From: Solibacteraceae bacterium | GTDB taxonomy: Bacteria; Acidobacteriota; Terriglobia; Bryobacterales; Bryobacteraceae | NCBI GenBank assembly: GCA_026984795.1 | Contig: JALSRK010000045.1 | Coordinates: forward strand, 62,001 to 126,000 | Direction: 5' to 3' | Length of the DNA stretch: 64,000 nucleotides | Shown here: positions 1-64,000 of the stretch, piece by piece | How the letters are laid out: each line of letters begins with the position of its first letter | Position numbering within the stretch: the stretch's first letter is position 1 | The notes under the pieces: model-generated | Told to the model about the DNA's origin: nothing | Database searches by the model: none | What the model saw: the letters and a program-made list of their open reading frames with translations, nothing else | Translations under genes and position numbers: made by a program

Positions 1-139
1 GCGGCGGGTGCTGGAAGAGACTTCGCGGGCGGGGCTCAGGGTGGAATACTCGGGCGCGGGCCTTGTGCGGGCGCAGTATCCACCGCCCGGGGCGGTGCTG
101 CCGGCGGGAGAGCCGTTGGTGGTGGAGCTGGCGCGGTAG
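1..139 (+). CDS. ftsI: Penicillin-binding protein FtsI, C-terminal end (partial)
   Basis: Only the last 45 residues are in the window, read from base 2 to a TAG at 137-139. They form the end of a PASTA domain (motif YPPPGAVLPAGEPLVVEL), which is usual at the C-terminus of septal class B penicillin-binding proteins (FtsI/SpoVD type). The next gene is murE, one base downstream, which is the standard dcw order ftsI-murE. The transpeptidase domain lies outside the window, so the call rests on the PASTA tail and the neighbour. Confidence 0.7.
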   Translation, partial: RRVLEETSRAGLRVEYSGAGLVRAQYPPPGAVLPAGEPLVVELAR

Positions 140-1636
140 GTGGCGATGATGACGGTGGCCGACGTTCTCGAAAGGGTGGAGGTTCAGGCTGGACTGGAGC
201 CGGAGGTCGCCGGCCGGCCCGTCACCGGGCTCGAATACGACTCGCGCCGCGTCGAGCCGGGCCATCTCTTCTTCGCCTTCCTGGGCCAGCGCTTCGACGG
301 CCGCCGGTTCGCCCCGGAGGCGCGGAAACGGGGCGCGGTGGCGGTCGTCTGCGAGACGCCGCAGCCGGACTACGACCGAGGTCCGTGGATCCAGGTTCGC
401 CACGGGCGCAAGGCGCTGGCGCTGGCTTCGCGGAACTTCTACCAGCAGGCGGCCGGAGCGGTCGCCGTCACCGGCATCACCGGAACGAACGGCAAGACGA
501 CGACCGCCTATCTGCTCGACTCGGTGCTGCGCGCCGCCGGCTACACCACGGCGATGATCGGCACCATCGAATACGTGCTGGCGGGCCAGCCGCGGCCGGC
601 CGACAACACGACGCCGGAGTCGCTGGACGTCTACCGGATCCTCGACGAACTACAGCGGGCGGGCGGCACCCACGCCGTCATGGAGGTCTCTTCGCACGCG
701 CTGGATCAGGGCCGGGTCTACGGGCTTCCGTTCCATACCGCGGTTTTTACGAATCTGAGCCGGGATCACCTCGACTATCACGGCACGATGGAGGACTACT
801 TCCGGGCCAAATGCCTCCTGTTTCAGCCCGACGGCCGGCCGGCGCCGGCCCACGCCGCTATCAACGCCGACGATGCCTGGGGCGCCAAGATCCCGCTGGC
901 CGAGAGTACGAAGGCGCTGCGGTACGGCTTCAGCGCCGAAGCGGACGTCCGAGCCGCCGGGATCTCGGCCGGATTCGAAGGCGTTCGGTTCCAGCTCGAG
1001 TGCCCCGGCGGAACGTACCGGGTGGAGTCGCCGCTGCTCGGCCGGGTAAACGCTTACAACATCCTGGCCGCGTTCACCGCCGGCCTGACCTACTCCCTGG
1101 AGCCGGAGGCGATCCTCGAGGGCATTCGCACCTGCCGCCGCGTGCCGGGCCGCTTCGAGCGCATCGACGAGGGCCAGCCGTTCCTGGTGATCGTCGATTA
1201 CGCGCACACCGACGACGCCCTCCGCAACGTGCTGGCGGCGGCGCGGGATCTGAATCCGAAGCGCATCCTCACCGTCTTCGGTTGCGGCGGCGACCGCGAC
1301 CGCGCCAAGCGCCCGCTGATGGGCGAGGCGGCGGCGCAAGGTTCGGACTTCGTCGTCGTCACCTCGGACAATCCCCGGTCGGAGGACCCGCTGGCGATCA
1401 TCAACGACGCGCTGGTAGGGCTGCGCCGCTACGACGTGCCGCACCGGACCGAGCCGGACCGGGAAGCGGCCATCCGGCTGGCGCTCGGGGAAGCCCGCGC
1501 CGGGGACCTCGTGTTGATCGCCGGCAAGGGCCACGAGACGTACCAGGTGGTCAAAGACCGGAAGATTCCCTTCGACGACCGCGAAGCCGCCCGCCGCATC
1601 CTGGGCGAATTCGGCTACCGCAAGGAGGCCTCATGA
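140..1636 (+). CDS. murE: UDP-N-acetylmuramoyl-L-alanyl-D-glutamate--2,6-diaminopimelate ligase
   Basis: Cytoplasmic ATP-dependent Mur ligase that adds the third residue to the peptidoglycan stem peptide. The ATP-binding loop GTNGKTTT is at about residues 115-122, the Mur central-domain motif with HLDYHG follows, and DNPRSEDP near residue 413 is the motif of enzymes that select meso-diaminopimelate rather than lysine. At 498 residues the length is normal. The GTG start directly follows the ftsI stop; ATG codons at 146 and 149 are alternatives that change only the first three residues. It overlaps murF by four bases (ATGA), so the two are translationally coupled. Confidence 0.96.
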   Translation: MAMMTVADVLERVEVQAGLEPEVAGRPVTGLEYDSRRVEPGHLFFAFLGQRFDGRRFAPEARKRGAVAVVCETPQPDYDRGPWIQVRHGRKALALASRNFYQQAAGAVAVTGITGTNGKTTTAYLLDSVLRAAGYTTAMIGTIEYVLAGQPRPADNTTPESLDVYRILDELQRAGGTHAVMEVSSHALDQGRVYGLPFHTAVFTNLSRDHLDYHGTMEDYFRAKCLLFQPDGRPAPAHAAINADDAWGAKIPLAESTKALRYGFSAEADVRAAGISAGFEGVRFQLECPGGTYRVESPLLGRVNAYNILAAFTAGLTYSLEPEAILEGIRTCRRVPGRFERIDEGQPFLVIVDYAHTDDALRNVLAAARDLNPKRILTVFGCGGDRDRAKRPLMGEAAAQGSDFVVVTSDNPRSEDPLAIINDALVGLRRYDVPHRTEPDREAAIRLALGEARAGDLVLIAGKGHETYQVVKDRKIPFDDREAARRILGEFGYRKEAS

Positions 1637-3069
1637 AGCTCTCCCTGCGGGAAGCGGCGGCGGCCATGCAAGCGCGGGGCGAGGTTCGCGACCGGCGCGT
1701 CTCCGGCTGGAGCGTGGACACGCGCACGCTCACCGAGGGCGACGTCTTCTTCGCCTTGCGGGGCCCGAACCACGACGGGCACGACTTTGTCGCCGAGGCA
1801 TTCGAGAAAGGGGCGGCGGCGGCGGTTGTCGAGCGCGAGGTAGCCGCGGCCGGGCCGCTGCTGATGGTTTCCGACACGTTGCATTCTCTCCAATCCCTTG
1901 CAGCCTGGGTCCGCCGGCGCTGGCCGGGTACGGTAGTCGCCGTCACGGGCAGCGCCGGCAAGACCACCACCAAGGATGTGATCGCCGCCCTGCTGGCCGC
2001 CAAGCGCCGCACCGGCAAGACCGTGGGCAACTATAACAACCATGTGGGGCTGCCGCTGTCGATCCTGCGGCTGCCCGACGACGCCGAGATCGCCGTGCTC
2101 GAGATCGGCATGAACCATCCGGGTGAGATCAAGGCCCTGGCGCAGATCGCCCGGCCCGAGATCGGCGTTGTCACCAATGTCGGCTATGCCCACATCGAGA
2201 ACTTCGACTCGCTCGAAGGCGTTGCCGCAGCCAAGCGCGAACTAATCGAAGCCCTGCCCGCTGATGGGACGGCGGTGCTCAACGCTGACGATGAGCGGGT
2301 GATCCGTTTCGCCGAGGCCCACCCGGGCCCGGTAGTAACCTTCGGGTTTTCGGAGCGGGCCGGGGTCCGGGCGGTGAACTTCGAGAGCTTCGATGGAGGC
2401 GCCCGCTTCGAGGTGGCCGGGGAAGGGCAGTTCCGCACGGCGCTGTTCGGACGCCACGGAGTGAGCAACATCCTGGCCGGATTCGCCGTGGCGAAGATCT
2501 TCGGGATCCGGCCGGCGGAGCTGCGGGAAGCCGTGGCGGCGCTCGAGCCGGCGCCGATGCGCGGCCGGCGTTTCGACCACCACGGGATCACGATCATCGA
2601 CGATTGCTATAATGCCAATCCGGACGCCGTTCGGGCGATGCTCGAGGCGCTCCGGGACATGCCGGCGCGGCGACGGATTGCCGTGCTCGGCGAAATGTTA
2701 GAGCTTGGTCGCTGGACCGAGACCCTGCACCAGGAGATTGGACGCGTCGTTGCGGCGTGCAGGGTGGATGTGCTCGTGGGAATACGCGGCGCGGCTCGCC
2801 AACTGGCGGACGCAGCCGTAGACGCAGGCCTGGCGGCAGGCGCCGCGTATTTTTTTTCCGAACCCGAGCCGGCGGGCGACGCTTTGGTGGAACTTGCCCG
2901 CCCCGGCGACGTCATCCTGTTTAAAGGGTCCCGCGCAGTTCATGTCGAGCGGGCCCTGGAACGGTTCCTTTCCCGCACCGCTTCCCGGCGAGGTCCGGCG
3001 GGGGATGAGTCCGCCGGCGGCTCGGGAGCTGCGCTGCGGGCCGCGGCGAGGGAAGAGGAGGCAACCTGA
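1633..3069 (+). CDS. murF: UDP-N-acetylmuramoyl-tripeptide--D-alanyl-D-alanine ligase
   Basis: Cytoplasmic Mur ligase that attaches D-Ala-D-Ala and completes the UDP-MurNAc-pentapeptide. The product is 478 residues. It shows the P-loop GSAGKTTTKD, the following GNYNNHVGLPLS, the EIGMNHPGEI motif and the late DDCYNANPDA motif typical of MurF. The frame stays open far upstream, but ATG 1633 is the correct start because it overlaps the murE stop (ATGA) and matches family length. The last 30 residues are Arg/Ala/Gly rich and poorly conserved in character. The stop overlaps mraY by one base (TGATG). Confidence 0.96.
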   Translation: MKLSLREAAAAMQARGEVRDRRVSGWSVDTRTLTEGDVFFALRGPNHDGHDFVAEAFEKGAAAAVVEREVAAAGPLLMVSDTLHSLQSLAAWVRRRWPGTVVAVTGSAGKTTTKDVIAALLAAKRRTGKTVGNYNNHVGLPLSILRLPDDAEIAVLEIGMNHPGEIKALAQIARPEIGVVTNVGYAHIENFDSLEGVAAAKRELIEALPADGTAVLNADDERVIRFAEAHPGPVVTFGFSERAGVRAVNFESFDGGARFEVAGEGQFRTALFGRHGVSNILAGFAVAKIFGIRPAELREAVAALEPAPMRGRRFDHHGITIIDDCYNANPDAVRAMLEALRDMPARRRIAVLGEMLELGRWTETLHQEIGRVVAACRVDVLVGIRGAARQLADAAVDAGLAAGAAYFFSEPEPAGDALVELARPGDVILFKGSRAVHVERALERFLSRTASRRGPAGDESAGGSGAALRAAAREEEAT

Positions 3070-4202
3070 TGTTGTACTGGCTCCTCTACGAGACCCTCCA
3101 GCCGTACTTCGGACCCCTCCGGCTGTTCGGCTACGTCACCTTCCGCACGGCCATGGCCAGCCTGACGGCGCTGTTCCTGGCCATCGTGCTCGGTCCCTGG
3201 CTCATCCGGCGGCTCCGGCGTCTGCAGATCGGCCAATACATCCGCGAGGACGGACCGAAATCGCATCAGAAGAAGGCCGGCACCCCGACGATGGGCGGCG
3301 TGCTGATCATCGTCTCGGTGGTGGTGCCGACGCTGCTGTTCGTCAACCTCCGCAACGTGCAGATCTGGATTGCGCTCTTCGGACTGCTGAGCTTCGGCCT
3401 GATCGGCTTTCACGACGACTACACGAAGATCCGCAAGGCGCGGAACCTCGGCCTGACGGCGCGGACCAAGTTCGGCCTCCAGGTGCTGGCGGCGCTGGTG
3501 ATCGGCGTGCTGCTGTCGATCATGCACTTCAAGGGCATGTACACGACGGCGATGAATGTGCCCTTTTTCAAGCAGTTCAAGCCTGAGCTGCTGCTCGACC
3601 GGTTCTTGGAAAGTGCGGTCACCTACCCGCTGGCCTTCGTCTTCTTCTACGCCTTCCTGGTGCTGGTGATCGTCGGCTCGGCCAACGCGGTGAACCTCAC
3701 CGACGGTCTCGACGGGCTGGCCATCGGGCTGATGGTGATCGCCGCGGGCGCCATGACGGTGCTCTCCTACGTGAGCGGGCACGCCGTCTTCGCCGATTAC
3801 CTGGAACTGTCGCGGGTTCCCGGCGCCCACGAATTGACGATCTTCTGCGGGGCTCTCACCGGCGCTTCGCTGGGCTTCCTCTGGTACAACTGCCACCCGG
3901 CCGAGGTCTTCATGGGCGACGTCGGTTCGCTGGCGCTGGGCGGGGCGCTGGGCACGGTGGCGGTGCTGATCAAGCAGGAGATCCTGCTGATCTTCGTCGG
4001 CGGCGTCTACGTGGTCGAGGCTCTGTCGGTGATGCTCCAGGTGGGAAGCTTCAAGCTGCGCGGAGAGCGGATCTTCAAGATGGCGCCGATCCACCATCAC
4101 TTCGAGGTGATCGGCTGGCCGGAGTCGAAGATCATCATCCGGTTCTGGATCGCCGGGCTGGTGATGGCGCTGTTCGCGCTGACGACGCTGAAGCTGCGAT
4201 GA
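3069..4202 (+). CDS. mraY: Phospho-N-acetylmuramoyl-pentapeptide-transferase
   Basis: Integral membrane enzyme that transfers phospho-MurNAc-pentapeptide to undecaprenyl phosphate, making lipid I. The 377 residues contain about ten hydrophobic segments. Family motifs are present: the acidic DDYTK loop, NAVNLTDGLDGLAIG, and the cytoplasmic HHHFE motif with its invariant histidines near the C-terminus. It sits between murF and murD with 1-base and 4-base overlaps, the usual dcw arrangement. Confidence 0.97.
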   Translation: MLYWLLYETLQPYFGPLRLFGYVTFRTAMASLTALFLAIVLGPWLIRRLRRLQIGQYIREDGPKSHQKKAGTPTMGGVLIIVSVVVPTLLFVNLRNVQIWIALFGLLSFGLIGFHDDYTKIRKARNLGLTARTKFGLQVLAALVIGVLLSIMHFKGMYTTAMNVPFFKQFKPELLLDRFLESAVTYPLAFVFFYAFLVLVIVGSANAVNLTDGLDGLAIGLMVIAAGAMTVLSYVSGHAVFADYLELSRVPGAHELTIFCGALTGASLGFLWYNCHPAEVFMGDVGSLALGGALGTVAVLIKQEILLIFVGGVYVVEALSVMLQVGSFKLRGERIFKMAPIHHHFEVIGWPESKIIIRFWIAGLVMALFALTTLKLR

Positions 4203-5572
4203 GGCCGGAAGAGCTCACAGGATCGCGCGTGGCGGTGGCCGGGCTCGGCCGCTCGGGCCTGGCCGCCGTGGAGCTGCTGGTGCGCCGCGGCGCTCGGGTG
4301 ACAGCCGCCGACGTGAAGCCACTCGAGGAGTTGCCGGAGGCGGCGGCGAAGCTTGAAGCTCTGGGCGTTGCGTTCGAGCGGCAGTCCGCCGAAGTCTTCG
4401 CCCGGGCCGATCTGGTGGTTCTTTCGCCGGGCGTGCCGGTGGACATCCCGGAACTGGAAGAGGCCCGCCGGCGGGGCGTCCGGATCATCGGCGAAGTGGA
4501 GCTGGCGGGCTGGTTCCTCCGAGGGCCGGTGATCGGCATCACGGGCTCGAACGGCAAGACGACGACCACGGCGCTCGTCGGGCATATCCTCGGCGCCTGC
4601 GGCATTCCGGCCCAGGTGGGCGGCAACATCGGCTTCCCGCCGACGGCGATGGTGGAGGCGAGCCGGCCGGAGCAGTGGAACGTGCTCGAGCTTTCGAGCT
4701 TCCAGCTCGAGACGATCGAGACGTTTCGCGCCGAAGTGGCGGCGGTGTTGAACGTCACTCCGGACCACCTGGACCGCCACGGCGCCATGGAGATCTATGC
4801 CGGGGCCAAGCGCCGGCTGCTCGAGACGCAGAGCGCCGGCGACACTGCCATCTTGAACCACGACGACCGCATCTGCCGGGAATTCGCCGCGGCGGTGAAG
4901 GGCTCGGCGCGCTGGTTCTCCTCGGCGGGCCGTCTGGAGAGCGGACTGTGGCTCGAAGACGGCTGGATCGTCGCCGACGGCGAGCGGCTCATCGCCGCCG
5001 CCGACGTGCCGCTGCGGGGGCGGCACAACCTGGAAAACGTCATGGCGGCGGCCGAGGCGGCGCGGGCTGCCGGCGCATCTCTCGGAGCCATCGCCGCGGC
5101 GGTGCGAACGTTCCCCGGCGTGGAGCACCGGCTCGAGTACGTCGCCACGGTGGCCGGGGTGGACTGGTTCAACGACTCGAAGGCGACGAACGTCGATGCG
5201 GCGCTGAAGGCCGCCGGAGCGTTCGCCGGGCCTCTGTGGATCATCCTTGGCGGCAAGGACAAAGGGAGCGACTATCGGCCGCTGCGTGAAGCCTTGCGCG
5301 GCAAGACCCGGGCGGCGTTGCTGATCGGCGCGGCGGCCGACAAGATCGGCGCCGCTCTCGACGGGGCGGTGGAGACGGTCTGCTGCGGCACGCTCGAGGC
5401 GGCGGTGGGAGAGGCCTGGCGGAGGGCGCGGCCGGGCGACACGGTGCTGCTCGCTCCGGCCTGCGCCAGCTTCGATCAATTCGACAGTTTCGAACACCGC
5501 GGCCGCGTCTTCAAAGAACTCGTCGGGAGGCTGGAAGAGAATCCACGCGAGGAGGCGAAGAATTGCGCGTAA
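4199..5572 (+). CDS. murD: UDP-N-acetylmuramoyl-L-alanine--D-glutamate ligase
   Basis: Cytoplasmic Mur ligase adding D-Glu, the second stem residue. The N-terminal Rossmann-like UDP-binding region begins with AGLGRSG, the ATP loop is GSNGKTTTT, the central motif is NVTPDHLDRHG, and the C-terminal domain has FNDSKATN and the GGKDKG loop, all MurD hallmarks. The length of 457 residues is normal. ATG 4199 overlaps the mraY stop (ATGA), and the 3' end overlaps the TTG start of ftsW by ten bases. Confidence 0.96.
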   Translation: MRPEELTGSRVAVAGLGRSGLAAVELLVRRGARVTAADVKPLEELPEAAAKLEALGVAFERQSAEVFARADLVVLSPGVPVDIPELEEARRRGVRIIGEVELAGWFLRGPVIGITGSNGKTTTTALVGHILGACGIPAQVGGNIGFPPTAMVEASRPEQWNVLELSSFQLETIETFRAEVAAVLNVTPDHLDRHGAMEIYAGAKRRLLETQSAGDTAILNHDDRICREFAAAVKGSARWFSSAGRLESGLWLEDGWIVADGERLIAAADVPLRGRHNLENVMAAAEAARAAGASLGAIAAAVRTFPGVEHRLEYVATVAGVDWFNDSKATNVDAALKAAGAFAGPLWIILGGKDKGSDYRPLREALRGKTRAALLIGAAADKIGAALDGAVETVCCGTLEAAVGEAWRRARPGDTVLLAPACASFDQFDSFEHRGRVFKELVGRLEENPREEAKNCA

Positions 5573-6699
5573 GGACCGATTGGACGCTGCTGCTCACGAT
5601 CGTGGGTATGGTCTCGCTCGGATTGGTCTTCGTTTACAGCGCTTCGTCCGTCATTGCCGGGGAACGCTATGGGGAGGAGAGTTACTACTTCCTGGCCCGG
5701 CAAGGCGGCGCCGCGCTGCTGGCGTTCGCGGTGCTGATCGCCTTGGCCAAGCTCGACTACCGGAAGCTGAACTCGATGCACATCGCCTTCGTCTGCCTCG
5801 GCGTCGTGCTGGCGTTGCTCATTCTGGTCTACTTCCTCGATTCGGCGCACCGGTGGCTGCGTCTGGGATTCTTGAACCTCCAGCCGGCGGAGTTCGCCAA
5901 GCCGGCGCTGGTGCTGTTCCTTGCCTACTTCATCACCGAGCGGGCTTCGGACATCAACGGCGTGCACACGGTGGCCCCGGCGACGATGGCCATGTTGTTG
6001 CTCGCCGGGGCGGTGGTGGTGGCCGACTTGGGCAGCGCTGTGGTCTTGATGGGCACCGCGGCGGCCGTCTTCTACGTGGGCGGGCTGGACCGCCGCTATT
6101 TCCGTTTCGCCGCGGTGGTGAGCGTGGTGCTGCTGACTGTGGCGGTCGTCTCGAAGCCGTACCGGCTGAAGCGCGTAGTGGACTTTGCGGATCCGGATTA
6201 CAAACTTGTCCGGTTTCTCGACGTCGGCGGGGCCGTCACCGCGTATCTGCAACGTGCGGCGGTGACCGGCGACACCGGCTACCAGGCCGAGCAGTCGCGC
6301 ATCGCCGTCGGGGCCGGCGGGCTGATCGGCGAGGGGTTGATGGAGGGCCGGCAGAAACTCTTCTACTTGCCGGAAGCGCATACGGACTTCATCTACGCCG
6401 TGGTAGGCGAAGAGCTCGGGCTTTTCGGCACGACGCTGGTCTTGCTGGGCTTTCTCGTCATTCTGTGGCGGGGTTTCCGGCTCTACTGGGTGGCGCTGGA
6501 CGGTTTCGGGCGAAACCTGGCGGTGGGGGTGACGGCGGCCATCCTGCTGCAGGCGTTCATCAACATGAGCGTGGTGCTCGATCTGGCGCCGACCAAAGGG
6601 ATTCCCTTGCCGCTGATCAGCTACGGCGGCAGTTCTCTGTTGAGCACGATGATCCTGCTCGGACTTCTGCTCAGCGTAAGCGAACGGGCGCGATGCTGA
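5563..6699 (+). CDS. ftsW: Peptidoglycan glycosyltransferase FtsW (SEDS family)
   Basis: Polytopic SEDS protein that polymerises lipid II at the septum with FtsI. The 378 residues contain about ten membrane segments, the loop motif EAHTDFIYAVVGEELG and the C-terminal PLISYGGSSLLSTM, both diagnostic. The start is TTG, preceded by a GAGGAGG-type ribosome site about ten bases upstream inside the murD 3' end. Because of position and the septal PBP at the cluster head, FtsW is preferred over RodA. Confidence 0.95.
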   Translation: MRVRTDWTLLLTIVGMVSLGLVFVYSASSVIAGERYGEESYYFLARQGGAALLAFAVLIALAKLDYRKLNSMHIAFVCLGVVLALLILVYFLDSAHRWLRLGFLNLQPAEFAKPALVLFLAYFITERASDINGVHTVAPATMAMLLLAGAVVVADLGSAVVLMGTAAAVFYVGGLDRRYFRFAAVVSVVLLTVAVVSKPYRLKRVVDFADPDYKLVRFLDVGGAVTAYLQRAAVTGDTGYQAEQSRIAVGAGGLIGEGLMEGRQKLFYLPEAHTDFIYAVVGEELGLFGTTLVLLGFLVILWRGFRLYWVALDGFGRNLAVGVTAAILLQAFINMSVVLDLAPTKGIPLPLISYGGSSLLSTMILLGLLLSVSERARC

Positions 6700-7781
6700 A
6701 GCGGCCTCGCGTCTTCTTGATGGCCGGCGGCGGAACCGGCGGTCACGTGATTCCGCTGCTGGCGGTGGCGCGGGCGCTCGAGAAGCGTGGCCACGAAGTC
6801 TTTTTCGTGGGAACGAGACAGGGAATGGAAGCGAAGCTGGTGCCGGCGGAAGGCTTTCCGATCGAGTGGGTCGAGGTCGGCGCGCTGAAGCGCGTCGGCC
6901 TGTGGCGCCGGCTGCGGACATTGGTGGAGCTGCCGGCCGGCGTCGTCCGCTGTCTGGCCCTGTTGCGGCGGCGCGGGACGGATGCGGTCCTGAGTCTGGG
7001 CGGTTACGCCGCGGGTCCGCCGGTGCTGGCCGCCTTGCTGCGGCGGATCCCGGTGGTGGTGATGGAGCCGAACGCGATGCCCGGCTTCACGAACCGGAAA
7101 ATCGCCCGCTGGGTGGCCCGGGCGCTCGTGAGCTTCGAGGAGACGGCAAGATGGTTTCCTCCGGGGCGGTGTGAATTGACCGGCCTGCCCGTGCGCGAGG
7201 AGTTCTTCCGTCTGCCGCCGAAGCCGCCGGGGCCGGAGTTCACCGTGCTGATCACCGGCGGCAGCCGCGGGGCGCAGAGCCTGAACCGCGCGGCGCAAGA
7301 GAGCTGGCCGCTGTTTCGCGGCGCGGAGTTCCCGGTGCGGCTGATCCATCAGGCCGGGGCGGCCCAGGCGGCCGAACTGCACAAGGCCTTCGCCGGGACC
7401 GGGCTGAGGGGAGAAGTCGTGGCGTTCCTCGACGACATGCCCGCGGCCTTCGCCGAGGCGGACCTGGTCGTCTGCCGGTCCGGCGCCGGGGCCGTGGCCG
7501 AACTGGCGGCGGCGGGGAAACCGTCGATCCTGGTTCCGTTTCCCTTCGCCGCCGACGACCACCAGTTGCGCAACGCCCAGGCCCTCGAACGCACCGGAGC
7601 GGCTCGGATCATCCTCGACCGCGAGCTGACCGGGCGGCGGCTCTTCGAGGAGATCGCGGCGCTCCAGCGCGATCGGGAAGAGCTGGTGCGCATGGGTGAG
7701 CGGGCGCGGAAGCTGGCCCGGCCGGACGCGGCCCGGCGGGCAGCGGAGATCCTGGAAGAAGTTGCCGAGGAGGCGGCATGA
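6693..7781 (+). CDS. murG: UDP-N-acetylglucosamine--lipid I GlcNAc transferase
   Basis: Peripheral inner-membrane glycosyltransferase (GT28) that turns lipid I into lipid II. The 362 residues start with the glycine-rich loop GGGTGGHVIP, carry a second loop GGSRGAQSLN, and have the UDP-GlcNAc site CRSGAGAVAELAAAGKP followed by PFPFAADDHQ. ATG 6693 overlaps the ftsW stop (TGA at 6697-6699) and gives the standard N-terminus. The same frame is open far upstream, but that is antiphase read-through of ftsW. Confidence 0.95.
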   Translation: MLKRPRVFLMAGGGTGGHVIPLLAVARALEKRGHEVFFVGTRQGMEAKLVPAEGFPIEWVEVGALKRVGLWRRLRTLVELPAGVVRCLALLRRRGTDAVLSLGGYAAGPPVLAALLRRIPVVVMEPNAMPGFTNRKIARWVARALVSFEETARWFPPGRCELTGLPVREEFFRLPPKPPGPEFTVLITGGSRGAQSLNRAAQESWPLFRGAEFPVRLIHQAGAAQAAELHKAFAGTGLRGEVVAFLDDMPAAFAEADLVVCRSGAGAVAELAAAGKPSILVPFPFAADDHQLRNAQALERTGAARIILDRELTGRRLFEEIAALQRDREELVRMGERARKLARPDAARRAAEILEEVAEEAA

Positions 7782-7847
7782 GCGGGCGGCGGACGCGCGG
7801 AAAGAGGGACGGCGCGGGAGCGGCTTGCAGAAAAGTGCGCAAACTCG

Positions 7848-7876
7848 TTGACAGGCGTCCGGCGGTCCGAAACAAT
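7848..7876 (+). promoter_or_regulatory. Candidate promoter inside the dcw cluster, upstream of murC
   Basis: A perfect TTGACA at 7848-7853 is followed 17 bases later by AACAAT at 7871-7876 (four of six matches to TATAAT). The predicted transcription start, near 7883, is only about five bases before the murC ATG, and murC has no Shine-Dalgarno sequence. The stretch is locally A-rich in a GC-rich cluster. Confidence 0.45.
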
Positions 7877-7887
7877 ATGAAATAAAA

Positions 7888-9267
7888 ATGTTTTTGCGTC
7901 CCCAGCATCTGCATTTCGTCGGCATCGGCGGCATCGGTATGAGCGGCCTGGCCGAGGTGCTGCTGAATCTGGGGTACGAGATCTCCGGCAGCGACCTGCG
8001 GCTTAGCCCGGTCACCGAGCGCCTGCAGAAGCTGGGGGCGAAGATCTGGGAGGGCCACGACGCCGCCCACGTGGACGACGCCAAGGTGGTCGTGGTTTCC
8101 TCGGCCGTTTCCGAGGACAATCCGGAGGTGCAGGAGGCGCGCCGCCGCCAGATCCCGGTGATTCCCCGGGGCGAGCTGCTGGCCGAGCTGATGCGCCTGA
8201 AGTACGGGATCGCGGTGGCCGGCAGCCACGGCAAGACGACGACGGCGTCGATGCTGGCCACGGTGCTCAGCTCGGCCGGACTGGATCCGACGGTGGTCGT
8301 GGGCGGCCGGGTGAGCACGATGGGCGGCTCGAACGCCCGCGTAGGGCAGAGCGACCTGCTGGTAGTGGAATCCGACGAGAGCGACGGATCGTTCTTGAAG
8401 TTGGCGCCGATTCTGGCGGTCATCACCAGCATCGACCGGGAGCACCTGGACCACTACCGGGACCTGGATCACGTGCTGGAGGCGTTTCTGGACTTCGCCA
8501 ACCGCGTGCCGTTCTACGGCGCGGCGGTGGTCTGTCTCGACGACGAGAACGTGCAGCGCATCCTGCCGCGCATCAGCCGGCGCACGGTCACATATGGTAC
8601 GAGCGCCCAGGCCGGCCTCGTGGTCTCCGGCATCCGGCCGGAGCGCTTCGCTTCGGTATTCCGCCTGCGCCGGCGGGGCGAGGAACTGGGCGAGTTCCGG
8701 CTGAACATCCCGGGCGAGCACAACGTGCTGAACGCGGCGGCGGCCCTGGCGGTGGCTTTCGAGCTCGGGGTGGATCCGGACAAAGCCAGGGAAGGGCTGG
8801 CGCGGTTCCAGGGGGTGGACCGGCGCTTCCAGAAGCGCGGCGAAGCGGCGGGCGTGACGGTCGTAGACGACTACGGCCACCATCCCACCGAGATCCGGGC
8901 GACGCTGGAGACAGCCAGGCAGTGCGGCTACAGCCGCATCCTGGTCCTGTTCCAGCCGCACCGCTACACGCGCACCCACCTGCTGATGGACGACTTCGCC
9001 CGCTCGTTCCACCAGGCCGACGCGGTCTTCCTCACCGATATCTACGCTGCTTCGGAAAAGCCCATCGAAGGCGTGACCGCTGCGGCGCTGGCCGAGCGCA
9101 TCCGCGACCACGGTCACCGGGCGGTTTCCTACGAAGGTTCGCTGGAGGAGGCGGCGAGAGCGGTTGCGGAGGCGGCGCAGCCTGGGGATTTGATCCTGAC
9201 GCTAGGCGCGGGCAGCGTGTCGCAGGCGGGCGGGATGATACTCGAGCGTTTGGGGAGGAAGGCGTAG
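7888..9267 (+). CDS. murC: UDP-N-acetylmuramate--L-alanine ligase
   Basis: First Mur ligase of the pathway, adding L-Ala to UDP-MurNAc in the cytoplasm. The N-terminal nucleotide-binding loop GIGGIGMSG is at residues 12-20, the P-loop GSHGKTTT at 112-119, and the MurC-type late motifs [10 protein letters not shown] and FQPHRYTRT are present. At 459 residues the length is normal. The start is fixed by the conserved N-terminus although no ribosome site is visible; a promoter-like element lies just upstream. Usual neighbours murB and ddl are missing: ftsQ starts at the base after the stop codon. Confidence 0.95.
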
Positions 9268-10137
9268 ATGAGCCGGAAGCGTAAGGGCGGGAAAGGGCCG
9301 GAAACGGCGTCCGGCCTGTTTCGGTTCGGGGTGGCGCTGAAGTGGGCAGGGCGCCTGTTGCCGGCGGCGCTGGCGGTCATCGCCGCCGTAGTGATTTTCA
9401 ACAAGATCGAAAGCTACCTGATCAGCAATCCCCGCTTCCGCCTGCCCGCGTCGGCCGATTACGGCGGCGCCAGCCCGGCGATCCGGATCCACGGGCTGCG
9501 CAACGCTTCGCTCCAGCGGGTGCTGAACGTCTTCTCCGAAGACGCCGGTCGCAGTCTCTATCTGTTCGACCCGGAGGAGAGGCGGCTGCGCCTGCTGGCC
9601 GTCGACTGGGTGCGGGACGCCCGGGTGGCGCGGATCTGGCCGAACCGGGTGGAGGTCTTCGTTCAGGAGCGGCAGCCGGTCGCTTACGCGCTGCTCCGCA
9701 GCAAGCGCGGGCGGGCCCGAACGGTCCTGATCGACGCCGACGGCGTTCTGCTGCCCATGCCGAAGCGCGCCGGGTATGATCTGCCGGTGTTGCGGGGTTT
9801 GGACGAGAAGATGTCCGAAAGCTTGCGCGCCGCGCGCGTCCGCCTTGTCGAGCGCATGCTGAGGGACTTAGGCCCGCAGGCGGAAAGCGTGTCGGAGATA
9901 GACGTGGCGGATCCGCGCGCCCTGACTATTCGCCTCACTGCTGACGGCGACCTGGTGACGCTGATCATCGGGACGCGGAACTTTCGGCAGCGCCTGGAGA
10001 ACTTCCTGCGCCACTACCCGGAGATCCACCGGCGGCTGCCGGCGGCACGGACTTTCGACCTGCGCTTGGATGACCGGATCACCGCCAAGGACGGAGTCAG
10101 GCACGGAGAAACCAATGCGAATCGCCGCGGGAGTTGA
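9268..10137 (+). CDS. ftsQ: Cell division protein FtsQ (POTRA domain)
   Basis: Single-pass inner-membrane divisome protein. A basic N-terminus (about 30 residues) precedes one membrane helix at roughly residues 30-50, then a periplasmic POTRA/FtsQ region with the signature of the second part (VDWVRDARVARIWPNRVEVFV, shortened here to VRDARVARIWPN). The start ATG abuts the murC stop and has a GGGGAGGAAGG ribosome site inside murC. FtsQ sequences diverge strongly, so position between murC and ftsA carries much of the call. Confidence 0.88.
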   Translation: MSRKRKGGKGPETASGLFRFGVALKWAGRLLPAALAVIAAVVIFNKIESYLISNPRFRLPASADYGGASPAIRIHGLRNASLQRVLNVFSEDAGRSLYLFDPEERRLRLLAVDWVRDARVARIWPNRVEVFVQERQPVAYALLRSKRGRARTVLIDADGVLLPMPKRAGYDLPVLRGLDEKMSESLRAARVRLVERMLRDLGPQAESVSEIDVADPRALTIRLTADGDLVTLIIGTRNFRQRLENFLRHYPEIHRRLPAARTFDLRLDDRITAKDGVRHGETNANRRGS

Positions 10138-11299
10138 TGCGGGCAGCGCCTTCACGAGGTGCATGATCCTCGGGCTGGACGGCCACGAGGTCTGTTTCCT
10201 CGGATGTGGACAGGCACGCGCCGGCGGCTGGTTCAAGGGCCGGGTGGCGGACCGGCGGCGGATCACTTCGTCGATTCTGGAGGCGGTGGCGCAGGCCTCG
10301 CGGCAGGCGGGCGTGGAAGTGGAATCGGTGGTGCTCGGGGTCGGCGGGCCGCCTGTCTACGGATTCAACCATCATTGGGCGTACCAGTTCGGGCGGCCGC
10401 GGGAGGTCGATGCGAGCGACCTGGAGTTCGCCGTCGAACAGGCCGCCGACGTACGGTTCGAGAACGACCGGATGCTGCTGCACGTCTGCCCGCAGGACTT
10501 CACGGTGGACGGACGCGCCCGCTTCCACTTTCCCCGCGGGGCCGTGTGCACGCGGCTGGAGGCCAACGTCCACCTGGTGACGACCTCGACGATGGAGACG
10601 CAGGCGATCGTCTCGGCTGCCCACGAAGCGCATCTGGCGGTGGAGGAGACCGTGTTCGAGCCGCTGGCGGCGGCCTACGCCTCGTTGCTGCAAGAGGACC
10701 GGAGCCGGGGAGTGGCGGTGGTGGATGTCGGCTTGCACTCGACCGACCTGGTCGTCTACGACGGCGACGCGCTGGTGCATTCGCGGAGCTTGCCGATCTG
10801 CGGAGACCATTTCACGAAGGACGTGGCCTGGGGGTTCACGATTCCTTATGAAGACGCCGAGCGGCTGAAGCAGGAGTTCGGCTGCGCCATCCTCGGCCTC
10901 ACCGCCGACAACAGTCTGATCGTGGTGCCGAGCCCCGACGGCAAGCTGGTCGAGGCGCCCCGGCGGCGGCTGAACGAGATCCTGGAGGCCCGGGCCGAGG
11001 AACTGTTCCTGTACGTGGCGAACGAGTTGCGCTATTGCGGGATGGAGAAGTCGCTGGTCGAGGGCGTTGTCCTCACCGGGGCCGGGGCGGAGATGGAGGG
11101 CCTCTGCGACGTCGCCGAGCGGGTGCTCAACTGTCAGGCGCGGAAGGGGCTGACGATCGGCGTCCGGGACTATCCCCGGGAATGTGACGGCCCGGCGTGG
11201 ACGGTGGTTGCCGGACTGGCGATGTACTCCGCGCGTTTGAAAGTGCGGAGGCAGCAACGGCGGCGAGCGCCGGGGGTGCTGAACCTGATTCTGCGATGA
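10115..11299 (+). CDS. ftsA: Cell division protein FtsA
   Basis: Actin-like ATPase that tethers FtsZ to the membrane. The 394-residue product begins with GVDAGSAFTR (phosphate-1 type loop), has the VDVGLHSTDLVVYDG phosphate-2 region and an adenosine motif LTGAGAEMEGL. The C-terminus ends PGVLNLILR after a basic stretch, consistent with the short amphipathic membrane-targeting helix of FtsA. ATG 10115 has a GGAG ribosome site and overlaps the ftsQ end by 23 bases; an in-frame codon further upstream would add 15 residues unlike any FtsA. Confidence 0.92.
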   Translation: MRIAAGVDAGSAFTRCMILGLDGHEVCFLGCGQARAGGWFKGRVADRRRITSSILEAVAQASRQAGVEVESVVLGVGGPPVYGFNHHWAYQFGRPREVDASDLEFAVEQAADVRFENDRMLLHVCPQDFTVDGRARFHFPRGAVCTRLEANVHLVTTSTMETQAIVSAAHEAHLAVEETVFEPLAAAYASLLQEDRSRGVAVVDVGLHSTDLVVYDGDALVHSRSLPICGDHFTKDVAWGFTIPYEDAERLKQEFGCAILGLTADNSLIVVPSPDGKLVEAPRRRLNEILEARAEELFLYVANELRYCGMEKSLVEGVVLTGAGAEMEGLCDVAERVLNCQARKGLTIGVRDYPRECDGPAWTVVAGLAMYSARLKVRRQQRRRAPGVLNLILR

Positions 11300-11376
11300 G
11301 GCTCGGGCGGGATATCGCCGGATGGCGTCCGGAGCGCCTTGGCGGGTGAGACGGGCGGCCCGGCGCTGAGGTATCG

Positions 11377-11394
11377 GGGCCGTTCAACCGGCCC
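11377..11394 (+). promoter_or_regulatory. Hairpin abutting the ftsZ ribosome-binding site
   Basis: GGGCCG (11377-11382) and CGGCCC (11389-11394) form a perfect 6-bp stem with loop TTCAAC. The stem ends exactly where the Shine-Dalgarno sequence AAAGGAGG (11395-11402) begins. Such a helix could stack on or restrict the ribosome site; no function is shown. Confidence 0.35.
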
Positions 11395-11410
11395 AAAGGA
11401 GGTTGAGAGG

Positions 11411-12691
11411 ATGTCGCTGGACAACAGCAAACTCGAGGACCTGAAGTTCGAGATCGCCGAAGATCTCGTACTGGACACGAAGATCAAAGTGGTCGGCGTC
11501 GGGGGCGGGGGGTCGAACGCCGTCGCACGCATGATGAACGAAGGGCTGGCCGGTGTGGAGTTCTACGTGGTGAACACCGACCAACAGGCGCTGAACGCCT
11601 CGCCGGTGCCGAACAAAGTCGCCATCGGAGCCAAGCTGACGCAGGGCCGCGGCGTGGGATCGGACCCCTCGCTTGGCCGGCGGGCGGCGCTCGAGGACAC
11701 CGAGCGTATCATCGATGTCCTCGACGGCGCCGAGATGGTGTTCGTCACCGCGGGCCTGGGTGGAGGCACGGGCGGCGGCGCCGCGCCGGTGGTGGCGGCG
11801 CTGGCCAAGGAGCTGGGCGCCCTCACCGTGGCGGTGGTGACCAAGCCGTTCTCCTTCGAAGGCCCGCAGCGGATGAAGATGGCCGAGAAGGGGCTGTTGG
11901 ATCTGGCCTCCACTGTGGACACGGTGATCTCGATTCCGAACGACCGGCTGCTGGAGCTGCTGCCGCGGGGCACGAGCTTCGTCGAGGCCTTCCGCACCGC
12001 CGACGACGTGCTCCGGCAGGGCGTGCAGGGCATCAGTGACATCATCACCACTCCCGGCCTGATCAACCGCGACTTCTCCGACATCAAAGCCATGATGCTC
12101 GGCATGGGCTACGCGATGATGGGTACGGCGACGGCCTCCGGCGAGAACGCCGCGCTGGAAGCGGCGCGGATGGCGATCAGTTGCCCGCTGCTCGAAGAGG
12201 GCGGCGTCAAAGGCGCGCGGGGCGTGCTGATCAATATCACGGCCGCCAGCAGCCTCGGCATCCATGAGGTCAACGAGGCGTGCACGCTGATCCGCGAGGC
12301 CACTGAGAACGACGATGTGCAGGTCAGCTTCGGCGTGGTAGTGAATGAGTCGATGGGCGGAGAGGTGAAGATCACCGTCATCGCCACGGGCTTCCAGCGC
12401 GACAATCTACCGCCGATCGAGCGCCGGCCGGCGTCCGACTTCATCGCCGTGCACTCGCACACCGAGAGCTCGCCGGCTGCGGCCGCCGAGGAGGATCCGT
12501 TCTTCCAGCGCGAAGAGGAGCCGGCGGCGGAGTTCGATTCCGGGGCCGCCCTGCCGCCGCCGGAGCCCGGCCCGGCGCCGGTCGAGGCCGCCGCTCCGGA
12601 AGGCGAACTCCAGCCCGAAGACGAGCTCGAAATCCCGGCCTTCGCCCGCCGGGAGCGGGGATTGTTAGGTCTCTCCCGCCGCGACGAATAG
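11411..12691 (+). CDS. ftsZ: Cell division protein FtsZ
   Basis: Tubulin-like GTPase that forms the cytokinetic ring. From ATG 11411 the product is 426 residues. GVGGGGSNA is at 29-37, the tubulin signature GGGTGGG at 117-123, and the T7 loop region NRDFSDIKAMM follows. An acidic, proline-rich linker leads to the C-terminal conserved peptide DELEIPAFARRE, the docking site for FtsA. The start is decided by AAAGGAGG eight bases upstream; an earlier in-frame start at 11339 has no such site and would add 24 atypical residues. A terminator follows 25 bases after the stop. Confidence 0.97.
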   Translation: MSLDNSKLEDLKFEIAEDLVLDTKIKVVGVGGGGSNAVARMMNEGLAGVEFYVVNTDQQALNASPVPNKVAIGAKLTQGRGVGSDPSLGRRAALEDTERIIDVLDGAEMVFVTAGLGGGTGGGAAPVVAALAKELGALTVAVVTKPFSFEGPQRMKMAEKGLLDLASTVDTVISIPNDRLLELLPRGTSFVEAFRTADDVLRQGVQGISDIITTPGLINRDFSDIKAMMLGMGYAMMGTATASGENAALEAARMAISCPLLEEGGVKGARGVLINITAASSLGIHEVNEACTLIREATENDDVQVSFGVVVNESMGGEVKITVIATGFQRDNLPPIERRPASDFIAVHSHTESSPAAAAEEDPFFQREEEPAAEFDSGAALPPPEPGPAPVEAAAPEGELQPEDELEIPAFARRERGLLGLSRRDE

Positions 12692-12715
12692 CGGCATCTC
12701 TCCTTTGGTTGTCAC

Positions 12716-12754
12716 GCGCCGGCGGGAGATCGCCAGCCCGCCGGCGCTTCTTTC
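12716..12754 (+). terminator. Rho-independent terminator of the dcw cluster
   Basis: A perfect 11-bp GC-rich stem (12716-12726 with 12737-12747, arms GCGCCGGCGGG and CCCGCCGGCGC) closes a 10-base loop and is followed directly by TTCTTTC. It lies 25 bases after the ftsZ stop. Confidence 0.85.
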
Positions 12755-12792
12755 GCCGGCCGCAACCGGGGCGCGGCAGACGGGCGAGAACC

Positions 12793-12798
12793 TACAAT
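12793..12798 (+). promoter_or_regulatory. Candidate -10 element (TACAAT) upstream of the queuosine transporter gene
   Basis: TACAAT lies 20 bases before the ATG at 12819, just after the dcw terminator, where a new promoter is required. No good -35 hexamer is seen at 16-18 bases upstream. The same hexamer precedes several other genes in this window. Confidence 0.35.
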
Positions 12799-12818
12799 AG
12801 AGAGATCTGTCTCTGGGG

Positions 12819-13499
12819 ATGCACGAGCAGCGCCGCTTTCGTTATCTCGATCACCTCATACACGTCTTCGTCGTCGTGCTGATGGTGTCGAATCTCGTCG
12901 GGCCGAAGATCGTGGCGGTGGGGCCTTTCCGGATCAGCGGAGCCCAGTTGCTGTTTCCGATCACCTACATCTTCGGCGATATCTTCACCGAAGTCTATGG
13001 CTACGCGGCCTCCCGCCGGGCGATCTGGACGGGCTTTTTCGCTTCGGCGCTGCTTTCGGTGATGGCGATGATCACCGTGGCCCTGCCGCCGGCCCCGGAC
13101 TGGCCGCACCAGGAGGCCTTCGAGACGGTCTTTCACTTCGTGCCGCGGATGGTGCTGGCGAGTCTGCTGGCCTACTGGGCGGGCGAGTTCTCGAACGCCT
13201 TCGTGCTGGCCAAGCTGAAGATCTGGACCAAGGGGCGGATGCTCTGGGTGCGGACGATCGGCTCCACCGTAGTGGGGCAGTTCGTAGATACCGTGGTGGT
13301 GATGATTGTCGCCTTCGGCGGCAGCCTCAGCCGGGAGCTGATCGCCAATCTGATCGTCTCCGGCTACCTTGCCAAGGTGCTGTACGAAGCCGCAGCCACA
13401 CCGTTGACCTATGCGGTGGTCGGGTTCTTGAAGCGGAAAGAGGGCGTGGAAATCTTCGACTACGAGACCGACTTCAGCCCGTTCCGGGCCGAAGACTAG
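12819..13499 (+). CDS. yhhQ: Queuosine precursor transporter (YhhQ/QPTR family)
   Basis: Integral membrane protein of 226 residues with about six hydrophobic segments, the right size for the YhhQ (DUF165, VUT_1) family, which imports queuine-pathway precursors. The family signature is clear in the second loop: ITYIFGDIFTEVYGYAASRR. It is monocistronic between the dcw terminator and a sulfatase. Substrate (preQ0, preQ1 or queuine) cannot be told from sequence. Confidence 0.85.
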   Translation: MHEQRRFRYLDHLIHVFVVVLMVSNLVGPKIVAVGPFRISGAQLLFPITYIFGDIFTEVYGYAASRRAIWTGFFASALLSVMAMITVALPPAPDWPHQEAFETVFHFVPRMVLASLLAYWAGEFSNAFVLAKLKIWTKGRMLWVRTIGSTVVGQFVDTVVVMIVAFGGSLSRELIANLIVSGYLAKVLYEAAATPLTYAVVGFLKRKEGVEIFDYETDFSPFRAED

Positions 13500-13549
13500 C
13501 GTGCGGTTTCCCGGCGCCGGGCGACCCTCGTTGCGGTAGGATCGGACGC

Positions 13550-15043
13550 ATGGAAGAGCCGATCAGCCGCCGCGTTGCTCTGAAACGCCTCACGGCCGCC
13601 GGGACGCTGGGCTTTCACTACTGCCGCGAGTCCCCGCGGACGCGCCGGCCGAACGTTCTCTATGTAATGACCGACGACCAGGCGGTCGGCCAGATGTCCT
13701 GCGAGGGCGGCGCCGTGATCCGGACGCCGAACATGGACCGGCTGGCCCGGGAAGGCGTGCGTTTCGCCAACGCCTTCTGCACGAACTCGCTGTGTGCGCC
13801 GGGCCGGGCGACGGTGCTCACGGGCACGTATTCGCACATCAACGGGATTCGGGGCAACTCCGAGGCCCGAGGCGTCATCGAGCGCATGGACCCGGCGCTG
13901 CCGACCTTCCCCCAGGTGCTGCAACAGGCCGGCTACCAGACCGCCATCGTGGGCAAGTGGCACCTCTCTCACGATCCGCGCGGATTCGACCACTGGTGCG
14001 TGCTGCCGCGCCAGGGCGTCTACTTCGATCCCGAGTTCATCGTGATGGGCGAGCGCAAGAAGTTCACCGGATACGCGACGGACGTGACCACCGATTTGGC
14101 GCTCGACTGGTTGAAGAAACGCGACACGAGCCGGCCGTTCTGTCTGGTCTACCAGCACAAGGCGCCCCACCGGCCGTTCCAACCGGCGCCCCGGCATGCG
14201 CACATGCTCGACGGTGTGGAGCTGCCGAAGCCGCCGACCTATGACGACGACTACGCGACACGGAGAGTCGCCAAAGAGGCCCGGGACATGAAGTTCGAGA
14301 TCAGCCTGGCGCGGGACTATCCCGAGATGCCGAAGGATCTGAGCCCGGCGGAGAAGAAGGACTGGATCTACAACCGGTTCGTCAAGGATCACTACGCCGC
14401 GCTCTACGGTGTGGACGAGAACCTCGGCCGGGTCCTCGATTACCTGGACGAGACGGGGCTGGCCGAGGACACGGTGGTGATCCACACCTCCGACAACGGG
14501 TTCTTCCTGGGCGAGCACGGCTGGTACGACAAGCGCTTCATGTACGAGCCCGCCTTCCGGCTGCCGCTGCTGATCCGCTACCCGCGCCTGGCCGCAGCCG
14601 GTCTGGTGGCCGGGCAGTTCGTGGCCAACATCGACTACGCGCCGACGATCCTCGACCTGGCCGGCTGCCCGGTCCCCGACTCGATGCAGGGGCGCAGCCT
14701 GAAGCCCATCCTCGAGGGCAAGAGCCCGGAGGACTGGCGGACGAGCGTCTATTACGCCTATTGGGAGAACTCGTGGAAGCTGCGCAACGCCCGGCCCGAG
14801 GAGATGGCCGACCCGAGCTTCCGGTACTTCACTGCGCACCGGGTGGGGCCGCACCGGGGGGTGCGGACCGAGCGCTACAAGCTGATCCACTTCCACTCGG
14901 AAGGCGACTACTGGGAGCTGTTCGATCTCGCTGAGGACCCGCACGAGCTGCGCAACGTCTGCGGCGAGCCGGCTTACACGGAAGCAACGGCCCGGCTGAA
15001 GCAGGAGCTGGAGCGGCTGCGGCGGCAATACCAGGACGTCTGA
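13550..15043 (+). CDS. Tat-exported sulfatase (arylsulfatase family)
   Basis: Formylglycine-dependent sulfatase, 497 residues. SRRVALKRL at residues 6-14 followed by a short hydrophobic run is a Tat signal. The metal-binding start NVLYVMTDDQ and the modification motif LCAPGR, with Cys82 as the residue converted to formylglycine, are in place; LVYQHKAPHRPF and HTSDNGFFLGEHGWYDKR are conserved downstream active-site blocks. No maturase (FGE or anSME) gene is nearby. The substrate is unknown; sulfated glycans are the usual targets of this branch. Confidence 0.88.
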   Translation: MEEPISRRVALKRLTAAGTLGFHYCRESPRTRRPNVLYVMTDDQAVGQMSCEGGAVIRTPNMDRLAREGVRFANAFCTNSLCAPGRATVLTGTYSHINGIRGNSEARGVIERMDPALPTFPQVLQQAGYQTAIVGKWHLSHDPRGFDHWCVLPRQGVYFDPEFIVMGERKKFTGYATDVTTDLALDWLKKRDTSRPFCLVYQHKAPHRPFQPAPRHAHMLDGVELPKPPTYDDDYATRRVAKEARDMKFEISLARDYPEMPKDLSPAEKKDWIYNRFVKDHYAALYGVDENLGRVLDYLDETGLAEDTVVIHTSDNGFFLGEHGWYDKRFMYEPAFRLPLLIRYPRLAAAGLVAGQFVANIDYAPTILDLAGCPVPDSMQGRSLKPILEGKSPEDWRTSVYYAYWENSWKLRNARPEEMADPSFRYFTAHRVGPHRGVRTERYKLIHFHSEGDYWELFDLAEDPHELRNVCGEPAYTEATARLKQELERLRRQYQDV

Positions 15044-15117
15044 GGACGATTTGGGGACCGGGGAGTGACGGAAGTCACTGCGCCCGGGCCCCGGGGCCGG
15101 GAGAATCGATGAGGCTG

Positions 15118-15254
15118 CGGGTTCGAGTGGAGCCGTGGACCTCAGCAGTCCTTGCGGGCCTGGTTCGCTCGTTTGCGGCCAGGATCCGACCGCCGCGCTG
15201 CCGAAGCCGCACGCGGTCGAACCAGGGCTGAGAGCCTCCTGTGTCCACTCCCGG
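15118..15254 (+). ncRNA. Candidate structured RNA (rod-like, nested helices)
   Basis: Nested perfect complements: GAGTGGA (15125-15131) with TCCACTC (15244-15250), or alternatively GTGGAC (15135-15140) with GTCCAC (15243-15248); CTCAGC (15141-15146) with GCTGAG (15227-15232); CCTGGTTCG (15159-15167) with CGAACCAGG (15218-15226); TGCGGC (15174-15179) with GCCGCA (15206-15211). On the 3' side the second and third helices adjoin with no gap, leaving a 12-base bulge on the 5' side. The strand is assumed. No promoter or terminator was found, so it may be an RNA gene, a leader, or chance in GC-rich DNA. Confidence 0.35.
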
Positions 15255-15282
15255 GACGCTTGGGTGTTTCGGATCGAAAAAC

Positions 15283-15313
15283 TTGCTCTCGGGTGGCGAA
15301 ACTCTACTAGAAT
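15283..15313 (+). promoter_or_regulatory. Candidate promoter of the module A / nos operon
   Basis: TTGCTC (15283-15288) and TAGAAT (15308-15313) are separated by 19 bases in the only AT-rich patch of the intergenic region. A shifted reading TACTAG gives 16 bases. The predicted leader is about 70 bases. No FNR-type TTGAT-N4-ATCAA palindrome was found near it. Confidence 0.35.
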
Positions 15314-15387
15314 TATGGGAACAGTCTTCCCCGGCTGACCGGTGGGTGGACAGATCGCCCGAGGTCGGCGGTGGAGGGGAAAGGCCG

Positions 15388-17286
15388 ATGAAAGCGCCTT
15401 ACGAGGTCCGGCTACCGGACATCGACTATTGGACGGGCCGGGTGCCCTGTCAGATGGCCTGCCCGGTGCGGACGGATGCCGGCCGCTACGTACAGCTCAT
15501 TTCCGAGGACCAGCTTCGCGAAGCCTACCTTACGGCGAGATCGCCGAATCCCCTGACGTCGGTCTGCGGCCGTGTCTGCGCGGCTCCGTGCGAAGACCAG
15601 TGCCGGCGGGGCAAGTTCGACAAGCCGGTAAGCATCCGGGCGCTCAAGCGTTTCGTGACCGAGCGATACGGTGTGGAATCGCGGCACCCGGACACGTGCC
15701 ACGAGCTGCTCCAGGAGGCCACGGAGCCGGGCAACAAGTGGCGCTGGCACTTGCCGCTCCTGGACAAGATCCGCAAGGACCGGGGGCAAAGCCGGCCAGT
15801 GGCCGTGGTCGGGGCGGGGCCGGCGGGACTCTCCTGTGCCCACGATCTGGCGCTGATGGGCTACAAGGTCACCATCTTCGAAGCCACGGGGCGAGCCGGC
15901 GGCATGGCGTTTCACGGAATCCCGGAGTTCCGCCTTCCGGTGAGCCTGCTCGACAAAGAGGTGCAGGCGATCGAAGAACTCGGCGTCGAGATCCGCTACA
16001 ACACGCCGCTTACCAGGGATTTCGGTTTGAGGGAGCTGCGCGCGCAGGGCTTCCAGGCGGTCTTCGTCGCCGTCGGCGCTCAGCAAGGGCGGATGCTGAA
16101 CGTGCCGGGCAGCAATCTAGACGGCATCATCCGGGCGGTGGAGTACCTGATCAATATCAACAACGGCTACCGGGTGCCGCGGGCCGAGAGAGTGCTGGTG
16201 GTGGGTGGGGGATTCGTGGCTTTCGACGCCGCGCGGATGGCGCTGCGGGCGTCGGCGGCGGAGACCTCGGTCGAGGAGGTGGGTGGCGGTATGGCTCCGG
16301 CGCTGGACGCGGCGCGCCTGGCGGCCCGGGCAGGCGCCGAGGTGACGCTGGCCAGCCTGGAGAGCTTCGAAGAGATGCCGGTGATGCGCACCGAGCAGGG
16401 CCGCGAGGAGTTCGAGCAGGCCCTCGAGGAAGGGATCCGCTTCCGGCCACAGCGCAGCGTCGCGCGCTTCGAGGGCAACGGCCGGGTGCGGCGGGTGAAG
16501 ATGATCGGCGTCAAACGCACCTACGACGAGAGAGGCCGGTTCGCGCCCGTCTTCGACGAGAGCGTGAGCGAGGAGCTCGAGGCCGACCTCGTAATCCTGG
16601 CGATCGGACAGAAGCCGGAGTTTCCGTTCCTGAAGCCCGAAGACGGAATCGAGCTGACGCCGGCGGGCACCGTCAAGATCGACCCGGAGACGCTGGCCAC
16701 CACCGCGCCGGGCATCTTCGCCGGCGGCGATGCGGCTTTCGGCCCGCGCAATCTGATCGACGCGATCGCCAACGGCAAGCGGGCGGCGCAGAGCATCGAC
16801 GACTACTTGAACGAGGAGCCCGGCGAGCCGGTCTTCTGGCTCCGGTTCGAAAAGATCCCCACGCGGCGGTTCGAGCGCCGGCCGGACTACGACCGGCTGC
16901 CCCGGCGCCCACCGCCGGCGACGGATCTGGGCCGGCGCACGGGTATCAGCGAGGTGGAGACGGCCTATCCCCCGGAGGAGGCGGCTGAGCAAGCCGATCG
17001 GTGTTTGGCCTGCCATATCCAGACCATCTACGATGCCGAGAAGTGCGTTCTCTGCAACCGGTGCGTGGATATCTGTCCGGAACACTGCCTGAAGCTGGTG
17101 CCGTTGAGTGAGATCGACCTGCCGGAAGAGCAGTTGGCGCAGGCCAAGGCGGCGGCCGCCGAGTCCGGCGGCGAGCTCTCGGCGATGCTCAAGGACGACG
17201 AGCTGTGCATCCGGTGCGGCCTGTGCGCGATCCGGTGTCCCACCGACGCCATGACGATGGAGGTCCTCTACTATGAGCAAAGGTGA
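15388..17286 (+). CDS. GltD-like FAD/Fe-S oxidoreductase with C-terminal ferredoxin clusters (module A)
   Basis: Predicted cytoplasmic flavoprotein of 632 residues, related to the small subunit of glutamate synthase. Order: N-terminal Fe-S domain (Cys21, 25, 60, 64, 68, 72), FAD loop GAGPAG at 142-147, nicotinamide-type loop GGGFVAFD near 273-280, second FAD motif GIFAGGDAAFGPRN, then two ferredoxin-like cysteine groups (around 545-575 and Cys607, 610, 613, 617). No glutamate synthase large subunit is nearby; the gene is followed, with 14 bases of overlap, by a Rieske protein and cytochrome b. It probably links a soluble donor or acceptor to that membrane complex. ATG 15388 is chosen for its GGAGGGG ribosome site. 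Confidence 0.85.
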   Translation: MKAPYEVRLPDIDYWTGRVPCQMACPVRTDAGRYVQLISEDQLREAYLTARSPNPLTSVCGRVCAAPCEDQCRRGKFDKPVSIRALKRFVTERYGVESRHPDTCHELLQEATEPGNKWRWHLPLLDKIRKDRGQSRPVAVVGAGPAGLSCAHDLALMGYKVTIFEATGRAGGMAFHGIPEFRLPVSLLDKEVQAIEELGVEIRYNTPLTRDFGLRELRAQGFQAVFVAVGAQQGRMLNVPGSNLDGIIRAVEYLININNGYRVPRAERVLVVGGGFVAFDAARMALRASAAETSVEEVGGGMAPALDAARLAARAGAEVTLASLESFEEMPVMRTEQGREEFEQALEEGIRFRPQRSVARFEGNGRVRRVKMIGVKRTYDERGRFAPVFDESVSEELEADLVILAIGQKPEFPFLKPEDGIELTPAGTVKIDPETLATTAPGIFAGGDAAFGPRNLIDAIANGKRAAQSIDDYLNEEPGEPVFWLRFEKIPTRRFERRPDYDRLPRRPPPATDLGRRTGISEVETAYPPEEAAEQADRCLACHIQTIYDAEKCVLCNRCVDICPEHCLKLVPLSEIDLPEEQLAQAKAAAAESGGELSAMLKDDELCIRCGLCAIRCPTDAMTMEVLYYEQR

Positions 17287-17764
17287 CGAAGACAAGGTCA
17301 AGCGCCGGGACGTGATTTCAAAGCTGGGCACCGGCGCGGTGGGCGCGGCCTTCGGGTTACCGGTCTTGATGTCGGTGCGGTCGCTGGTGCCGAATGCCTT
17401 GTACGAGAGTCCACGGCGGTTCAAGGCCGGCCGGCCGGAAGAGTTCCCCGATGGCCCTACTTTCGTACCGGAGCAGCGGGTCTTCATCTTCCGCGAGGGC
17501 AAGACCTTTTATTGCATCAGCGCCACCTGCACGCATCTCGGCTGCACGGTGCAACTGGTGCGGCTCGGACGCACGGCGGCCGACCAGACGATCGAGTTCC
17601 ACTGCCCGTGCCACGGGAGCAAGTTCCGGGGCGACGGCACCAATTACGCCGGTCCGGCGCCGCGTCCTCTCGATTACTTCAAGCTCGAGCTGGCCCCCGA
17701 CGACGGGCAACTGGTAGTGGACATGTCCCAGACGGCGGACAAGGGCTGGAGATTCACGGTCTAG
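17273..17764 (+). CDS. Rieske [2Fe-2S] protein of a cytochrome b complex (module A)
   Basis: Membrane-anchored Rieske subunit, 163 residues. A Tat-type N-terminus (KRRDVISKLGTGAVG) supplies the anchor. Cluster box 1 CTHLGC is at 86-91 and box 2 CPCHGS at 111-116, giving the two Cys and two His ligands; [10 protein letters not shown] is the Pro-loop that covers the cluster. It overlaps the flavoprotein gene and is followed ten bases later by cytochrome b. Its role is to accept one electron from quinol at the outer face and pass it to cytochrome c. Confidence 0.93.
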   Translation: MSKGDEDKVKRRDVISKLGTGAVGAAFGLPVLMSVRSLVPNALYESPRRFKAGRPEEFPDGPTFVPEQRVFIFREGKTFYCISATCTHLGCTVQLVRLGRTAADQTIEFHCPCHGSKFRGDGTNYAGPAPRPLDYFKLELAPDDGQLVVDMSQTADKGWRFTV

Positions 17765-17774
17765 AGGAGCGACG

Positions 17775-19124
17775 ATGGCCGTTTCACCTTTGAACCAGAT
17801 CCGGCGCGGTTTACGCCAACTGCCCTCGTGGGAAGACATCACGTGGACCTGGAAGCCCCGCAGCGAGCGGGAAGCCGGCGACGCCGTCGTCCGCAACTTC
17901 CTGTTGCACTGGTTCCCGAGCAAGATCACCCGGCGGGCGATGGAGTCCAGCTACTCGCTGTGGCTCGGTACGATTTCGGCGGTCTTGTTCCTCATCCTGA
18001 CGCTGACCGGCGTGGTGCTGATGTTTCTCTACGTGCCCTCCGTGGAGCGGGCCTACGGCTCGATCAAGGATCTGGAGTACGCCATCAGCTACGGCCGTTT
18101 TTTGCGGGCCACGCACCGCATCGCGGCCCATTTGATGGTGGCCGTGGTGTTCCTGCACATGATGCGGGTGTTTCTCACCGGGGCCTTCAAGAACGGCGTG
18201 CTGGCGCGGCAGAACCGGCCGCTGAACTGGTGGATCGGGATGGTGATGCTGTTGGCCACGCTGCTGCTGAGCTTCACCGGGTACTTGCTCCCGTGGGACC
18301 AATTGGCCTACTGGGCGATCACGGTGGGAACAAACATCGCCCGGGCGGTACCCCTGATCGGAGACGGGATCCGGTTCTTCCTGCTGGGCGGCCACGAGAT
18401 CAACCAGAACACGCTGATCCGGTTCTATGTCCTCCACTGCATCTTCTTGCCGTTGGGACTCGGCGCTCTGTTCGTGTGGCACATGTGGCGGATTCACAAA
18501 GACGGGGGGTTGGCCTGCCACGACCGGGTGGCGCTCGACCAGAAGGCGGCGCCCGCCCCTCCGGCCTCAACCAAGACCTACACGTTGCTGGGCATCACCG
18601 CGGGTCGGACTGCTCACGTGGAAACGGCGCTCATCGACGAGGAGAGGCATCTGGTGAACGCGGCGCCGCTGCTGCTGCGGCGGCTACTGGTCGTCATCCT
18701 CCTGACATTCCTGGTGAGCGCCGCGCTGGCCATGCTGGTAGGGGCCCCGCTCGAAGCGCCGGCGAACCCGGATGTAACGCCCAACCCGGCCAAGGCCCCC
18801 TGGTATTTCCTCTGGCTCCAGGAGCTGGTGACGATCACGACGATCCGGATCGGCGGGTGGACCCTGAATGGGGCCTTCGTGGGCGGGGTGCTGATTCCCG
18901 GCCTGCTGTTGCTCTGGGGGCTGGCTGTTCCGTGGCTGGACGCCTCCGGTCCAACGGCCGTCGGGACGTGGTTTCCTCCCTCGCGGCGCCGGGCCAACAC
19001 GATCTTTCTGATCGTGTGTCTGGCCCTCATACTACTCACGATTATCGGGACCTTCATGCGGGGTCCTTATTGGCAGTTCTACTGGCCATGGGAGCGGTGG
19101 CCTGCTGCCCCGCCCAGGTTCTAG
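17775..19124 (+). CDS. Cytochrome b, fused b6 and subunit IV type (module A)
   Basis: Quinol-oxidising subunit of the Rieske/cytochrome b complex, 449 residues. The N-terminal half is a four-helix cytochrome b6 domain with heme ligands His114/His128 and His221/His236; the 14 residues between the second pair are a b6-type spacing. The C-terminal part matches subunit IV, with NPAKAPWYFLWLQEL where canonical proteins have PEWY. The cysteine that binds the extra heme in b6-type proteins is replaced by Trp63 (SLWLGTI). Module B encodes the same protein as two genes and keeps that cysteine. Confidence 0.92.
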   Translation: MAVSPLNQIRRGLRQLPSWEDITWTWKPRSEREAGDAVVRNFLLHWFPSKITRRAMESSYSLWLGTISAVLFLILTLTGVVLMFLYVPSVERAYGSIKDLEYAISYGRFLRATHRIAAHLMVAVVFLHMMRVFLTGAFKNGVLARQNRPLNWWIGMVMLLATLLLSFTGYLLPWDQLAYWAITVGTNIARAVPLIGDGIRFFLLGGHEINQNTLIRFYVLHCIFLPLGLGALFVWHMWRIHKDGGLACHDRVALDQKAAPAPPASTKTYTLLGITAGRTAHVETALIDEERHLVNAAPLLLRRLLVVILLTFLVSAALAMLVGAPLEAPANPDVTPNPAKAPWYFLWLQELVTITTIRIGGWTLNGAFVGGVLIPGLLLLWGLAVPWLDASGPTAVGTWFPPSRRRANTIFLIVCLALILLTIIGTFMRGPYWQFYWPWERWPAAPPRF

Positions 19125-19133
19125 GAGGAAGGT

Positions 19134-20324
19134 GTGTTTTCTCGAGACAGAACTCTAGTCTGGCTGGCGGGATTCTTGGGTGTGGTCGTCTGTGCCTTCG
19201 CGGTGTGGCAGGAGATGAATCCCGGTTACCGCCGCTACCAGCGGGAGTTTCGCCGCCTGATCGAGGAACGTTTCGGACCGGAACGGGCCGCCCTCACGCC
19301 GGCCGGAGTACAGCAGATCTGGATCCGTTCGGCGAACCGCGTGGACCGTTGCACGAGTTGCCACCTGGGCGTGACTTGGGAAGGGCTCGAGAACGCCGAT
19401 CTGCCTTACCGCACCCATTCCAAGAAGCCGCTGGAGCACCATCCGATCGAGCGGTTCGGCTGCACGTACTGCCATGGCGGGCAGGGCTACGCCACCAAGC
19501 TTCCCGATGCCCACGGGTGGGTCAAGGATTGGGAAGAGCCCCTGCTCGATACGACGCTGGCCAAGGACTACCGAGTGAGGGAGAAATGGGCCTTCGTCGA
19601 GATGAACTGCAACGTGTGCCATCGCTTCGAGCGGGAGATCGATGGCGCCGGCATTGTCAATCTCGGCAAGAAGTTGATCCGCGAGAAGGGCTGCCGCGCC
19701 TGCCACATCATCAACGGCCGCGGCGGAACGATCGGGCCGGACTTGACCTGGGAAGGGGACAAGAACCCGGAGCAGTACGACTACACTCGGATCACGACTT
19801 TACCTACGCTGCTGGCCTGGCAGATCGGCCACCTGCAGAGCCCGAAGAGTTTTTCGCCCGACACCGTCATGCCCGACTTCGGCTTCAAGAGCCACGAGGC
19901 GATGGCGATCGCCCTGGTGTTAATGAGCTGGCGCAAGGTGGACATCCCAGTTGACCTGTTGCCGGGCGTGGTCCGTAAGGACGTGCCGACTCCCGAGGAA
20001 CTGGAGCGGGAGCGGACCATGCGCGAGGGCGAAGGAAAATTCTTCGTCGAAAAGACCTGCTTCATCTGCCACGACGTTTCCAGTCTAGGTATCGTCTCGG
20101 CGACGAAGATCGGACCGAACCTGGCGCTGGCGGTGGAAGACGCGCCGCGGCGGTTCGGCCGTACGCTGGACAGCTTCCTGATGAATCCGACAGGGACGAT
20201 GCAGGTCGTGCTGTCCAAGCAGATTCAGCTCACTGACGAGGAGAAGCGGGAGGCCATCAGGCTGCTGAAACTGGCCTACCGCAAGTACAAAGAACAGCAG
20301 TCGGCCGCGGAGAACAAGCCGTGA
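19134..20324 (+). CDS. Membrane-anchored pentaheme cytochrome c (module A)
   Basis: Predicted periplasmic electron carrier of the complex, 396 residues. One N-terminal membrane helix (about residues 8-25) is followed by five CxxCH sites: CTSCH, CTYCH, CNVCH, CRACH and CFICH. The GTG start is set by AGGAGG five bases upstream, which overlaps the cytochrome b stop. Its N-terminal region (a membrane helix, a QLW/QIW segment, then DRCTSCHLG and GCTYCHGGQG) is homologous to that of the octaheme protein at 27139-29157. Next to nosZ, it is the natural candidate to donate electrons to NosZ. Confidence 0.88.
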   Translation: MFSRDRTLVWLAGFLGVVVCAFAVWQEMNPGYRRYQREFRRLIEERFGPERAALTPAGVQQIWIRSANRVDRCTSCHLGVTWEGLENADLPYRTHSKKPLEHHPIERFGCTYCHGGQGYATKLPDAHGWVKDWEEPLLDTTLAKDYRVREKWAFVEMNCNVCHRFEREIDGAGIVNLGKKLIREKGCRACHIINGRGGTIGPDLTWEGDKNPEQYDYTRITTLPTLLAWQIGHLQSPKSFSPDTVMPDFGFKSHEAMAIALVLMSWRKVDIPVDLLPGVVRKDVPTPEELERERTMREGEGKFFVEKTCFICHDVSSLGIVSATKIGPNLALAVEDAPRRFGRTLDSFLMNPTGTMQVVLSKQIQLTDEEKREAIRLLKLAYRKYKEQQSAAENKP

Positions 20325-20357
20325 GACCGGCTGGCCAGGATGAGAAAGGAGACGCAG

Positions 20358-22217
20358 ATGAGCATGCAAACGCGGACCCGCCACTCCCGCTGGGTGTGGC
20401 TTGGCATTGTCACGGGCCTGTTGGCCCTCGGTTACCTCGCCTGCCAGGGAGAAGAGGGCGGCCGCCGCGCGGCTACAGGGAGCGCTGCTGAGGCTGCGGT
20501 GGCCAGCTACGTTCCCCCGGGGGATCTGGACGAATATTATCTGTTCTACTCGGGAGGGCATTCCGGCAACGTATACGTCGCCGGCATCCCCTCCATGCGT
20601 CATATCGCGACGATTCCGGTTTTCACCCCATACCCGGGAACGGGTTATGGCTTCGACGACGAAACCAAGAAGATGCTCGGGGACTTCACTTGGGGCGACA
20701 TCCACCACCCGTCGCTGTCGAAGACCAACGGCGTCTACGACGGCCGCTGGCTCTTCGTCAACGACAACGCGAACGCACGGCTGGCGCGGATCGACCTGCG
20801 CGACTTCAAAACGAAGCAGATCTTCGGCCCGGTACCGAACCTTTCCGGAAACCACGGCAGCGCCTTCGTGACCGCGAACACGGAGATGATCTTGATCGCT
20901 TCGCGCTTTGGCATCCCCATCCCGGTAGGCACGTGGGCCTCGATCGAGGATTACGCGACGAAGTACAAGGGGCTCGTCGGCGCCGTCAAGGTGGATCCGC
21001 AGACCGGCGAGATGTCGATGGGCTTTGAGATCGTGACGCCGCCGTTCGACTGGGATCTCGGCTCTTCCGGCCGCGGACCGTCAGCGGACTGGGCGCTGTG
21101 GACCTGTTACAACTCTGAGCGCGCCACTGGAGTCCTGGAAAAGACGGCCAGCGCCAATGACCGTGACTACGCCATCGCGGTGAACTGGAAGGCGGCGCAG
21201 AAGGCCGTCGATGACGGCAAGGGCGCGATGATCGGCGGCGTGCGGGTGATCGACCCGGCCAAAGTGCCCGGTATCGCCTACCTGATCCCGGTGGCGAAGA
21301 GCCCGCATGGCGTCGATTTCAGCCCGGACGGCACGTTCTTCGTCACCAGCGGCAAGCTGGAAGCCATCACTACTGTCTTCAGCTTCGACAAGATGCTGGC
21401 GGCGATCCAGAATCAGGATTTCGTGGGTGATGAAGACGGCATTCCGGTGCTGCGGTACGAAGCAGTAATGGAGCGCGAGGTGCAGGTCGGCCTCGGCCCG
21501 CTGCACACCCAGTTCGACGACCGAGGCTACGCCTACACCAGCCTGTTCATCGACAGCGCCATCGCCAAGTGGGACCCCAAGACGGGCGAGGTGCTCGACA
21601 CGATCCCGGTGGCTTACAACATCGGCCACCTGCTGGTTCCCGGCGGCGACTCGATGAAGCCTTGGGGAAAGTACGTCATCGCCCTGAACAAGCTCTCCCA
21701 CGGGCGGCACTTGAACGTCGGGCCCAGCCAGCCGGAATCCAGCCAGTTGATCGACATCACCGGCGACAAAATGAGGCTGCTCTACGACGCCTTCACCGAG
21801 CCGGAGCCGCACTACGCCCAGGCCATCCCGCGGGATTTGTTGAAGCCGATCGAAGTGTATCCGCTGGAGCAGAACAAACACCCGGGAGCCATCAAGAGCG
21901 TGGAGGAGGCTTCGGTGACTCGATCCGGCAACCGCGTCGAGGTCAAGATGGCCGTGGTTCGCTCGACCATGTACCCGACGAAGATCGAGGTGCGGCGAGG
22001 CGACACGGTGACCGTCCACATTACCAACATCGAGCAGACCACCGACGAGCTTCATGGTTTCGGGCTCGCCGGGTATAACATCAATATCGTCGTCGATCCG
22101 GGCGAGACCAAGACCGTGACGTTCAAAGCGACCAAGCCGGGCGTATACGCTTACTACTGCACAAACTTCTGCTCTGCGCTGCACCAGGAGATGCAGGGCT
22201 ATCTTCTGGTCCGGTAG
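20358..22217 (+). CDS. nosZ: Nitrous-oxide reductase, Sec-type (clade II-like)
   Basis: Periplasmic multicopper enzyme reducing N2O to N2, 619 residues. The beta-propeller carries the histidines expected for the CuZ site (DIHHPS, SGNHGSAF, KSPHGVDFS, GPLHTQF, LSHGRH, EPHYAQ). The C-terminal cupredoxin domain carries CuA: Cys601, Cys605, His609 and Met612 in CTNFCSALHQEM, plus a histidine in DELHGFG. The signal peptide has no twin-arginine motif and ends LACQ, unlike clade I enzymes. ATG 20358 is chosen because AAAGGAG lies six bases upstream; ATG 20340 would place that site inside the gene. Confidence 0.95.
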   Translation: MSMQTRTRHSRWVWLGIVTGLLALGYLACQGEEGGRRAATGSAAEAAVASYVPPGDLDEYYLFYSGGHSGNVYVAGIPSMRHIATIPVFTPYPGTGYGFDDETKKMLGDFTWGDIHHPSLSKTNGVYDGRWLFVNDNANARLARIDLRDFKTKQIFGPVPNLSGNHGSAFVTANTEMILIASRFGIPIPVGTWASIEDYATKYKGLVGAVKVDPQTGEMSMGFEIVTPPFDWDLGSSGRGPSADWALWTCYNSERATGVLEKTASANDRDYAIAVNWKAAQKAVDDGKGAMIGGVRVIDPAKVPGIAYLIPVAKSPHGVDFSPDGTFFVTSGKLEAITTVFSFDKMLAAIQNQDFVGDEDGIPVLRYEAVMEREVQVGLGPLHTQFDDRGYAYTSLFIDSAIAKWDPKTGEVLDTIPVAYNIGHLLVPGGDSMKPWGKYVIALNKLSHGRHLNVGPSQPESSQLIDITGDKMRLLYDAFTEPEPHYAQAIPRDLLKPIEVYPLEQNKHPGAIKSVEEASVTRSGNRVEVKMAVVRSTMYPTKIEVRRGDTVTVHITNIEQTTDELHGFGLAGYNINIVVDPGETKTVTFKATKPGVYAYYCTNFCSALHQEMQGYLLVR

Positions 22218-22242
22218 CGGCCTGCCGCTTCGGGACCGACGC

Positions 22243-22272
22243 GGCCCGGCCTCCACCGGTGGGGGCCGGGCC
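22243..22272 (+). other. Strong intercistronic hairpin between nosZ and the downstream nos genes
   Basis: Arms at 22243-22256 and 22259-22272 are complementary over about 13 bp with one G-T pair; the apex is CCGG. No T-run follows, so it is not a standard terminator. A stable stem directly after nosZ could protect its 3' end and set a nosZ-rich ratio over the accessory genes. Confidence 0.5.
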
Positions 22273-22366
22273 CGCTGGGACAGGCTGGACTGCGCCGGGA
22301 CGGGGCGCGAGACTGGAAGAGGCGCTGCTGTTGCGGCGCGCCTCCCAATAGCGAAGGATCGGAACG

Positions 22367-23008
22367 ATGAACGACAAACTCGTACGTTACCAGGCGATCC
22401 TGGCAAGACCGGTCGGCCTGGCTGGGCGCATTTTGCTGCTGATCTCTGTACTGCTCATCCCCCTCGCTTTTCAGTTCCCCCTCTGGAAGATGGCCTTCCA
22501 GTCCAACCAATACCCGGACCCTCTTCGGCTCGAGATCTACATCAACCACCTCGAAGGACAGAAAACCGCGTCGCGGGACGATCTTCGGGAGATCAATGCG
22601 CTGAATCACTACATCGGCATGAGGCCCCTGATGGAGAGCGACTTCGCCGAGTTCCTGTGGATGCCGTTCGTGCTCGGTTTCTTCGCCCTCTTCATTCTGC
22701 GGGCGGTCGTGTTCGGGACTTTGCGGGACCTGATCGATGTCGTGGTGCTCTACTCGTATTTCGGGCTCTTCTCGGCCTGGAATTTCTACAGTCGTCTCTA
22801 TGACTACGGCCACAACCTGAACCCCGATGCGCCGATCAAGGTGAAGCCGTTCACGCCACCTTTCTTCGGGCGGGTCCAGATCGCGAACTTCCACGTGGAG
22901 AGCTTTCCGGCGGGCGGCAGCGTGGTCCTGGCGGTGGTCGGAGCGTTGCTGCTGGCAGCCTTGGTGATCTCGGTGCGCCAGGCGTCGCGCACCACGACTG
23001 CGGCCTAG
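22367..23008 (+). CDS. NosB-like membrane protein of the nos cluster
   Basis: Predicted integral membrane protein, 213 residues, with about four hydrophobic segments (near 18-40, 95-118, 122-145 and 185-206) and a conserved-looking extracytoplasmic stretch containing ALNHYIGMRPL. It lies between nosZ and nosD, where atypical (clade II) nos clusters carry a four-helix protein called NosB. The assignment rests on topology and position, not on recognised catalytic residues. A role in NosZ maturation or quinol-linked electron supply has been suggested for such proteins but is not evident here. Confidence 0.55.
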   Translation: MNDKLVRYQAILARPVGLAGRILLLISVLLIPLAFQFPLWKMAFQSNQYPDPLRLEIYINHLEGQKTASRDDLREINALNHYIGMRPLMESDFAEFLWMPFVLGFFALFILRAVVFGTLRDLIDVVVLYSYFGLFSAWNFYSRLYDYGHNLNPDAPIKVKPFTPPFFGRVQIANFHVESFPAGGSVVLAVVGALLLAALVISVRQASRTTTAA

Positions 23009-23032
23009 AACGGACCGGGGCGGGGACGAGCC

Positions 23033-24397
23033 GTGCGGGGATGGAGAAGTCCGGCGATCGGGTTGGTTTTGCTGGCGGCGGCCGGCTCGCCAGGAGCCAC
23101 CCTGCATGTCGGGATTCCGGGCGGCTATTCGACAGTCGGGGAGGCCCTGGCCGCGGCGGCGCCCGCTGATATAGTGCTGGTGCACGCCGGTGAGTACCGC
23201 GAGCGTCTTGTCGTTGACCAGCCGGTGCACCTAGTAGGGCAAGGCAGGCCCCACATTTGGGGCGACGGTTCGGGGGACGTCGTCCTGATCCTCGCGGACG
23301 ACGTCGAGCTCCGGGGCTTTCGCATCAGCGGTTCCGGCCTACGCATGATGCATAGCGATGCGGGGGTCAAGATCGCGGGCAAGAGAGTGCGGGTGGCCGA
23401 GAACGAGCTGTTCGACAACCTGTTCGGAATCTACCTGAACGGCTCGGCCGAGGCCGTGATCGAACACAACCGGATCCGCGGCCGTGCCGATATCGAGATC
23501 GGGCGGCGCGGAGCCGGAATCCACTTCTATGACGCACACCATAACCTCGTGCGGTTCAACCGGATCTGGGAGGTTCGCGACGGCGTCTACTTCGACCACT
23601 CGGATTTCAACCGTGTCGAAGACAATGAGTTCAGCCGCCTGCGTTATGGCGTGCACTATATGTATTGCGGGCCCAACAGCTTCTCCCGGAACATCTTTCG
23701 CGACAGCATGGCGGGCGCTGTGGTGATGTACACCGAGCGGGTGGTGTTCCGCGACAACCAGATGATCAACAACCGGGCCGGCGTCAACGCCTGCGGCCTG
23801 CTGTTCAAGGACTGTCTGGACTCGGTGGCCGAGCGGAACGTCATCGTCAACAACGTCCGGGGAATCTTCCTGGACAACTCCCACCGGAACCGTTTCTTCC
23901 ACAACCTGGTGGCGCAGAACGACGTGGCTGTCGTACTACACGCCAATTCCTTGAAGAACAGCTTCGGTGGCAACGACTTTATCGACAACCTGGCGGTGCT
24001 CCACACGGTGGGACGGGCCGACGCGGACTGGACTCCGGGCGGCTTAGGCAACTATTACTCGGATTACACCGGCTACGACCTGGACGGCGACGGCGTGGGC
24101 GATGTCGAATACCGGCTGCAGGACGCTTTCGAGTACCTGGTGGGAAACCGGCCGTTGCTCGGCCTGTTTCTGAATAGCGCCGCCGCCGACGCGCTCTCCT
24201 TCGCCGAGAAGAACTTCCCTCTGATTCACGGCAGCGACGAGCGGGACACGGCTCCCCGGATGCGGCCCGTGAGCGGCGTAAGAATGGTGGCTGCCGCCGG
24301 GCAGGCGGGAGCCGCTGGAAACCGGTCATTGCCCGTGATGGGATGGCTGCTTGCGCTGAGCGGCAGCGGCCTGCTGGTGTGGAGGTTGCGGGCATGA
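23033..24397 (+). CDS. nosD: Nitrous oxide reductase maturation protein NosD
   Basis: Periplasmic parallel beta-helix protein needed to build the CuZ site, 454 residues. A signal peptide (about 1-22) precedes a run of right-handed beta-helix repeats with N/H/D turns (for example FDNLFGIYLNGS, NNVRGIFLDNSHRN). The C-terminus has a hydrophobic segment (WLLALSGSGLLVW) then RLRA, suggesting a membrane anchor. GTG start. Overlap with nosF is ATGA, so it is coupled to the ABC transporter that NosD works with. Confidence 0.9.
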   Translation: MRGWRSPAIGLVLLAAAGSPGATLHVGIPGGYSTVGEALAAAAPADIVLVHAGEYRERLVVDQPVHLVGQGRPHIWGDGSGDVVLILADDVELRGFRISGSGLRMMHSDAGVKIAGKRVRVAENELFDNLFGIYLNGSAEAVIEHNRIRGRADIEIGRRGAGIHFYDAHHNLVRFNRIWEVRDGVYFDHSDFNRVEDNEFSRLRYGVHYMYCGPNSFSRNIFRDSMAGAVVMYTERVVFRDNQMINNRAGVNACGLLFKDCLDSVAERNVIVNNVRGIFLDNSHRNRFFHNLVAQNDVAVVLHANSLKNSFGGNDFIDNLAVLHTVGRADADWTPGGLGNYYSDYTGYDLDGDGVGDVEYRLQDAFEYLVGNRPLLGLFLNSAAADALSFAEKNFPLIHGSDERDTAPRMRPVSGVRMVAAAGQAGAAGNRSLPVMGWLLALSGSGLLVWRLRA

Positions 24398-25314
24398 GTC
24401 CGGCGGTGAAGGTCACGGCGCTGAGGAAATCCTACGGGGGCGTCGTCGCCCTGGATGGAATCTCGTTCACCGTGGAGCCGGGCCAGGTGGTGGCTCTGTT
24501 GGGGCCGAACGGTAGCGGCAAGACGACCGCCTTGCGGGCGGTGGCCGGTCTGTTGCGCCTGGACGAGGGCTCCGTGGAGATCTTCGGTGCGGATGCGGAG
24601 CGCGATCCCCGTGAAGCCCGGCGGCAGTTCGCCTACGTTCCGCAGCAGCCGGTGTTTCCCCCGAACGTCACCGTGGGTGAGATGCTCGACTTTCACCGCC
24701 GGTTGCGCGGACTGCAGCAGGAAGCCGTGGACCGGGCGGTGGAACAGGCGGACCTCGAGGCGGCCCGGGACCGCCTGGTCGGCGAGCTTTCCGGCGGCAT
24801 GCGGCACCGCCTGTCGCTGGCCATCGCCAACCTGGCCCCGGTGAAGCTGATGATCCTCGACGAGCCGACGGCCAGCCTGGATCCGCAGGCCGTGCTGCGC
24901 TTGCGCCGGCAGGCTCTCCGGTGGCGGGACGCCGGGAGGGCGATCCTGTTTTCCACCCACGTCCTCAGCGATGCCGAAGAGCTCGCCGGCCGGGTGGTCG
25001 TATTGATGGAAGGCCGGGTGGTCCGGGACGAGGATGTGACCCGGCTGCGCGCTGACTTGCGGCAATCGGCTCTGTTGCGGGTGGACGTCGGCGTGCCGAC
25101 GCCGGAACATGAGCAGGCGGCGTTGGCCGCCGGCGCGACCAGGGTTCGGGTGAATTCGACGGCGCTGGTGATCACGGCGCCGGTGGAGCGCCGCTATGAG
25201 ATCCTGGACCGGCTCAGCCGGGTCAGCGAGATTCGCCATTTCGAAACCGAGGAGCCCTCGATCGAGCGGATATACATGGATTACACCCGAGGTGCGGCTA
25301 ATGAGGAAGCTTGA
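24394..25314 (+). CDS. nosF: ABC transporter ATP-binding protein NosF
   Basis: ATPase of the NosDFY maturation system, 306 residues. Walker A is GPNGSGKTT, the signature is LSGGMRHRLSLAIANL, Walker B is LMILDEPTASLDP, and the switch histidine is in STHVLSD. ATG 24394 overlaps the nosD stop and gives the normal N-terminus; an earlier in-frame start lies inside nosD. The stop lies 14 bases into nosL. Confidence 0.93.
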   Translation: MSPAVKVTALRKSYGGVVALDGISFTVEPGQVVALLGPNGSGKTTALRAVAGLLRLDEGSVEIFGADAERDPREARRQFAYVPQQPVFPPNVTVGEMLDFHRRLRGLQQEAVDRAVEQADLEAARDRLVGELSGGMRHRLSLAIANLAPVKLMILDEPTASLDPQAVLRLRRQALRWRDAGRAILFSTHVLSDAEELAGRVVVLMEGRVVRDEDVTRLRADLRQSALLRVDVGVPTPEHEQAALAAGATRVRVNSTALVITAPVERRYEILDRLSRVSEIRHFETEEPSIERIYMDYTRGAANEEA

Positions 25315-25744
25315 GGCGGTCGGCGCCGGCATTGCGCTGGCGGGTCTGCTGGCTTGCCAAGACGGCCGGCCGGAGCCCGTCGAGATCCCGCTGAACGAGG
25401 CGAGTTGCAGTCACTGTCGGATGGCCGTCTCCGAACGGGAGTTTGCTGCCGAAGTGGTGGCTCCAGACGGGAGAGTGAACTATTTCGACGACATCGGCTG
25501 TCTGGCGGCCTGGCTTCGCGAACATCAGCCGCCCGCCGAAGCCGGCATCTACGTGGTGGATTTCGAGACGGGTAAGTGGCTGAATGCCGAATCGGCTTAC
25601 TACGTGAAATCCAGCCGGATCCCTACACCGATGGCTTCCGGGGTGGTGGCGTTCAGTGATGCCGAGCGCGCGGTGGAAGCTGCGAAGCGTTATGAAGGGC
25701 GGCAGCTCACGTGGCAGGAGGTTCTGAGCGAGGCCGGGCGATGA
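25301..25744 (+). CDS. nosL: Copper chaperone lipoprotein NosL
   Basis: Outer- or inner-membrane-anchored Cu(I) chaperone for NosZ, 147 residues. The signal ends in a lipobox (GLLAC, Cys about 20). The copper motif CSHCRM and the later TPMASGVVAF, with its methionine, match NosL. ATG 25301 lies within the last codons of nosF; a longer frame upstream has no signal peptide. The stop overlaps nosY by ATGA. Confidence 0.9.
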   Translation: MRKLEAVGAGIALAGLLACQDGRPEPVEIPLNEASCSHCRMAVSEREFAAEVVAPDGRVNYFDDIGCLAAWLREHQPPAEAGIYVVDFETGKWLNAESAYYVKSSRIPTPMASGVVAFSDAERAVEAAKRYEGRQLTWQEVLSEAGR

Positions 25745-26571
25745 ATGTGGGGATGGTGGCGGTAATCGCCCGGCACGAACTCCGGATCGTCCTTCGCAAC
25801 CGCTGGATTGCGCTCTACGCGGCCCTTTTTGCCGGACTAACGTTCGCGGTTAGCTATTTCGGGCTGGTGGTGATCGAGTTCACCGGGTTCCAGGAATTCC
25901 ACCGGACGGCGGTGAGCCTGCTGAACCTGGTCCTTTATCTGGTGCCTCTGGCGGCTATGTTGATGGCCGTGCAGAGTTTCCGGCCCGAGGGTGGAGCCAC
26001 CGAGCAGCTCTTCGCCGAGCCGCTCACCGCGGGCGAGATCGTGCTGGGAAAGTTCGCCGGCCTCTCCGTGGCCCACACGCTGGCCATCGTCGGCGGGTTC
26101 AGCTTCACCGGAGTGCTGATTGCGTTGAAGGTGGGTACCCGGGGGCTCTCCAGTTACTTGGTTCTGATTGCATTCGCCAGTCTGGTGGGGCTGGCCTTTC
26201 TGGCGATCGCGTCGATGCTGGCGATCGCCACGCGCCGGAGCGCGAGGACGTACGCCGTCGTGCTGGTCGTATGGTTCCTCCTGGTGCTGATCTTCGACCT
26301 GCTGATCATTGGGCTGAGCCTGGTGTTGCCCTACGCTTGGGCGAACCGGGCGGCGCTGGCGGGCGCGTTCCTGGACCCGGTGGACGCCACGCGGGTGGCG
26401 ACATTGCTGGCCGTGGCCGGCAAGGAGGTATTCGGATCAGCGGGAGCGCAGCTCGTGCGCGCGCTCGGCGGGACGGGCCCAGCGATCGTCCTGCTGGCGG
26501 CAGCGCTGGCCCTCTGGGTCGTCTGGCCGGTGGCCGTGGCGATCCGCCTGCTCAGCCGCCAGGACGTTTGA
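25741..26571 (+). CDS. nosY: ABC transporter permease NosY
   Basis: ABC-2 type permease paired with NosF, 276 residues with about six membrane segments. The early ARHELRIVLRNRW cytoplasmic stretch and PEGGATEQLFAEPLTAGEIVLGKF are typical of NosY. It closes the + strand operon; its stop faces the stop of the monoheme cytochrome gene 49 bases away on the other strand. No terminator is visible in that gap. Confidence 0.9.
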   Translation: MNVGMVAVIARHELRIVLRNRWIALYAALFAGLTFAVSYFGLVVIEFTGFQEFHRTAVSLLNLVLYLVPLAAMLMAVQSFRPEGGATEQLFAEPLTAGEIVLGKFAGLSVAHTLAIVGGFSFTGVLIALKVGTRGLSSYLVLIAFASLVGLAFLAIASMLAIATRRSARTYAVVLVVWFLLVLIFDLLIIGLSLVLPYAWANRAALAGAFLDPVDATRVATLLAVAGKEVFGSAGAQLVRALGGTGPAIVLLAAALALWVVWPVAVAIRLLSRQDV

Positions 26572-26620
26572 GAGGAACCGATGCCACAAACTCGTCGGCG
26601 GCGCCTGCGCTGGCTGTGCT

Positions 26621-27142
26621 TCACTGCCCAGTTTCCGCCGCTTCTTCTCCGGAAGTTTCGGCCGCTGCTTGCGCCTTGCGCTGCAGCAGCCGGATGTAGG
26701 AGACGACGTAGCGGATCTGCCGGTCGCCCAGGGTGCGTCCCCAGGGCGGCATCAGCGGGGACCGGCCGCGCTTCCGGCCGCCGAGGCGGATCACCTCGGT
26801 CAATTCACGGTCCGACACGCGGGTGCGCATGTAATCGTCCACCAGCGACCGGGGCTTCGGATCCAGGTTGAACGCGTTGAAGCCGTCGCCTTCTCCGAGT
26901 TCTCCATGGCAGACGAGGCAGTAACGCTGATAGATCTCGAAGCCGTTGGCCTCCTCGAATTGCATCAGCGGAGCGGACTCTTGCGTCGCTTCGGGCGCGG
27001 TTTCAGCCGGCGTCTCCGCAGCGCTTGCGCCTCCGCCGCCGGGGCCGCCGCACGCGAGCATCAGAGCCGCTCCGCCGGCCAGGAGCGCGCGGACAACGGG
27101 ATTCGATACAGCGCGGTGCGAAGGAGCGGGTCGGTGCGTCAT
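26621..27142 (-). CDS. Monoheme cytochrome c lipoprotein (module B)
   Basis: Exported single-heme cytochrome c, 173 residues. The signal ends in a lipobox-like MLAC, then an Ala/Glu/Pro-rich linker and a class I cytochrome domain with CLVCH and a likely axial methionine in SPLMPPWG. The reading frame is open upstream, but ATG 27142 overlaps the octaheme gene stop (ATGA) and gives a clean signal peptide. As the last gene of module B it probably shuttles electrons from the octaheme protein. Confidence 0.85.
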   Translation of the reverse strand: MTHRPAPSHRAVSNPVVRALLAGGAALMLACGGPGGGGASAAETPAETAPEATQESAPLMQFEEANGFEIYQRYCLVCHGELGEGDGFNAFNLDPKPRSLVDDYMRTRVSDRELTEVIRLGGRKRGRSPLMPPWGRTLGDRQIRYVVSYIRLLQRKAQAAAETSGEEAAETGQ

Positions 27143-29157
27143 CGGGAGCCTCCTTGGGAGCCGCCGGCCGGCGGCAGACCGTAGAGGAACGCTGTGATGG
27201 CCCTGGCTTCTTCGGGCGTCAAGCCCTGGTTCGGGTCGATTGTTTCGGGAATGAAACGTTGTGGGTTCAACAGCCACTCGTAGATGTAGCCGGAGTAGAG
27301 GCGGTTTCGGACTCCATCGAGCGGAGGACCCACGTAGCCGCCCTGCTGATTCACCTGATGGCAGGCCTGGCAGCCGTACTTCTCATAAAAAAGCCGCCGT
27401 CCGGTCTCCACCATCGAGCGGTCCGGCGGCGACAGGAAGATCTCCCTGGGGATCGAATCGTCCACCAGGACGAGTTGGAAATACGAAACCGCTGTCTCGA
27501 TCTCCTCCCGGGTCAAGCCGAGGATCGGCATGCGTTCGGTCATGATCGGGCGGAGCGTATAAGGCAGCTCGAAGTACCTGGCGATCCACTCCGGCTTCGC
27601 CATGCTGCCTTCCCGCGTCAGGTCCGGAGCGATCTCCCCGCCCACGCCGCGGATGGAGTGGCAGCTCAGGCACTGATACTTCTCGAGAATTCGATTGAAA
27701 GGGCCTGAGGGTGAGTAGGACGGCGGATCCGGACTGGGCGGCAGGTACTTGGGCGGGATGTTGTCGCCCGTCAAGCTGAGCAAGGCGGCGGTGACCTGCC
27801 GGGCCTCTTCGTCGGAGAAGTGGTAGTCCGGCATCCGCAAGTCCGGGGAGAAGATCCGCGGGATCTTCATCTTTGTGTACAGCCACTGGACCAGGGATCG
27901 CTCGATCTTGGTATTGCCGAAGTCGAGCTGGTCGATGTCTTTGACGCCGATCTCCGAGAGGTCGGCGCCGAACTCGCCACGGACTTCGTGGCCGGTGAGC
28001 GCGTGGCAATAGGCGCAGCCGTACTGGCGGAAGAGTTCCTCTCCTTCGGCCATCACCGCCCTGTCGGGCTCCGGGATCAGCTCGAGGATCTTGTCGTCTT
28101 CGTCCGGGTCGGCGTCGTAATCGACGAGTTCGGAGACCATGTAGGCGGCGATCGACTTCTTTTCCCGCTCCGTCAGCCCGTACTGGGGCATGATGGAGTC
28201 CGGATAGTGCTCGCGGGGGTTCTCCAGCCAGGAGACGAGCCACGCCGGCTGGACCTTCGAGGCCACTTTCCCGAGGTCGGGGCCGAGCTTGCCGCCGCGC
28301 CCCTCCTGGGCATGGCAGCTCACGCAACGGAGTTCGCGGTAGCGGGTCTCTCCGAACTCGATCTCCTCGTCAGAGGCGTTCAGAAGGGCCTGCTCCCACT
28401 GCCGGCCGGCGGCCGCCTCTTCGGGGCTCTTCTTCTTGAACGTTAGAAGATAGCTCGTCAAGACGGCGGCTTCGGACTCGCTGAGATGGAAGTCCGGCAT
28501 CTTGGATTCCGGTAGGTAGTCGAAGGGGCTCTTCAGCCACCGGTAGAGCCACTCGGGCCGGACCTTGTCTCCGATGTCGCTGAGGTCGGGTCCGGGTTTG
28601 CGTTCCAGGGAGAAGCCGGGAATCTTGTGACAGGCGGCGCAATTGGCCTCCTGGATGAGCCGGCGGCCCGAGGCGACCGTGTAGGTTTCCGGCGGCTTGC
28701 GCTCGCGGTGGCAGGAGCCGCAGGAGCCGCTGACGTAGAAGCTGGGCAGCATGGGCGATTCCCAGTGCTTGGTGGCGCCGTGAGCGGCCTCGGTGGTGGT
28801 CGCCCGTCCCTGGCCGCGGTGGCACACGGTGCATCCGATCTCCTCCAGCCGGTGCGGAGTGGTCGGATGAGCGCGGAAGGGCTCCGGCGCGTCCCGCAGC
28901 TCAGGATTGTCGATCCCGAGGTGGCACGTGGTGCACCGGTCCACCACTCCGAGGTCCGGGTTCCACAGTTGCCGCAGTCCAATCTCGACTGGACGCACAT
29001 CCTGGCCCATCTTGTAGCGTTCCGCGGCGAGCTGGTTGTACTGTTTCTGGATCGACTTCCACTCGGGAAATACGTGGCGTACGGGAGAAATGGCGAGAGC
29101 CAAGAACATCAATACGCTGGCTATGGCGAATGCAAGCCACAATCGGAGAGGCGCCAT
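27139..29157 (-). CDS. Membrane-anchored octaheme cytochrome c (module B)
   Basis: Predicted periplasmic electron carrier of the second Rieske/cytochrome b complex, 672 residues. After one N-terminal helix come eight CxxCH sites: CTTCH, CTVCH, CGSCH, CAACH, CVSCH, CAYCH, CLSCH and CQACH. Between hemes there are repeated class I-like segments (GPDLSDIGDKV, GPDLGKVASKV, APDLTREGS), as if built by domain duplication. Start: ATG 29157 has AAAGGAG five bases upstream; a GTG at 29172 would lie across that site. The N-terminus is homologous to the pentaheme protein of module A. Confidence 0.88.
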   Translation of the reverse strand: MAPLRLWLAFAIASVLMFLALAISPVRHVFPEWKSIQKQYNQLAAERYKMGQDVRPVEIGLRQLWNPDLGVVDRCTTCHLGIDNPELRDAPEPFRAHPTTPHRLEEIGCTVCHRGQGRATTTEAAHGATKHWESPMLPSFYVSGSCGSCHRERKPPETYTVASGRRLIQEANCAACHKIPGFSLERKPGPDLSDIGDKVRPEWLYRWLKSPFDYLPESKMPDFHLSESEAAVLTSYLLTFKKKSPEEAAAGRQWEQALLNASDEEIEFGETRYRELRCVSCHAQEGRGGKLGPDLGKVASKVQPAWLVSWLENPREHYPDSIMPQYGLTEREKKSIAAYMVSELVDYDADPDEDDKILELIPEPDRAVMAEGEELFRQYGCAYCHALTGHEVRGEFGADLSEIGVKDIDQLDFGNTKIERSLVQWLYTKMKIPRIFSPDLRMPDYHFSDEEARQVTAALLSLTGDNIPPKYLPPSPDPPSYSPSGPFNRILEKYQCLSCHSIRGVGGEIAPDLTREGSMAKPEWIARYFELPYTLRPIMTERMPILGLTREEIETAVSYFQLVLVDDSIPREIFLSPPDRSMVETGRRLFYEKYGCQACHQVNQQGGYVGPPLDGVRNRLYSGYIYEWLLNPQRFIPETIDPNQGLTPEEARAITAFLYGLPPAGGSQGGSR

Positions 29158-29175
29158 AGTGTCTCCTTTCACTCG

Positions 29176-29868
29176 TTATTGCCAAGGCCAGACCCAGCTC
29201 CAACCGGGTCCGCGGAAGTAGACGCCGATCAAAGTGAGCACCACCGTGCAAGCGACGAACCAGATCATGATCCACGACGGTAGGCTCAGCTTGCAGACGC
29301 GCCCCCACCATCCGGTCTCGCTCGGATAGAGCAGGCAGGCGATCATCACCAGGCTCAGCAGAAAAGAGGTGATCACCACCGGCCAGACGCCGAAGATCGC
29401 CAGAATCACCAGCGATCCCAGGACCACCGAGCCGAACGTCAGCAGAGCCCGCCGGTCCCGGCGTTCCCACAGCCTCGGCCGCCGGACGTTCACGTCGAAG
29501 TAGGGGATCACGATCAACGCGATCACCACCAGTGCGGGCACGAGCACGCCGGCGACAATCGGCGGGAAATAATGCAGAAGCTCCTGGAGGCCGAGAAAGT
29601 ACCATGGCGCCTTGGCCGGATTCGGCGTCTTCAACGGGTTCGCCATCTGCTCCAGCGGCGCATCGACGAGCAGGGAATAGAAGGCGAGGAAGGCGACCAG
29701 CAGCTCGAAGGCGATCGCCTCCCGGAGCACGAGATGAGGGACGCTCATGACCATCTCCTCGGGCTCGACGTCCACCTTCAACGACACGTCGCGGGAAACC
29801 AGCGCCACCCTCTTCGGCACCGCGACGGGATCGTCGGACTTGACCAGTTCGAAATCTCGTTGAGGCAT
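29176..29868 (-). CDS. Cytochrome b complex subunit IV-like protein (module B)
   Basis: C-terminal half of a split cytochrome b, 230 residues. A hydrophilic N-terminus of about 45 residues is followed by membrane segments and NPAKAPWYFLGLQELL; the quinol-site motif APWY (residues 87-90) replaces PEWY, as in module A. Several further helices follow, more than the three of classical subunit IV. GGAGG precedes the ATG. It lies 15 bases after the b6 gene. Confidence 0.88.
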   Translation of the reverse strand: MPQRDFELVKSDDPVAVPKRVALVSRDVSLKVDVEPEEMVMSVPHLVLREAIAFELLVAFLAFYSLLVDAPLEQMANPLKTPNPAKAPWYFLGLQELLHYFPPIVAGVLVPALVVIALIVIPYFDVNVRRPRLWERRDRRALLTFGSVVLGSLVILAIFGVWPVVITSFLLSLVMIACLLYPSETGWWGRVCKLSLPSWIMIWFVACTVVLTLIGVYFRGPGWSWVWPWQ

Positions 29869-29883
29869 GGCAGAACCTCCGTC

Positions 29884-30651
29884 TTAGAGCGGCCGTGCGA
29901 GGCCCCCGTCTTTGCGGACCCGCCAGAAGTGCACGGCCATCAGAACCACGATCCCCAGGGGAAGAACCACGCAGTGGAGAACATAGAACCGGATCAGAGT
30001 GTTCTCACCGATCGTGTTCCCGCCGAGCAGCAGGAAACGAATCTCGTCTCCCACCCAGGGAACGGCGCCCGCCATGTTCGTTCCGACGGTGATCGCCCAG
30101 TAAGCGAGCTGATCCCAGGGCAGCAGGTAGCCGGTGAAGCTCAGGAGCAAGGTCAACACGAGCAGCATGACCCCCACCACCCAGTTGAATTCCCGCGGCG
30201 GCCGGTAGGCGCCGGCGAAGAAGACGCGCAACATGTGTAAGAAGACGGTGATCACCATCAAATGGGCGCTCCACCGGTGCAGGTTCCTCAGAAACACCCC
30301 GGAGCTGACGACGAACTCCAGATCCTTCATGTCCTCGTAGGCCCGCGGCGCGGATGGGTGGTAGTAGAGCATGAGAAGAATGCCGGTGACCGTGAGCACG
30401 ATGAAGAGCGCCAGCGACAAGCCGCCGAGACAGAACGTGACGCGGAACGGCAGCGCCGACTTGCGGACTTTCACCGGGTGGATGTGGAGGAAGACGTTGG
30501 AGTAAATAGTGAGAGCGCGGTCGCGATTGGTTCGGATCCAGCCGTGCCGGAACACCGACCGCCATACGCCCGAGCCGGTGAGGCGCGTCAACAAGCGGCG
30601 GCCGACGCCGGCTTGTGGGGTAGCGTTCCAGTTGGTGCTTAGATCATTCAT
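29884..30651 (-). CDS. Cytochrome b6-type subunit (module B)
   Basis: Diheme four-helix cytochrome b, 255 residues. Heme ligands are His125/His139 ([16 protein letters not shown]) and His226/His241, with b6-type spacing of 14 residues in the second pair. Cys74 in RVTFCLGG aligns with the cysteine that binds the extra heme c in cytochrome b6 (YCLGG in chloroplasts), so a heme cn/ci is likely. ATG 30651 is chosen for AAGGAAG just upstream; ATG 30666 adds five residues and lacks a site. Confidence 0.92.
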
Positions 30652-30705
30652 GACTTCCTTTCCCATGTGGTTTCGTAAGGGCCACTGGAGGCGCCCCGAA
30701 TCATC

Positions 30706-31203
30706 TCAGACCCTCAGAACGTATTCCGGATCTACGACGACGGCCACGTCCACGACCAGCCGCCCGTCGTCTGCCAGAGAGATCAGAAGATGGTCCAACG
30801 GCCGTGGCGCCGGGCCGGCAAGGACTCGGCCGCTGCTGTCGAACCTGCTCCCGTGACACGGGCATTGGATCTGGCCGGCCTGCTCGTTCCACCGTGTGAT
30901 ACAACCCAGATGAGTGCAGATGGCGGAAAGAGCGAAGAAGCCGCGGGGAGTCCGCACGACGTAGACGCGGATGGATGGATGGCTCACCACCGAGGTGATC
31001 GGGTAGTCTTCCGGCACCCCTACTACGTGCTTAGTAGGCGGTTCAAACAGGACATTGGGCTCGAGATACTGCATGAAGACGACGGTGCCGCCGCTGGCAG
31101 TCGCCCCCAAGGCCCCGGCTCCAATGCCCATGAAAAAGCGGCGCCGGGTGATGCCGTGAGGATCGTTGCGGTCGTCGAACTTCGCCAGCACTTCGTTCTT
31201 CAT
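30706..31203 (-). CDS. Rieske [2Fe-2S] protein (module B)
   Basis: 165 residues with a Tat-type anchor ([16 protein letters not shown]), box 1 CTHLGC at 96-101 and box 2 CPCHGS at 114-119, and the Pro-loop GPAPRPLDH. The start overlaps the flavoprotein stop (ATGA), mirroring the order and tight coupling in module A. The spacing between boxes (12 residues) is shorter than in the module A protein (19), so the two are not recent copies. Confidence 0.92.
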
Positions 31204-33092
31204 TGCGTGAGCACTCCTTCCACCTCGAGAAAGCTCTCCATGGTGATGCACCCCACCGGACAGCGCTGTTCGCACAGGCCGCAGCGGATGCACTTGGTTT
31301 CGTCCTTGATCATGACGGCCTGAATTTCCTGGGAAAGAGCCTGCCCCTGTCCGGGGAATCCGAACTCGGCCGCCAGCTCAGCGGCCGTCTCCGGTGAAGC
31401 GGCCATCCGTTCGGCGGAGACGAGCTCGATGCAGTACTCTGGGCAGACGTCCACGCAGCCGCCGCACAAGATGCACTCGCTGCCGGTCTCCTCGGCTCCT
31501 TCGAAGATCGTGTTCACCCAGCAGCGCAGGCAGCGGCTGCCTTCGATGCGGGCGGTGGGTTCGTCGTAGCCGAGCTCCACCTCGGCGATGCCGATGCGGC
31601 GGTCGATGGGCAGGGAAGGGACCGGCTGCCGGGGGTACTGGTCGTAGTTGTCCAGCGGTTGGAACGATCGTCGCGGAAAGACGAAGATCTTGTGCTCCTG
31701 AGGCGGCGGCGCCTGGCCCGTCAAAAGGCGGTGAATCGAGGCGGCGGCTTTGCGCCCGTCGGCCACTGCGGCGATCACGTTGCGCGGTCCGAAGGCGACG
31801 TCGCCTCCGGCGAAGACATCCGGCGCGGTCGTCGCCAGCGTCTCGGGATCGACGGCGATGGTTCCCCGGGGCGTCAGCTCGATTCCCGAATCCTCTCCCA
31901 GAAACGACAGATCGGGCTGCTGTCCGATGGCCAGGATCACCGTGTTGCACTCGACCACCTCTTCACTGCCCGGATAGAAGGTCGGGTTGAACCGGCCTTC
32001 GGAATCGAAGACAGACTTGACGCGCACGAACTCGACGCCGGTGACGGCGCCGTCCTTGCCCAGGATGCGTTTGGGCCCGACCATGTCGCGGATCGTGATG
32101 CCCTCGTGTTCGGCTTCCTCCACCTCCGACTGGAAGGCCGGCATCTGTTCTCGGGGCTCCAGGCAAGCGAGGGTGACCTCCTTGGCCCCGAAGCGCATCG
32201 CCGAGCGGGCGACGTCCATGGCCGTGCGCATCGTGCCGGACGGAGAGTAGTCCTCATCGACGGTCTGGTAGCGCAGCACCGAGCGGGCGACGTCGATGGC
32301 TACGTTGCCGCCGCCGATGACGACCACTTTGTCGCCGAGGTCCACCCGGTAGTTCAGGTTGGCGTTCAGCAGGTAGTCGATGCCGTTGAACACGCCGTCG
32401 AGGTGGACCCCTTCGATGGAGAGTTCGCGGCTCTTGTGAGCTCCGACGGCGATGAAGATAGCCCGGAAGCCTTGCTGCCGCAGATCGTCCAGCGAGAAGT
32501 CGCCGCCGAGGCGCTTGCCGTAACGAAAGGTCACCCCGAGGCTCTCGATGTAGTCGGCTTGGGCGTGAATGATGTACCGCGGCAAGCGATACTCCGGGAT
32601 TCCGAGGTAGAGCATCCCGCCGGGGACGTTCGTGCCTTCAAAGATCACGGCTTTGTGCCCCAGAAGGGCGAGATCGTGGGCCGCCGCCAGTCCGGCCGGG
32701 CCGGCGCCGATGATGGCCACATCGCCCCGCGGGGGATCTTCGGAGCTTCCGCGGCGCACGGTCCGCAACTGGTTCACGGTGATCAGCCGGCCCGGTTTGC
32801 TGTAAACGCCGTAGCGTTCGCACACGAACCGCTTCAGCGCCCGGATCGCCACCGGCTCGTCCAGCGCATCGCGCCGGCACGCCTCCTCGCACGGGGCGGC
32901 GCAGATGTGTCCGCAGATCGATGCCAGCGGATTAGGAGCTGCGGCCAAGGAATACGCCTCTTCGTATCGTCCCAGGGCGATGAGGTGGCAGTAGCCTCCG
33001 GCGTGTGTCCGCACCGGGCAGGCCTGCTGGCAAGGGACGTTACGTCGCAGCCATTCCAAATTGACGCCCCTCATCTCGCCTTGCTCGCCCAT
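31200..33092 (-). CDS. GltD-like FAD/Fe-S oxidoreductase with C-terminal ferredoxin clusters (module B)
   Basis: Paralogue of the module A flavoprotein, 630 residues. The six N-terminal cysteines fall at identical positions (21, 25, 60, 64, 68, 72). The FAD loop is GAGPAG; the nicotinamide loop here is GGGNVAID, the standard GltD form, whereas module A has GGGFVAFD. The C-terminus has [20 protein letters not shown] and [11 protein letters not shown] (first Cys about 601). GGAGAGGAG precedes the ATG. It leads into Rieske, b6, subunit IV and multiheme cytochrome genes, so it is expected to be the cytoplasmic arm of that complex. Confidence 0.85.
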
Positions 33093-33144
33093 TGCCGAAG
33101 CTCCTCTCCGTGTAGAAACTACCCTGTCTCCAAGACAGCCATCA

Positions 33145-34530
33145 TCAGAAGTACACCCTCAGCCCCATTCGAAACCGGTCGTCGAAGGGGCGTAGCTCAG
33201 GAGCTTGTTTGCCGCTAACCACTCCGTCTACGGTGAAGACCACATTCGCCCGTATCATCATCGACAACGAAAGGGTTGTGCGGGTAAAACTGGGAGCGAA
33301 ATCAGGCCGGACCCGCTCAAACCGGACCAGCGGCTGAAGCCAAGGCCACGGAGTTACATAATTGGCTTCCACCATCGTGATATCATTCCTGTATATCCGT
33401 CCGTCGATGATACTGTCGTGGTTGCGCTGCCAGCCTCCGAACACGTTCAGATCATAGATCCAGGCATCGAACGTGACACCGGTACGGTAGAAGGTATTAC
33501 CGTTCGGTGAAAAGTCCTCCGTGGGGCCGTCTCCCACGAAAGCTCCAGTGACCCCACGATAATAATACCCATTCAGGGTTAACGAGTTGTCGCGCCAGTT
33601 CTTCGCTTGCACCAGGACATCGGACCCGCCGGAGCCGAACACGCCAAGGCCTCCTATCTTGTAGGAAGCCTGAAAGTAGAAGTCTTTCTCACTATTGACA
33701 TCCAGTCCATTTCCGTGGGTATCCGCCGCTAGCTCAAGTTCCTCAATCAAGTCGGAGAGAGGTGAGTCCTCAAGGGCTTCAACGGCGCCGCCGAAATTCC
33801 CATTGACTACCCCCGCGCTCCACATGAGTCCCCCCTTCTTGCCCGGGCCCTCCTTTCCGCCCCAAATCTCTACGCCCTTTTGGTTGGGCGAGAACCCGAA
33901 GAAGTTTCCGGCTGGGACGGTAGGATATAGGTTCATCAGGTATCCGGTGAAGCGGCTGAGGCGCAGGTGGTTGGAAAAGGGTGCCGCGCGTGGCTCGAAC
34001 TGTCCGATGCGAACGTTGAAATAGTTCGAGGGATGGCTGTACTGGACAAAGAGGCGCCCGATGCCGCCGGGTGAGCCGTTTTCGAAGAGCTCAATGTCGC
34101 TGTAGAAGGAAAAACTCTCACCGAGAGTCCCACCGAAAAGTAGCCCGACTTCACCTATTCCGTCGAACGAGTTCGTGACGGCAGCGCTGGGATTGACCTC
34201 GAAGTTGGCCTCCACGTCGATCCCGAAATAGTTGCCGCCGGGAATACTCGAGGGCCAGGTTCCCTCCGGCCAGACGCGCTTCCAGGACGGTGATCCGATC
34301 GGGACCTGCTTCTCCTTGATGAGTTCCTCGTCGTCGCCCGGCATGCGGTAGCCGCGGTTCTTAAAAGCGCGACCGAAGGCGTTCAACTTCGGAGGTGTAA
34401 CATGGCAGGTCAAGCAACTGGTATGGTACTTGCGGGCGAAAGGAGGAATCGCCGAGGCGGGGACGGCCGTGGCGAGCCAGATAGCAACCGAGCCAAGGCT
34501 TATACCAAACAGGGCAGCTGTGGTGTTCAT
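33145..34530 (-). CDS. Outer-membrane porin with N-terminal heme c (Cyc2-like architecture)
   Basis: Predicted fusion of a monoheme cytochrome c and a beta-barrel, 461 residues. The signal peptide ends near residue 27 (ASA). CLTCH at 39-43 is followed by PPKLNAFGRAFKNRGYRM, then about 390 residues rich in alternating aromatic/polar strands and Gly/Asn turns, ending in Phe (RMGLRVYF), the outer-membrane insertion signal. Known fused cytochrome-porins of this layout (Cyc2) take electrons from extracellular Fe(II); family membership here is by architecture only. GGAGG precedes the ATG. GC content is visibly lower than that of neighbours. Confidence 0.7.
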   Translation of the reverse strand: MNTTAALFGISLGSVAIWLATAVPASAIPPFARKYHTSCLTCHVTPPKLNAFGRAFKNRGYRMPGDDEELIKEKQVPIGSPSWKRVWPEGTWPSSIPGGNYFGIDVEANFEVNPSAAVTNSFDGIGEVGLLFGGTLGESFSFYSDIELFENGSPGGIGRLFVQYSHPSNYFNVRIGQFEPRAAPFSNHLRLSRFTGYLMNLYPTVPAGNFFGFSPNQKGVEIWGGKEGPGKKGGLMWSAGVVNGNFGGAVEALEDSPLSDLIEELELAADTHGNGLDVNSEKDFYFQASYKIGGLGVFGSGGSDVLVQAKNWRDNSLTLNGYYYRGVTGAFVGDGPTEDFSPNGNTFYRTGVTFDAWIYDLNVFGGWQRNHDSIIDGRIYRNDITMVEANYVTPWPWLQPLVRFERVRPDFAPSFTRTTLSLSMMIRANVVFTVDGVVSGKQAPELRPFDDRFRMGLRVYF

Positions 34531-34599
34531 ATGCGTACCTCCGTGAGTATTCCACAGTCACGGGATGAGAAATCCGCGTCGCTGGACCTCGATGCTCAG

Positions 34600-35247
34600 T
34601 TAGCGTCGGAGGTTGAAGTTCACTTGGACGTTTCCTGATGCAGGCACGGTGACCGTCTGGGTAGCCGGTTTTCGCTTCTCGTGCCAAACCTTCAACGTAT
34701 AGGTGCCAGGGGGGACGGCGGTGATTGTAAAGGAGCCGTCCCGTGTCGTCGTACTGAAGAAGGGATTCGTAAGGACGACGACATATGCCTCCATCTCTGG
34801 GTGTACCTTGCAAAGGAGAACGACTTCGCCGGGACGCTTGAACGTGTAATTCTTCGACTGGCCTGAAGGCCAGGTGCCAAGATTGAACTTGTCAGCCACC
34901 TTCGACGGAGTGAAGACATTATGTTGAACGGAATCGCTGTTGAGGAAACGGACGGTGGTTCCAACTACAATAGGCGTGACATGAGGAACGAATTTCATCT
35001 TGACCTGATCGATGACGACAGGTTTGGACGGTGGTGGGAAGTGTTTGTTCAGGCTGTCGATGTAGACTACGGCTTCGGGCTTTATCGGTCGACCTTTGTA
35101 TTGCACCTTGCCTGTGATTGTTCCGGCGAGGGCGGACGTCGGGAGGAGGGAGAGTGCCAGGCCGACAGTAAGCAGGACCAGCGGTAGTTGCCGAGGAGGC
35201 CGTGGTAGCTGACGAGCGCGTGGTGGGGACACGATACTTGTACTCAT
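34600..35247 (-). CDS. Exported blue copper protein (plastocyanin-like) with C-terminal carboxypeptidase-regulatory-like domain
   Basis: 215 residues with a long basic N-terminus, a hydrophobic signal core and cleavage near ALAG (40-42). A cupredoxin fold carries type 1 copper ligands: His109 (VQHNVF), Cys146, His149 and Met152 (LLCKVHPEM). The tail (GSFTITAVPPGTYTLKVWH) is a small carboxypeptidase-regulatory-like beta domain. It heads the module B operon, 69 bases before the cytochrome-porin, and is likely a periplasmic one-electron carrier. GGAG lies about nine bases before the ATG. GC is low like the next gene. Confidence 0.8.
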   Translation of the reverse strand: MSTSIVSPPRARQLPRPPRQLPLVLLTVGLALSLLPTSALAGTITGKVQYKGRPIKPEAVVYIDSLNKHFPPPSKPVVIDQVKMKFVPHVTPIVVGTTVRFLNSDSVQHNVFTPSKVADKFNLGTWPSGQSKNYTFKRPGEVVLLCKVHPEMEAYVVVLTNPFFSTTTRDGSFTITAVPPGTYTLKVWHEKRKPATQTVTVPASGNVQVNFNLRR

Positions 35248-35373
35248 GTGAGTGGCTCCTATTCCGTGGCGGTTACAGTGTTCGGTTTTGTATCAAGCCG
35301 GTCAAACGGTGTGCAATTCGGACGCCAATGGAGCTTGAGGCCGTCACGGTTCGGTGGGAGCGGGCGGTATTGT

Positions 35374-35393
35374 GGGCGGGGTGGGGGACGGGG
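35374..35393 (+). other. G-quadruplex-forming motif
   Basis: Four G-runs of 3, 4, 5 and 4 bases separated by loops C, T and AC. Very short loops predict a stable intramolecular quadruplex on the + strand, which is the template strand for the leftward module B operon, about 130 bases upstream of its first start codon. Confidence 0.5.
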
Positions 35394-35711
35394 TCGGATG
35401 TGGTAAGATGCGGTGGCGATTAGAGATAGGTTTGGCGGTGGAGAGGTAGAGAGTTGGAGTTGCGGATTGCGGCGTGCGGGGCGCAGAGGAGGGCGGGGAG
35501 CACGCGGATGTGGCTGAAATGAGGCAGCTGGCGAGAGAAGAAGCCGGATATCAGGCGGTGCGCCGCGCCGGGAAAGGAGATGCTGCCGGGTCCGATGAGA
35601 GTGTGGACTCTCGATGGAGGTCCATTGCTGAGGTAGAGGGCGCGGACTTAGACGGTGGGTGGGAGAGGAACGGGTTGGAGGATGGCCGCCGCTCGTCTTG
35701 GGGCGTCGATG

Positions 35712-35741
35712 TTGCGCGCGTGTGGAAAGAGTGCATAACAT
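35712..35741 (+). promoter_or_regulatory. Candidate promoter of xylA
   Basis: TTGCGC (35712-35717) and TAACAT (35736-35741) with an 18-base spacer; CATAAC two bases earlier is an alternative -10. A GGAGGTGAAAGG ribosome site follows before the ATG at 35766. Confidence 0.35.
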
Positions 35742-35765
35742 AGCTCGTCTTGGAGGTGAAAGGCC

Positions 35766-37004
35766 ATGGTTCCGATTCCTGCCGGTGAACAGCAGAAGCT
35801 CGTCGAGCGACTCTATCGCGCTTGCGGCGGCAGCTACACGCCCGAGCAGCGCCGCAAGTTCTATGTCTCAGGCCCGCAGTGGGCGGCGGCCTATGAGGGC
35901 CAGGCGCTGTTTCACGCCCCGACGCGCAAGCCGGTGGGTTTTGAAGAGGTGATCCGGAAGTGGGGCGAGTTGGGCATCGCCTACTGGTGCACCCACGACA
36001 CCGACGTCATCCCCACGCGGGCGCTGGGGACCGAGGAGCAGTGGGAGATCCTCGGGCGCATCAAGAAGGCCTTGGCCGACAACGGCGTGAAGTGTTCGAT
36101 GGTGACCACCGAGACGTTCTATCACGCCGTCTTCGCCGCCAGCCCCGCCGCCGAGGCGCCGCAGATCCGCGACTACGCCGCCTGGCGCTGCAAGAACACG
36201 GTGAAGATCGGCCACGAGCTGGGCGCCACCCACGCCGTCTACTGGCCGGGCTCGCTGGGCTACCAGATCCAGGGGGCCGTGGAGGAGACCGAGACTCTGA
36301 AGTGGTACGCCGACGCCATCAACGCCGCCTGTGAGATGGACATCGGCGTGGCCGGGAAGCGCGGCCGCCAGACGCTGAAGCACTGCCTCGAGGCCAAGCC
36401 TTTCGAGCCGCAGGCGCAGATCCTGCTGCCCACCAGCGACGCCATGCTGGCCTTCATCGACTCCGGCCTCATCGAGCATCCCGAGATGGTGGGGCTGAAC
36501 CCGGAATACCTGCACGAGCTGATGTGGGGCTCGGCGGTGCGGGCCTCGCTGGCGCGGGCGCTCATCAAGGGCAAGCTCTGGCACTTCGACATCAACGACG
36601 GCTACCCGCTCAAGCACGACGTCGATATCGGCGTGGGCCTGGTGAATCCCCTGGACTGGCTCAACGTGCTGGTGCTGCTCCGCAGCCACGGCTACAGAGG
36701 CCCGTTCAACCTCGACTACAAGCCGCCACGCACCACCTCGAACTGGGGCGTCTTCGCCGTCAGCTTCCCCACCGCGGTGGACCGCTTCATCACGCTGTGG
36801 GAGATGGCCGGCGAGGTGCTCGAAGACCCGGTGATCCGCGAGGCCGGTGAAGCGCTACGGGCCGGCGGCGAGAAGGCCAAGGATCTGGACGCCGAGGCGA
36901 TCTTCGAAGCCAACAAGGAGCTGATGACGCTCCACGAGCTGATCGCTCACCGCATGGTCCAGATCCTGCTGGGCATCCACAAGGGGCGCACGTACTCGGT
37001 CTAG
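35766..37004 (+). CDS. xylA: Xylose isomerase
   Basis: Cytoplasmic TIM-barrel aldose-ketose isomerase, 412 residues. Active-site groups of the family are all visible: HDTD (catalytic His and Asp), LEAKPFEPQ (metal Glu and Lys), NPEYLHE (Glu/His), WHFDIND and HDVDIG (metal Asp residues) and LDYKPPRT (last metal Asp). The N-terminal sequence is unlike the Escherichia type, so other ketose substrates are possible. A GGAGGTGAAAGG site precedes the ATG. The next gene encodes a small unrelated membrane protein. Confidence 0.82.
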   Translation: MVPIPAGEQQKLVERLYRACGGSYTPEQRRKFYVSGPQWAAAYEGQALFHAPTRKPVGFEEVIRKWGELGIAYWCTHDTDVIPTRALGTEEQWEILGRIKKALADNGVKCSMVTTETFYHAVFAASPAAEAPQIRDYAAWRCKNTVKIGHELGATHAVYWPGSLGYQIQGAVEETETLKWYADAINAACEMDIGVAGKRGRQTLKHCLEAKPFEPQAQILLPTSDAMLAFIDSGLIEHPEMVGLNPEYLHELMWGSAVRASLARALIKGKLWHFDINDGYPLKHDVDIGVGLVNPLDWLNVLVLLRSHGYRGPFNLDYKPPRTTSNWGVFAVSFPTAVDRFITLWEMAGEVLEDPVIREAGEALRAGGEKAKDLDAEAIFEANKELMTLHELIAHRMVQILLGIHKGRTYSV

Positions 37005-37031
37005 CGGGACGGCGAAGCAGGAGAGCGCGCG

Positions 37032-37247
37032 ATGAACATCGGCCGGACGCTGATCCTGATCGGGCTGATTCTGGTGGCTGCCGGGTTCCTGTTTCTGGTA
37101 GCCGGGAAGCTGCCTTTGAAGCTCGGCCGGCTGCCGGGCGACATCATCATCCGGGGAAAGAACTCGGTCTTCTACTTCCCGCTCACCACCAGCATCCTGA
37201 TCAGCATCGTGGGCAGCTTCATCCTCTGGCTGATCACCCGGCGCTGA
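37032..37247 (+). CDS. DUF2905 small membrane protein
   Basis: 71 residues with two hydrophobic helices (about 5-27 and 49-68) joined by a polar loop GRLPGDIIIRGKNSVFYFPL, which matches the small DUF2905 family. Function is unknown. It lies 27 bases after xylA with an AGGAG site and is probably cotranscribed. Confidence 0.8.
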   Translation: MNIGRTLILIGLILVAAGFLFLVAGKLPLKLGRLPGDIIIRGKNSVFYFPLTTSILISIVGSFILWLITRR

Positions 37248-37286
37248 GGCGCGCCCCGGCCGCCTGGCCCCGAACCGGCGCGCGGC

Positions 37287-38498
37287 CTACTTGGGATCGC
37301 CCTGCTTCACCCACTCGACATTGAAGTGGGCGTGCTTGATCGACTTGACCGGCCCCCCGGGCAGGTGGTTGAGGAAGTAGCTGTAGGTGGCGTGCAGGGT
37401 GCCGTCGCCGGCCTGGATGATCGACGGATAGTGGAAGGCGCCCGGCTTCTCCGCCCGGGTGTCCAGTTCGAGATGCCGCGTCCAGCGCCAGGTCCTGCCC
37501 TCGTCCTCGGAGATGGAGACGGCCAGCGAGTGCCGGCCGCGCTCGGTGTCGTTGTAGATCATCAGCCAGGAGCCGTCTTGCAGGTTGATGACCTCGGCGC
37601 CCGAGCCGGGGTTGGGCAGTTCGCTGTCCACCGCCGGGCTCCAGGTGATGCCGCCATCCACTGACTTGGAAACGTGCAGCCGCTTCGGCGGCGGTCCGTT
37701 GTCGCGCATGTAGGCGACGAGCGTGCCGTCGCGGGCCTGCGCGATCGTCGGCTGGATGGCGCCCCAGCCGATGATCGGCTCCGACGTGGTCCAGGTCTTG
37801 CCGCCGTCGTCGGTGATGGCGATCAGCGAGAACGAGAAGCCGTCCGAGTAGAGCGGAAGCAGGACGCGTCCGGAGGGCAACTGGATGGGATGGGCGCGGG
37901 GCATCCAGCCGAGGCGGCGGAAGTACTTGTCGCCGGCGTGTTTCAGGACATTTTTGAGATACTGCTCGGCGCGGGAGCCGGAAGCGACCTTTTTCAGTTC
38001 CGGCTCGACGACCTCCCGCACCCGTTTCTCGAAGTTCCGCGGGTGGAAGAGCAGGTTCTCGGAGACATCCCAACGCGGCCGCCGGTACAGGTGGTCGATG
38101 TCGCTGGTGATGCGGAGGTTCAGCAGCGCCGTTTCCCAGCGGTTGGCCAGGATGGTAGGCCAGACGAGCCAGAGGCGCTGATCGCGATCCAGGAAGACGA
38201 TCGGGTTGCAGTCGGGGAAGCGCTTGATGTCGGCGATGGTGTAGCGTGGCGTCCAGCGGGAGGCGCCGGCGCGGAGCAAGGCGGCCTGGATGACGACGTC
38301 GTCGGCGCGGCGCTCTCCCGAGCCGTGATACCAGACGGCGAAGATGTCCCCGCTGGGCAGCTCGACGAGGGACGAGGCATGGTTGTGCCAGTGCTCGAGG
38401 GGGAAAATGAGTTCACTGCGCAGGAACGGCTCGGCGGCCGCGGCTGTCCCGGCTGCAACGATGAGGGCTAGGGCAACAGAGAAGGGTTTCGCCGTCAC
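37287..38498 (-). CDS. Exported sialidase-like BNR-repeat protein
   Basis: 403 residues with a signal peptide ending near AAAA (about 20). Asp-box repeats of the beta-propeller are visible: TDDGGKTW, SVDGGITW and SEDEGRTW. An early region with VWYHGSGERRADDV resembles the arginine-bearing N-terminal part of sialidase superfamily proteins found in many environmental bacteria. These are often annotated exo-alpha-sialidase, but the substrate is not certain. It converges with the DUF2905 gene. Confidence 0.75.
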   Translation of the reverse strand: MTAKPFSVALALIVAAGTAAAAEPFLRSELIFPLEHWHNHASSLVELPSGDIFAVWYHGSGERRADDVVIQAALLRAGASRWTPRYTIADIKRFPDCNPIVFLDRDQRLWLVWPTILANRWETALLNLRITSDIDHLYRRPRWDVSENLLFHPRNFEKRVREVVEPELKKVASGSRAEQYLKNVLKHAGDKYFRRLGWMPRAHPIQLPSGRVLLPLYSDGFSFSLIAITDDGGKTWTTSEPIIGWGAIQPTIAQARDGTLVAYMRDNGPPPKRLHVSKSVDGGITWSPAVDSELPNPGSGAEVINLQDGSWLMIYNDTERGRHSLAVSISEDEGRTWRWTRHLELDTRAEKPGAFHYPSIIQAGDGTLHATYSYFLNHLPGGPVKSIKHAHFNVEWVKQGDPK

Positions 38499-38573
38499 GT
38501 GGATCTCCCCGGCCGGCGGAGCTGCCGGCCAAAGAGAGATTGTCTCACAGGGCGGCGCCCAGCCCGCAACGGC

Positions 38574-40643
38574 TCAGCCGGTGCGGTCGAGGAAACGGCG
38601 CCGGGCGCGTCCCAGGGCCATCATCGGGAAATAGTGGCGGTAGAGGTTGTAGTTGATCATGAAGGCGCGTTGCAGTTCGATGCCCTGGCGCAGCTCGCGG
38701 GCCATCTCCTTCAGGTTGATCCGCTCACCGACGCTGTAGCCGGGGAAGCCCGTGCCGGTGTACTGGTTCTCCTCCCAGGTGCCGTCGCGCTGGGTGCGGA
38801 CCAGGTAGTCCACGCCGCGGCGGATGGCGTCGTCGTAGTCCCGGCTGCGCATGGTGCACAGCGCCATGAGGGCCCAGCCGGTCTGCGACGGGGTGCTCTC
38901 GCCGACGCCCCGGAGCGACTCGTCCATGTAGGAGGCGGGCGTCTCGCCCCAGCCGCCGTCTTCGTTCTGGCGAGCGGCGATCCAGTCGGCCGCCTTGCGG
39001 ATCCAGTCCTGGTTCATGTCCTCGCCGATGGCCTGGAGCGCCGGCAGGACGGCAGCGGTGCCGTAGATATAGTTGACTCCCCAGCGGCCGAACCACGGGC
39101 CGTCGGGTTCCTGCTCCTCGCGGATGTAGCGCAGCGCCCGGGCGACAGCCGGGTGGTCGCGGGAGAAGCCGAGCAGGCCCAGGGCCTCGACGACGTGGGC
39201 GGTGACATCGACGGACGGCGGGTCCAGCAGCTCGCCGAAGTCGGCGAAGGGGATCTTCGTCAACAGCCACTTGTCGTTGTTCTTGTCGAAGGCTCCCCAG
39301 CCGCCGTTGTCGGACTGCATGGCGAGCATCCATTCCACGGCCAGGTCGATCGCCTCGTTTACCCGTTTGCGGTCGCCTTCATCCAAAAAGCGCCGGAGCC
39401 GGGCGAGTACGCAGATGGCCACCGCCGTGTCGTCCACGTCGGGATAGAAGCGGTTGGCCCGCTGGAAGGCCCAGCCCCCGCCTCGGGCGTCCCGGACGTA
39501 GACTTTCCAATCACCCCAGGCGCGGATCTGCTGCTTCAGCAGCCAATCCATGGCCCGGCGCAGGGTGGGCGAGGGCTCGAAGACAGGCTTGGTGTCGAAC
39601 AGCGCCTGCATCGAGAGGATCGTGTCCCACACCGGGCTCTCGGAAGCTTGCAGGTAGACGCCGCCGTCACGCTCGTAAGACCAGTGCTTGTCGAAAGCCT
39701 CCAGGCCGGCGCGCATCACCGGGTGGTTCAGGCTGTAGCCCTCCACCCGCAGCGCCAGCAGCGAGAAGATCCACGGCGGCTGGATGCCGCTCCAGGCCCC
39801 GTCGGCCTCCTGGCGCTTGATGATCCACTCGACGCACTGTTTGATGGCCGCCTCGCGGCCGGGCTTGATCTTCAGCGGCGCGTAGGCGGCCAGCAGGCGG
39901 TCCAGCCCGAGGAAGATGCCCTCCACCGAGACCCAGCCCTTGGTCCGGGGCAGGCTGAAATCGAAGTTCTCGCGGCCTTCGGGGAACAGCTCGTCCAGGC
40001 GGCGGTCCGGCGGCAGGCGGCGCACCGGCCGCCGGGCCGAGAGGATGCAGAGCGGCACGATGGTGCCCCGGGCCCAGGAGGCGAACTGGTAGATGTTGAA
40101 CGGCGCCCACGAGGGCAGCAGGATCAGCTCCGGTGGCAGAGTCGGCGTGTCTTTCCAGGGCCACTCGCCGATCAGCGCCAGCCAGTATTTGGTGAAATTG
40201 CGGATCTGTTTCAGGCCGCCGTTCTCGAAGATCCATTTGCGGGCCTTGACGAGCGGCTCTTCGCCGGGACGCATGCCCGAAGCCCGCAGCGCCGCGTAGC
40301 ACTCCACCGTGGTGTTGATGTCGCCGCGCGGGGCGTTGTGATAGACCTCCCAGGAGCCGTCCTCGCGCTGTTCCCGCAGGATACTCCGGATCACCTTCTC
40401 GTATTTCGGGTCATGGTCGACTCCGAGGAAGTGCATGGCGAGCACCCATTGGGCTTCCATGCACGAGTTCGACTCCAGGACGCCTACCCAAAAGCCTTCC
40501 GGCTGCTGGCTGTCGATCAGCCACCGGCGGGCGGCATCGATGGTCCGGTCGAGGGTCGAGGCGTCGAGACCGGCGGGGATTCTCGGCAGGATGGGAGGAG
40601 TTGCAGCCGCACCCCTTCCAACATCAACGTGACCTACGCTCAT
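38574..40643 (-). CDS. shc: Squalene--hopene cyclase
   Basis: Monotopic membrane enzyme that cyclises squalene to hopene, 689 residues. The catalytic acid motif DVDDTA is present, as are several QW repeats (for example QREDGSWEV, QSDNGGWGAF, QNEDGGWGE, TQRDGTWEE) along two alpha-barrel domains. The presence of hopanoids fits an aerobic or microaerobic diderm. No hpn accessory genes are adjacent. Confidence 0.95.
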   Translation of the reverse strand: MSVGHVDVGRGAAATPPILPRIPAGLDASTLDRTIDAARRWLIDSQQPEGFWVGVLESNSCMEAQWVLAMHFLGVDHDPKYEKVIRSILREQREDGSWEVYHNAPRGDINTTVECYAALRASGMRPGEEPLVKARKWIFENGGLKQIRNFTKYWLALIGEWPWKDTPTLPPELILLPSWAPFNIYQFASWARGTIVPLCILSARRPVRRLPPDRRLDELFPEGRENFDFSLPRTKGWVSVEGIFLGLDRLLAAYAPLKIKPGREAAIKQCVEWIIKRQEADGAWSGIQPPWIFSLLALRVEGYSLNHPVMRAGLEAFDKHWSYERDGGVYLQASESPVWDTILSMQALFDTKPVFEPSPTLRRAMDWLLKQQIRAWGDWKVYVRDARGGGWAFQRANRFYPDVDDTAVAICVLARLRRFLDEGDRKRVNEAIDLAVEWMLAMQSDNGGWGAFDKNNDKWLLTKIPFADFGELLDPPSVDVTAHVVEALGLLGFSRDHPAVARALRYIREEQEPDGPWFGRWGVNYIYGTAAVLPALQAIGEDMNQDWIRKAADWIAARQNEDGGWGETPASYMDESLRGVGESTPSQTGWALMALCTMRSRDYDDAIRRGVDYLVRTQRDGTWEENQYTGTGFPGYSVGERINLKEMARELRQGIELQRAFMINYNLYRHYFPMMALGRARRRFLDRTG

Positions 40644-40881
40644 CCCTCTTCAACCTCATCAGCCACTTCACCATGAACCAGCGTCCGCTCTCTCGGGCGG
40701 GAATGAGTGCAGCGAGCTCTCTCGCGCAGCCAGCGCGCGGGAGCCTGGTTTTTGGCTCAAAACTGCCTACCTTTATCAGTCTAGCAGGCATCCCGGCTCA
40801 GCCGTAATCGGCGGAAACGGACGGCGGGTCCAGGCCGGGCCGCCGTCCGCGACGTGCCTCATCGGCCTTCCCCGCGGCTGA

Positions 40882-40887
40882 TATAGT
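40882..40887 (+). promoter_or_regulatory. Candidate -10 element immediately upstream of a sulfatase gene
   Basis: TATAGT lies eight bases before the ATG at 40895, which would put the transcription start on or next to the start codon. No -35 hexamer is obvious. The rest of the 251-base divergent gap holds a 10-bp GC hairpin (40818-40849) without a T-run. Confidence 0.35.
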
Positions 40888-40894
40888 ATGCTCG

Positions 40895-42760
40895 ATGGCG
40901 TTCTCATCCAGATTCCCGATTCTGCTGGCAGCCGCGGCGCTCCTCGCCCTGCCGGGCTGCTCCCGCTCCCCGGAGAAGCCGAACATCCTCTGGATCACAT
41001 CCGAGGACAACGGTCCTCATCTCGGCGCTTACGGGGACTCTTACGCCACCACGCCCAATCTCGACGCGCTGGCCGCCAAGGGCATGATCTACCGGTACGC
41101 CTGGTCCAACTACCCGGTCTGCGCTCCGGCCCGGACGTCCATCATCGCCGGCATGTATCCGGCCTCGCTCGGAGCCCAACACATGCGGTCTATGGTTCCC
41201 ATGCCGCCGGGCATGAAGATGTACCCGCAGTATCTGCGGGAAGCCGGCTACTACGCCACGAACAATCGCAAGGAGGACTACAACCTCGAGAAGCCGGGCC
41301 AGGTTTGGGATGAATCCTCGAAAAACGCCCACTGGCGCAACCGTAAACCGGGCCAGCCGTTTTTCGCGATCTTCAACATCACCACGACGCATGAGTCCCA
41401 GATCCGGAAGCGGCCCCACACCTGGGTGCACGACCCGGCGAAGGTCAGGGTGCCCGCCTACCAGCCCGACACCGAAGAGGTCCGCAAGGACTGGGCGCAA
41501 TACTACGACAAGCTCACCGAAATGGATGCTCAGGCGGGCGAGATCCTCCACCAGTTGGAGGAAGACGGGCTCGCCGACGACACCATCGTCTTCTACTACG
41601 GCGACCACGGCCCCGGCATGCCTCGCTCGAAGCGCTTTCCGTACGACTCCGGGCTGCACGTGCCACTGATCGTCTATATCCCGCCGAAGTACCGCGACCT
41701 CGCGCCGCCCGAATGGCAGCCGGGCGGCGCCACCGACCGGCTCGTTGCCTTCGTCGATCTCGCGCCCACGGTGCTCTCGCTCGCCGGCATCGAGCCGCCG
41801 GCTCACATGCAGGGCAAGGCGTTTCTCGGCCCGTACGCGGCGCCGCCGAAAGACTACCTGTTCGGCTTCCGGGGCCGCATGGACGAGCGCTACGACCTGA
41901 TGCGATCGGTCCGCGACGAGCGCTACATCTACATTCGTAACTACATGCCGCACCGGCCTTACGGGCAGCACGTGGCCTACATGTTCCAGACCCCGACCAC
42001 CCAGGTCTGGTTCCGGCTCTGGAAGGAAGGCAAGCTGAAGCCTCCGAAGACGTATTTCTGGGAGCCGAAACCCTACGAGGAGCTCTATGACCTGAAGAAG
42101 GATCCCGACGAAACGGTGAACCTGGCCGGTTCGCCCGAGCACCGGCAAATCCTGGAGCGCTTCCGGAAGGTGCTCGATGCGAAGATCCTCGAGATCCGCG
42201 ACACCGGCTTCCTGCCGGAGAACGAGATCCACGAGCGCTCGAAGGGCCGCACGCCGTACGAGATGGCCCACGACGATGCCGCGTATCCCCTGGAGCGCAT
42301 CAAAGCCGTGGCCGACCTGGCCGCCTCCCGCCAGGAGGGCGCGATTCCCAAACTGCTCGAGGCGATGGACGACAGCGACTCCGCCGTGCGCTACTGGGGC
42401 GCCACGGGCCTGCTGATCCGCGGCAAGAAGGCCGTGGCCCAGACCCGGAAGCGGCTGCTGAAGGCGCTCGAGGACGAAGCTCCGGCGGTGCGCATCGTGG
42501 CGGCGGAGGCCCTGGGGCGGTTCGGGACGGCTGCCGATGCCCGCAAGGCCTTGGACGTCCTGCTGCCCCTGGCGGACGCTGAAAAGAACGGCGCCTACCT
42601 GGCGATGATGGCCTTGAACGCCATCGACTACATGGATGCCCGGGCGCGCCCCGCGAAGGCAGCCATCGAGCGGCTGCCGCGCGAAGACCCGAACGCCAAC
42701 CGGAGGTTCAGCCGCAACGTCGGCCGCATCATTGACAAGATCCTTGCGGATCTGAAGTAG
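40895..42760 (+). CDS. Exported sulfatase with C-terminal HEAT repeats
   Basis: 621 residues. A hydrophobic signal ends with LPGC, a lipobox-like site. The sulfatase domain begins NILWITSEDNGPHLGAYGD and has the modification motif VCAPARTSI with Cys76 as the formylglycine site; DHGPGMPRSKR is a downstream metal/active-site block. From about residue 460 helical HEAT-type repeats follow (IKAVADLAASRQEGAIPKLL, VRYWGATGLL, VRIVAAEALGRFG), which probably mediate binding. No ribosome site is seen before the ATG. Confidence 0.86.
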   Translation: MAFSSRFPILLAAAALLALPGCSRSPEKPNILWITSEDNGPHLGAYGDSYATTPNLDALAAKGMIYRYAWSNYPVCAPARTSIIAGMYPASLGAQHMRSMVPMPPGMKMYPQYLREAGYYATNNRKEDYNLEKPGQVWDESSKNAHWRNRKPGQPFFAIFNITTTHESQIRKRPHTWVHDPAKVRVPAYQPDTEEVRKDWAQYYDKLTEMDAQAGEILHQLEEDGLADDTIVFYYGDHGPGMPRSKRFPYDSGLHVPLIVYIPPKYRDLAPPEWQPGGATDRLVAFVDLAPTVLSLAGIEPPAHMQGKAFLGPYAAPPKDYLFGFRGRMDERYDLMRSVRDERYIYIRNYMPHRPYGQHVAYMFQTPTTQVWFRLWKEGKLKPPKTYFWEPKPYEELYDLKKDPDETVNLAGSPEHRQILERFRKVLDAKILEIRDTGFLPENEIHERSKGRTPYEMAHDDAAYPLERIKAVADLAASRQEGAIPKLLEAMDDSDSAVRYWGATGLLIRGKKAVAQTRKRLLKALEDEAPAVRIVAAEALGRFGTAADARKALDVLLPLADAEKNGAYLAMMALNAIDYMDARARPAKAAIERLPREDPNANRRFSRNVGRIIDKILADLK

Positions 42761-42827
42761 CGGCCGGAGCCGGTGTGAAAGGCAAGCAGGGGGGGGCGGA
42801 CCATTGCCGCCCATACAGGCGCACTAC

Positions 42828-43577
42828 ATGCATCTTACCGAACAAGACCTGAAGTATCTGGAAGAGACCTGCCGGATGGCCGGGCGGGAGATTCTCGACG
42901 TCTACGAGTCGGATTTCGCCGTCGAGCGGAAAGACGACCGGTCGCCGCTTACCGAGGCCGACCTCCGCAGCCACCGGGTCATCTTGGAGCGCCTGCGCGA
43001 GCGCTGGCCGCGGACGCCGGTGCTGAGCGAGGAGGCGGCCGCGGAGTTCCCCTACGAGGTGCGGCGCGACTGGGAGGAGTTCTGGCTGGTCGATCCGCTG
43101 GACGGCACCAAGGAGTTCATCAAGCGAAACGGCCAGTTCACGGTGAACATCGCCCTGATCCGCAACCGGCGGCCCGTGGCCGGGCTGGTCTATGCGCCGG
43201 TGACCGGGAAGCTGTACGTGGCCGCCGAGGGCGTCACTCCACCCCCGCCTCCGCCGGCGCCTCCCCCGGACGGCGTGTTGCGGGTAGCCGGCAGCCTGTC
43301 GCACCACTCGCCGGAGATGGACGCCTATCTCGCCGAGCAGCGCCGCCGTTACCGTGAGGTCCGGTTCACCCTGATGGGCAGCTCGCTCAAGATCTGCCTG
43401 GTGGCCGAGGGCAAGGCCGACGTCTACCCGCGTTTCGGGCCGACCATGGAATGGGACACCGCCGCCGCCCACGCCATCGTCAACGCCGCCGGCCGCCACA
43501 TCTACCGCTACGGTACCCGCGAGGAACTCACCTACAACAAGGAAGACCTGCGCAACCCGTGGTTCATAGTCTGCTGA
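42828..43577 (+). CDS. cysQ: 3'(2'),5'-bisphosphate nucleotidase (inositol monophosphatase family)
   Basis: Mg-dependent phosphatase acting on 3'-phosphoadenosine 5'-phosphate (PAP), 249 residues. Motifs: EADLRSHRVI, LSEE, DPLDGTKEFIKRNGQFTVNIALI and the late WDTAAAHAIVNAAG. CysQ clears PAP from sulfate assimilation or sulfotransfer. ATG 42828 gives the family N-terminus; a TTG at 42804 would add eight residues. Odd feature: the active-site-distal loop holds nine prolines in ten residues (codons around 43236-43271). Confidence 0.82.
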   Translation: MHLTEQDLKYLEETCRMAGREILDVYESDFAVERKDDRSPLTEADLRSHRVILERLRERWPRTPVLSEEAAAEFPYEVRRDWEEFWLVDPLDGTKEFIKRNGQFTVNIALIRNRRPVAGLVYAPVTGKLYVAAEGVTPPPPPPAPPPDGVLRVAGSLSHHSPEMDAYLAEQRRRYREVRFTLMGSSLKICLVAEGKADVYPRFGPTMEWDTAAAHAIVNAAGRHIYRYGTREELTYNKEDLRNPWFIVC

Positions 43578-43618
43578 CGCGCCGCCCCGGGAGCGCAGCG
43601 CCGGCCGCCGGGCGCCGA

Positions 43619-43648
43619 TTGCGCCCGCGGTTTTGAACGCAATACAAT
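43619..43648 (+). promoter_or_regulatory. Candidate promoter of the PfkB kinase gene
   Basis: TTGCGC (43619-43624) and TACAAT (43643-43648) with an 18-base spacer. The expected transcription start is about nine bases before the ATG at 43664. Confidence 0.45.
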
Positions 43649-43663
43649 CGGTCCGGAAACGCC

Positions 43664-44698
43664 ATGCCAAAACTCGTTGTCACTTTCGGGGAAATCATGC
43701 TGCGGCTCGCGCCGCCCGGTTACGACCGTTTCCTGCAACGGCCCGAGTTCGAGGCCACCTGGGGAGGCGGCGAGGCCAACGTAGCCGTTGCCCTGGCCGG
43801 TTTCGGCATGCCGGTGCGCTACGTGACGGTGCTGCCGCCGAACAACCCGCTGGCCGACGCCTTCATCGGCGAGCTGCGGCGCTTCAACGTCGATCCGCGT
43901 TTCATCGTCCGTAAGCCCGGCCGCCTGGGCGTCTATTTCGTTGAGAAGGGCGCCAACCAGCGGCCGTCCAAGGTCGTCTATGACCGCGACCACACCGCCA
44001 TCGCGCTCGCCAAGCCGGGCGACATCAACTGGGACGCTACCTTCGAGGGCGCCCACTGGTTCCACGTCACCGGCATCACGCCCGCCTTGAGCCAGGGGGC
44101 CGCCGACCTCTCCATCGAGGCGGTGCAGAAGGCGAAGGAGAAGGGCCTCACCGTCTCCTGCGATCTGAATTATCGCAAGAAGCTCTGGAAGTACGGCAAA
44201 GAGGCCAGGGAGGTGATGAGCGAGCTGGTGAAGCACGTGGACGTGGCGGTGGCCAACGAAGAAGATTGCCAGAAGTCGCTCGGCATCAGCGTGGACGTGG
44301 ATGTGGAGAGCGGCAAGCTCGACCCGAAGAAGTACGAAGAGCTGAGCGGCAAAGTGCTGGACGCCTATCCGAACCTGCAGATGATCGCCATCACCCTGCG
44401 CGAGTCCTTCAGCGCCTCGCACAACGGCTGGTCGGCGTGCCTGAACAACCGCAAGGAGTTCCTGGTGAGCCGCCGCTACGACATCACCCACATCGTGGAC
44501 CGCGTGGGCGGCGGCGACTGCTTCGCCGCCGGTTTGATCTACGGCCTGGACAACTACGACTCCCACCGGGACGCCCTCGAGTTCGCCGTGGCGGCCTCCT
44601 GCCTGAAGCACTCCATCTCCGGAGACTTCGCCCGGCTGAGCCGCGACGACGTGCTGGCCCTGGTGCGGGGCGGGGGCTCCGGCCGCGTGCAGAGATAG
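43664..44698 (+). CDS. kdgK: PfkB-family sugar kinase, probable 2-dehydro-3-deoxygluconokinase
   Basis: Ribokinase-fold kinase, 344 residues. The N-terminal sugar-binding [17 protein letters not shown] and [15 protein letters not shown] are typical of KDG kinases, and the anion-hole/catalytic motif is [16 protein letters not shown], where many PfkB proteins have DTx[14 protein letters not shown] also matches the KDG-kinase group. It is monocistronic with its own promoter candidate and a strong terminator. Confidence 0.75.
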
Positions 44699-44755
44699 GC
44701 TCCGAAGAGTTTCTCGTTGGACGCGGTGCGCCTTTTGGCTTCCGCAACTTGTTCC

Positions 44756-44790
44756 GCCCCTGAGGGGAGCTTCCGCTCAGGGGCTCTTTT
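44756..44790 (+). terminator. Rho-independent terminator after the PfkB kinase gene
   Basis: A perfect 9-bp stem GCCCCTGAG/CTCAGGGGC (44756-44764 with 44776-44784), an 11-base loop and then TCTTTT. Confidence 0.85.
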
Positions 44791-44893
44791 CGTACATGGG
44801 ACTGCGCGATGCGGGCCGGGGAGTCTGCACGTCCCGGAAGCGGGCCGCCTCCGTTAGCGTTCTCGCCCCGGCCCCGGATATGCTCAATAGGTT

Positions 44894-46366
44894 ATGGCGG
44901 AATTCACCCGGCGTGCGTTCTTCCAAGCGGCCGCCGGAGGAGCGGCCGCCGCAGCGGCCCAGTCCGAACGGCCATCCCGCCCGAACGTGCTGCTGCTGAT
45001 GTCGGACCAGCACCGCTGGGACGCCTTCGGCTTCACCGGTAACCAGGCCATCCGGACGCCCAACTTCGACCGCCTGGCGGCCGGCGGCACGCGCTTCACC
45101 GAATGCTGGGCGCAACACCCGGTCTGCATGCCCTCGCGGGCGTCGATCTTCACCGGGCGCTATCCGAGCGTCCACGGCGTGCGCACGAACGGCGTGCCGC
45201 TGCCGCGCAGCGAGACAACCCTTGCCCGGGTGTTCGCCGAAAACGGCTACCGCACCGGCGGGGCGGGGAAGTTTCACTTCATCCCCCACTATCCCTACGG
45301 CAGCCCGCTGCCGACGATGGACACCTATCCGGGGCCGTACTACGGCTTCCAGGAGTTCCACATCGGCGAGGACGGCCGCAGCGGCGAGCAGTGGGAATGG
45401 ATCGAGAAGAACTACCCGGAGTACCACCGCAAGCCGGACCACGAGATTCCCTTGCGGCTGCACAACACCTGGTGGGCGGCCTCGCACACCATCGACTTCA
45501 TCCGCCGCTGCGTCCGGCGCCGGGAGCCGTTCTTCGCCTTCTGCTCCTTCGTCGATCCCCACCACCCCTACGACCCGCCGCCGCCCTACCGCGACATGTA
45601 CCGGGAAGAGGACATGCCCCGGCCCATCGGGCGCGAGGGCGAGCACGAGGGAAAGCCGCCTTACGTCGCGCGGCTGGTGAAGAACTACCGGCGCTGGTGC
45701 GAGCGCGTGCTCTACCACCGCACCCAGTACTACGGCGAGGTGACCTTCATCGACGATTCCATCGGCCGCATCCTGAAAGCCCTCGATGACCTCGGCGTCC
45801 GCGATGACACCTTGATCGTCTACCTGCCGGACCACGGCGACCTGCTCGGCGACCACCACCTGTTCTTCAAGGGCCAGCAGCACTACCGCGAGTGCGCCAA
45901 TCTGACGATGCTGGTGAACTGGCCGGGCAAGGTAAAGGCCGGCAAGGTGGTCGATGGCTTCGTCCAAGAGATCGACGTCTTCCCCACGATCGCCGAGCTG
46001 GCGCGCCTGCCGCGGACGCCGGGCGTGCAAGGGCGGTCGCAGGCCGAGGTTCTCACCACCGATTCGACGAGCACCGGCTACGACTCGATCCTCATCGAGC
46101 ACGCCATTCATGGGGAAACCGCCCCGGGCGTCCCGCAGCCGGACGTGCCGGACTGCTACACCGTGCGGACCAAGGAATGGCGGATGACCTACTACCCGTC
46201 GCTCGGAACCGGCGAGCTCTACGATCTGGAGAAGGATCCCCAGGAGCTGTACAACCGCTGGGCGGATCCGAAGCTGGAGGCTGTCCGCCGGAAGATGAAG
46301 AACCTGCTGCTCGACCGCGTGCTGGCGGCCCGCGATCCACTGCCGGTGCGAATCAAACGCTACTAG
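44894..46366 (+). CDS. Tat-exported sulfatase
   Basis: 490 residues. The Tat signal is FTRRAFFQAAAGGAAAAAA. NVLLLMSDQHRWD supplies metal ligands and VCMPSRASIFTGRYP is the canonical formylglycine motif (Cys78 in CMPSR). LPDHGDLLGDHHLFFKG is the downstream active-site block. The start has no ribosome site; a TATGCT lies ten bases upstream. It converges with the KamA-family gene with a six-base gap. The substrate is unknown. Confidence 0.88.
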   Translation: MAEFTRRAFFQAAAGGAAAAAAQSERPSRPNVLLLMSDQHRWDAFGFTGNQAIRTPNFDRLAAGGTRFTECWAQHPVCMPSRASIFTGRYPSVHGVRTNGVPLPRSETTLARVFAENGYRTGGAGKFHFIPHYPYGSPLPTMDTYPGPYYGFQEFHIGEDGRSGEQWEWIEKNYPEYHRKPDHEIPLRLHNTWWAASHTIDFIRRCVRRREPFFAFCSFVDPHHPYDPPPPYRDMYREEDMPRPIGREGEHEGKPPYVARLVKNYRRWCERVLYHRTQYYGEVTFIDDSIGRILKALDDLGVRDDTLIVYLPDHGDLLGDHHLFFKGQQHYRECANLTMLVNWPGKVKAGKVVDGFVQEIDVFPTIAELARLPRTPGVQGRSQAEVLTTDSTSTGYDSILIEHAIHGETAPGVPQPDVPDCYTVRTKEWRMTYYPSLGTGELYDLEKDPQELYNRWADPKLEAVRRKMKNLLLDRVLAARDPLPVRIKRY

Positions 46367-46372
46367 TCCCCT

Positions 46373-48595
46373 TCAGCCGCCCACCGCCACCGGCTCCTCT
46401 TCCGGCGGGGCCAGAGCGAAGTTGGTAAGCTTCTTCGTCACCTGGAACTCGAAAGGCGGGTATTCGTAGATCGGGGCCCGCGGCTCGGTGACGCCGGCGG
46501 AATAGCCCCAGAGGTCCTTGTATTCTTGCAAGTCTTCGCCGATTTCATCCAGGTGCCGCAGGTACTCGGCGATAGACTTCGACTCGATGATGATCACCTT
46601 GCCCATCTGCTCGATGATAGGGCTATGGGCGCGGGTGCGGTCGTGGTCGAACTCGAGGATGCGGCGGCCGTAGCGGGTGATGCCGATGGTGCGGAAAGTC
46701 AGGCTCTTGCCGACGCCGGGCAGGTTCAAGACGCTGCGGTCGATCCCGAGGAACGGCAGCCGGGCGCGGGTCCGCAGCTCGGCGATGCGGTCGATGATGT
46801 GGGCCGGATCGTCGGCGAGGCGCCGCAACATCTCCTCGTATTCTGCGGGCACGTGGCCGTAGCGCTTTTCTTCGATCTGCTCCTGAACCGAGCGGGCGTT
46901 CGGCGCGAAGTTGTGCCAGTTCTCCATGTAACCTTTCACGGTGAAGGTGTAGTAAGGCAGGATGCCGATCTCGCCTAGTGCCTGGCGGAGCCGGGCGGCG
47001 TGGCCCCGGCGCGAGGCGGCGGTGGTGAGCACGAGCTGGTTGGTGACGATCCAGCCGGCATCGAGCAGCCGGGCCACGGCTTCGCGGGAGTCCGGCGTGA
47101 TCTCCATCGGCGACTCGAAGTGGGTCTGGACGACGAACTGGCGCACCCCTACCTCCCACGCCTTTTCCCTGAAGTCGCGCAGCACCTTGGCCAGCGACGG
47201 GGTGATCCGCTGGGGCAGATAGACGGGCAGGCGCGTGCCGAGGCGGACCCGCTGCAGCTCGGCGTACTTCTCGCCGTCCGGCCGCTTGCGGTTGGCCTCC
47301 CTCTTGCGCACGGCCATCTCGTAGACGGCGTCGAGGATCTGCTCGAGCTGGCTGTCGGTGGACATCAGGGCGTCGCCGCCGGTGATCAGGATGTCGCGCA
47401 ACTGGGAGTCGTTTTCGAAGTACTCCATCAGCCGGCGGAGCTTCTCGGGCCAGGTCTCGCGGGGCATCAGCCGGTCCAGATCGAAGTTCAGGTTGCCCCG
47501 CTGGAAGTCGTACATGCGTTGGCAGGAAGCGCACAGTCCCCCGCAGGCCCGGCCCACAGTGTCGGGAATGAGAATCGCCACGTCGGGGTAACGCCGGTGG
47601 ATGTTGGTTTCGGTGGGCAGCAGCCAGCCGGCGGCGTTGGGCTCGCCGGGACGGACCTGGTCTTCCTTTTCCCAGGCGACGATGTTGCCGAACTCCTCTA
47701 CCAGCTGCTCGCTGTAGAGCACGTAGTGGCGGATGGCAAGGTCCGCGCCGACGGCGAAGTAAGGAACGCGGACGTGCAGCAGCGAAAGGTAGTACGGGTT
47801 GACGAAGAAGGGGATCCCCTTGTCGCGGGCCCGGTAGAGGATCTTCATGGTGTCCGGGTCCAGCGAGTAGCCGAGCATCTCGTTGAGCAGATCCGGATTC
47901 CGTACGGCGAAGGTGAGGTGGAACTGGCTCTCCTGCCACCACTCGAGCGCCATGAGGTACTTCTCTTCGTCCGAGAGGCCCGGCGGGAAGCGGTAGCGGG
48001 AGCTGCGGATCTCGCCGTTGTCGATGCGCCGGATGATGATCTTCAGGATGCGGTCGCGGTTCTCCTCGCGCAGGCGGATGATGCGCGGGTCGAGGCCGGT
48101 GGGCCAGCGGTCCATCCATTCCTCGACCTGGGCGCGGGAAGGCAGGCTACGCTGCGACTTTCCGGTGAACTGGCGGAACAGCTCCAGCATGTCCTCGAAA
48201 AAGTAGGGCTTGGCCCCGCCGGTGCCGTAGGTGACCGCCAGCCAGATGAGGCGGATGGGATCCGAGACCGCCGGCGCGCCCCGCAGGTTCAGGTCGGGGA
48301 AGGTGCGGCCGGCGTTGTCGATGTAGTCGAGCAGGCGCACGGCGGCCAGGTCCCGCCATTCGAGGGCTTCGAAGTCCTCGCGGGTGGGGTGCTCGGCCTC
48401 GTAAAAGCGGCGGGCGGCGGGGCGGTGCTCGAGCTCCCGCAGCACCCAGTTCTTGACGCCCACCAGCGCTTCGGTCTCGTTGCGGGAGTTCCGCATGATC
48501 TCGTCGAGCGGCGGGTTCTCGCGCAGGAGCTTGTTCAGCAGGCGGTGGCTTTTGACGTTGATGGCGATCTTGTCGAGGACTTCGATCTCGGTCAT
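46373..48595 (-). CDS. KamA-family radical SAM protein (lysine 2,3-aminomutase-like), extended form
   Basis: 740 residues, far longer than lysine 2,3-aminomutases of about 400-470. The radical SAM cluster motif is CGGLCASC (Cys351, 355, 358), and ITGGDALM follows. NLPGVGK is at the place where family enzymes carry the PLP-binding lysine (PGGGGK). The first 330 residues have no motif I recognise, though YRFPPGLSDEEKYLMALEWW looks like a helical domain. Substrate unknown: an amino acid mutase or an epimerase-like role are both possible. Confidence 0.75.
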   Translation of the reverse strand: MTEIEVLDKIAINVKSHRLLNKLLRENPPLDEIMRNSRNETEALVGVKNWVLRELEHRPAARRFYEAEHPTREDFEALEWRDLAAVRLLDYIDNAGRTFPDLNLRGAPAVSDPIRLIWLAVTYGTGGAKPYFFEDMLELFRQFTGKSQRSLPSRAQVEEWMDRWPTGLDPRIIRLREENRDRILKIIIRRIDNGEIRSSRYRFPPGLSDEEKYLMALEWWQESQFHLTFAVRNPDLLNEMLGYSLDPDTMKILYRARDKGIPFFVNPYYLSLLHVRVPYFAVGADLAIRHYVLYSEQLVEEFGNIVAWEKEDQVRPGEPNAAGWLLPTETNIHRRYPDVAILIPDTVGRACGGLCASCQRMYDFQRGNLNFDLDRLMPRETWPEKLRRLMEYFENDSQLRDILITGGDALMSTDSQLEQILDAVYEMAVRKREANRKRPDGEKYAELQRVRLGTRLPVYLPQRITPSLAKVLRDFREKAWEVGVRQFVVQTHFESPMEITPDSREAVARLLDAGWIVTNQLVLTTAASRRGHAARLRQALGEIGILPYYTFTVKGYMENWHNFAPNARSVQEQIEEKRYGHVPAEYEEMLRRLADDPAHIIDRIAELRTRARLPFLGIDRSVLNLPGVGKSLTFRTIGITRYGRRILEFDHDRTRAHSPIIEQMGKVIIIESKSIAEYLRHLDEIGEDLQEYKDLWGYSAGVTEPRAPIYEYPPFEFQVTKKLTNFALAPPEEEPVAVGG

Positions 48596-48617
48596 GGCTG
48601 GCGTCCCCCTTGCCAGG

Positions 48618-48623
48618 ATTGTA
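48618..48623 (-). promoter_or_regulatory. Candidate -10 element of the KamA-family gene
   Basis: Read on the - strand the hexamer is TACAAT, 22 bases before the ATG, followed by an AAGGGGG ribosome site. No clear -35 is seen. Confidence 0.35.
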
Positions 48624-48980
48624 CCTTGCGGCCGGGCGGGGCATCACTGGGGCAGGTCCGCCCGGACGGCGATGCTCGATTTCGCGGCCGTTTTGCGCAT
48701 CTATTCTACAGAGGGGCCTGGCGGTGCATAGCGGCCGCGGGCGGGCCGCGGCGCCCGGGATACAGGAAGGCATTGAGCTTGGCTACGGCGGAATTGGAAA
48801 CCGGAAGCCGGGCCGCCCGCCTTTCCGGCGCCGGCCTGTGTCGTCTCGCGGGCGCTGAGCCGCTGTCCCTTGACGCCGGAGGAATGGGCGCCGTAGAGCG
48901 CTCGAGGAGGTCCAGAGGAGGCGCCGGGACGCCGCGACGGACGGCCGTCAAGGCGTCCAGGCTGCTCGCCGGGTCTGAGC

Positions 48981-49008
48981 TTGCGCCGGCCGGGGCCGAT
49001 AGTATTCT
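48981..49008 (+). promoter_or_regulatory. Candidate promoter of the unknown-protein gene
   Basis: TTGCGC (48981-48986) and TATTCT (49003-49008) with a 16-base spacer. The leader to the GTG at 49102 would be about 85 bases. Confidence 0.35.
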
Positions 49009-49101
49009 TTGGAGGAGGCTCCGTCGAGGGGGCCTGCGCGGCTGGGCTCCAAGGCCCGCTGCGCTGCTGGTTTTTTCAACACCGTCGTTCAGGAGGAAGC
49101 C

Positions 49102-49935
49102 GTGTCCAACCCGTACTGGAATGGTGTACAGAAAGCTCATCTGACGCAAGAACAGGTCACCGCCGCATGGGGGCGGCGGGGCACGCCGCACAGTCTCACG
49201 GCCATCGCCTTCGTCAACCGGGCGTTCGAGATCTATTACGACGCGATGCAGAAGATTCAGGAATGCCCCGACCAAGCCCAGGCCACCCTGATGTTCAAGG
49301 AGCTGAGAGACGCCGCCACGGAGGGATGGGGCTTCGGCATCAGCGACCTTGAAGAGGCCTTCGAGCACCTCCACGCCAATCGGGGGCGTTGGACCGATGG
49401 TGAGACGAAGAATTACTACGGCGGCCCGAACAAGGTCTTCCATCGGGCGATCGTCACGGCGCCGGTTTCCATCGTCAACTTCATGAACGCGGTGGACAGC
49501 CGGATGAGCCGGTTGCGGACGATAGTCCAGAATTTCGATCACCAGACCCGCGAGCTGGCCCGAGCCCAGCAGGCCGGGGACTGGGACCGGGTCGGGAAGA
49601 TTCTCGGCGAAATCAAGAAATGGGGCGAGAAGGCCAAGCCCTTTCTCTGGTTCGCTCCGCGGGCGGAGGCCCGAGTGGGAATGGCCACCAGCTTCGCCGG
49701 TGTGCTCTCGCAGATCCACACCGGCCTCACGATCTACACACGCTCCCGGCAGGCGGGCTTCAGCGAAGGAATGTCAACCGCCATTGCCGCCTTGCGCACC
49801 GCTGTCGGCTGGGTGCCGGTGCTCGGTTCCTTCTACGGCAAGGCTGTCGAGCTGATCCCGGGGCTCACGACCTGGTACCGCGGGTTGATCGAGAACCGCA
49901 TCCGGCAGATCGAACGGGCCTCCCGGGGCTACTGA
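49102..49935 (+). CDS. Protein of unknown function
   Basis: I do not recognise this 277-residue protein. It begins MSNPYWNGVQKAHLT, has a helical N-terminal half (IAFVNRAFEIYYDAMQKIQE, a possible alpha-helical bundle), a charged helix (QQAGDWDRVGKILGEIKKWG) and a C-terminal half with alternating hydrophobic stretches (TAIAALRTAVGWVPVLGSFY, GKAVELIPGLTTWYRGL) that could insert into or lie on a membrane. It has no signal peptide. The GTG start is fixed by AGGAGG five bases upstream; a TTG at 49009 would add 31 residues that lack a ribosome site. Neighbours give no clue. Confidence 0.7.
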   Translation: MSNPYWNGVQKAHLTQEQVTAAWGRRGTPHSLTAIAFVNRAFEIYYDAMQKIQECPDQAQATLMFKELRDAATEGWGFGISDLEEAFEHLHANRGRWTDGETKNYYGGPNKVFHRAIVTAPVSIVNFMNAVDSRMSRLRTIVQNFDHQTRELARAQQAGDWDRVGKILGEIKKWGEKAKPFLWFAPRAEARVGMATSFAGVLSQIHTGLTIYTRSRQAGFSEGMSTAIAALRTAVGWVPVLGSFYGKAVELIPGLTTWYRGLIENRIRQIERASRGY

Positions 49936-50077
49936 GTCCGGTTGCGTGGCGGCGCGGTATCTGCCCCGGGCCCGGTTCTGTTCCCGGCCACGCCCGAAGC
50001 TCGCTGACGATTTCCGCCGCCCTGGCGGGTCTCGTTTCCAAGCAGCCCTGTCAGAATAGAGAAGGGCCGTTTCGACC

Positions 50078-51397
50078 GTGGGAGGAGCCGAACAGCATAC
50101 CGTCGTCCTGCTGGTGAAGATCGCCGTGGCGGCTTCCCTCGCCAGCATCATGGTCCGCTTCGCCGCCTTCCAGCGGATGCTGATGCGCGAGCAGCGCACC
50201 CTGGGCCAGCGGCTGCGCCTGGCGCTCGGATTCTCGGCCGTCTTCGCCGCCGGCGTCGGCACCCGCGTGTTGACCAAATCTTATCTAGCCGTGGATCTGG
50301 GGCTCGAGGGCAGTTTGCTGGCCGGCGTCGTCGGTGGTTATTTCACCGGACTGGTGTCCGGCGTGCTGATCTCCCTGCCGGCGATGTTCAACGGCGAGTG
50401 GCTCACCATGGTCCTCTTCGCCGGTGTGGGTGTGCTGGGCGGCTTGCTCCGGGACCTCGCCCCCGAGCCGGAAGAGGTCTGGAAGTTTTCTCCGCTGCTC
50501 GATCTGAGCCTCGTACGGCTGGTCCGAAAGTGGAGCGACCACCGGCGCACGGCCTTCCACTCCTTCTTTCTGCTGGCGATCCTGTTCGCCGAGTTCCTGC
50601 GGTTCAGCCTCGCCAGGATCTTCGGTCCGCAGTACCTGTTCGGGCTTCATCCCGGTTGGCCGCATCCCCACCCGGCAAGTGTCATCGGCGTCTACGTGAC
50701 GACGGTCTTCTGCGTGACGATCCCGCTGAAGATTTGGAACAACACCCGGACCGAGCAGAAACTCGAGGTCCAGCAGCGCCTGCTGAGCGAGGCCCGTTTG
50801 CAGGCCCTTACCAGCCAGATCAATCCGCACTTCCTCTTCAACACGTTGAATACGGTCTCTTCGCTGATCCGCATCAACCCGGAGAAGGCCCGGGCCGTCG
50901 TGCAGAAGCTTTCGAGCATCCTGAGGCGGCTGCTCCGCAAGCATGATGCCTTCAGCCCGCTGCGCGAAGAGCTCGACTTCATAGATGACTACCTGTCCAT
51001 TGAAATGGTACGCTTCGGAGATAGCTTGAAATTCGTCAAGGAGGTGGATCCGCAGACGCTGGACTGCCTGGTGCCGAGCATGTTGCTGCAGCCTCTGGTG
51101 GAGAACAGCCTTCGTCACGGGCTGGCGGGCAAGGTGGGCGGCGGGACGATCCGCATCCGCAGCGAGCTCAAGGACGGGCGCCTGCGGCTGGCGGTGGAGG
51201 ACGACGGCGTCGGCATTCCGGAATCCGCCATGGCTAAACTGTTCGAACAGGGCATCGGCATCAGCAACGTGAACGAGAGGCTGAAGGTGGTGTTCGGCAA
51301 CGATTACCGTATGTGGATCGACAGCCAGCCTGGAGAAGGGACGCGCACCGAGATTGAGATCCCCGACCTGCATCCCGGCCCCGGAGCTCCCGCCTGA
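50078..51397 (+). CDS. LytS/YehU-type sensor histidine kinase
   Basis: 439 residues. The N-terminal half has about six membrane segments of the 5TMR-LYT type (GSLLAGVVGGYFTGLVSGVL). The kinase half has the phosphoacceptor block QINPHFLFNTLN and a GHKL ATPase with LLQPLVENSLRHG and DDGVGIP. Such kinases normally pair with a LytTR response regulator, but none is adjacent: the next gene is a methyltransferase. GTG start. Confidence 0.85.
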   Translation: MGGAEQHTVVLLVKIAVAASLASIMVRFAAFQRMLMREQRTLGQRLRLALGFSAVFAAGVGTRVLTKSYLAVDLGLEGSLLAGVVGGYFTGLVSGVLISLPAMFNGEWLTMVLFAGVGVLGGLLRDLAPEPEEVWKFSPLLDLSLVRLVRKWSDHRRTAFHSFFLLAILFAEFLRFSLARIFGPQYLFGLHPGWPHPHPASVIGVYVTTVFCVTIPLKIWNNTRTEQKLEVQQRLLSEARLQALTSQINPHFLFNTLNTVSSLIRINPEKARAVVQKLSSILRRLLRKHDAFSPLREELDFIDDYLSIEMVRFGDSLKFVKEVDPQTLDCLVPSMLLQPLVENSLRHGLAGKVGGGTIRIRSELKDGRLRLAVEDDGVGIPESAMAKLFEQGIGISNVNERLKVVFGNDYRMWIDSQPGEGTRTEIEIPDLHPGPGAPA

Positions 51398-51424
51398 TGT
51401 TCCCTGATCACCGAGGAGAATCTG

Positions 51425-52111
51425 TTGAGCGACTTCGAACTGACACTGCTCGATTACCGCGCCGAGCGGTTTCCCAGAACGATTGCCCATCGCACAAGGA
51501 AAGTCTACGACCGGCTGGCGGCCGTCTATCCGGTTTCCACGCTGCTCTTCCACTCGCGCGCCCACCGCGCAGCGCTGCGTGATTCCGGCGTCCAGGACGG
51601 TATGCGGGTGCTCGAAGCGGCCACCGGGTCGGGCGAAATGTTCCGCCGCCTCGTCAAAGCCAACCGGAACGGCCTGACGGTTGGCTTCGATCTCTCCCCG
51701 CGCATGGCGGCCAGGACATTCAACCGCGTCCGGCGCAAACACCCCGGGGCGAAGACCTCGTGCCAGGCGGTGGACGCGCGGCAGATGCCTTTCGCCGACG
51801 CCAGCTTTGACACGGTGTTCTGTTGCTACCTGTTGGAGCTGCTGGCCCTCGACGACATCGCCTCGGCGGTGAACGAGTTCTACCGGGTTCTGCGGCCCGG
51901 AGGTTCACTCGCCCTGATCCTCATCGGGCAGAACTCGGGCATCTTCAACCGCATCTACCGCGTGCTCGGCGGCCTTGTGCCCGCCTTCTGGGGACGGCAG
52001 GTCGAAGAACGCGTCCCGGCGCTGCTCGAAGCCCGGGGCTTTGCGATCGCCAGTGACCGCACCGTGCGCCAGAACTTCTACCCTTCGCGAGTGCTTGTAG
52101 CGCGCCGCTGA
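51425..52111 (+). CDS. Class I SAM-dependent methyltransferase
   Basis: 228 residues. Motif I is VLEAATGSGEMFRRL, motif II region VGFDLSPRMA, then DARQMPFADASFDTVFCCYLLELL and FYRVLRPGGSLALI, an arrangement seen in UbiE-type and lipid or small-molecule methyltransferases. The TTG start has GAGGAG seven bases upstream. It lies 27 bases after the LytS-type kinase and may be cotranscribed. The substrate is unknown. Confidence 0.8.
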   Translation: MSDFELTLLDYRAERFPRTIAHRTRKVYDRLAAVYPVSTLLFHSRAHRAALRDSGVQDGMRVLEAATGSGEMFRRLVKANRNGLTVGFDLSPRMAARTFNRVRRKHPGAKTSCQAVDARQMPFADASFDTVFCCYLLELLALDDIASAVNEFYRVLRPGGSLALILIGQNSGIFNRIYRVLGGLVPAFWGRQVEERVPALLEARGFAIASDRTVRQNFYPSRVLVARR

Positions 52112-52186
52112 GGGCGCCGGCGGCTCTAGTCGCCTCCACCCGCCGGATCTCCGATCGCGGCGCCGTGCCCCCGAGGCGGATGGTTG

Positions 52187-52192
52187 TACAAT
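52187..52192 (+). promoter_or_regulatory. Candidate -10 element of the Gfo/Idh/MocA gene
   Basis: TACAAT, 36 bases before the ATG at 52229, with a GGAAAGG ribosome site in between. No -35 was recognised. Confidence 0.35.
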
Positions 52193-52228
52193 ACCCGGCG
52201 GCGCATCTCGCCGGAAAGGCAACTTCCC

Positions 52229-53386
52229 ATGACTACGAACCGCCGGAGATTCCTCGCTGCCGCCGCCGCCCCGCTGTTTGTTCCCCGCTCGGCCTTTGGA
52301 TCGAACGACAGGATTCAGTACGGCGTAATCGCCACCGGCGCGCGCGGCCGCTACTTGAACCGCAAGTTCCAGAATCTCGGAGCGAAGTGCGTCGCCCTGT
52401 GCGATGTTTACGAGCCGCATCTCGAACTGGCGGGGGGTGATTCTCCCGAAGCCCGCACTTTCCTTGACTACCACGAGTTACTGGCGATGCCCGGCATCGA
52501 CGCCGTCGTCCTCGCCGGTCCGGACCACCAGCACTGGCCGATGCTGAAGGCGGCTTTGGACGCCGGCAAGGATGCGTATTCGGAGAAGCCGCTGTCGTGG
52601 TCACTGGCCCAGAGCCGGGAGATGATCGCCGGAGTGCGGGCGACGGACCGGATTGTTCAGATCGGCATGCAGCGACGGAGCGCTCCGGCCGTCCACCAGG
52701 CGCTGCGCGTCGTCCGGGACGGCATGCTGGGCCGCGTCACCCAGGTGAAGGCGAAATGGAACTGGAACGTCTCACGCCCGCTCGACAACTCCCCGTTGCC
52801 CGGCAAGCTCGATTGGGAGCGCTTCCTCGGGCCGGCGCCCAGGCGGCCGCTGGAGCCGATGCGCTTCCGCAAATGGAGAGTGTTCCGCGACTACGCCGGC
52901 GGCAACATGACGGACCAGGGCGCCCACTTGATGGACGTCGTGCAGTGGTTCCTGGAATCCGGGCCGCCGCAGTCGGCCGTCGCCCAGGGCTTCGTGGCGA
53001 AGATGACGGGCGCCGAACACCCCGACGTCTTCACCGCCGTCTTCGACTACGGCGATTTCCTCGCCACCTGGTCGCTGAACTACTGCAACGACTTCCACGA
53101 CTCCTGGTCGATCACCTTCATGGGCGACGAGGCCACGATGGTGCTCGACAAAGACGGCTTCACCGTCTGGGCCGAGCCTTGGAAGAGCAACCGCGAACCC
53201 GTCATGTACGTCCGGGCGAAGCTGCCCGTCGAGCCCCACATCGAGAACTTTCTCGAGTGCGTTCGGACGCGCCGGGAGCCGAACTGTCCGGTCGAAGTCG
53301 CCGCCGAGGCTGTCAGCGCGCCTCACCTGGCCAATCTGGCCCTCTTCGAAGGGCGCAAGGTGACGATGAAGGCGGCCGGCGGTTAG
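52229..53386 (+). CDS. Tat-exported Gfo/Idh/MocA-family oxidoreductase
   Basis: 385 residues. The Tat signal is TNRRRFLAAAAAP. A Rossmann domain starts IQYGVIATGARGRYL, with the conserved EKP in AYSEKPLSWS (the catalytic-type Lys of the family) and HWPMLKAALDAGKD. A C-terminal domain with GGNMTDQGAHLMDVVQWF follows. Exported members bind NAD before translocation and act on glycosides or sugar derivatives in the periplasm. ATG 52229 is chosen for its ribosome site; an upstream in-frame ATG at 52184 overlaps the promoter region. Confidence 0.85.
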   Translation: MTTNRRRFLAAAAAPLFVPRSAFGSNDRIQYGVIATGARGRYLNRKFQNLGAKCVALCDVYEPHLELAGGDSPEARTFLDYHELLAMPGIDAVVLAGPDHQHWPMLKAALDAGKDAYSEKPLSWSLAQSREMIAGVRATDRIVQIGMQRRSAPAVHQALRVVRDGMLGRVTQVKAKWNWNVSRPLDNSPLPGKLDWERFLGPAPRRPLEPMRFRKWRVFRDYAGGNMTDQGAHLMDVVQWFLESGPPQSAVAQGFVAKMTGAEHPDVFTAVFDYGDFLATWSLNYCNDFHDSWSITFMGDEATMVLDKDGFTVWAEPWKSNREPVMYVRAKLPVEPHIENFLECVRTRREPNCPVEVAAEAVSAPHLANLALFEGRKVTMKAAGG

Positions 53387-53405
53387 GCGGGGGAAAGGGC
53401 GCCGG

Positions 53406-53729
53406 TCACTCGCCGGAGGCCGGCGTATCCGGCTGGATCGCCTGGTCGAGCAGCACGGAGAAGTCGCGGCTCTTCTTTTCGATCCGCTCCTGCAGGCCTC
53501 GCAGGTCCTCTTCGAGGGCGCGGAGCCGGTCCGCCAGATGCAAACAGGCCAGTACGGCCACCCGCGAGGTGTCCAGATTCCCTGCGCGCCGGGCGATGGA
53601 GGTCATCAGCTCGTCCACGGTGGCCGCCAGCTCTTCGGTCTCCCGCTCGTCTCCGGCGGTACGCAGCGTGTACACCTGGTTGAAGATGGTGACACGAACC
53701 TGTTTCTTCGGGCTGTCAGCCGGATCCAT
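53406..53729 (-). CDS. zapA: Cell division protein ZapA
   Basis: FtsZ-bundling protein, 107 residues. The globular head QVRVTIFNQVYTLRTAGDE is followed by a helical stretch (ATVDELMTSIARRAGNLDTSRVAVLACLHLADRL) and a coiled-coil tail. It is the last gene after rplT and the coiled-coil gene, a common order, and converges with the Gfo/Idh/MocA gene. Confidence 0.85.
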   Translation of the reverse strand: MDPADSPKKQVRVTIFNQVYTLRTAGDERETEELAATVDELMTSIARRAGNLDTSRVAVLACLHLADRLRALEEDLRGLQERIEKKSRDFSVLLDQAIQPDTPASGE

Positions 53730-53778
53730 GGCGGCTCCCCAGCCGGACGGCGCGCGGCACAGCTGAGCTTCGCGCCCG

Positions 53779-54039
53779 CTAGCTCAACACATCCAGGTGC
53801 CCGAGCAGTTTCTCGATGCGCGCCCGCACCTGTTGGCGCTCCTCGCGCAGCGACTCGACCTCCCGGGCCAGCTCGGCCAGCTTCGCTCGAGCCTCTTCAG
53901 CGGCCCGGACGGCCTCTTCCTTGTCCCGCACGGCCGCGTCACGCTCCTCGCGCAGGCGGGGTATCAGTTCGGCCGCCTTCCGGATGCGTTGTTCCAGATT
54001 GGCGAGTGGATCGTCCCCGGCGCCGTCCAGCAGTTCCAT
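53779..54039 (-). CDS. Coiled-coil protein, ZapB-like
   Basis: 86 residues, almost wholly heptad-repeat coiled coil rich in Glu, Arg, Lys and Ala (LEQRIRKAAELIPRLREERD and on). Size, composition and adjacency to zapA suggest a ZapB-type septal coiled coil, but such sequences are hard to assign. The start overlaps the rplT stop by one base (TGATG). Confidence 0.6.
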   Translation of the reverse strand: MELLDGAGDDPLANLEQRIRKAAELIPRLREERDAAVRDKEEAVRAAEEARAKLAELAREVESLREERQQVRARIEKLLGHLDVLS

Positions 54040-54404
54040 CAGGCAGCATTCTCCAACGCCGCCCGGGCTTTGTCAACCAGCGCCCCGAAGCCGGCGGGAT
54101 CGTTCACGGCCATGTCGGCCAGAATCTTCCGGTTCAGCTCGATGCCGGCTTTCTTCAAACCGCCGATGAACTTGCTGTAGGAAATGTTGTGGGCCCGGCA
54201 GCCGGCGTTGATGCGGACAATCCACAACGACCGGAAATCCCGTTTCTTCTGCCGGCGCCCGACATAGGCGTATTCGAGCGACTTGGCGACCGCCTCGCGG
54301 GCGGCGCGGTGCAGCTTGCTCTTGGTGAGAAAGAAGCCCTCGGCGCGCTTCAGAATCTTCTTGCGCCGGGCGGTACGGTGAGTTCCTCGTTTGACTCGTG
54401 GCAC
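54039..54404 (-). CDS. rplT: 50S ribosomal protein L20
   Basis: 121 residues, basic, with the family N-terminus [19 protein letters not shown] and the block [20 protein letters not shown]20 organises 23S rRNA during assembly and often represses its own operon. It lies 84 bases after rpmI; infC is not upstream of rpmI here. Confidence 0.97.
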
Positions 54405-54488
54405 GTTTCCTTCTCCTCGATCGTTCCCTAGTGTTTCTCAGCGGGGCGGATCGGGCACGTGCGCCGCTCCGTCCGCTCCCGCACCGGT

Positions 54489-54686
54489 TCAGGCGTAAGG
54501 CAGCATCATGCGGAAGGCTTTGCGGTCCGCCTGATCCGCGATGACGCTCTTGCGCAGCCGCCGCTTCCGGGCGCTGGATTTCTTGGTCAGAATGTGCCGC
54601 GCGAAAGAGTGGCGCCGCTTGATCTTACCGGTCGCCGTCTTCTTGAAGCGCTTGGCCGCGCCCTTGTGAGTCTTCAGTTTCGGCAT
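54489..54686 (-). CDS. rpmI: 50S ribosomal protein L35
   Basis: 65 residues with the family start [20 protein letters not shown] and [11 protein letters not shown]. An AAAGGAT ribosome site precedes the ATG, and a TATACT promoter element lies about 40 bases upstream, so the pair rpmI-rplT has its own promoter. Confidence 0.97.
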
Positions 54687-54726
54687 TCCACAGCTATCCT
54701 TTGTGCAAGGGTGGGGACGTTCCTTA

Positions 54727-54732
54727 GTATAC
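54727..54732 (-). promoter_or_regulatory. Candidate -10 element of rpmI-rplT
   Basis: Read on the - strand the hexamer is TATACT. The expected leader is about 35 bases. A good -35 is not visible. Confidence 0.5.
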
Positions 54733-54767
54733 CATGCAGCCGGCGCCGCACCGGGCCGCGGGACCCT

Positions 54768-54980
54768 TCATCGGTTCTCTTTCCACTCCTCGTACCAGGC
54801 CATCTGAATGGCCTCGAGCTTGGCCTCGTTCGAAGCTGCGGGGTCGTCGTCGAACTCCTCCAGCTCGGTGACCCATTTGTGCAGATCCGTGAAGCGGACC
54901 GTAAGCGGATCGACGTCGGGAAACTTTTCATGAAGCGCGATGGCGATGTCCTCGGAATCGGTCCACGTCAATTTGCCCAT
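54768..54980 (-). CDS. iscX: Fe-S assembly regulator IscX
   Basis: 70 residues, acidic, with the family features LTWTDSEDIAIALHEKFPD, LTVRFTDLHKWV and MAWYEEWKE. IscX binds IscS and modulates cluster assembly. It closes the isc operon 30 bases after hscA; the fdx gene that usually lies between them is missing. Confidence 0.92.
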   Translation of the reverse strand: MGKLTWTDSEDIAIALHEKFPDVDPLTVRFTDLHKWVTELEEFDDDPAASNEAKLEAIQMAWYEEWKENR

Positions 54981-55010
54981 ATCAGGTCCTTCTCCCGCCG
55001 GCCGGAGCGA

Positions 55011-56861
<1,851 letters not shown>

Positions 56862-56881
56862 TTCGTTACCGTTGGCCGGAC

Positions 56882-57514
56882 TCAGTTCGAGAGTTCGCGA
56901 TCGACTTCCGCCACCAGGTTCTGCACGTATCGGCGGCGGTCGAGCAGGCGCCGGATCTTCTCGAGGATCTCCCGCGATCGCGTCGCATCGTATTCTTCAA
57001 ACAGGTCTTGGAGATCCCGATCGATTTCGCTGCGCATCGCCAGGAACTTGTCCCGCGCAACCTCGAGCTGCGGCCGGGCGGACTCATCACCGGCCCGCAA
57101 TTCCTCCAGCGCCATGTTCAATTCGAAGACCTCTTCGAGCAACTCCAGGTCCACGTTCTTCGACCGGGGTTCGACGTTCTCGAAGCCCTCCCGCTTGAGC
57201 ACGTACTCGGCCCGGGCGATGGGATCGCGCAGCGTGCGATAGGCATCGTTCAGGATGGCGGTGGCTTCGAGCGAATACTCCCGTTCCCGGCTCGTCTTGC
57301 GCGTATAACGGTCCGGATGCAGCAGCCGACTGAGCTTGTAGTAGCGCTGCTGCAAGTCTTCCGGATCCAACTTCAGCCGGGGCTCCAGCCCGAAGAACCG
57401 GAAATAATCCAGATCCGGCGGCTGCAGGCTGTTGCAATACCGGCAAAACAAGTCCTGTTCCGCCGGTGTGCCGCACTGCCAGCAAGCTTCGGCGTGTTTG
57501 AATGTGTCCTGCAC
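56882..57514 (-). CDS. hscB: Fe-S co-chaperone HscB with N-terminal tetracysteine motif
   Basis: J-domain co-chaperone of HscA, 210 residues from GTG 57514. The J-domain has HPDRY with the invariant HPD; the C-terminal three-helix bundle binds IscU. Before the J-domain lies CWQC-x9-CRYC, a likely zinc site known from mitochondrial HSCB but absent from the short enterobacterial protein. The start overlaps the iscA stop (TAGTG); a TTG at 57538 is an alternative adding eight residues. Neither has a clear ribosome site. Confidence 0.88.
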
Positions 57515-57867
57515 TAGACGGTGAACGAAGTTCCGCAACCGCAGCTCTGTTTGACGTTCGGGTTCTCGAAGGAGAAGCCCGAATAGATGAGCGACTCTTT
57601 ATAGTCCAGAGTCATGCCGTTCAGATAGAGCATGCTCTTGGGGTCGATGAAGATCTTCACGTCGCCGAATTCGAAGACGTGGTCGCGGGGCCGCGGCTGC
57701 TGCTCGTACTTGATTTGATAGCTCAAGCCGGAGCAGCCGCCCCCCACTACGCCGAGGCGTAAGCCGCCCCCTTGGACGCCCTCCTTGGCGAAAGCCTGCC
57801 GGATCTTCTCCAGCGCCTTGGGCGTCACCTGAATCTCGGGTTTGGCGATCGTCTTCGTTTCTGCCAC
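57514..57867 (-). CDS. iscA: A-type Fe-S carrier IscA
   Basis: 117 residues with the three ligand cysteines of A-type carriers: VGGGCSGLSY and the C-terminal SCGCGTSF. It receives clusters from IscU or binds iron for transfer to apoproteins. It lies one base after iscU, in canonical order. Confidence 0.93.
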   Translation of the reverse strand: MAETKTIAKPEIQVTPKALEKIRQAFAKEGVQGGGLRLGVVGGGCSGLSYQIKYEQQPRPRDHVFEFGDVKIFIDPKSMLYLNGMTLDYKESLIYSGFSFENPNVKQSCGCGTSFTV

Positions 57868-57868
57868 C

Positions 57869-58291
57869 TTAGGCCTTCTCCGCGACGGCTTCGGTCTGTG
57901 GCGACCGCTGCGCCAGCTTCTTCTTGTAGTCGGCGATGGCCGCCTTGATGGCGTCTTCGGCCAGCACCGAACAGTGGATCTTCACCGGCGGCAGGGCCAG
58001 CTCGTTGACAATATCAGTGTTCTTGATCTTCAACGCTTCGTCAACCGTCTTGCCTTTGAGCCACTCGGTGGCCAGCGACGAGCTGGCGATCGCGCTGCCG
58101 CAGCCGAACGTCTTGAACTTGGCGTCGGCGATGACGCCGGTCTTCTCATCGACCTTGATCTGTAGCTTCATCACGTCGCCGCACTCGGGCGCTCCCACCA
58201 TCCCGGTGCCGACGTTGGGATCATTCTTGTCCAGGGAACCGACGTTCCGCGGATTGTTGTAATGATCCAGAACTTTGTCCGAGTATGCCAT
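57869..58291 (-). CDS. iscU: Fe-S scaffold protein IscU
   Basis: 140 residues. The three scaffold cysteines are in PECGDV, FGCGSA and IHCSVL, and the HscA recognition motif LPPVK is present. The N-terminus YSDKVLDHYNNPRNVG is typical. Confidence 0.96.
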   Translation of the reverse strand: MAYSDKVLDHYNNPRNVGSLDKNDPNVGTGMVGAPECGDVMKLQIKVDEKTGVIADAKFKTFGCGSAIASSSLATEWLKGKTVDEALKIKNTDIVNELALPPVKIHCSVLAEDAIKAAIADYKKKLAQRSPQTEAVAEKA

Positions 58292-58348
58292 GTCGTTATC
58301 CCTTCCTCTGTTTCCGGAATTCCCCTCTGAGTCTTCGAGCGGCCGCCG

Positions 58349-59563
58349 CTACTGGGCGCTCCACTCGACTTTCGAGATGTCGATGCCTTCTTTGGCCATC
58401 TCGTAGAGCGGCGAGAGTTCCCGCAGCTTCCGGACCACCTCGATCACCTTCCCGGCCACGTAGTCCACTTCCTCCTCGGTATTGAAGCGCCCGAGGCCGA
58501 ACCGGATCGAGGAGTGGGCCAGGTCGTCGCCGGTGCCCAGCGCCTTCAGCACGTAACTCGGCTCCAGCGTCGCCGAGGTGCAAGCCGAACCGCTGGAGAC
58601 GGCGACGTCGTTGATGCCCATGAGCAGCGACTCGCCCTCGACGTAGGCGAAGCTCATGTTCAGGTTGTTCGGCAGCCGGTGCTCGAGGCTGCCGTTGACG
58701 TATACCTCGTCGAGTTCGCTCAGAAGCTTGTTCATCAGCTTGTCGCGCAGCCGCTTCAGCCGGGCGGACTCCTCGGCCATCTCCCGCTGGCAGATGGCGC
58801 AGGCCTCGCCGAAACCCACGATGCCCGGCACGTTCAGCGTTCCGGAACGCATCCCCCGCTCGTGGCCGCCGCCGTCGATCTGGGCTGTGATCTGCACCCG
58901 CGGATTGCGGCGCCGCACGTAAAGAGCGCCAATGCCCTTGGGGCCATAGATCTTGTGCGCCGTCAGCGACGCCAGGTGAATATGGTCTTGCTTCACGTCA
59001 ACCGGGACCTTGCCAAGGGCCTGCACCGCATCGGTATGGAACAAGACTCCCTTCTCTTCGGCGATCTTACCGATCTCCCGAATCGGCTGGATGACGCCGA
59101 TCTCGTTGTTGGCGTACATGACGCTGATCAGGATCGTCTTGTCGGTGATCGCCTCGCGCAACTGGTCGAGATCGATCAAGCCGTCCTTGTTCACCGGCAG
59201 ATACGTCACCTTGTACCCGCGTTTCTCCAGTTTCTTCGCCGTGTCGAGCACCGCCTTGTGCTCGGTCGCCGCCGTGATGATGTGGTTGCCGCGCTCGGCG
59301 TACATCTCGGCGACGCCCTTCAGGGCCAGATTGTCCGATTCGGTGGCCCCGCTGGTGAAGATGATCTCTTTCGGATGGGCGCCGATCAGGTCGGCAATCT
59401 GTTTGCGCGCCTTTTCCACCGCCTCTTCGGCCTCCCAGCCGAAGCGGTGATTGCGGCTGGCCGCGTTGCCGAACTTCTCGGTGAAATACGGCAGCATTGC
59501 TTCGAGCACCCGCGGATCCACTGGGGTGGTCGCGTGGTTGTCCATGTAGATCGGCTTTTTCAT
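58349..59563 (-). CDS. iscS: Cysteine desulfurase IscS
   Basis: PLP enzyme supplying sulfur for cluster assembly, 404 residues. The PLP lysine is in [11 protein letters not shown], the catalytic cysteine loop is [17 protein letters not shown] (IscS-type, long flexible loop), and TEHKAVLD has the conserved His. ATG 59563 is chosen because AAAGGG lies nine bases upstream; ATG 59572 would abut that site. Confidence 0.96.
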
Positions 59564-59576
59564 AGTTCTCATCCCT

Positions 59577-60059
59577 TTACGATTGCTTCCCAGTCCCCGC
59601 CTGGCTTTCGAGGCTGTAAAGCTTCTCAACGCGGCAAGTCTCCGCCAGCAGCCCGGTCTCCTCCGCCATGTCCGTGATCGTGATGCTGGCAAGCAGTTGC
59701 AGGATGCCCTCATGCACCCTCCGGAGCGGTTCGCGCACCGTGCAGGTCGCCGACTGGTCGCAGTCGCCGTGCTCGGTGAAGCAGGAGGTCAAGATGATCG
59801 GGCCGTCGATGGCCCGGATCACCTCGAGCGCGCTGATCCGCCCGGGATCCCTCGCCAGCCGGTACCCTCCCCGGGTACCGAATTCCGAGTTCACGAAGCC
59901 CTCCCGCGCCAGAATCTGCAGAACTTTGGACATCAGCGGCACCGGGATGCCGTAGCGTCCGGCAATCTCCTTGGCGCTGGCGCTCTGGTTGCCCGTCTGC
60001 AGCGCCAGGTGCCGCAGAGCGATGAGTCCGTAGTCTGCCCGCTTGCTCAGCTTCAACAT
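59577..60059 (-). CDS. iscR: Rrf2-family Fe-S regulator IscR
   Basis: 160 residues. An N-terminal winged helix ([42 protein letters not shown]) is followed by a cluster-ligand region [14 protein letters not shown], with C-x6-C-x5-C spacing, one residue longer than the C-x5-C-x5-C of enterobacterial IscR. It is the first gene of the isc operon and its promoter carries a palindrome across the transcription start, so autoregulation by the holo-protein is likely. Confidence 0.9.
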
Positions 60060-60066
60060 GTGAATA

Positions 60067-60085
60067 TAGGACCACTTCGGTCCTA
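60067..60085. promoter_or_regulatory. Candidate IscR operator (perfect inverted repeat)
   Basis: TAGGACC (60067-60073) and GGTCCTA (60079-60085), a 7-5-7 palindrome extended by further A/T matches. It covers the predicted iscR transcription start near 60084, a position suited to repression. Confidence 0.6.
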
Positions 60086-60090
60086 GATCT

Positions 60091-60118
60091 ATCGTAGCAC
60101 ATCCGGCGCTGCTGTCAA
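60091..60118 (-). promoter_or_regulatory. iscR / isc operon promoter
   Basis: On the - strand a perfect TTGACA (60113-60118) is followed by TACGAT (60091-60096) with a 16-base spacer. The leader to the ATG is about 25 bases and includes the palindrome. Confidence 0.7.
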
Positions 60119-60298
60119 CTCGTTTACCGCTTGCTTTTCAGTACCTTAATCTCAGACCGATCCGGTCGTATATCTTTCTGTCTATAGGATGCGTCCGCAG
60201 CCGGGTCGGTGCCAACAAAGATGCGCCGGATGGAGCCAACCGGGGTGTGAACGGTGCAAATCCCTGTTTGGCGGCGACTCCGGGCTTGGCGTTTTTTC

Positions 60299-60328
60299 TT
60301 GGAGCCAGCCCGGGACCGCTGGTAAACT
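60299..60328 (+). promoter_or_regulatory. Candidate promoter of the polyprenyl glycosylphosphotransferase gene
   Basis: TTGGAG (60299-60304) and TAAACT (60323-60328), spacer 18. It lies just after a T-rich stretch (GTTTTTTCTT at 60291-60300). Confidence 0.35.
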
Positions 60329-60345
60329 GAAGTACTCCCACTTGC

Positions 60346-61731
60346 ATGCGCCTCCACCGCCTCCTTGGCCCCGAAAGCAGTCTCGCCGTTCTGGCCGCTG
60401 AAGTCGTGTTGGTTTTCACTTGTTATACAGTCGCGGCGACGCTGTTGCTGCCGGTGGACCCGCTCGTTTTCCTGCTTTACGCCCACGGCGCCCTGCGGTT
60501 CCTGCTGGTCGCGATCCCCGTTCTGATCCTGGTGTACCTCCAGGACCTTTATGAAAGGCTCTGGGTGGAGTCGCGCATCGTGCTGGTTCAGCAGTTCTCC
60601 CTTGCTCTCGGGGTTGCGTTCTTGATCCAGGCGGCCCTCAACTACGTGGATTCCGCCCTCGTGATGCCGCGGTGGACGATGTTGCTGGGCAGCGGCTTTG
60701 CCCTGGTGGCGTTGCCGGCCAACCGCCTGTTTTTCTTGAAGTTGATCGGCCCCGAGGGCTTCGCCGAACGGGTCCTGTTCCTGGGCTGTTCTCCGTTGGT
60801 CGCCCGCGTCTACCGGCGCATGGTGGAGCGTCCGGACCTGGGGTTCCGCGCCATCGGGTGGATCGCCGGCACGGAGGAATGTTCCGATCCGGCTTGCGGC
60901 CGTCCCCTCGGCGCCATCGGCGAACTCCGGCGCATTACCGAACGGGAGCGTCCCGACCGCATTGTGGTAGGCCTGACAGAGAGGCGCGGCTGTATGCCGC
61001 AGAAAGATCTTCTGGAACTCCGGTTCTCCGGGGTGCGGATCGAGGAAGCCGCGACGGCCTACGAGGAGGTCTTCAGCAGGGTGTGCGTACCGGAACTGCG
61101 CCCCTCCCAGTTGATTTTCAGCGGGGAACTGGGTCCGGCGCGGGAAACGATGCTGTTGCAATCCGTCTATTCCTTCGTCCTGGCGGCGGTGGGCCTTGTC
61201 TTGACCCTGCCTGTTTTCTTGCTCGCCGTCGCGGCGGTCAAGCTGACCTCCCGGGGCCCGGCATTGTACAAACAGGCCCGGGTGGGTAAAGACGGGCGCA
61301 TCTTCACCCTTTACAAGGTTCGTTCCATGTACGCGGATGCCGAGCGCCGCACCGGCGCCGTGTGGGCGGACAGGAACGATCCGAGGGTCACCCCCGTAGG
61401 CCGCTTCCTGCGGCGGTTCCGCATCGACGAGATCCCCCAGCTCTGGAACGTCCTCAAGGGCGAAATGGTGATCGTTGGGCCGCGGCCGGAGAGGCCGGAG
61501 TTCGTCGAAACCCTCACCGAGCAGATCCCCTTTTACCGGCAGCGCCTGGCGGTCAAACCCGGGCTCACCGGGTGGGCGCAGATCAACGCCGGATACGGCA
61601 ACACGATCGAGGACACGATCACCAAGCTGGAGTATGACCTGTATTACATCAAACACATGCGTCCGGCGCTCGATGCGTTCATCATTTTCCACACCGCGAA
61701 GGTCATCTTGCTCGGACGCGGGGCCGTGTGA
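60346..61731 (+). CDS. Exopolysaccharide polyprenyl glycosylphosphotransferase
   Basis: Membrane enzyme that loads the first sugar-1-phosphate onto undecaprenyl phosphate, 461 residues. The N-terminal region has about four membrane helices, the middle is a Rossmann-like domain (RVLFLGCSPLVARVYRRMV), and the C-terminal sugar-transferase domain has SRGPALYKQARVGKDGR, TLYKVRSM, RRFRIDEIPQLWNVLKGEM and VGPRPERPEFVE, which hold the catalytic residues. WcaJ/EpsL type. No polysaccharide genes are seen next to it in the window. The ATG lies 18 bases after the promoter candidate. Confidence 0.88.
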   Translation: MRLHRLLGPESSLAVLAAEVVLVFTCYTVAATLLLPVDPLVFLLYAHGALRFLLVAIPVLILVYLQDLYERLWVESRIVLVQQFSLALGVAFLIQAALNYVDSALVMPRWTMLLGSGFALVALPANRLFFLKLIGPEGFAERVLFLGCSPLVARVYRRMVERPDLGFRAIGWIAGTEECSDPACGRPLGAIGELRRITERERPDRIVVGLTERRGCMPQKDLLELRFSGVRIEEAATAYEEVFSRVCVPELRPSQLIFSGELGPARETMLLQSVYSFVLAAVGLVLTLPVFLLAVAAVKLTSRGPALYKQARVGKDGRIFTLYKVRSMYADAERRTGAVWADRNDPRVTPVGRFLRRFRIDEIPQLWNVLKGEMVIVGPRPERPEFVETLTEQIPFYRQRLAVKPGLTGWAQINAGYGNTIEDTITKLEYDLYYIKHMRPALDAFIIFHTAKVILLGRGAV

Positions 61732-61834
61732 GGGCGTCACGCGCGGGATTTGCGCGTCCTCCGAGCTCTCGAAGGGGCCTTGCCGCCGGCGGCTTTTCTC
61801 CGAAGCTTGTCTCCCTCTCTTAACATTTCCCATG

Positions 61835-61840
61835 TATAAT
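61835..61840 (+). promoter_or_regulatory. Perfect -10 element upstream of a histidine kinase gene
   Basis: TATAAT lies ten bases before the ATG at 61851. The likely transcription start is within about four bases of that codon. No -35 at normal spacing (a TTGTCT lies 22 bases upstream). Confidence 0.45.
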
Positions 61841-61850
61841 GTTGCCTGCG

Positions 61851-62600
61851 ATGTATACGCCGGCCCAGGGAGTCGCCCGCACGCGGATGGCCCAGGATCG
61901 TGAAGCCGCCGAGTTTGCGGCGCTGCGCCTCCTGGTTGGAAGCCTCGCCCATGATTTCAACAACCTGCTCACCACCATCGCCGGACATGCGAGCCTGATC
62001 GAGGCCGAAGCGGACCCCGGAAGCGAAGTTCAGGAGTCAGCCCGGGCGGTGGTCCAAGCCGCTGAGCGCGCTTCGCGGCTGGTCCGGGAGTTGCGCCACC
62101 TCGTACGGCCGACGCCGTCCCAGCCGCGCCGTGTCGATCTGCACGAGGTCATCTCCGAAGTCGTCGATCTCATCCGTCCGCTGGCTCACAACAAGGTTTC
62201 CATCCACTTGGATTTCCGCGCCCCGGCGGCGGTGGTCCAGGCTGATCCGGAGCAGATGCACCAGATGCTGCTGAACCTGTTGCTGAATGCCCGCGACGCC
62301 ATGCCTGAGGGCGGGGTGCTGACGGTGGAGACTTCCCTGGCCGGAGAGCCGGCCGACCGGCTCACCATCGCCGTCCGCGACACGGGATGCGGCATCGCTT
62401 CGGAAGACCTCTCCAGGATCTTCGAACCTTTCTTCACTACGCGGAAAGCCCAGGGCGGGACCGGCCTGGGCCTGGCCATCGTGGCCAGGATCGTAAAGAA
62501 GCACAGTGGCACGATCACTGTGGAGAGCGGCCCCGGCCGCGGCAGCACCTTCCGGGTGACGCTGCCCGCCGCTCCAGCGGCTCACAACTCCGCTGACTGA
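61851..62600 (+). CDS. Soluble histidine kinase, NtrB type
   Basis: 249 residues and no membrane segment. The phosphoacceptor helix is LVGSLAHDFNNLLTTIAGHA, the ATPase domain has N-box LLNLLLNARDAMPEGG, G1 DTGCGI, F-box EPFFTTR and G2 GTGLGLAIV. There is no PAS or other sensor domain, so it must receive input from a partner. No response regulator is adjacent. ATG 61851 is chosen because ATG 61839 overlaps the -10 element; ATG 61887 is also possible. Confidence 0.82.
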   Translation: MYTPAQGVARTRMAQDREAAEFAALRLLVGSLAHDFNNLLTTIAGHASLIEAEADPGSEVQESARAVVQAAERASRLVRELRHLVRPTPSQPRRVDLHEVISEVVDLIRPLAHNKVSIHLDFRAPAAVVQADPEQMHQMLLNLLLNARDAMPEGGVLTVETSLAGEPADRLTIAVRDTGCGIASEDLSRIFEPFFTTRKAQGGTGLGLAIVARIVKKHSGTITVESGPGRGSTFRVTLPAAPAAHNSAD

Positions 62601-63544
62601 TCTCCGGGCTTGAGTTTCAGGAGACGGATTGTACCGTTGGTGGTGGTGAGTTGGACGAGAGGGCCCCCGCCGTTCACCGCTCCCTCCAGGCGGTGTTTGC
62701 TATGTTCCCCGCTGGCCGCCACGTCGAAGTCCGTACTGACCGTCGCGTTGGTGCTCTTGAGCCGGAGTTGAGCCTTCAGCGACTCGGGCGCGTACACGGT
62801 GATCGAAGCGTTGCTCGTAGCAACGATGACGTCGGAGGCCGGCGCCCTCTCCAGGACAAGGGTCACCGATCCGTTCGAGGTCCGGACCTCGATGGGCTCC
62901 ACTCCGGGGCCGGGAACCAGCCGCGCCTTGACGCTTCCGTTGGAGGTTCGGGCCCGGAGGCGCCCTTTCAGGCCCGTCACCCGGATGGCGCCGTTCGAGG
63001 TCGTGAGTTTCGCATCGCCGTCGATCTCCGTGCACGTGATGGAGCCGTTGGATGTGCGGACCTCGACGGCGCCCGCCACCTTCTCGATTTCCACCCGGCC
63101 GTTTGACGTGCGTGCGCGCACCGGGCCGGTGACGCCTTTGACGGAAACGCTGCCGTTCGTGGTGATCAGCGGGTCCACCGCCACTGCGGCGGGGACGTGG
63201 ATCCGGTAGCGGGCGCCCGCCGCTCCCCACCGGCCGGACGGTTTGACCGTGCGGATCTGCAAGAAATCTTCAGCGGGGACGACATCGATCTCCAGCAGAT
63301 CGAGCAGCTCTTTCGAAGAAGCGAACTTCGTGCCTTCAATCCGCACCGTCTCCTGGTCCCAGGCGGCGACCTCGATGGATCCGTTTGTGTTCTCTACCGC
63401 GAGCCGGCCGCCGGAAGCCAGGGGGTAGCTGTAGTCGAAATCTTCGTGGAACCGGGCCGGCGTCGCCAGTTCGACCAAGTCGCAGCCAGCGAACACCACG
63501 AGAATTCCAGCAACACCAACGCTCCGAAACAGTCCTGATTGCAT
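62582..63544 (-). CDS. DUF4097 beta-repeat lipoprotein
   Basis: 320 residues. The signal ends in a lipobox (VVFAGC, Cys about 21). The mature part is a string of short strand-turn repeats with the motif T(S/T)NGS(I/V): at least nine copies (TTNGSV, TSNGRV, TSNGSI, TSNGAI, TSNGSV twice, TSNASI, STNATV, TTNGTI), which predicts a parallel beta-solenoid as in DUF4097 proteins. Function is unknown; such proteins often accompany anti-sigma or DUF1707 genes, not seen here. TGGAGG precedes the ATG. The 3' end overlaps the kinase gene by 19 bases. Confidence 0.82.
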   Translation of the reverse strand: MQSGLFRSVGVAGILVVFAGCDLVELATPARFHEDFDYSYPLASGGRLAVENTNGSIEVAAWDQETVRIEGTKFASSKELLDLLEIDVVPAEDFLQIRTVKPSGRWGAAGARYRIHVPAAVAVDPLITTNGSVSVKGVTGPVRARTSNGRVEIEKVAGAVEVRTSNGSITCTEIDGDAKLTTSNGAIRVTGLKGRLRARTSNGSVKARLVPGPGVEPIEVRTSNGSVTLVLERAPASDVIVATSNASITVYAPESLKAQLRLKSTNATVSTDFDVAASGEHSKHRLEGAVNGGGPLVQLTTTNGTIRLLKLKPGDQSAEL

Positions 63545-63689
63545 CGGCGGCCTCCAGGGAACAGCTACGGGATCCCGCGGCAAAAGTTCCATGGTAGTCT
63601 GGAAGGAATCTCCAACGCCAGGAGCGCGTGACACGCCGCCGAAGGCCTCCCGTGTCTCCGGGGGCCGTCCGGCGAAGGATGCATGGGAT

Positions 63690-64000
63690 ATGCGGAAGCT
63701 GATGGCCCTGAATCGCGGCGAGATCGCGATTCGTATCCTCCGCGCAGCCAACGAATTAGGGCTGCGGACCGTAGCTGTCTACTCGAAGGAGGACCGGCTC
63801 AGCCTCCACCGTTTCAAGGCCGACGAGGCTTATCAGATCGGCGAGGGCAAAGGGCCTGTCGAAGCCTACCTGGATCTGGAAGGCGCCATCGCCATGGCCC
63901 GGGCGACGGGTGTGGACGCCATTCACCCCGGCTACGGATTCCTGGCCGAGAACCCGGATCTTCCCCGGGCCTGCGAGGCCGCCGGCATCACCTTCATCGG
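63690..64000 (+). CDS. pyc: Pyruvate carboxylase, N-terminal part (partial)
   Basis: Biotin-carboxylase domain start, about 103 residues before the window ends. ALNRGEIAIRILRAANELG, VYSKEDRLSLHRFKADEAYQ, GKGPVEAYLDLEGAIA and DAIHPGYGFLAENPDL match pyruvate carboxylase better than acetyl-CoA carboxylase AccC. A GAAGG site lies about ten bases before the ATG. The gene is divergent from the DUF4097 gene across 145 bases. Confidence 0.8.
   Translation, partial: MRKLMALNRGEIAIRILRAANELGLRTVAVYSKEDRLSLHRFKADEAYQIGEGKGPVEAYLDLEGAIAMARATGVDAIHPGYGFLAENPDLPRACEAAGITFI

Follow-up and report, generated by a model that had tools for sequence, protein, structure and literature searches.

Acidobacteriota are usually taken for heterotrophs. 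In the 64,000-nucleotide stretch of a Solibacteraceae genome that we analysed as a whole (below, the window), a minus-strand open reading frame at 33145..34530 raises the question of whether this organism carries an outer-membrane cytochrome of the Cyc2 type and, if so, with which partners and in which direction it would pass electrons. An initial annotation had proposed such a protein, a cytochrome-porin fusion with the layout of the Fe(II) oxidase Cyc2, encoded in an apparent operon that also specifies a blue copper protein and a bc-type complex. The reading frame was recovered, as was the single heme motif that had been noted behind its signal peptide.

The encoded protein of 461 amino acids comprises a likely signal peptide (residues 1-27, called by eye and by the AXA rule), a mature N-terminus reading IPPFARKY, one CXXCH motif at residues 39-43, a heme domain to about residue 65 and a predicted outer-membrane barrel that extends to the terminal Phe461 (C-terminal residues FRMGLRVYF). 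In the translated frame the CXXCH sits within SAIPPFARKYHTSCLTCHVTPPKLNAFGRAFKNRGY, directly 3' of the signal peptide, and is then followed by PKLNAFGRAFKNRGY. Cyc2 proteins are described as having a signal peptide, one CXXCH, the motif AXPXFAR[Q/K][T/Y], a PXL motif, a minimum length of 365 residues and a porin of 16 strands resembling OprO/OprP (PMC8406198). Comparing the window protein with this description, we observed an exact match to AXPXFAR[Q/K][T/Y] upstream of the CXXCH (AIPPFARKY), a PXL about four residues past it (CLTCHVTPPKL), exactly one CXXCH behind the signal peptide as called above, and a length of 461 residues against the minimum of 365. Because the heme motif matches the published consensus of AXPXFAR[Q/K][T/Y] plus PXL, it goes beyond chance, and the Cyc2 layout first proposed for this gene holds for motif, single heme and length alike. 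Signal peptide, single CXXCH, motifs and size are likewise those given for Cyc2 of Acidithiobacillus and Mariprofundus and Cyt572 of Leptospirillum in PMC8406198, and in both cases a candidate gene for a periplasmic electron acceptor lies nearby. By the testable published sequence criteria, the porin is a member of the Cyc2 superfamily. No Pfam, NCBIfam or PDB sequence family matched it, no second copy was found in its own genome (5.2 Mb, 77 contigs; the sole other match spanned 51 residues at E 0.16), and a scan of viral contigs returned no relative.

How close this protein stands to the classical Cyc2 proteins depends on which of its parts is compared. Full-length relatives were found at 61-63% identity, the nearest named ones being two Acidobacteria records with 61% over the whole length, and the proteins of loci L011 and L036/G221 (a genome listed in the window's class) were identical. 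Among 63 relatives, collected with a motif looser than the strict Cyc2 one, the strict motif was present in 31 and PXL in all 63. The classical form FARQTG...PELT..GR.FKLNGYT, or a near variant, occurred in plasmid proteins of Caballeronia, Paraburkholderia and Methylocystis and also within the window's own class, where two genomes (L025/L060 and L026) have it; the relative with the classical motif in L060 has Rieske, cytochrome b and cupredoxin-like neighbours. Where five classical-type relatives show this form, the window protein reads FARKY.TSC.TCH..PPKLN.FGRAFKN, and it carries an extra segment of about 30 residues past the heme domain. Alignment by hhalign of the window group with these five proteins, which represent the classical type in place of the Acidithiobacillus, Mariprofundus and Leptospirillum proteins themselves, gave E 5e-19 for the heme region, whereas the barrel alone reached a probability of 3.6% and showed no detectable sequence homology; the barrel profile of the window group matched that of another Acidobacteriota group at 100%. 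The pairwise match between the porin and a Caballeronia Cyc2-like protein covered 43 heme-domain residues (46 bits). A tree of 62 proteins placed the classical sequences by themselves, with full support, on one side of a long branch; the program warns of long-branch joins. Since the heme region matches the classical profile and the barrel does not, and since the classical set lies across a long branch, the porin is, judged by its sequence, a member of a divergent Acidobacteriota branch of the Cyc2 superfamily. The original proposal of a Cyc2-like protein was thus right in motif and layout, while detectable homology to classical Cyc2 is confined to the heme domain.

The barrel ending in Phe, which the initial annotation had also predicted, was borne out in its terminal residue and is indicated, short of proof, for the fold. 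A C-terminal Phe, Tyr or Trp was present in 59/63 related monoheme proteins compared with 17/185 control ORFs, and the outer-membrane signature (aromatic at -1, hydrophobic at -3 and -5) in 48/63 compared with 5/185, the controls being ORFs of the same loci from a simple gene caller and some of them possibly false genes. Hydrophobic residues occupied positions -1, -3 and -5 in 62, 57 and 57 of the 63 relatives, and positions -2, -4 and -6 in 36, 6 and 17. An AlphaFold2 model of the porin, built from three sequences only, reached a pLDDT of 27.4 and a pTM of 0.23 and was unusable for the strand count and heme position that structure prediction had been expected to provide. Weak matches to Porin_O_P appeared in 5/62 members of the porin family (best E 1.5e-4), the window protein not among them. 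In an amphipathic-strand test the window protein gave p 0.023, in a setting where two positive-control barrels did not stand out from the controls either. Sequence and profile searches of the PDB returned no barrel relative, the sole match, 6qvm, being not significant (E 1.5 and 0.44). We consider an outer-membrane barrel likely, chiefly on the C-terminal signature, which is the strongest line of support.

The porin is the second gene of a tightly packed minus-strand operon. Its first gene encodes a cupredoxin with a C-terminal carboxypeptidase-regulatory-like domain (34600..35247); after the porin come a GltD/PRK12771-like FAD and NAD(P)-binding iron-sulfur oxidoreductase (31200..33092; 427.6 bits, PRK12771 cut-off 516), a Rieske [2Fe-2S] protein (30706..31203, its ATG overlapping the flavoprotein stop), the N-terminal part of a cytochrome b (29884..30666; 299.9 bits to NCBIfam ExtP, over the cut-off of 290), a cytochrome b C-terminal or subunit IV-like protein (29176..29868; 60 bits to ExtQ, below the cut-off of 150), a c-type cytochrome with eight CXXCH motifs and a hydrophobic N-terminal segment (27139..29172) and, as the last gene, a monoheme c-type cytochrome (26621..27142). 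Intergenic gaps in this order are 69, 52, -4, 39, 15, 3 and -4 bases, counted from ORF coordinates with internal ATGs chosen from the ORF for the Rieske and last cytochrome genes. The common strand and the tight gaps support the operon suspected at the outset, which the porin would share with the blue copper protein and the bc-type complex. From its sequence, the GltD/PRK12771-like oxidoreductase would be a subunit-like partner of the bc complex. The cupredoxin matched the Copper-bind domain over cut-off, and its residues H109, C146, H149 and M152, which we take to be candidate type-1 copper ligands, were kept in 4/4 aligned sequences. Its structural model (pLDDT 82) found NirK, the copper nitrite reductase, as the best Foldseek match, followed by purple cupredoxin, amicyanins and plastocyanins, and supports the predicted type-1 copper protein fold with good confidence. 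A search of the genome with the cupredoxin returned, up to E 0.001, only the cupredoxin itself.

A clade II nos cluster occupies positions 15241-26571 on the plus strand of the window, with a NosZ matching the Sec-dependent model at E 1.5e-259, a NosD over cut-off, and NosF-, NosL- and NosY-like ORFs recognised by eye and position. The nos genes are preceded by a module of their own, with flavoprotein, Rieske, cytochrome b and cytochrome c genes, that is paralogous to the porin-linked one, and the two operons converge near 26600.

In order to see the porin in its wider context, we searched 396 sampled genomes of the phylum with a profile of 14 relatives, which matched in 105 of them at E up to 1e-10, many of the matches covering the heme domain only. 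Neighbourhoods were compared for 58 loci besides the window: 20 from earlier searches (13 of 19 from one search, five from another, plus L011 and L012) and 38 of the 42 new loci that the profile search yielded down to E 3.4e-45. Left out were G018, two of G039, G015:C3, G022:C245 and G035; G520, G701, G493 and the second copy in G586. A cupredoxin gene lay within 1.5 kb of the porin in 52/58 loci. Among the six without one, the contig ended within 0.6 kb past the porin in L108, L125 and L131, and the gene was absent in L057-L059, where a small monoheme cytochrome gene adjoins the porin in L057 and L059. We observed a same-strand cytochrome b in 32/58 loci, a flavoprotein in 28/58 (weak, at 24%, in L100) and both in 27/58, counts that are lower bounds because several contigs end within the region. 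The linkage of porin, cupredoxin and bc module recurs in many genomes of the phylum and is therefore no quirk of this window. Among 44 chosen genomes the flavoprotein was present in 34, in one to three copies each, and 28 of its 30 strongest matches adjoined a porin; since all 44 had been picked for holding the porin, and 28 of them (the window's included) for the linkage itself, this survey speaks to low copy number and is not an independent test. Beside the porins closest to that of the window (L011, L012, L013/L043 and L093) there is no flavoprotein-cytochrome b pair, and the window's own porin clade is mostly without the bc module. In L055 (G022:C98) and L107 (G649:C253) the porin matches contain in-frame stop codons, yet a cupredoxin gene still comes after them, in L107 along with the bc module.

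Two characterised systems resemble parts of this operon. The rus operon of Acidithiobacillus (cyc2-cyc1-cup-cox-rus; PMC10654088) likewise combines a Cyc2-type protein with a copper protein; the window operon, in contrast, is without cyc1 and cox and has the flavoprotein, Rieske, cytochrome b and octaheme cytochrome instead, and its cupredoxin shows CxxHxxM spacing and is joined to the carboxypeptidase-regulatory-like domain. The extHIJKLMNOPQS genes of Geobacter (PMC5877670) likewise place a porin gene with a Rieske protein, an ExtP-type cytochrome b and c-type cytochromes, and their described phenotype concerns selenite and tellurite; the ext gene list as given there names no cupredoxin or GltD-like flavoprotein. 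We rejected an assignment of the porin as ExtI, since ExtI is described in the same source as without a cofactor motif while the window porin carries CXXCH.

What route might electrons take through this set of proteins? We would put an even chance on the porin serving as an outer-membrane monoheme electron gate to the cupredoxin and a quinone-linked bc-type complex, most likely fed by Fe(II) and working inward. A single heme c in the short N-terminal domain would sit on the periplasmic side of the outer-membrane beta-barrel, where a small soluble donor, most likely Fe(II), would reach it from inside the pore. The porin heme would then pass electrons to the periplasmic cupredoxin encoded with it, in the way that Cyc2 passes them to rusticyanin (PMC10654088), and the cupredoxin would hand them to the c-type cytochromes of the bc-type complex, with the eight-heme cytochrome and the bc complex linked to quinone. 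By way of the GltD-like flavoprotein, part of the flow would be pushed uphill to quinone and probably also to NAD(P)H. Other electrons may end at a haem-copper oxidase (one gene was found in the genome) or at the N2O reductase that this strain encodes nearby. The barrel and the order and direction of transfer we infer, and Fe(II) as the porin substrate is assumed by analogy; this sequence analysis gave no iron-specific evidence for the porin. PMC8406198 calls the function of the divergent Cyc2 Cluster 3 'most uncertain' and states that many Cyc2 homologs come from organisms not known as iron oxidisers and await verification. Autotrophy of the RuBisCO type was considered and set aside: the one RuBisCO-family match, at L112:6983-8590 (G000:C16), adjoins, by eye, a DUF1537-like sugar-acid kinase gene, so that it is probably a form IV RuBisCO-like gene of a catabolic cluster.

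The same conduit could also run in reverse, from quinol through the bc complex, the octaheme cytochrome, the cupredoxin and the porin heme to an acceptor outside the cell or one entering the pore, be it Fe(III), an oxyanion of a metalloid or a different small oxidant, a possibility that we take seriously and consider doubtful. The ExtP score of the cytochrome b is consistent with such outward flow, as is the Geobacter selenite/tellurite operon with its own porin, Rieske protein and cytochromes c, and in the paralogous flavoprotein/Rieske/cytochrome b module that precedes nosZ electrons presumably run toward N2O. However, the ExtI porin of that Geobacter system has no cofactor-binding motif (PMC5877670), no curated Ext porin model matched the window porin in NCBIfam, a library that may have none for ExtI, and the three Cyc2 representatives tested biochemically oxidise Fe(II) (PMC8406198), which argues for inward flow.

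At several loci the porin-cupredoxin pair keeps other company. In G021 (L043:8226-13933), whose porin is 61-62% identical to that of the window, NrfD- and DsrO-like genes lie upstream and, with a gene for a small CXXCH protein also next to the pair, take the place of the bc module, which suggests that the pair teams up with different quinone-reactive machines. In L011:9330-15054 the porin stands between two cupredoxin genes, followed downstream by a cupredoxin/CoxII-like gene, a rubrerythrin-like gene, a NapH-like gene (for an iron-sulfur membrane protein) and another CoxII-like gene, and by eye a similar set occurs in L044 and L045. Downstream of porin and cupredoxin in L012:12166-19279 we found the genes for a 14-CXXCH protein of 1063 residues and for a molybdopterin oxidoreductase. 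In L048:10708-12861 a large gene with Cache, HAMP, kinase and receiver domains follows the pair, and by eye a similar sensor kinase-like gene follows it in L047 and L049; these three belong to a family of four genomes, the contig of the fourth (L046) ending there. With NrfD/DsrO-like, CoxII/NapH-like or sensor kinase-like neighbours in place of the bc module, the constant unit is porin plus cupredoxin, and the membrane partner varies. These sensor-like genes, of which the one in L048 was checked for its Cache and kinase domains, together with sigma-54-type two-component genes upstream of the pair (checked in L045 and L093; by eye in L011, L043, L103, L105 and L106), would fit a non-respiratory role: a porin for redox sensing or for a specific substrate, with the heme as its gate or sensor and the cupredoxin delivering, or reporting on, copper or redox state. 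We regard that role as improbable, since the 27/58 loci with same-strand flavoprotein and cytochrome b hold genes that a sensor would not need. Very improbable indeed is a service of the porin to the window's N2O reductase cluster, through copper or N2O supply or as an electron path: the nosZ cluster (clade II, with a bc module to itself) does lie about 7-18 kb from the porin, but the two operons are convergent and not shared, and the 58 other loci, covered mostly to within about 9 kb of the porin, held no full nos gene, their yield being two NosF ABC-ATPase matches (28-32% identity) and a short C-terminal copper domain of NosZ in six.

The position of the conserved motif leads to a further prediction, on the ligands of the heme. 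An AXA-type signal-peptidase site stood directly before XPxFAR in 62/63 proteins, so that mature chains would begin [I/V/L/F/M]-P; the first Cys of the heme motif was mature residue 12 in 63/63, with a collecting pattern that allowed six spacings. Apart from the CXXCH His and the start Met, no His or Met column reached 60% in a 62-row alignment. In cytochrome f, whose mature protein begins YPIFAQ..., the heme takes its sixth ligand from the N-terminal amine. By analogy, the mature N-terminal amine may be the sixth heme ligand here and in Cyc2 generally; Lys or Tyr may also act as a ligand. Ligation by the N-terminus would explain why XPxFAR starts exactly at the signal-peptidase site, and would mean that the signal peptide ends with the first A of the published AXPXFAR. 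This inference is weakened by another AXA-like site, located five residues further on, that fits 57/63 proteins, though not the window protein (Pro at -3). The likeness to cytochrome f draws on its N-terminus and on logic, and a PDB search with the 40-residue heme segment returned no cytochrome f match. The word 'axial' is absent from the main text of PMC8406198, and a literature search by title found nothing on Cyc2 heme ligation. If true, the N-terminal ligand would speak to heme coordination in Cyc2.

Cyc2 homologs of Acidobacteriota are already known: four of six cyc2-bearing MAGs in PMC10367259 belong to the phylum, and a network in PMC10654088 links Leptospirillum Cyc572 with Acidobacteria. 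Our literature search, with most subscription journals outside its reach, found no published description of this operon, and PMC10732223, PMC3578206 and PMC7029218, as far as their accessible parts go, hold nothing directly on it. In its fullest version, which is rather unlikely to hold in its entirety, our reading posits that an undescribed electron-uptake operon is widespread in Acidobacteriota, that its distinct Cyc2 branch, cupredoxin and flavoprotein-bc complex could use Fe(II) or some other donor outside the cell to make quinol and NAD(P)H, and that the N-terminal amine ligates the heme throughout the superfamily. Cyc2 serves as a marker gene for neutrophilic iron oxidation, and the operon gives a concrete pathway to test; its recurrence shows which Cyc2 homologs sit among respiratory genes. 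Should the operon serve in electron uptake, such uptake from outside the cell could be a common trait of the phylum, in which 105/396 genomes carry at least a match to the heme domain.
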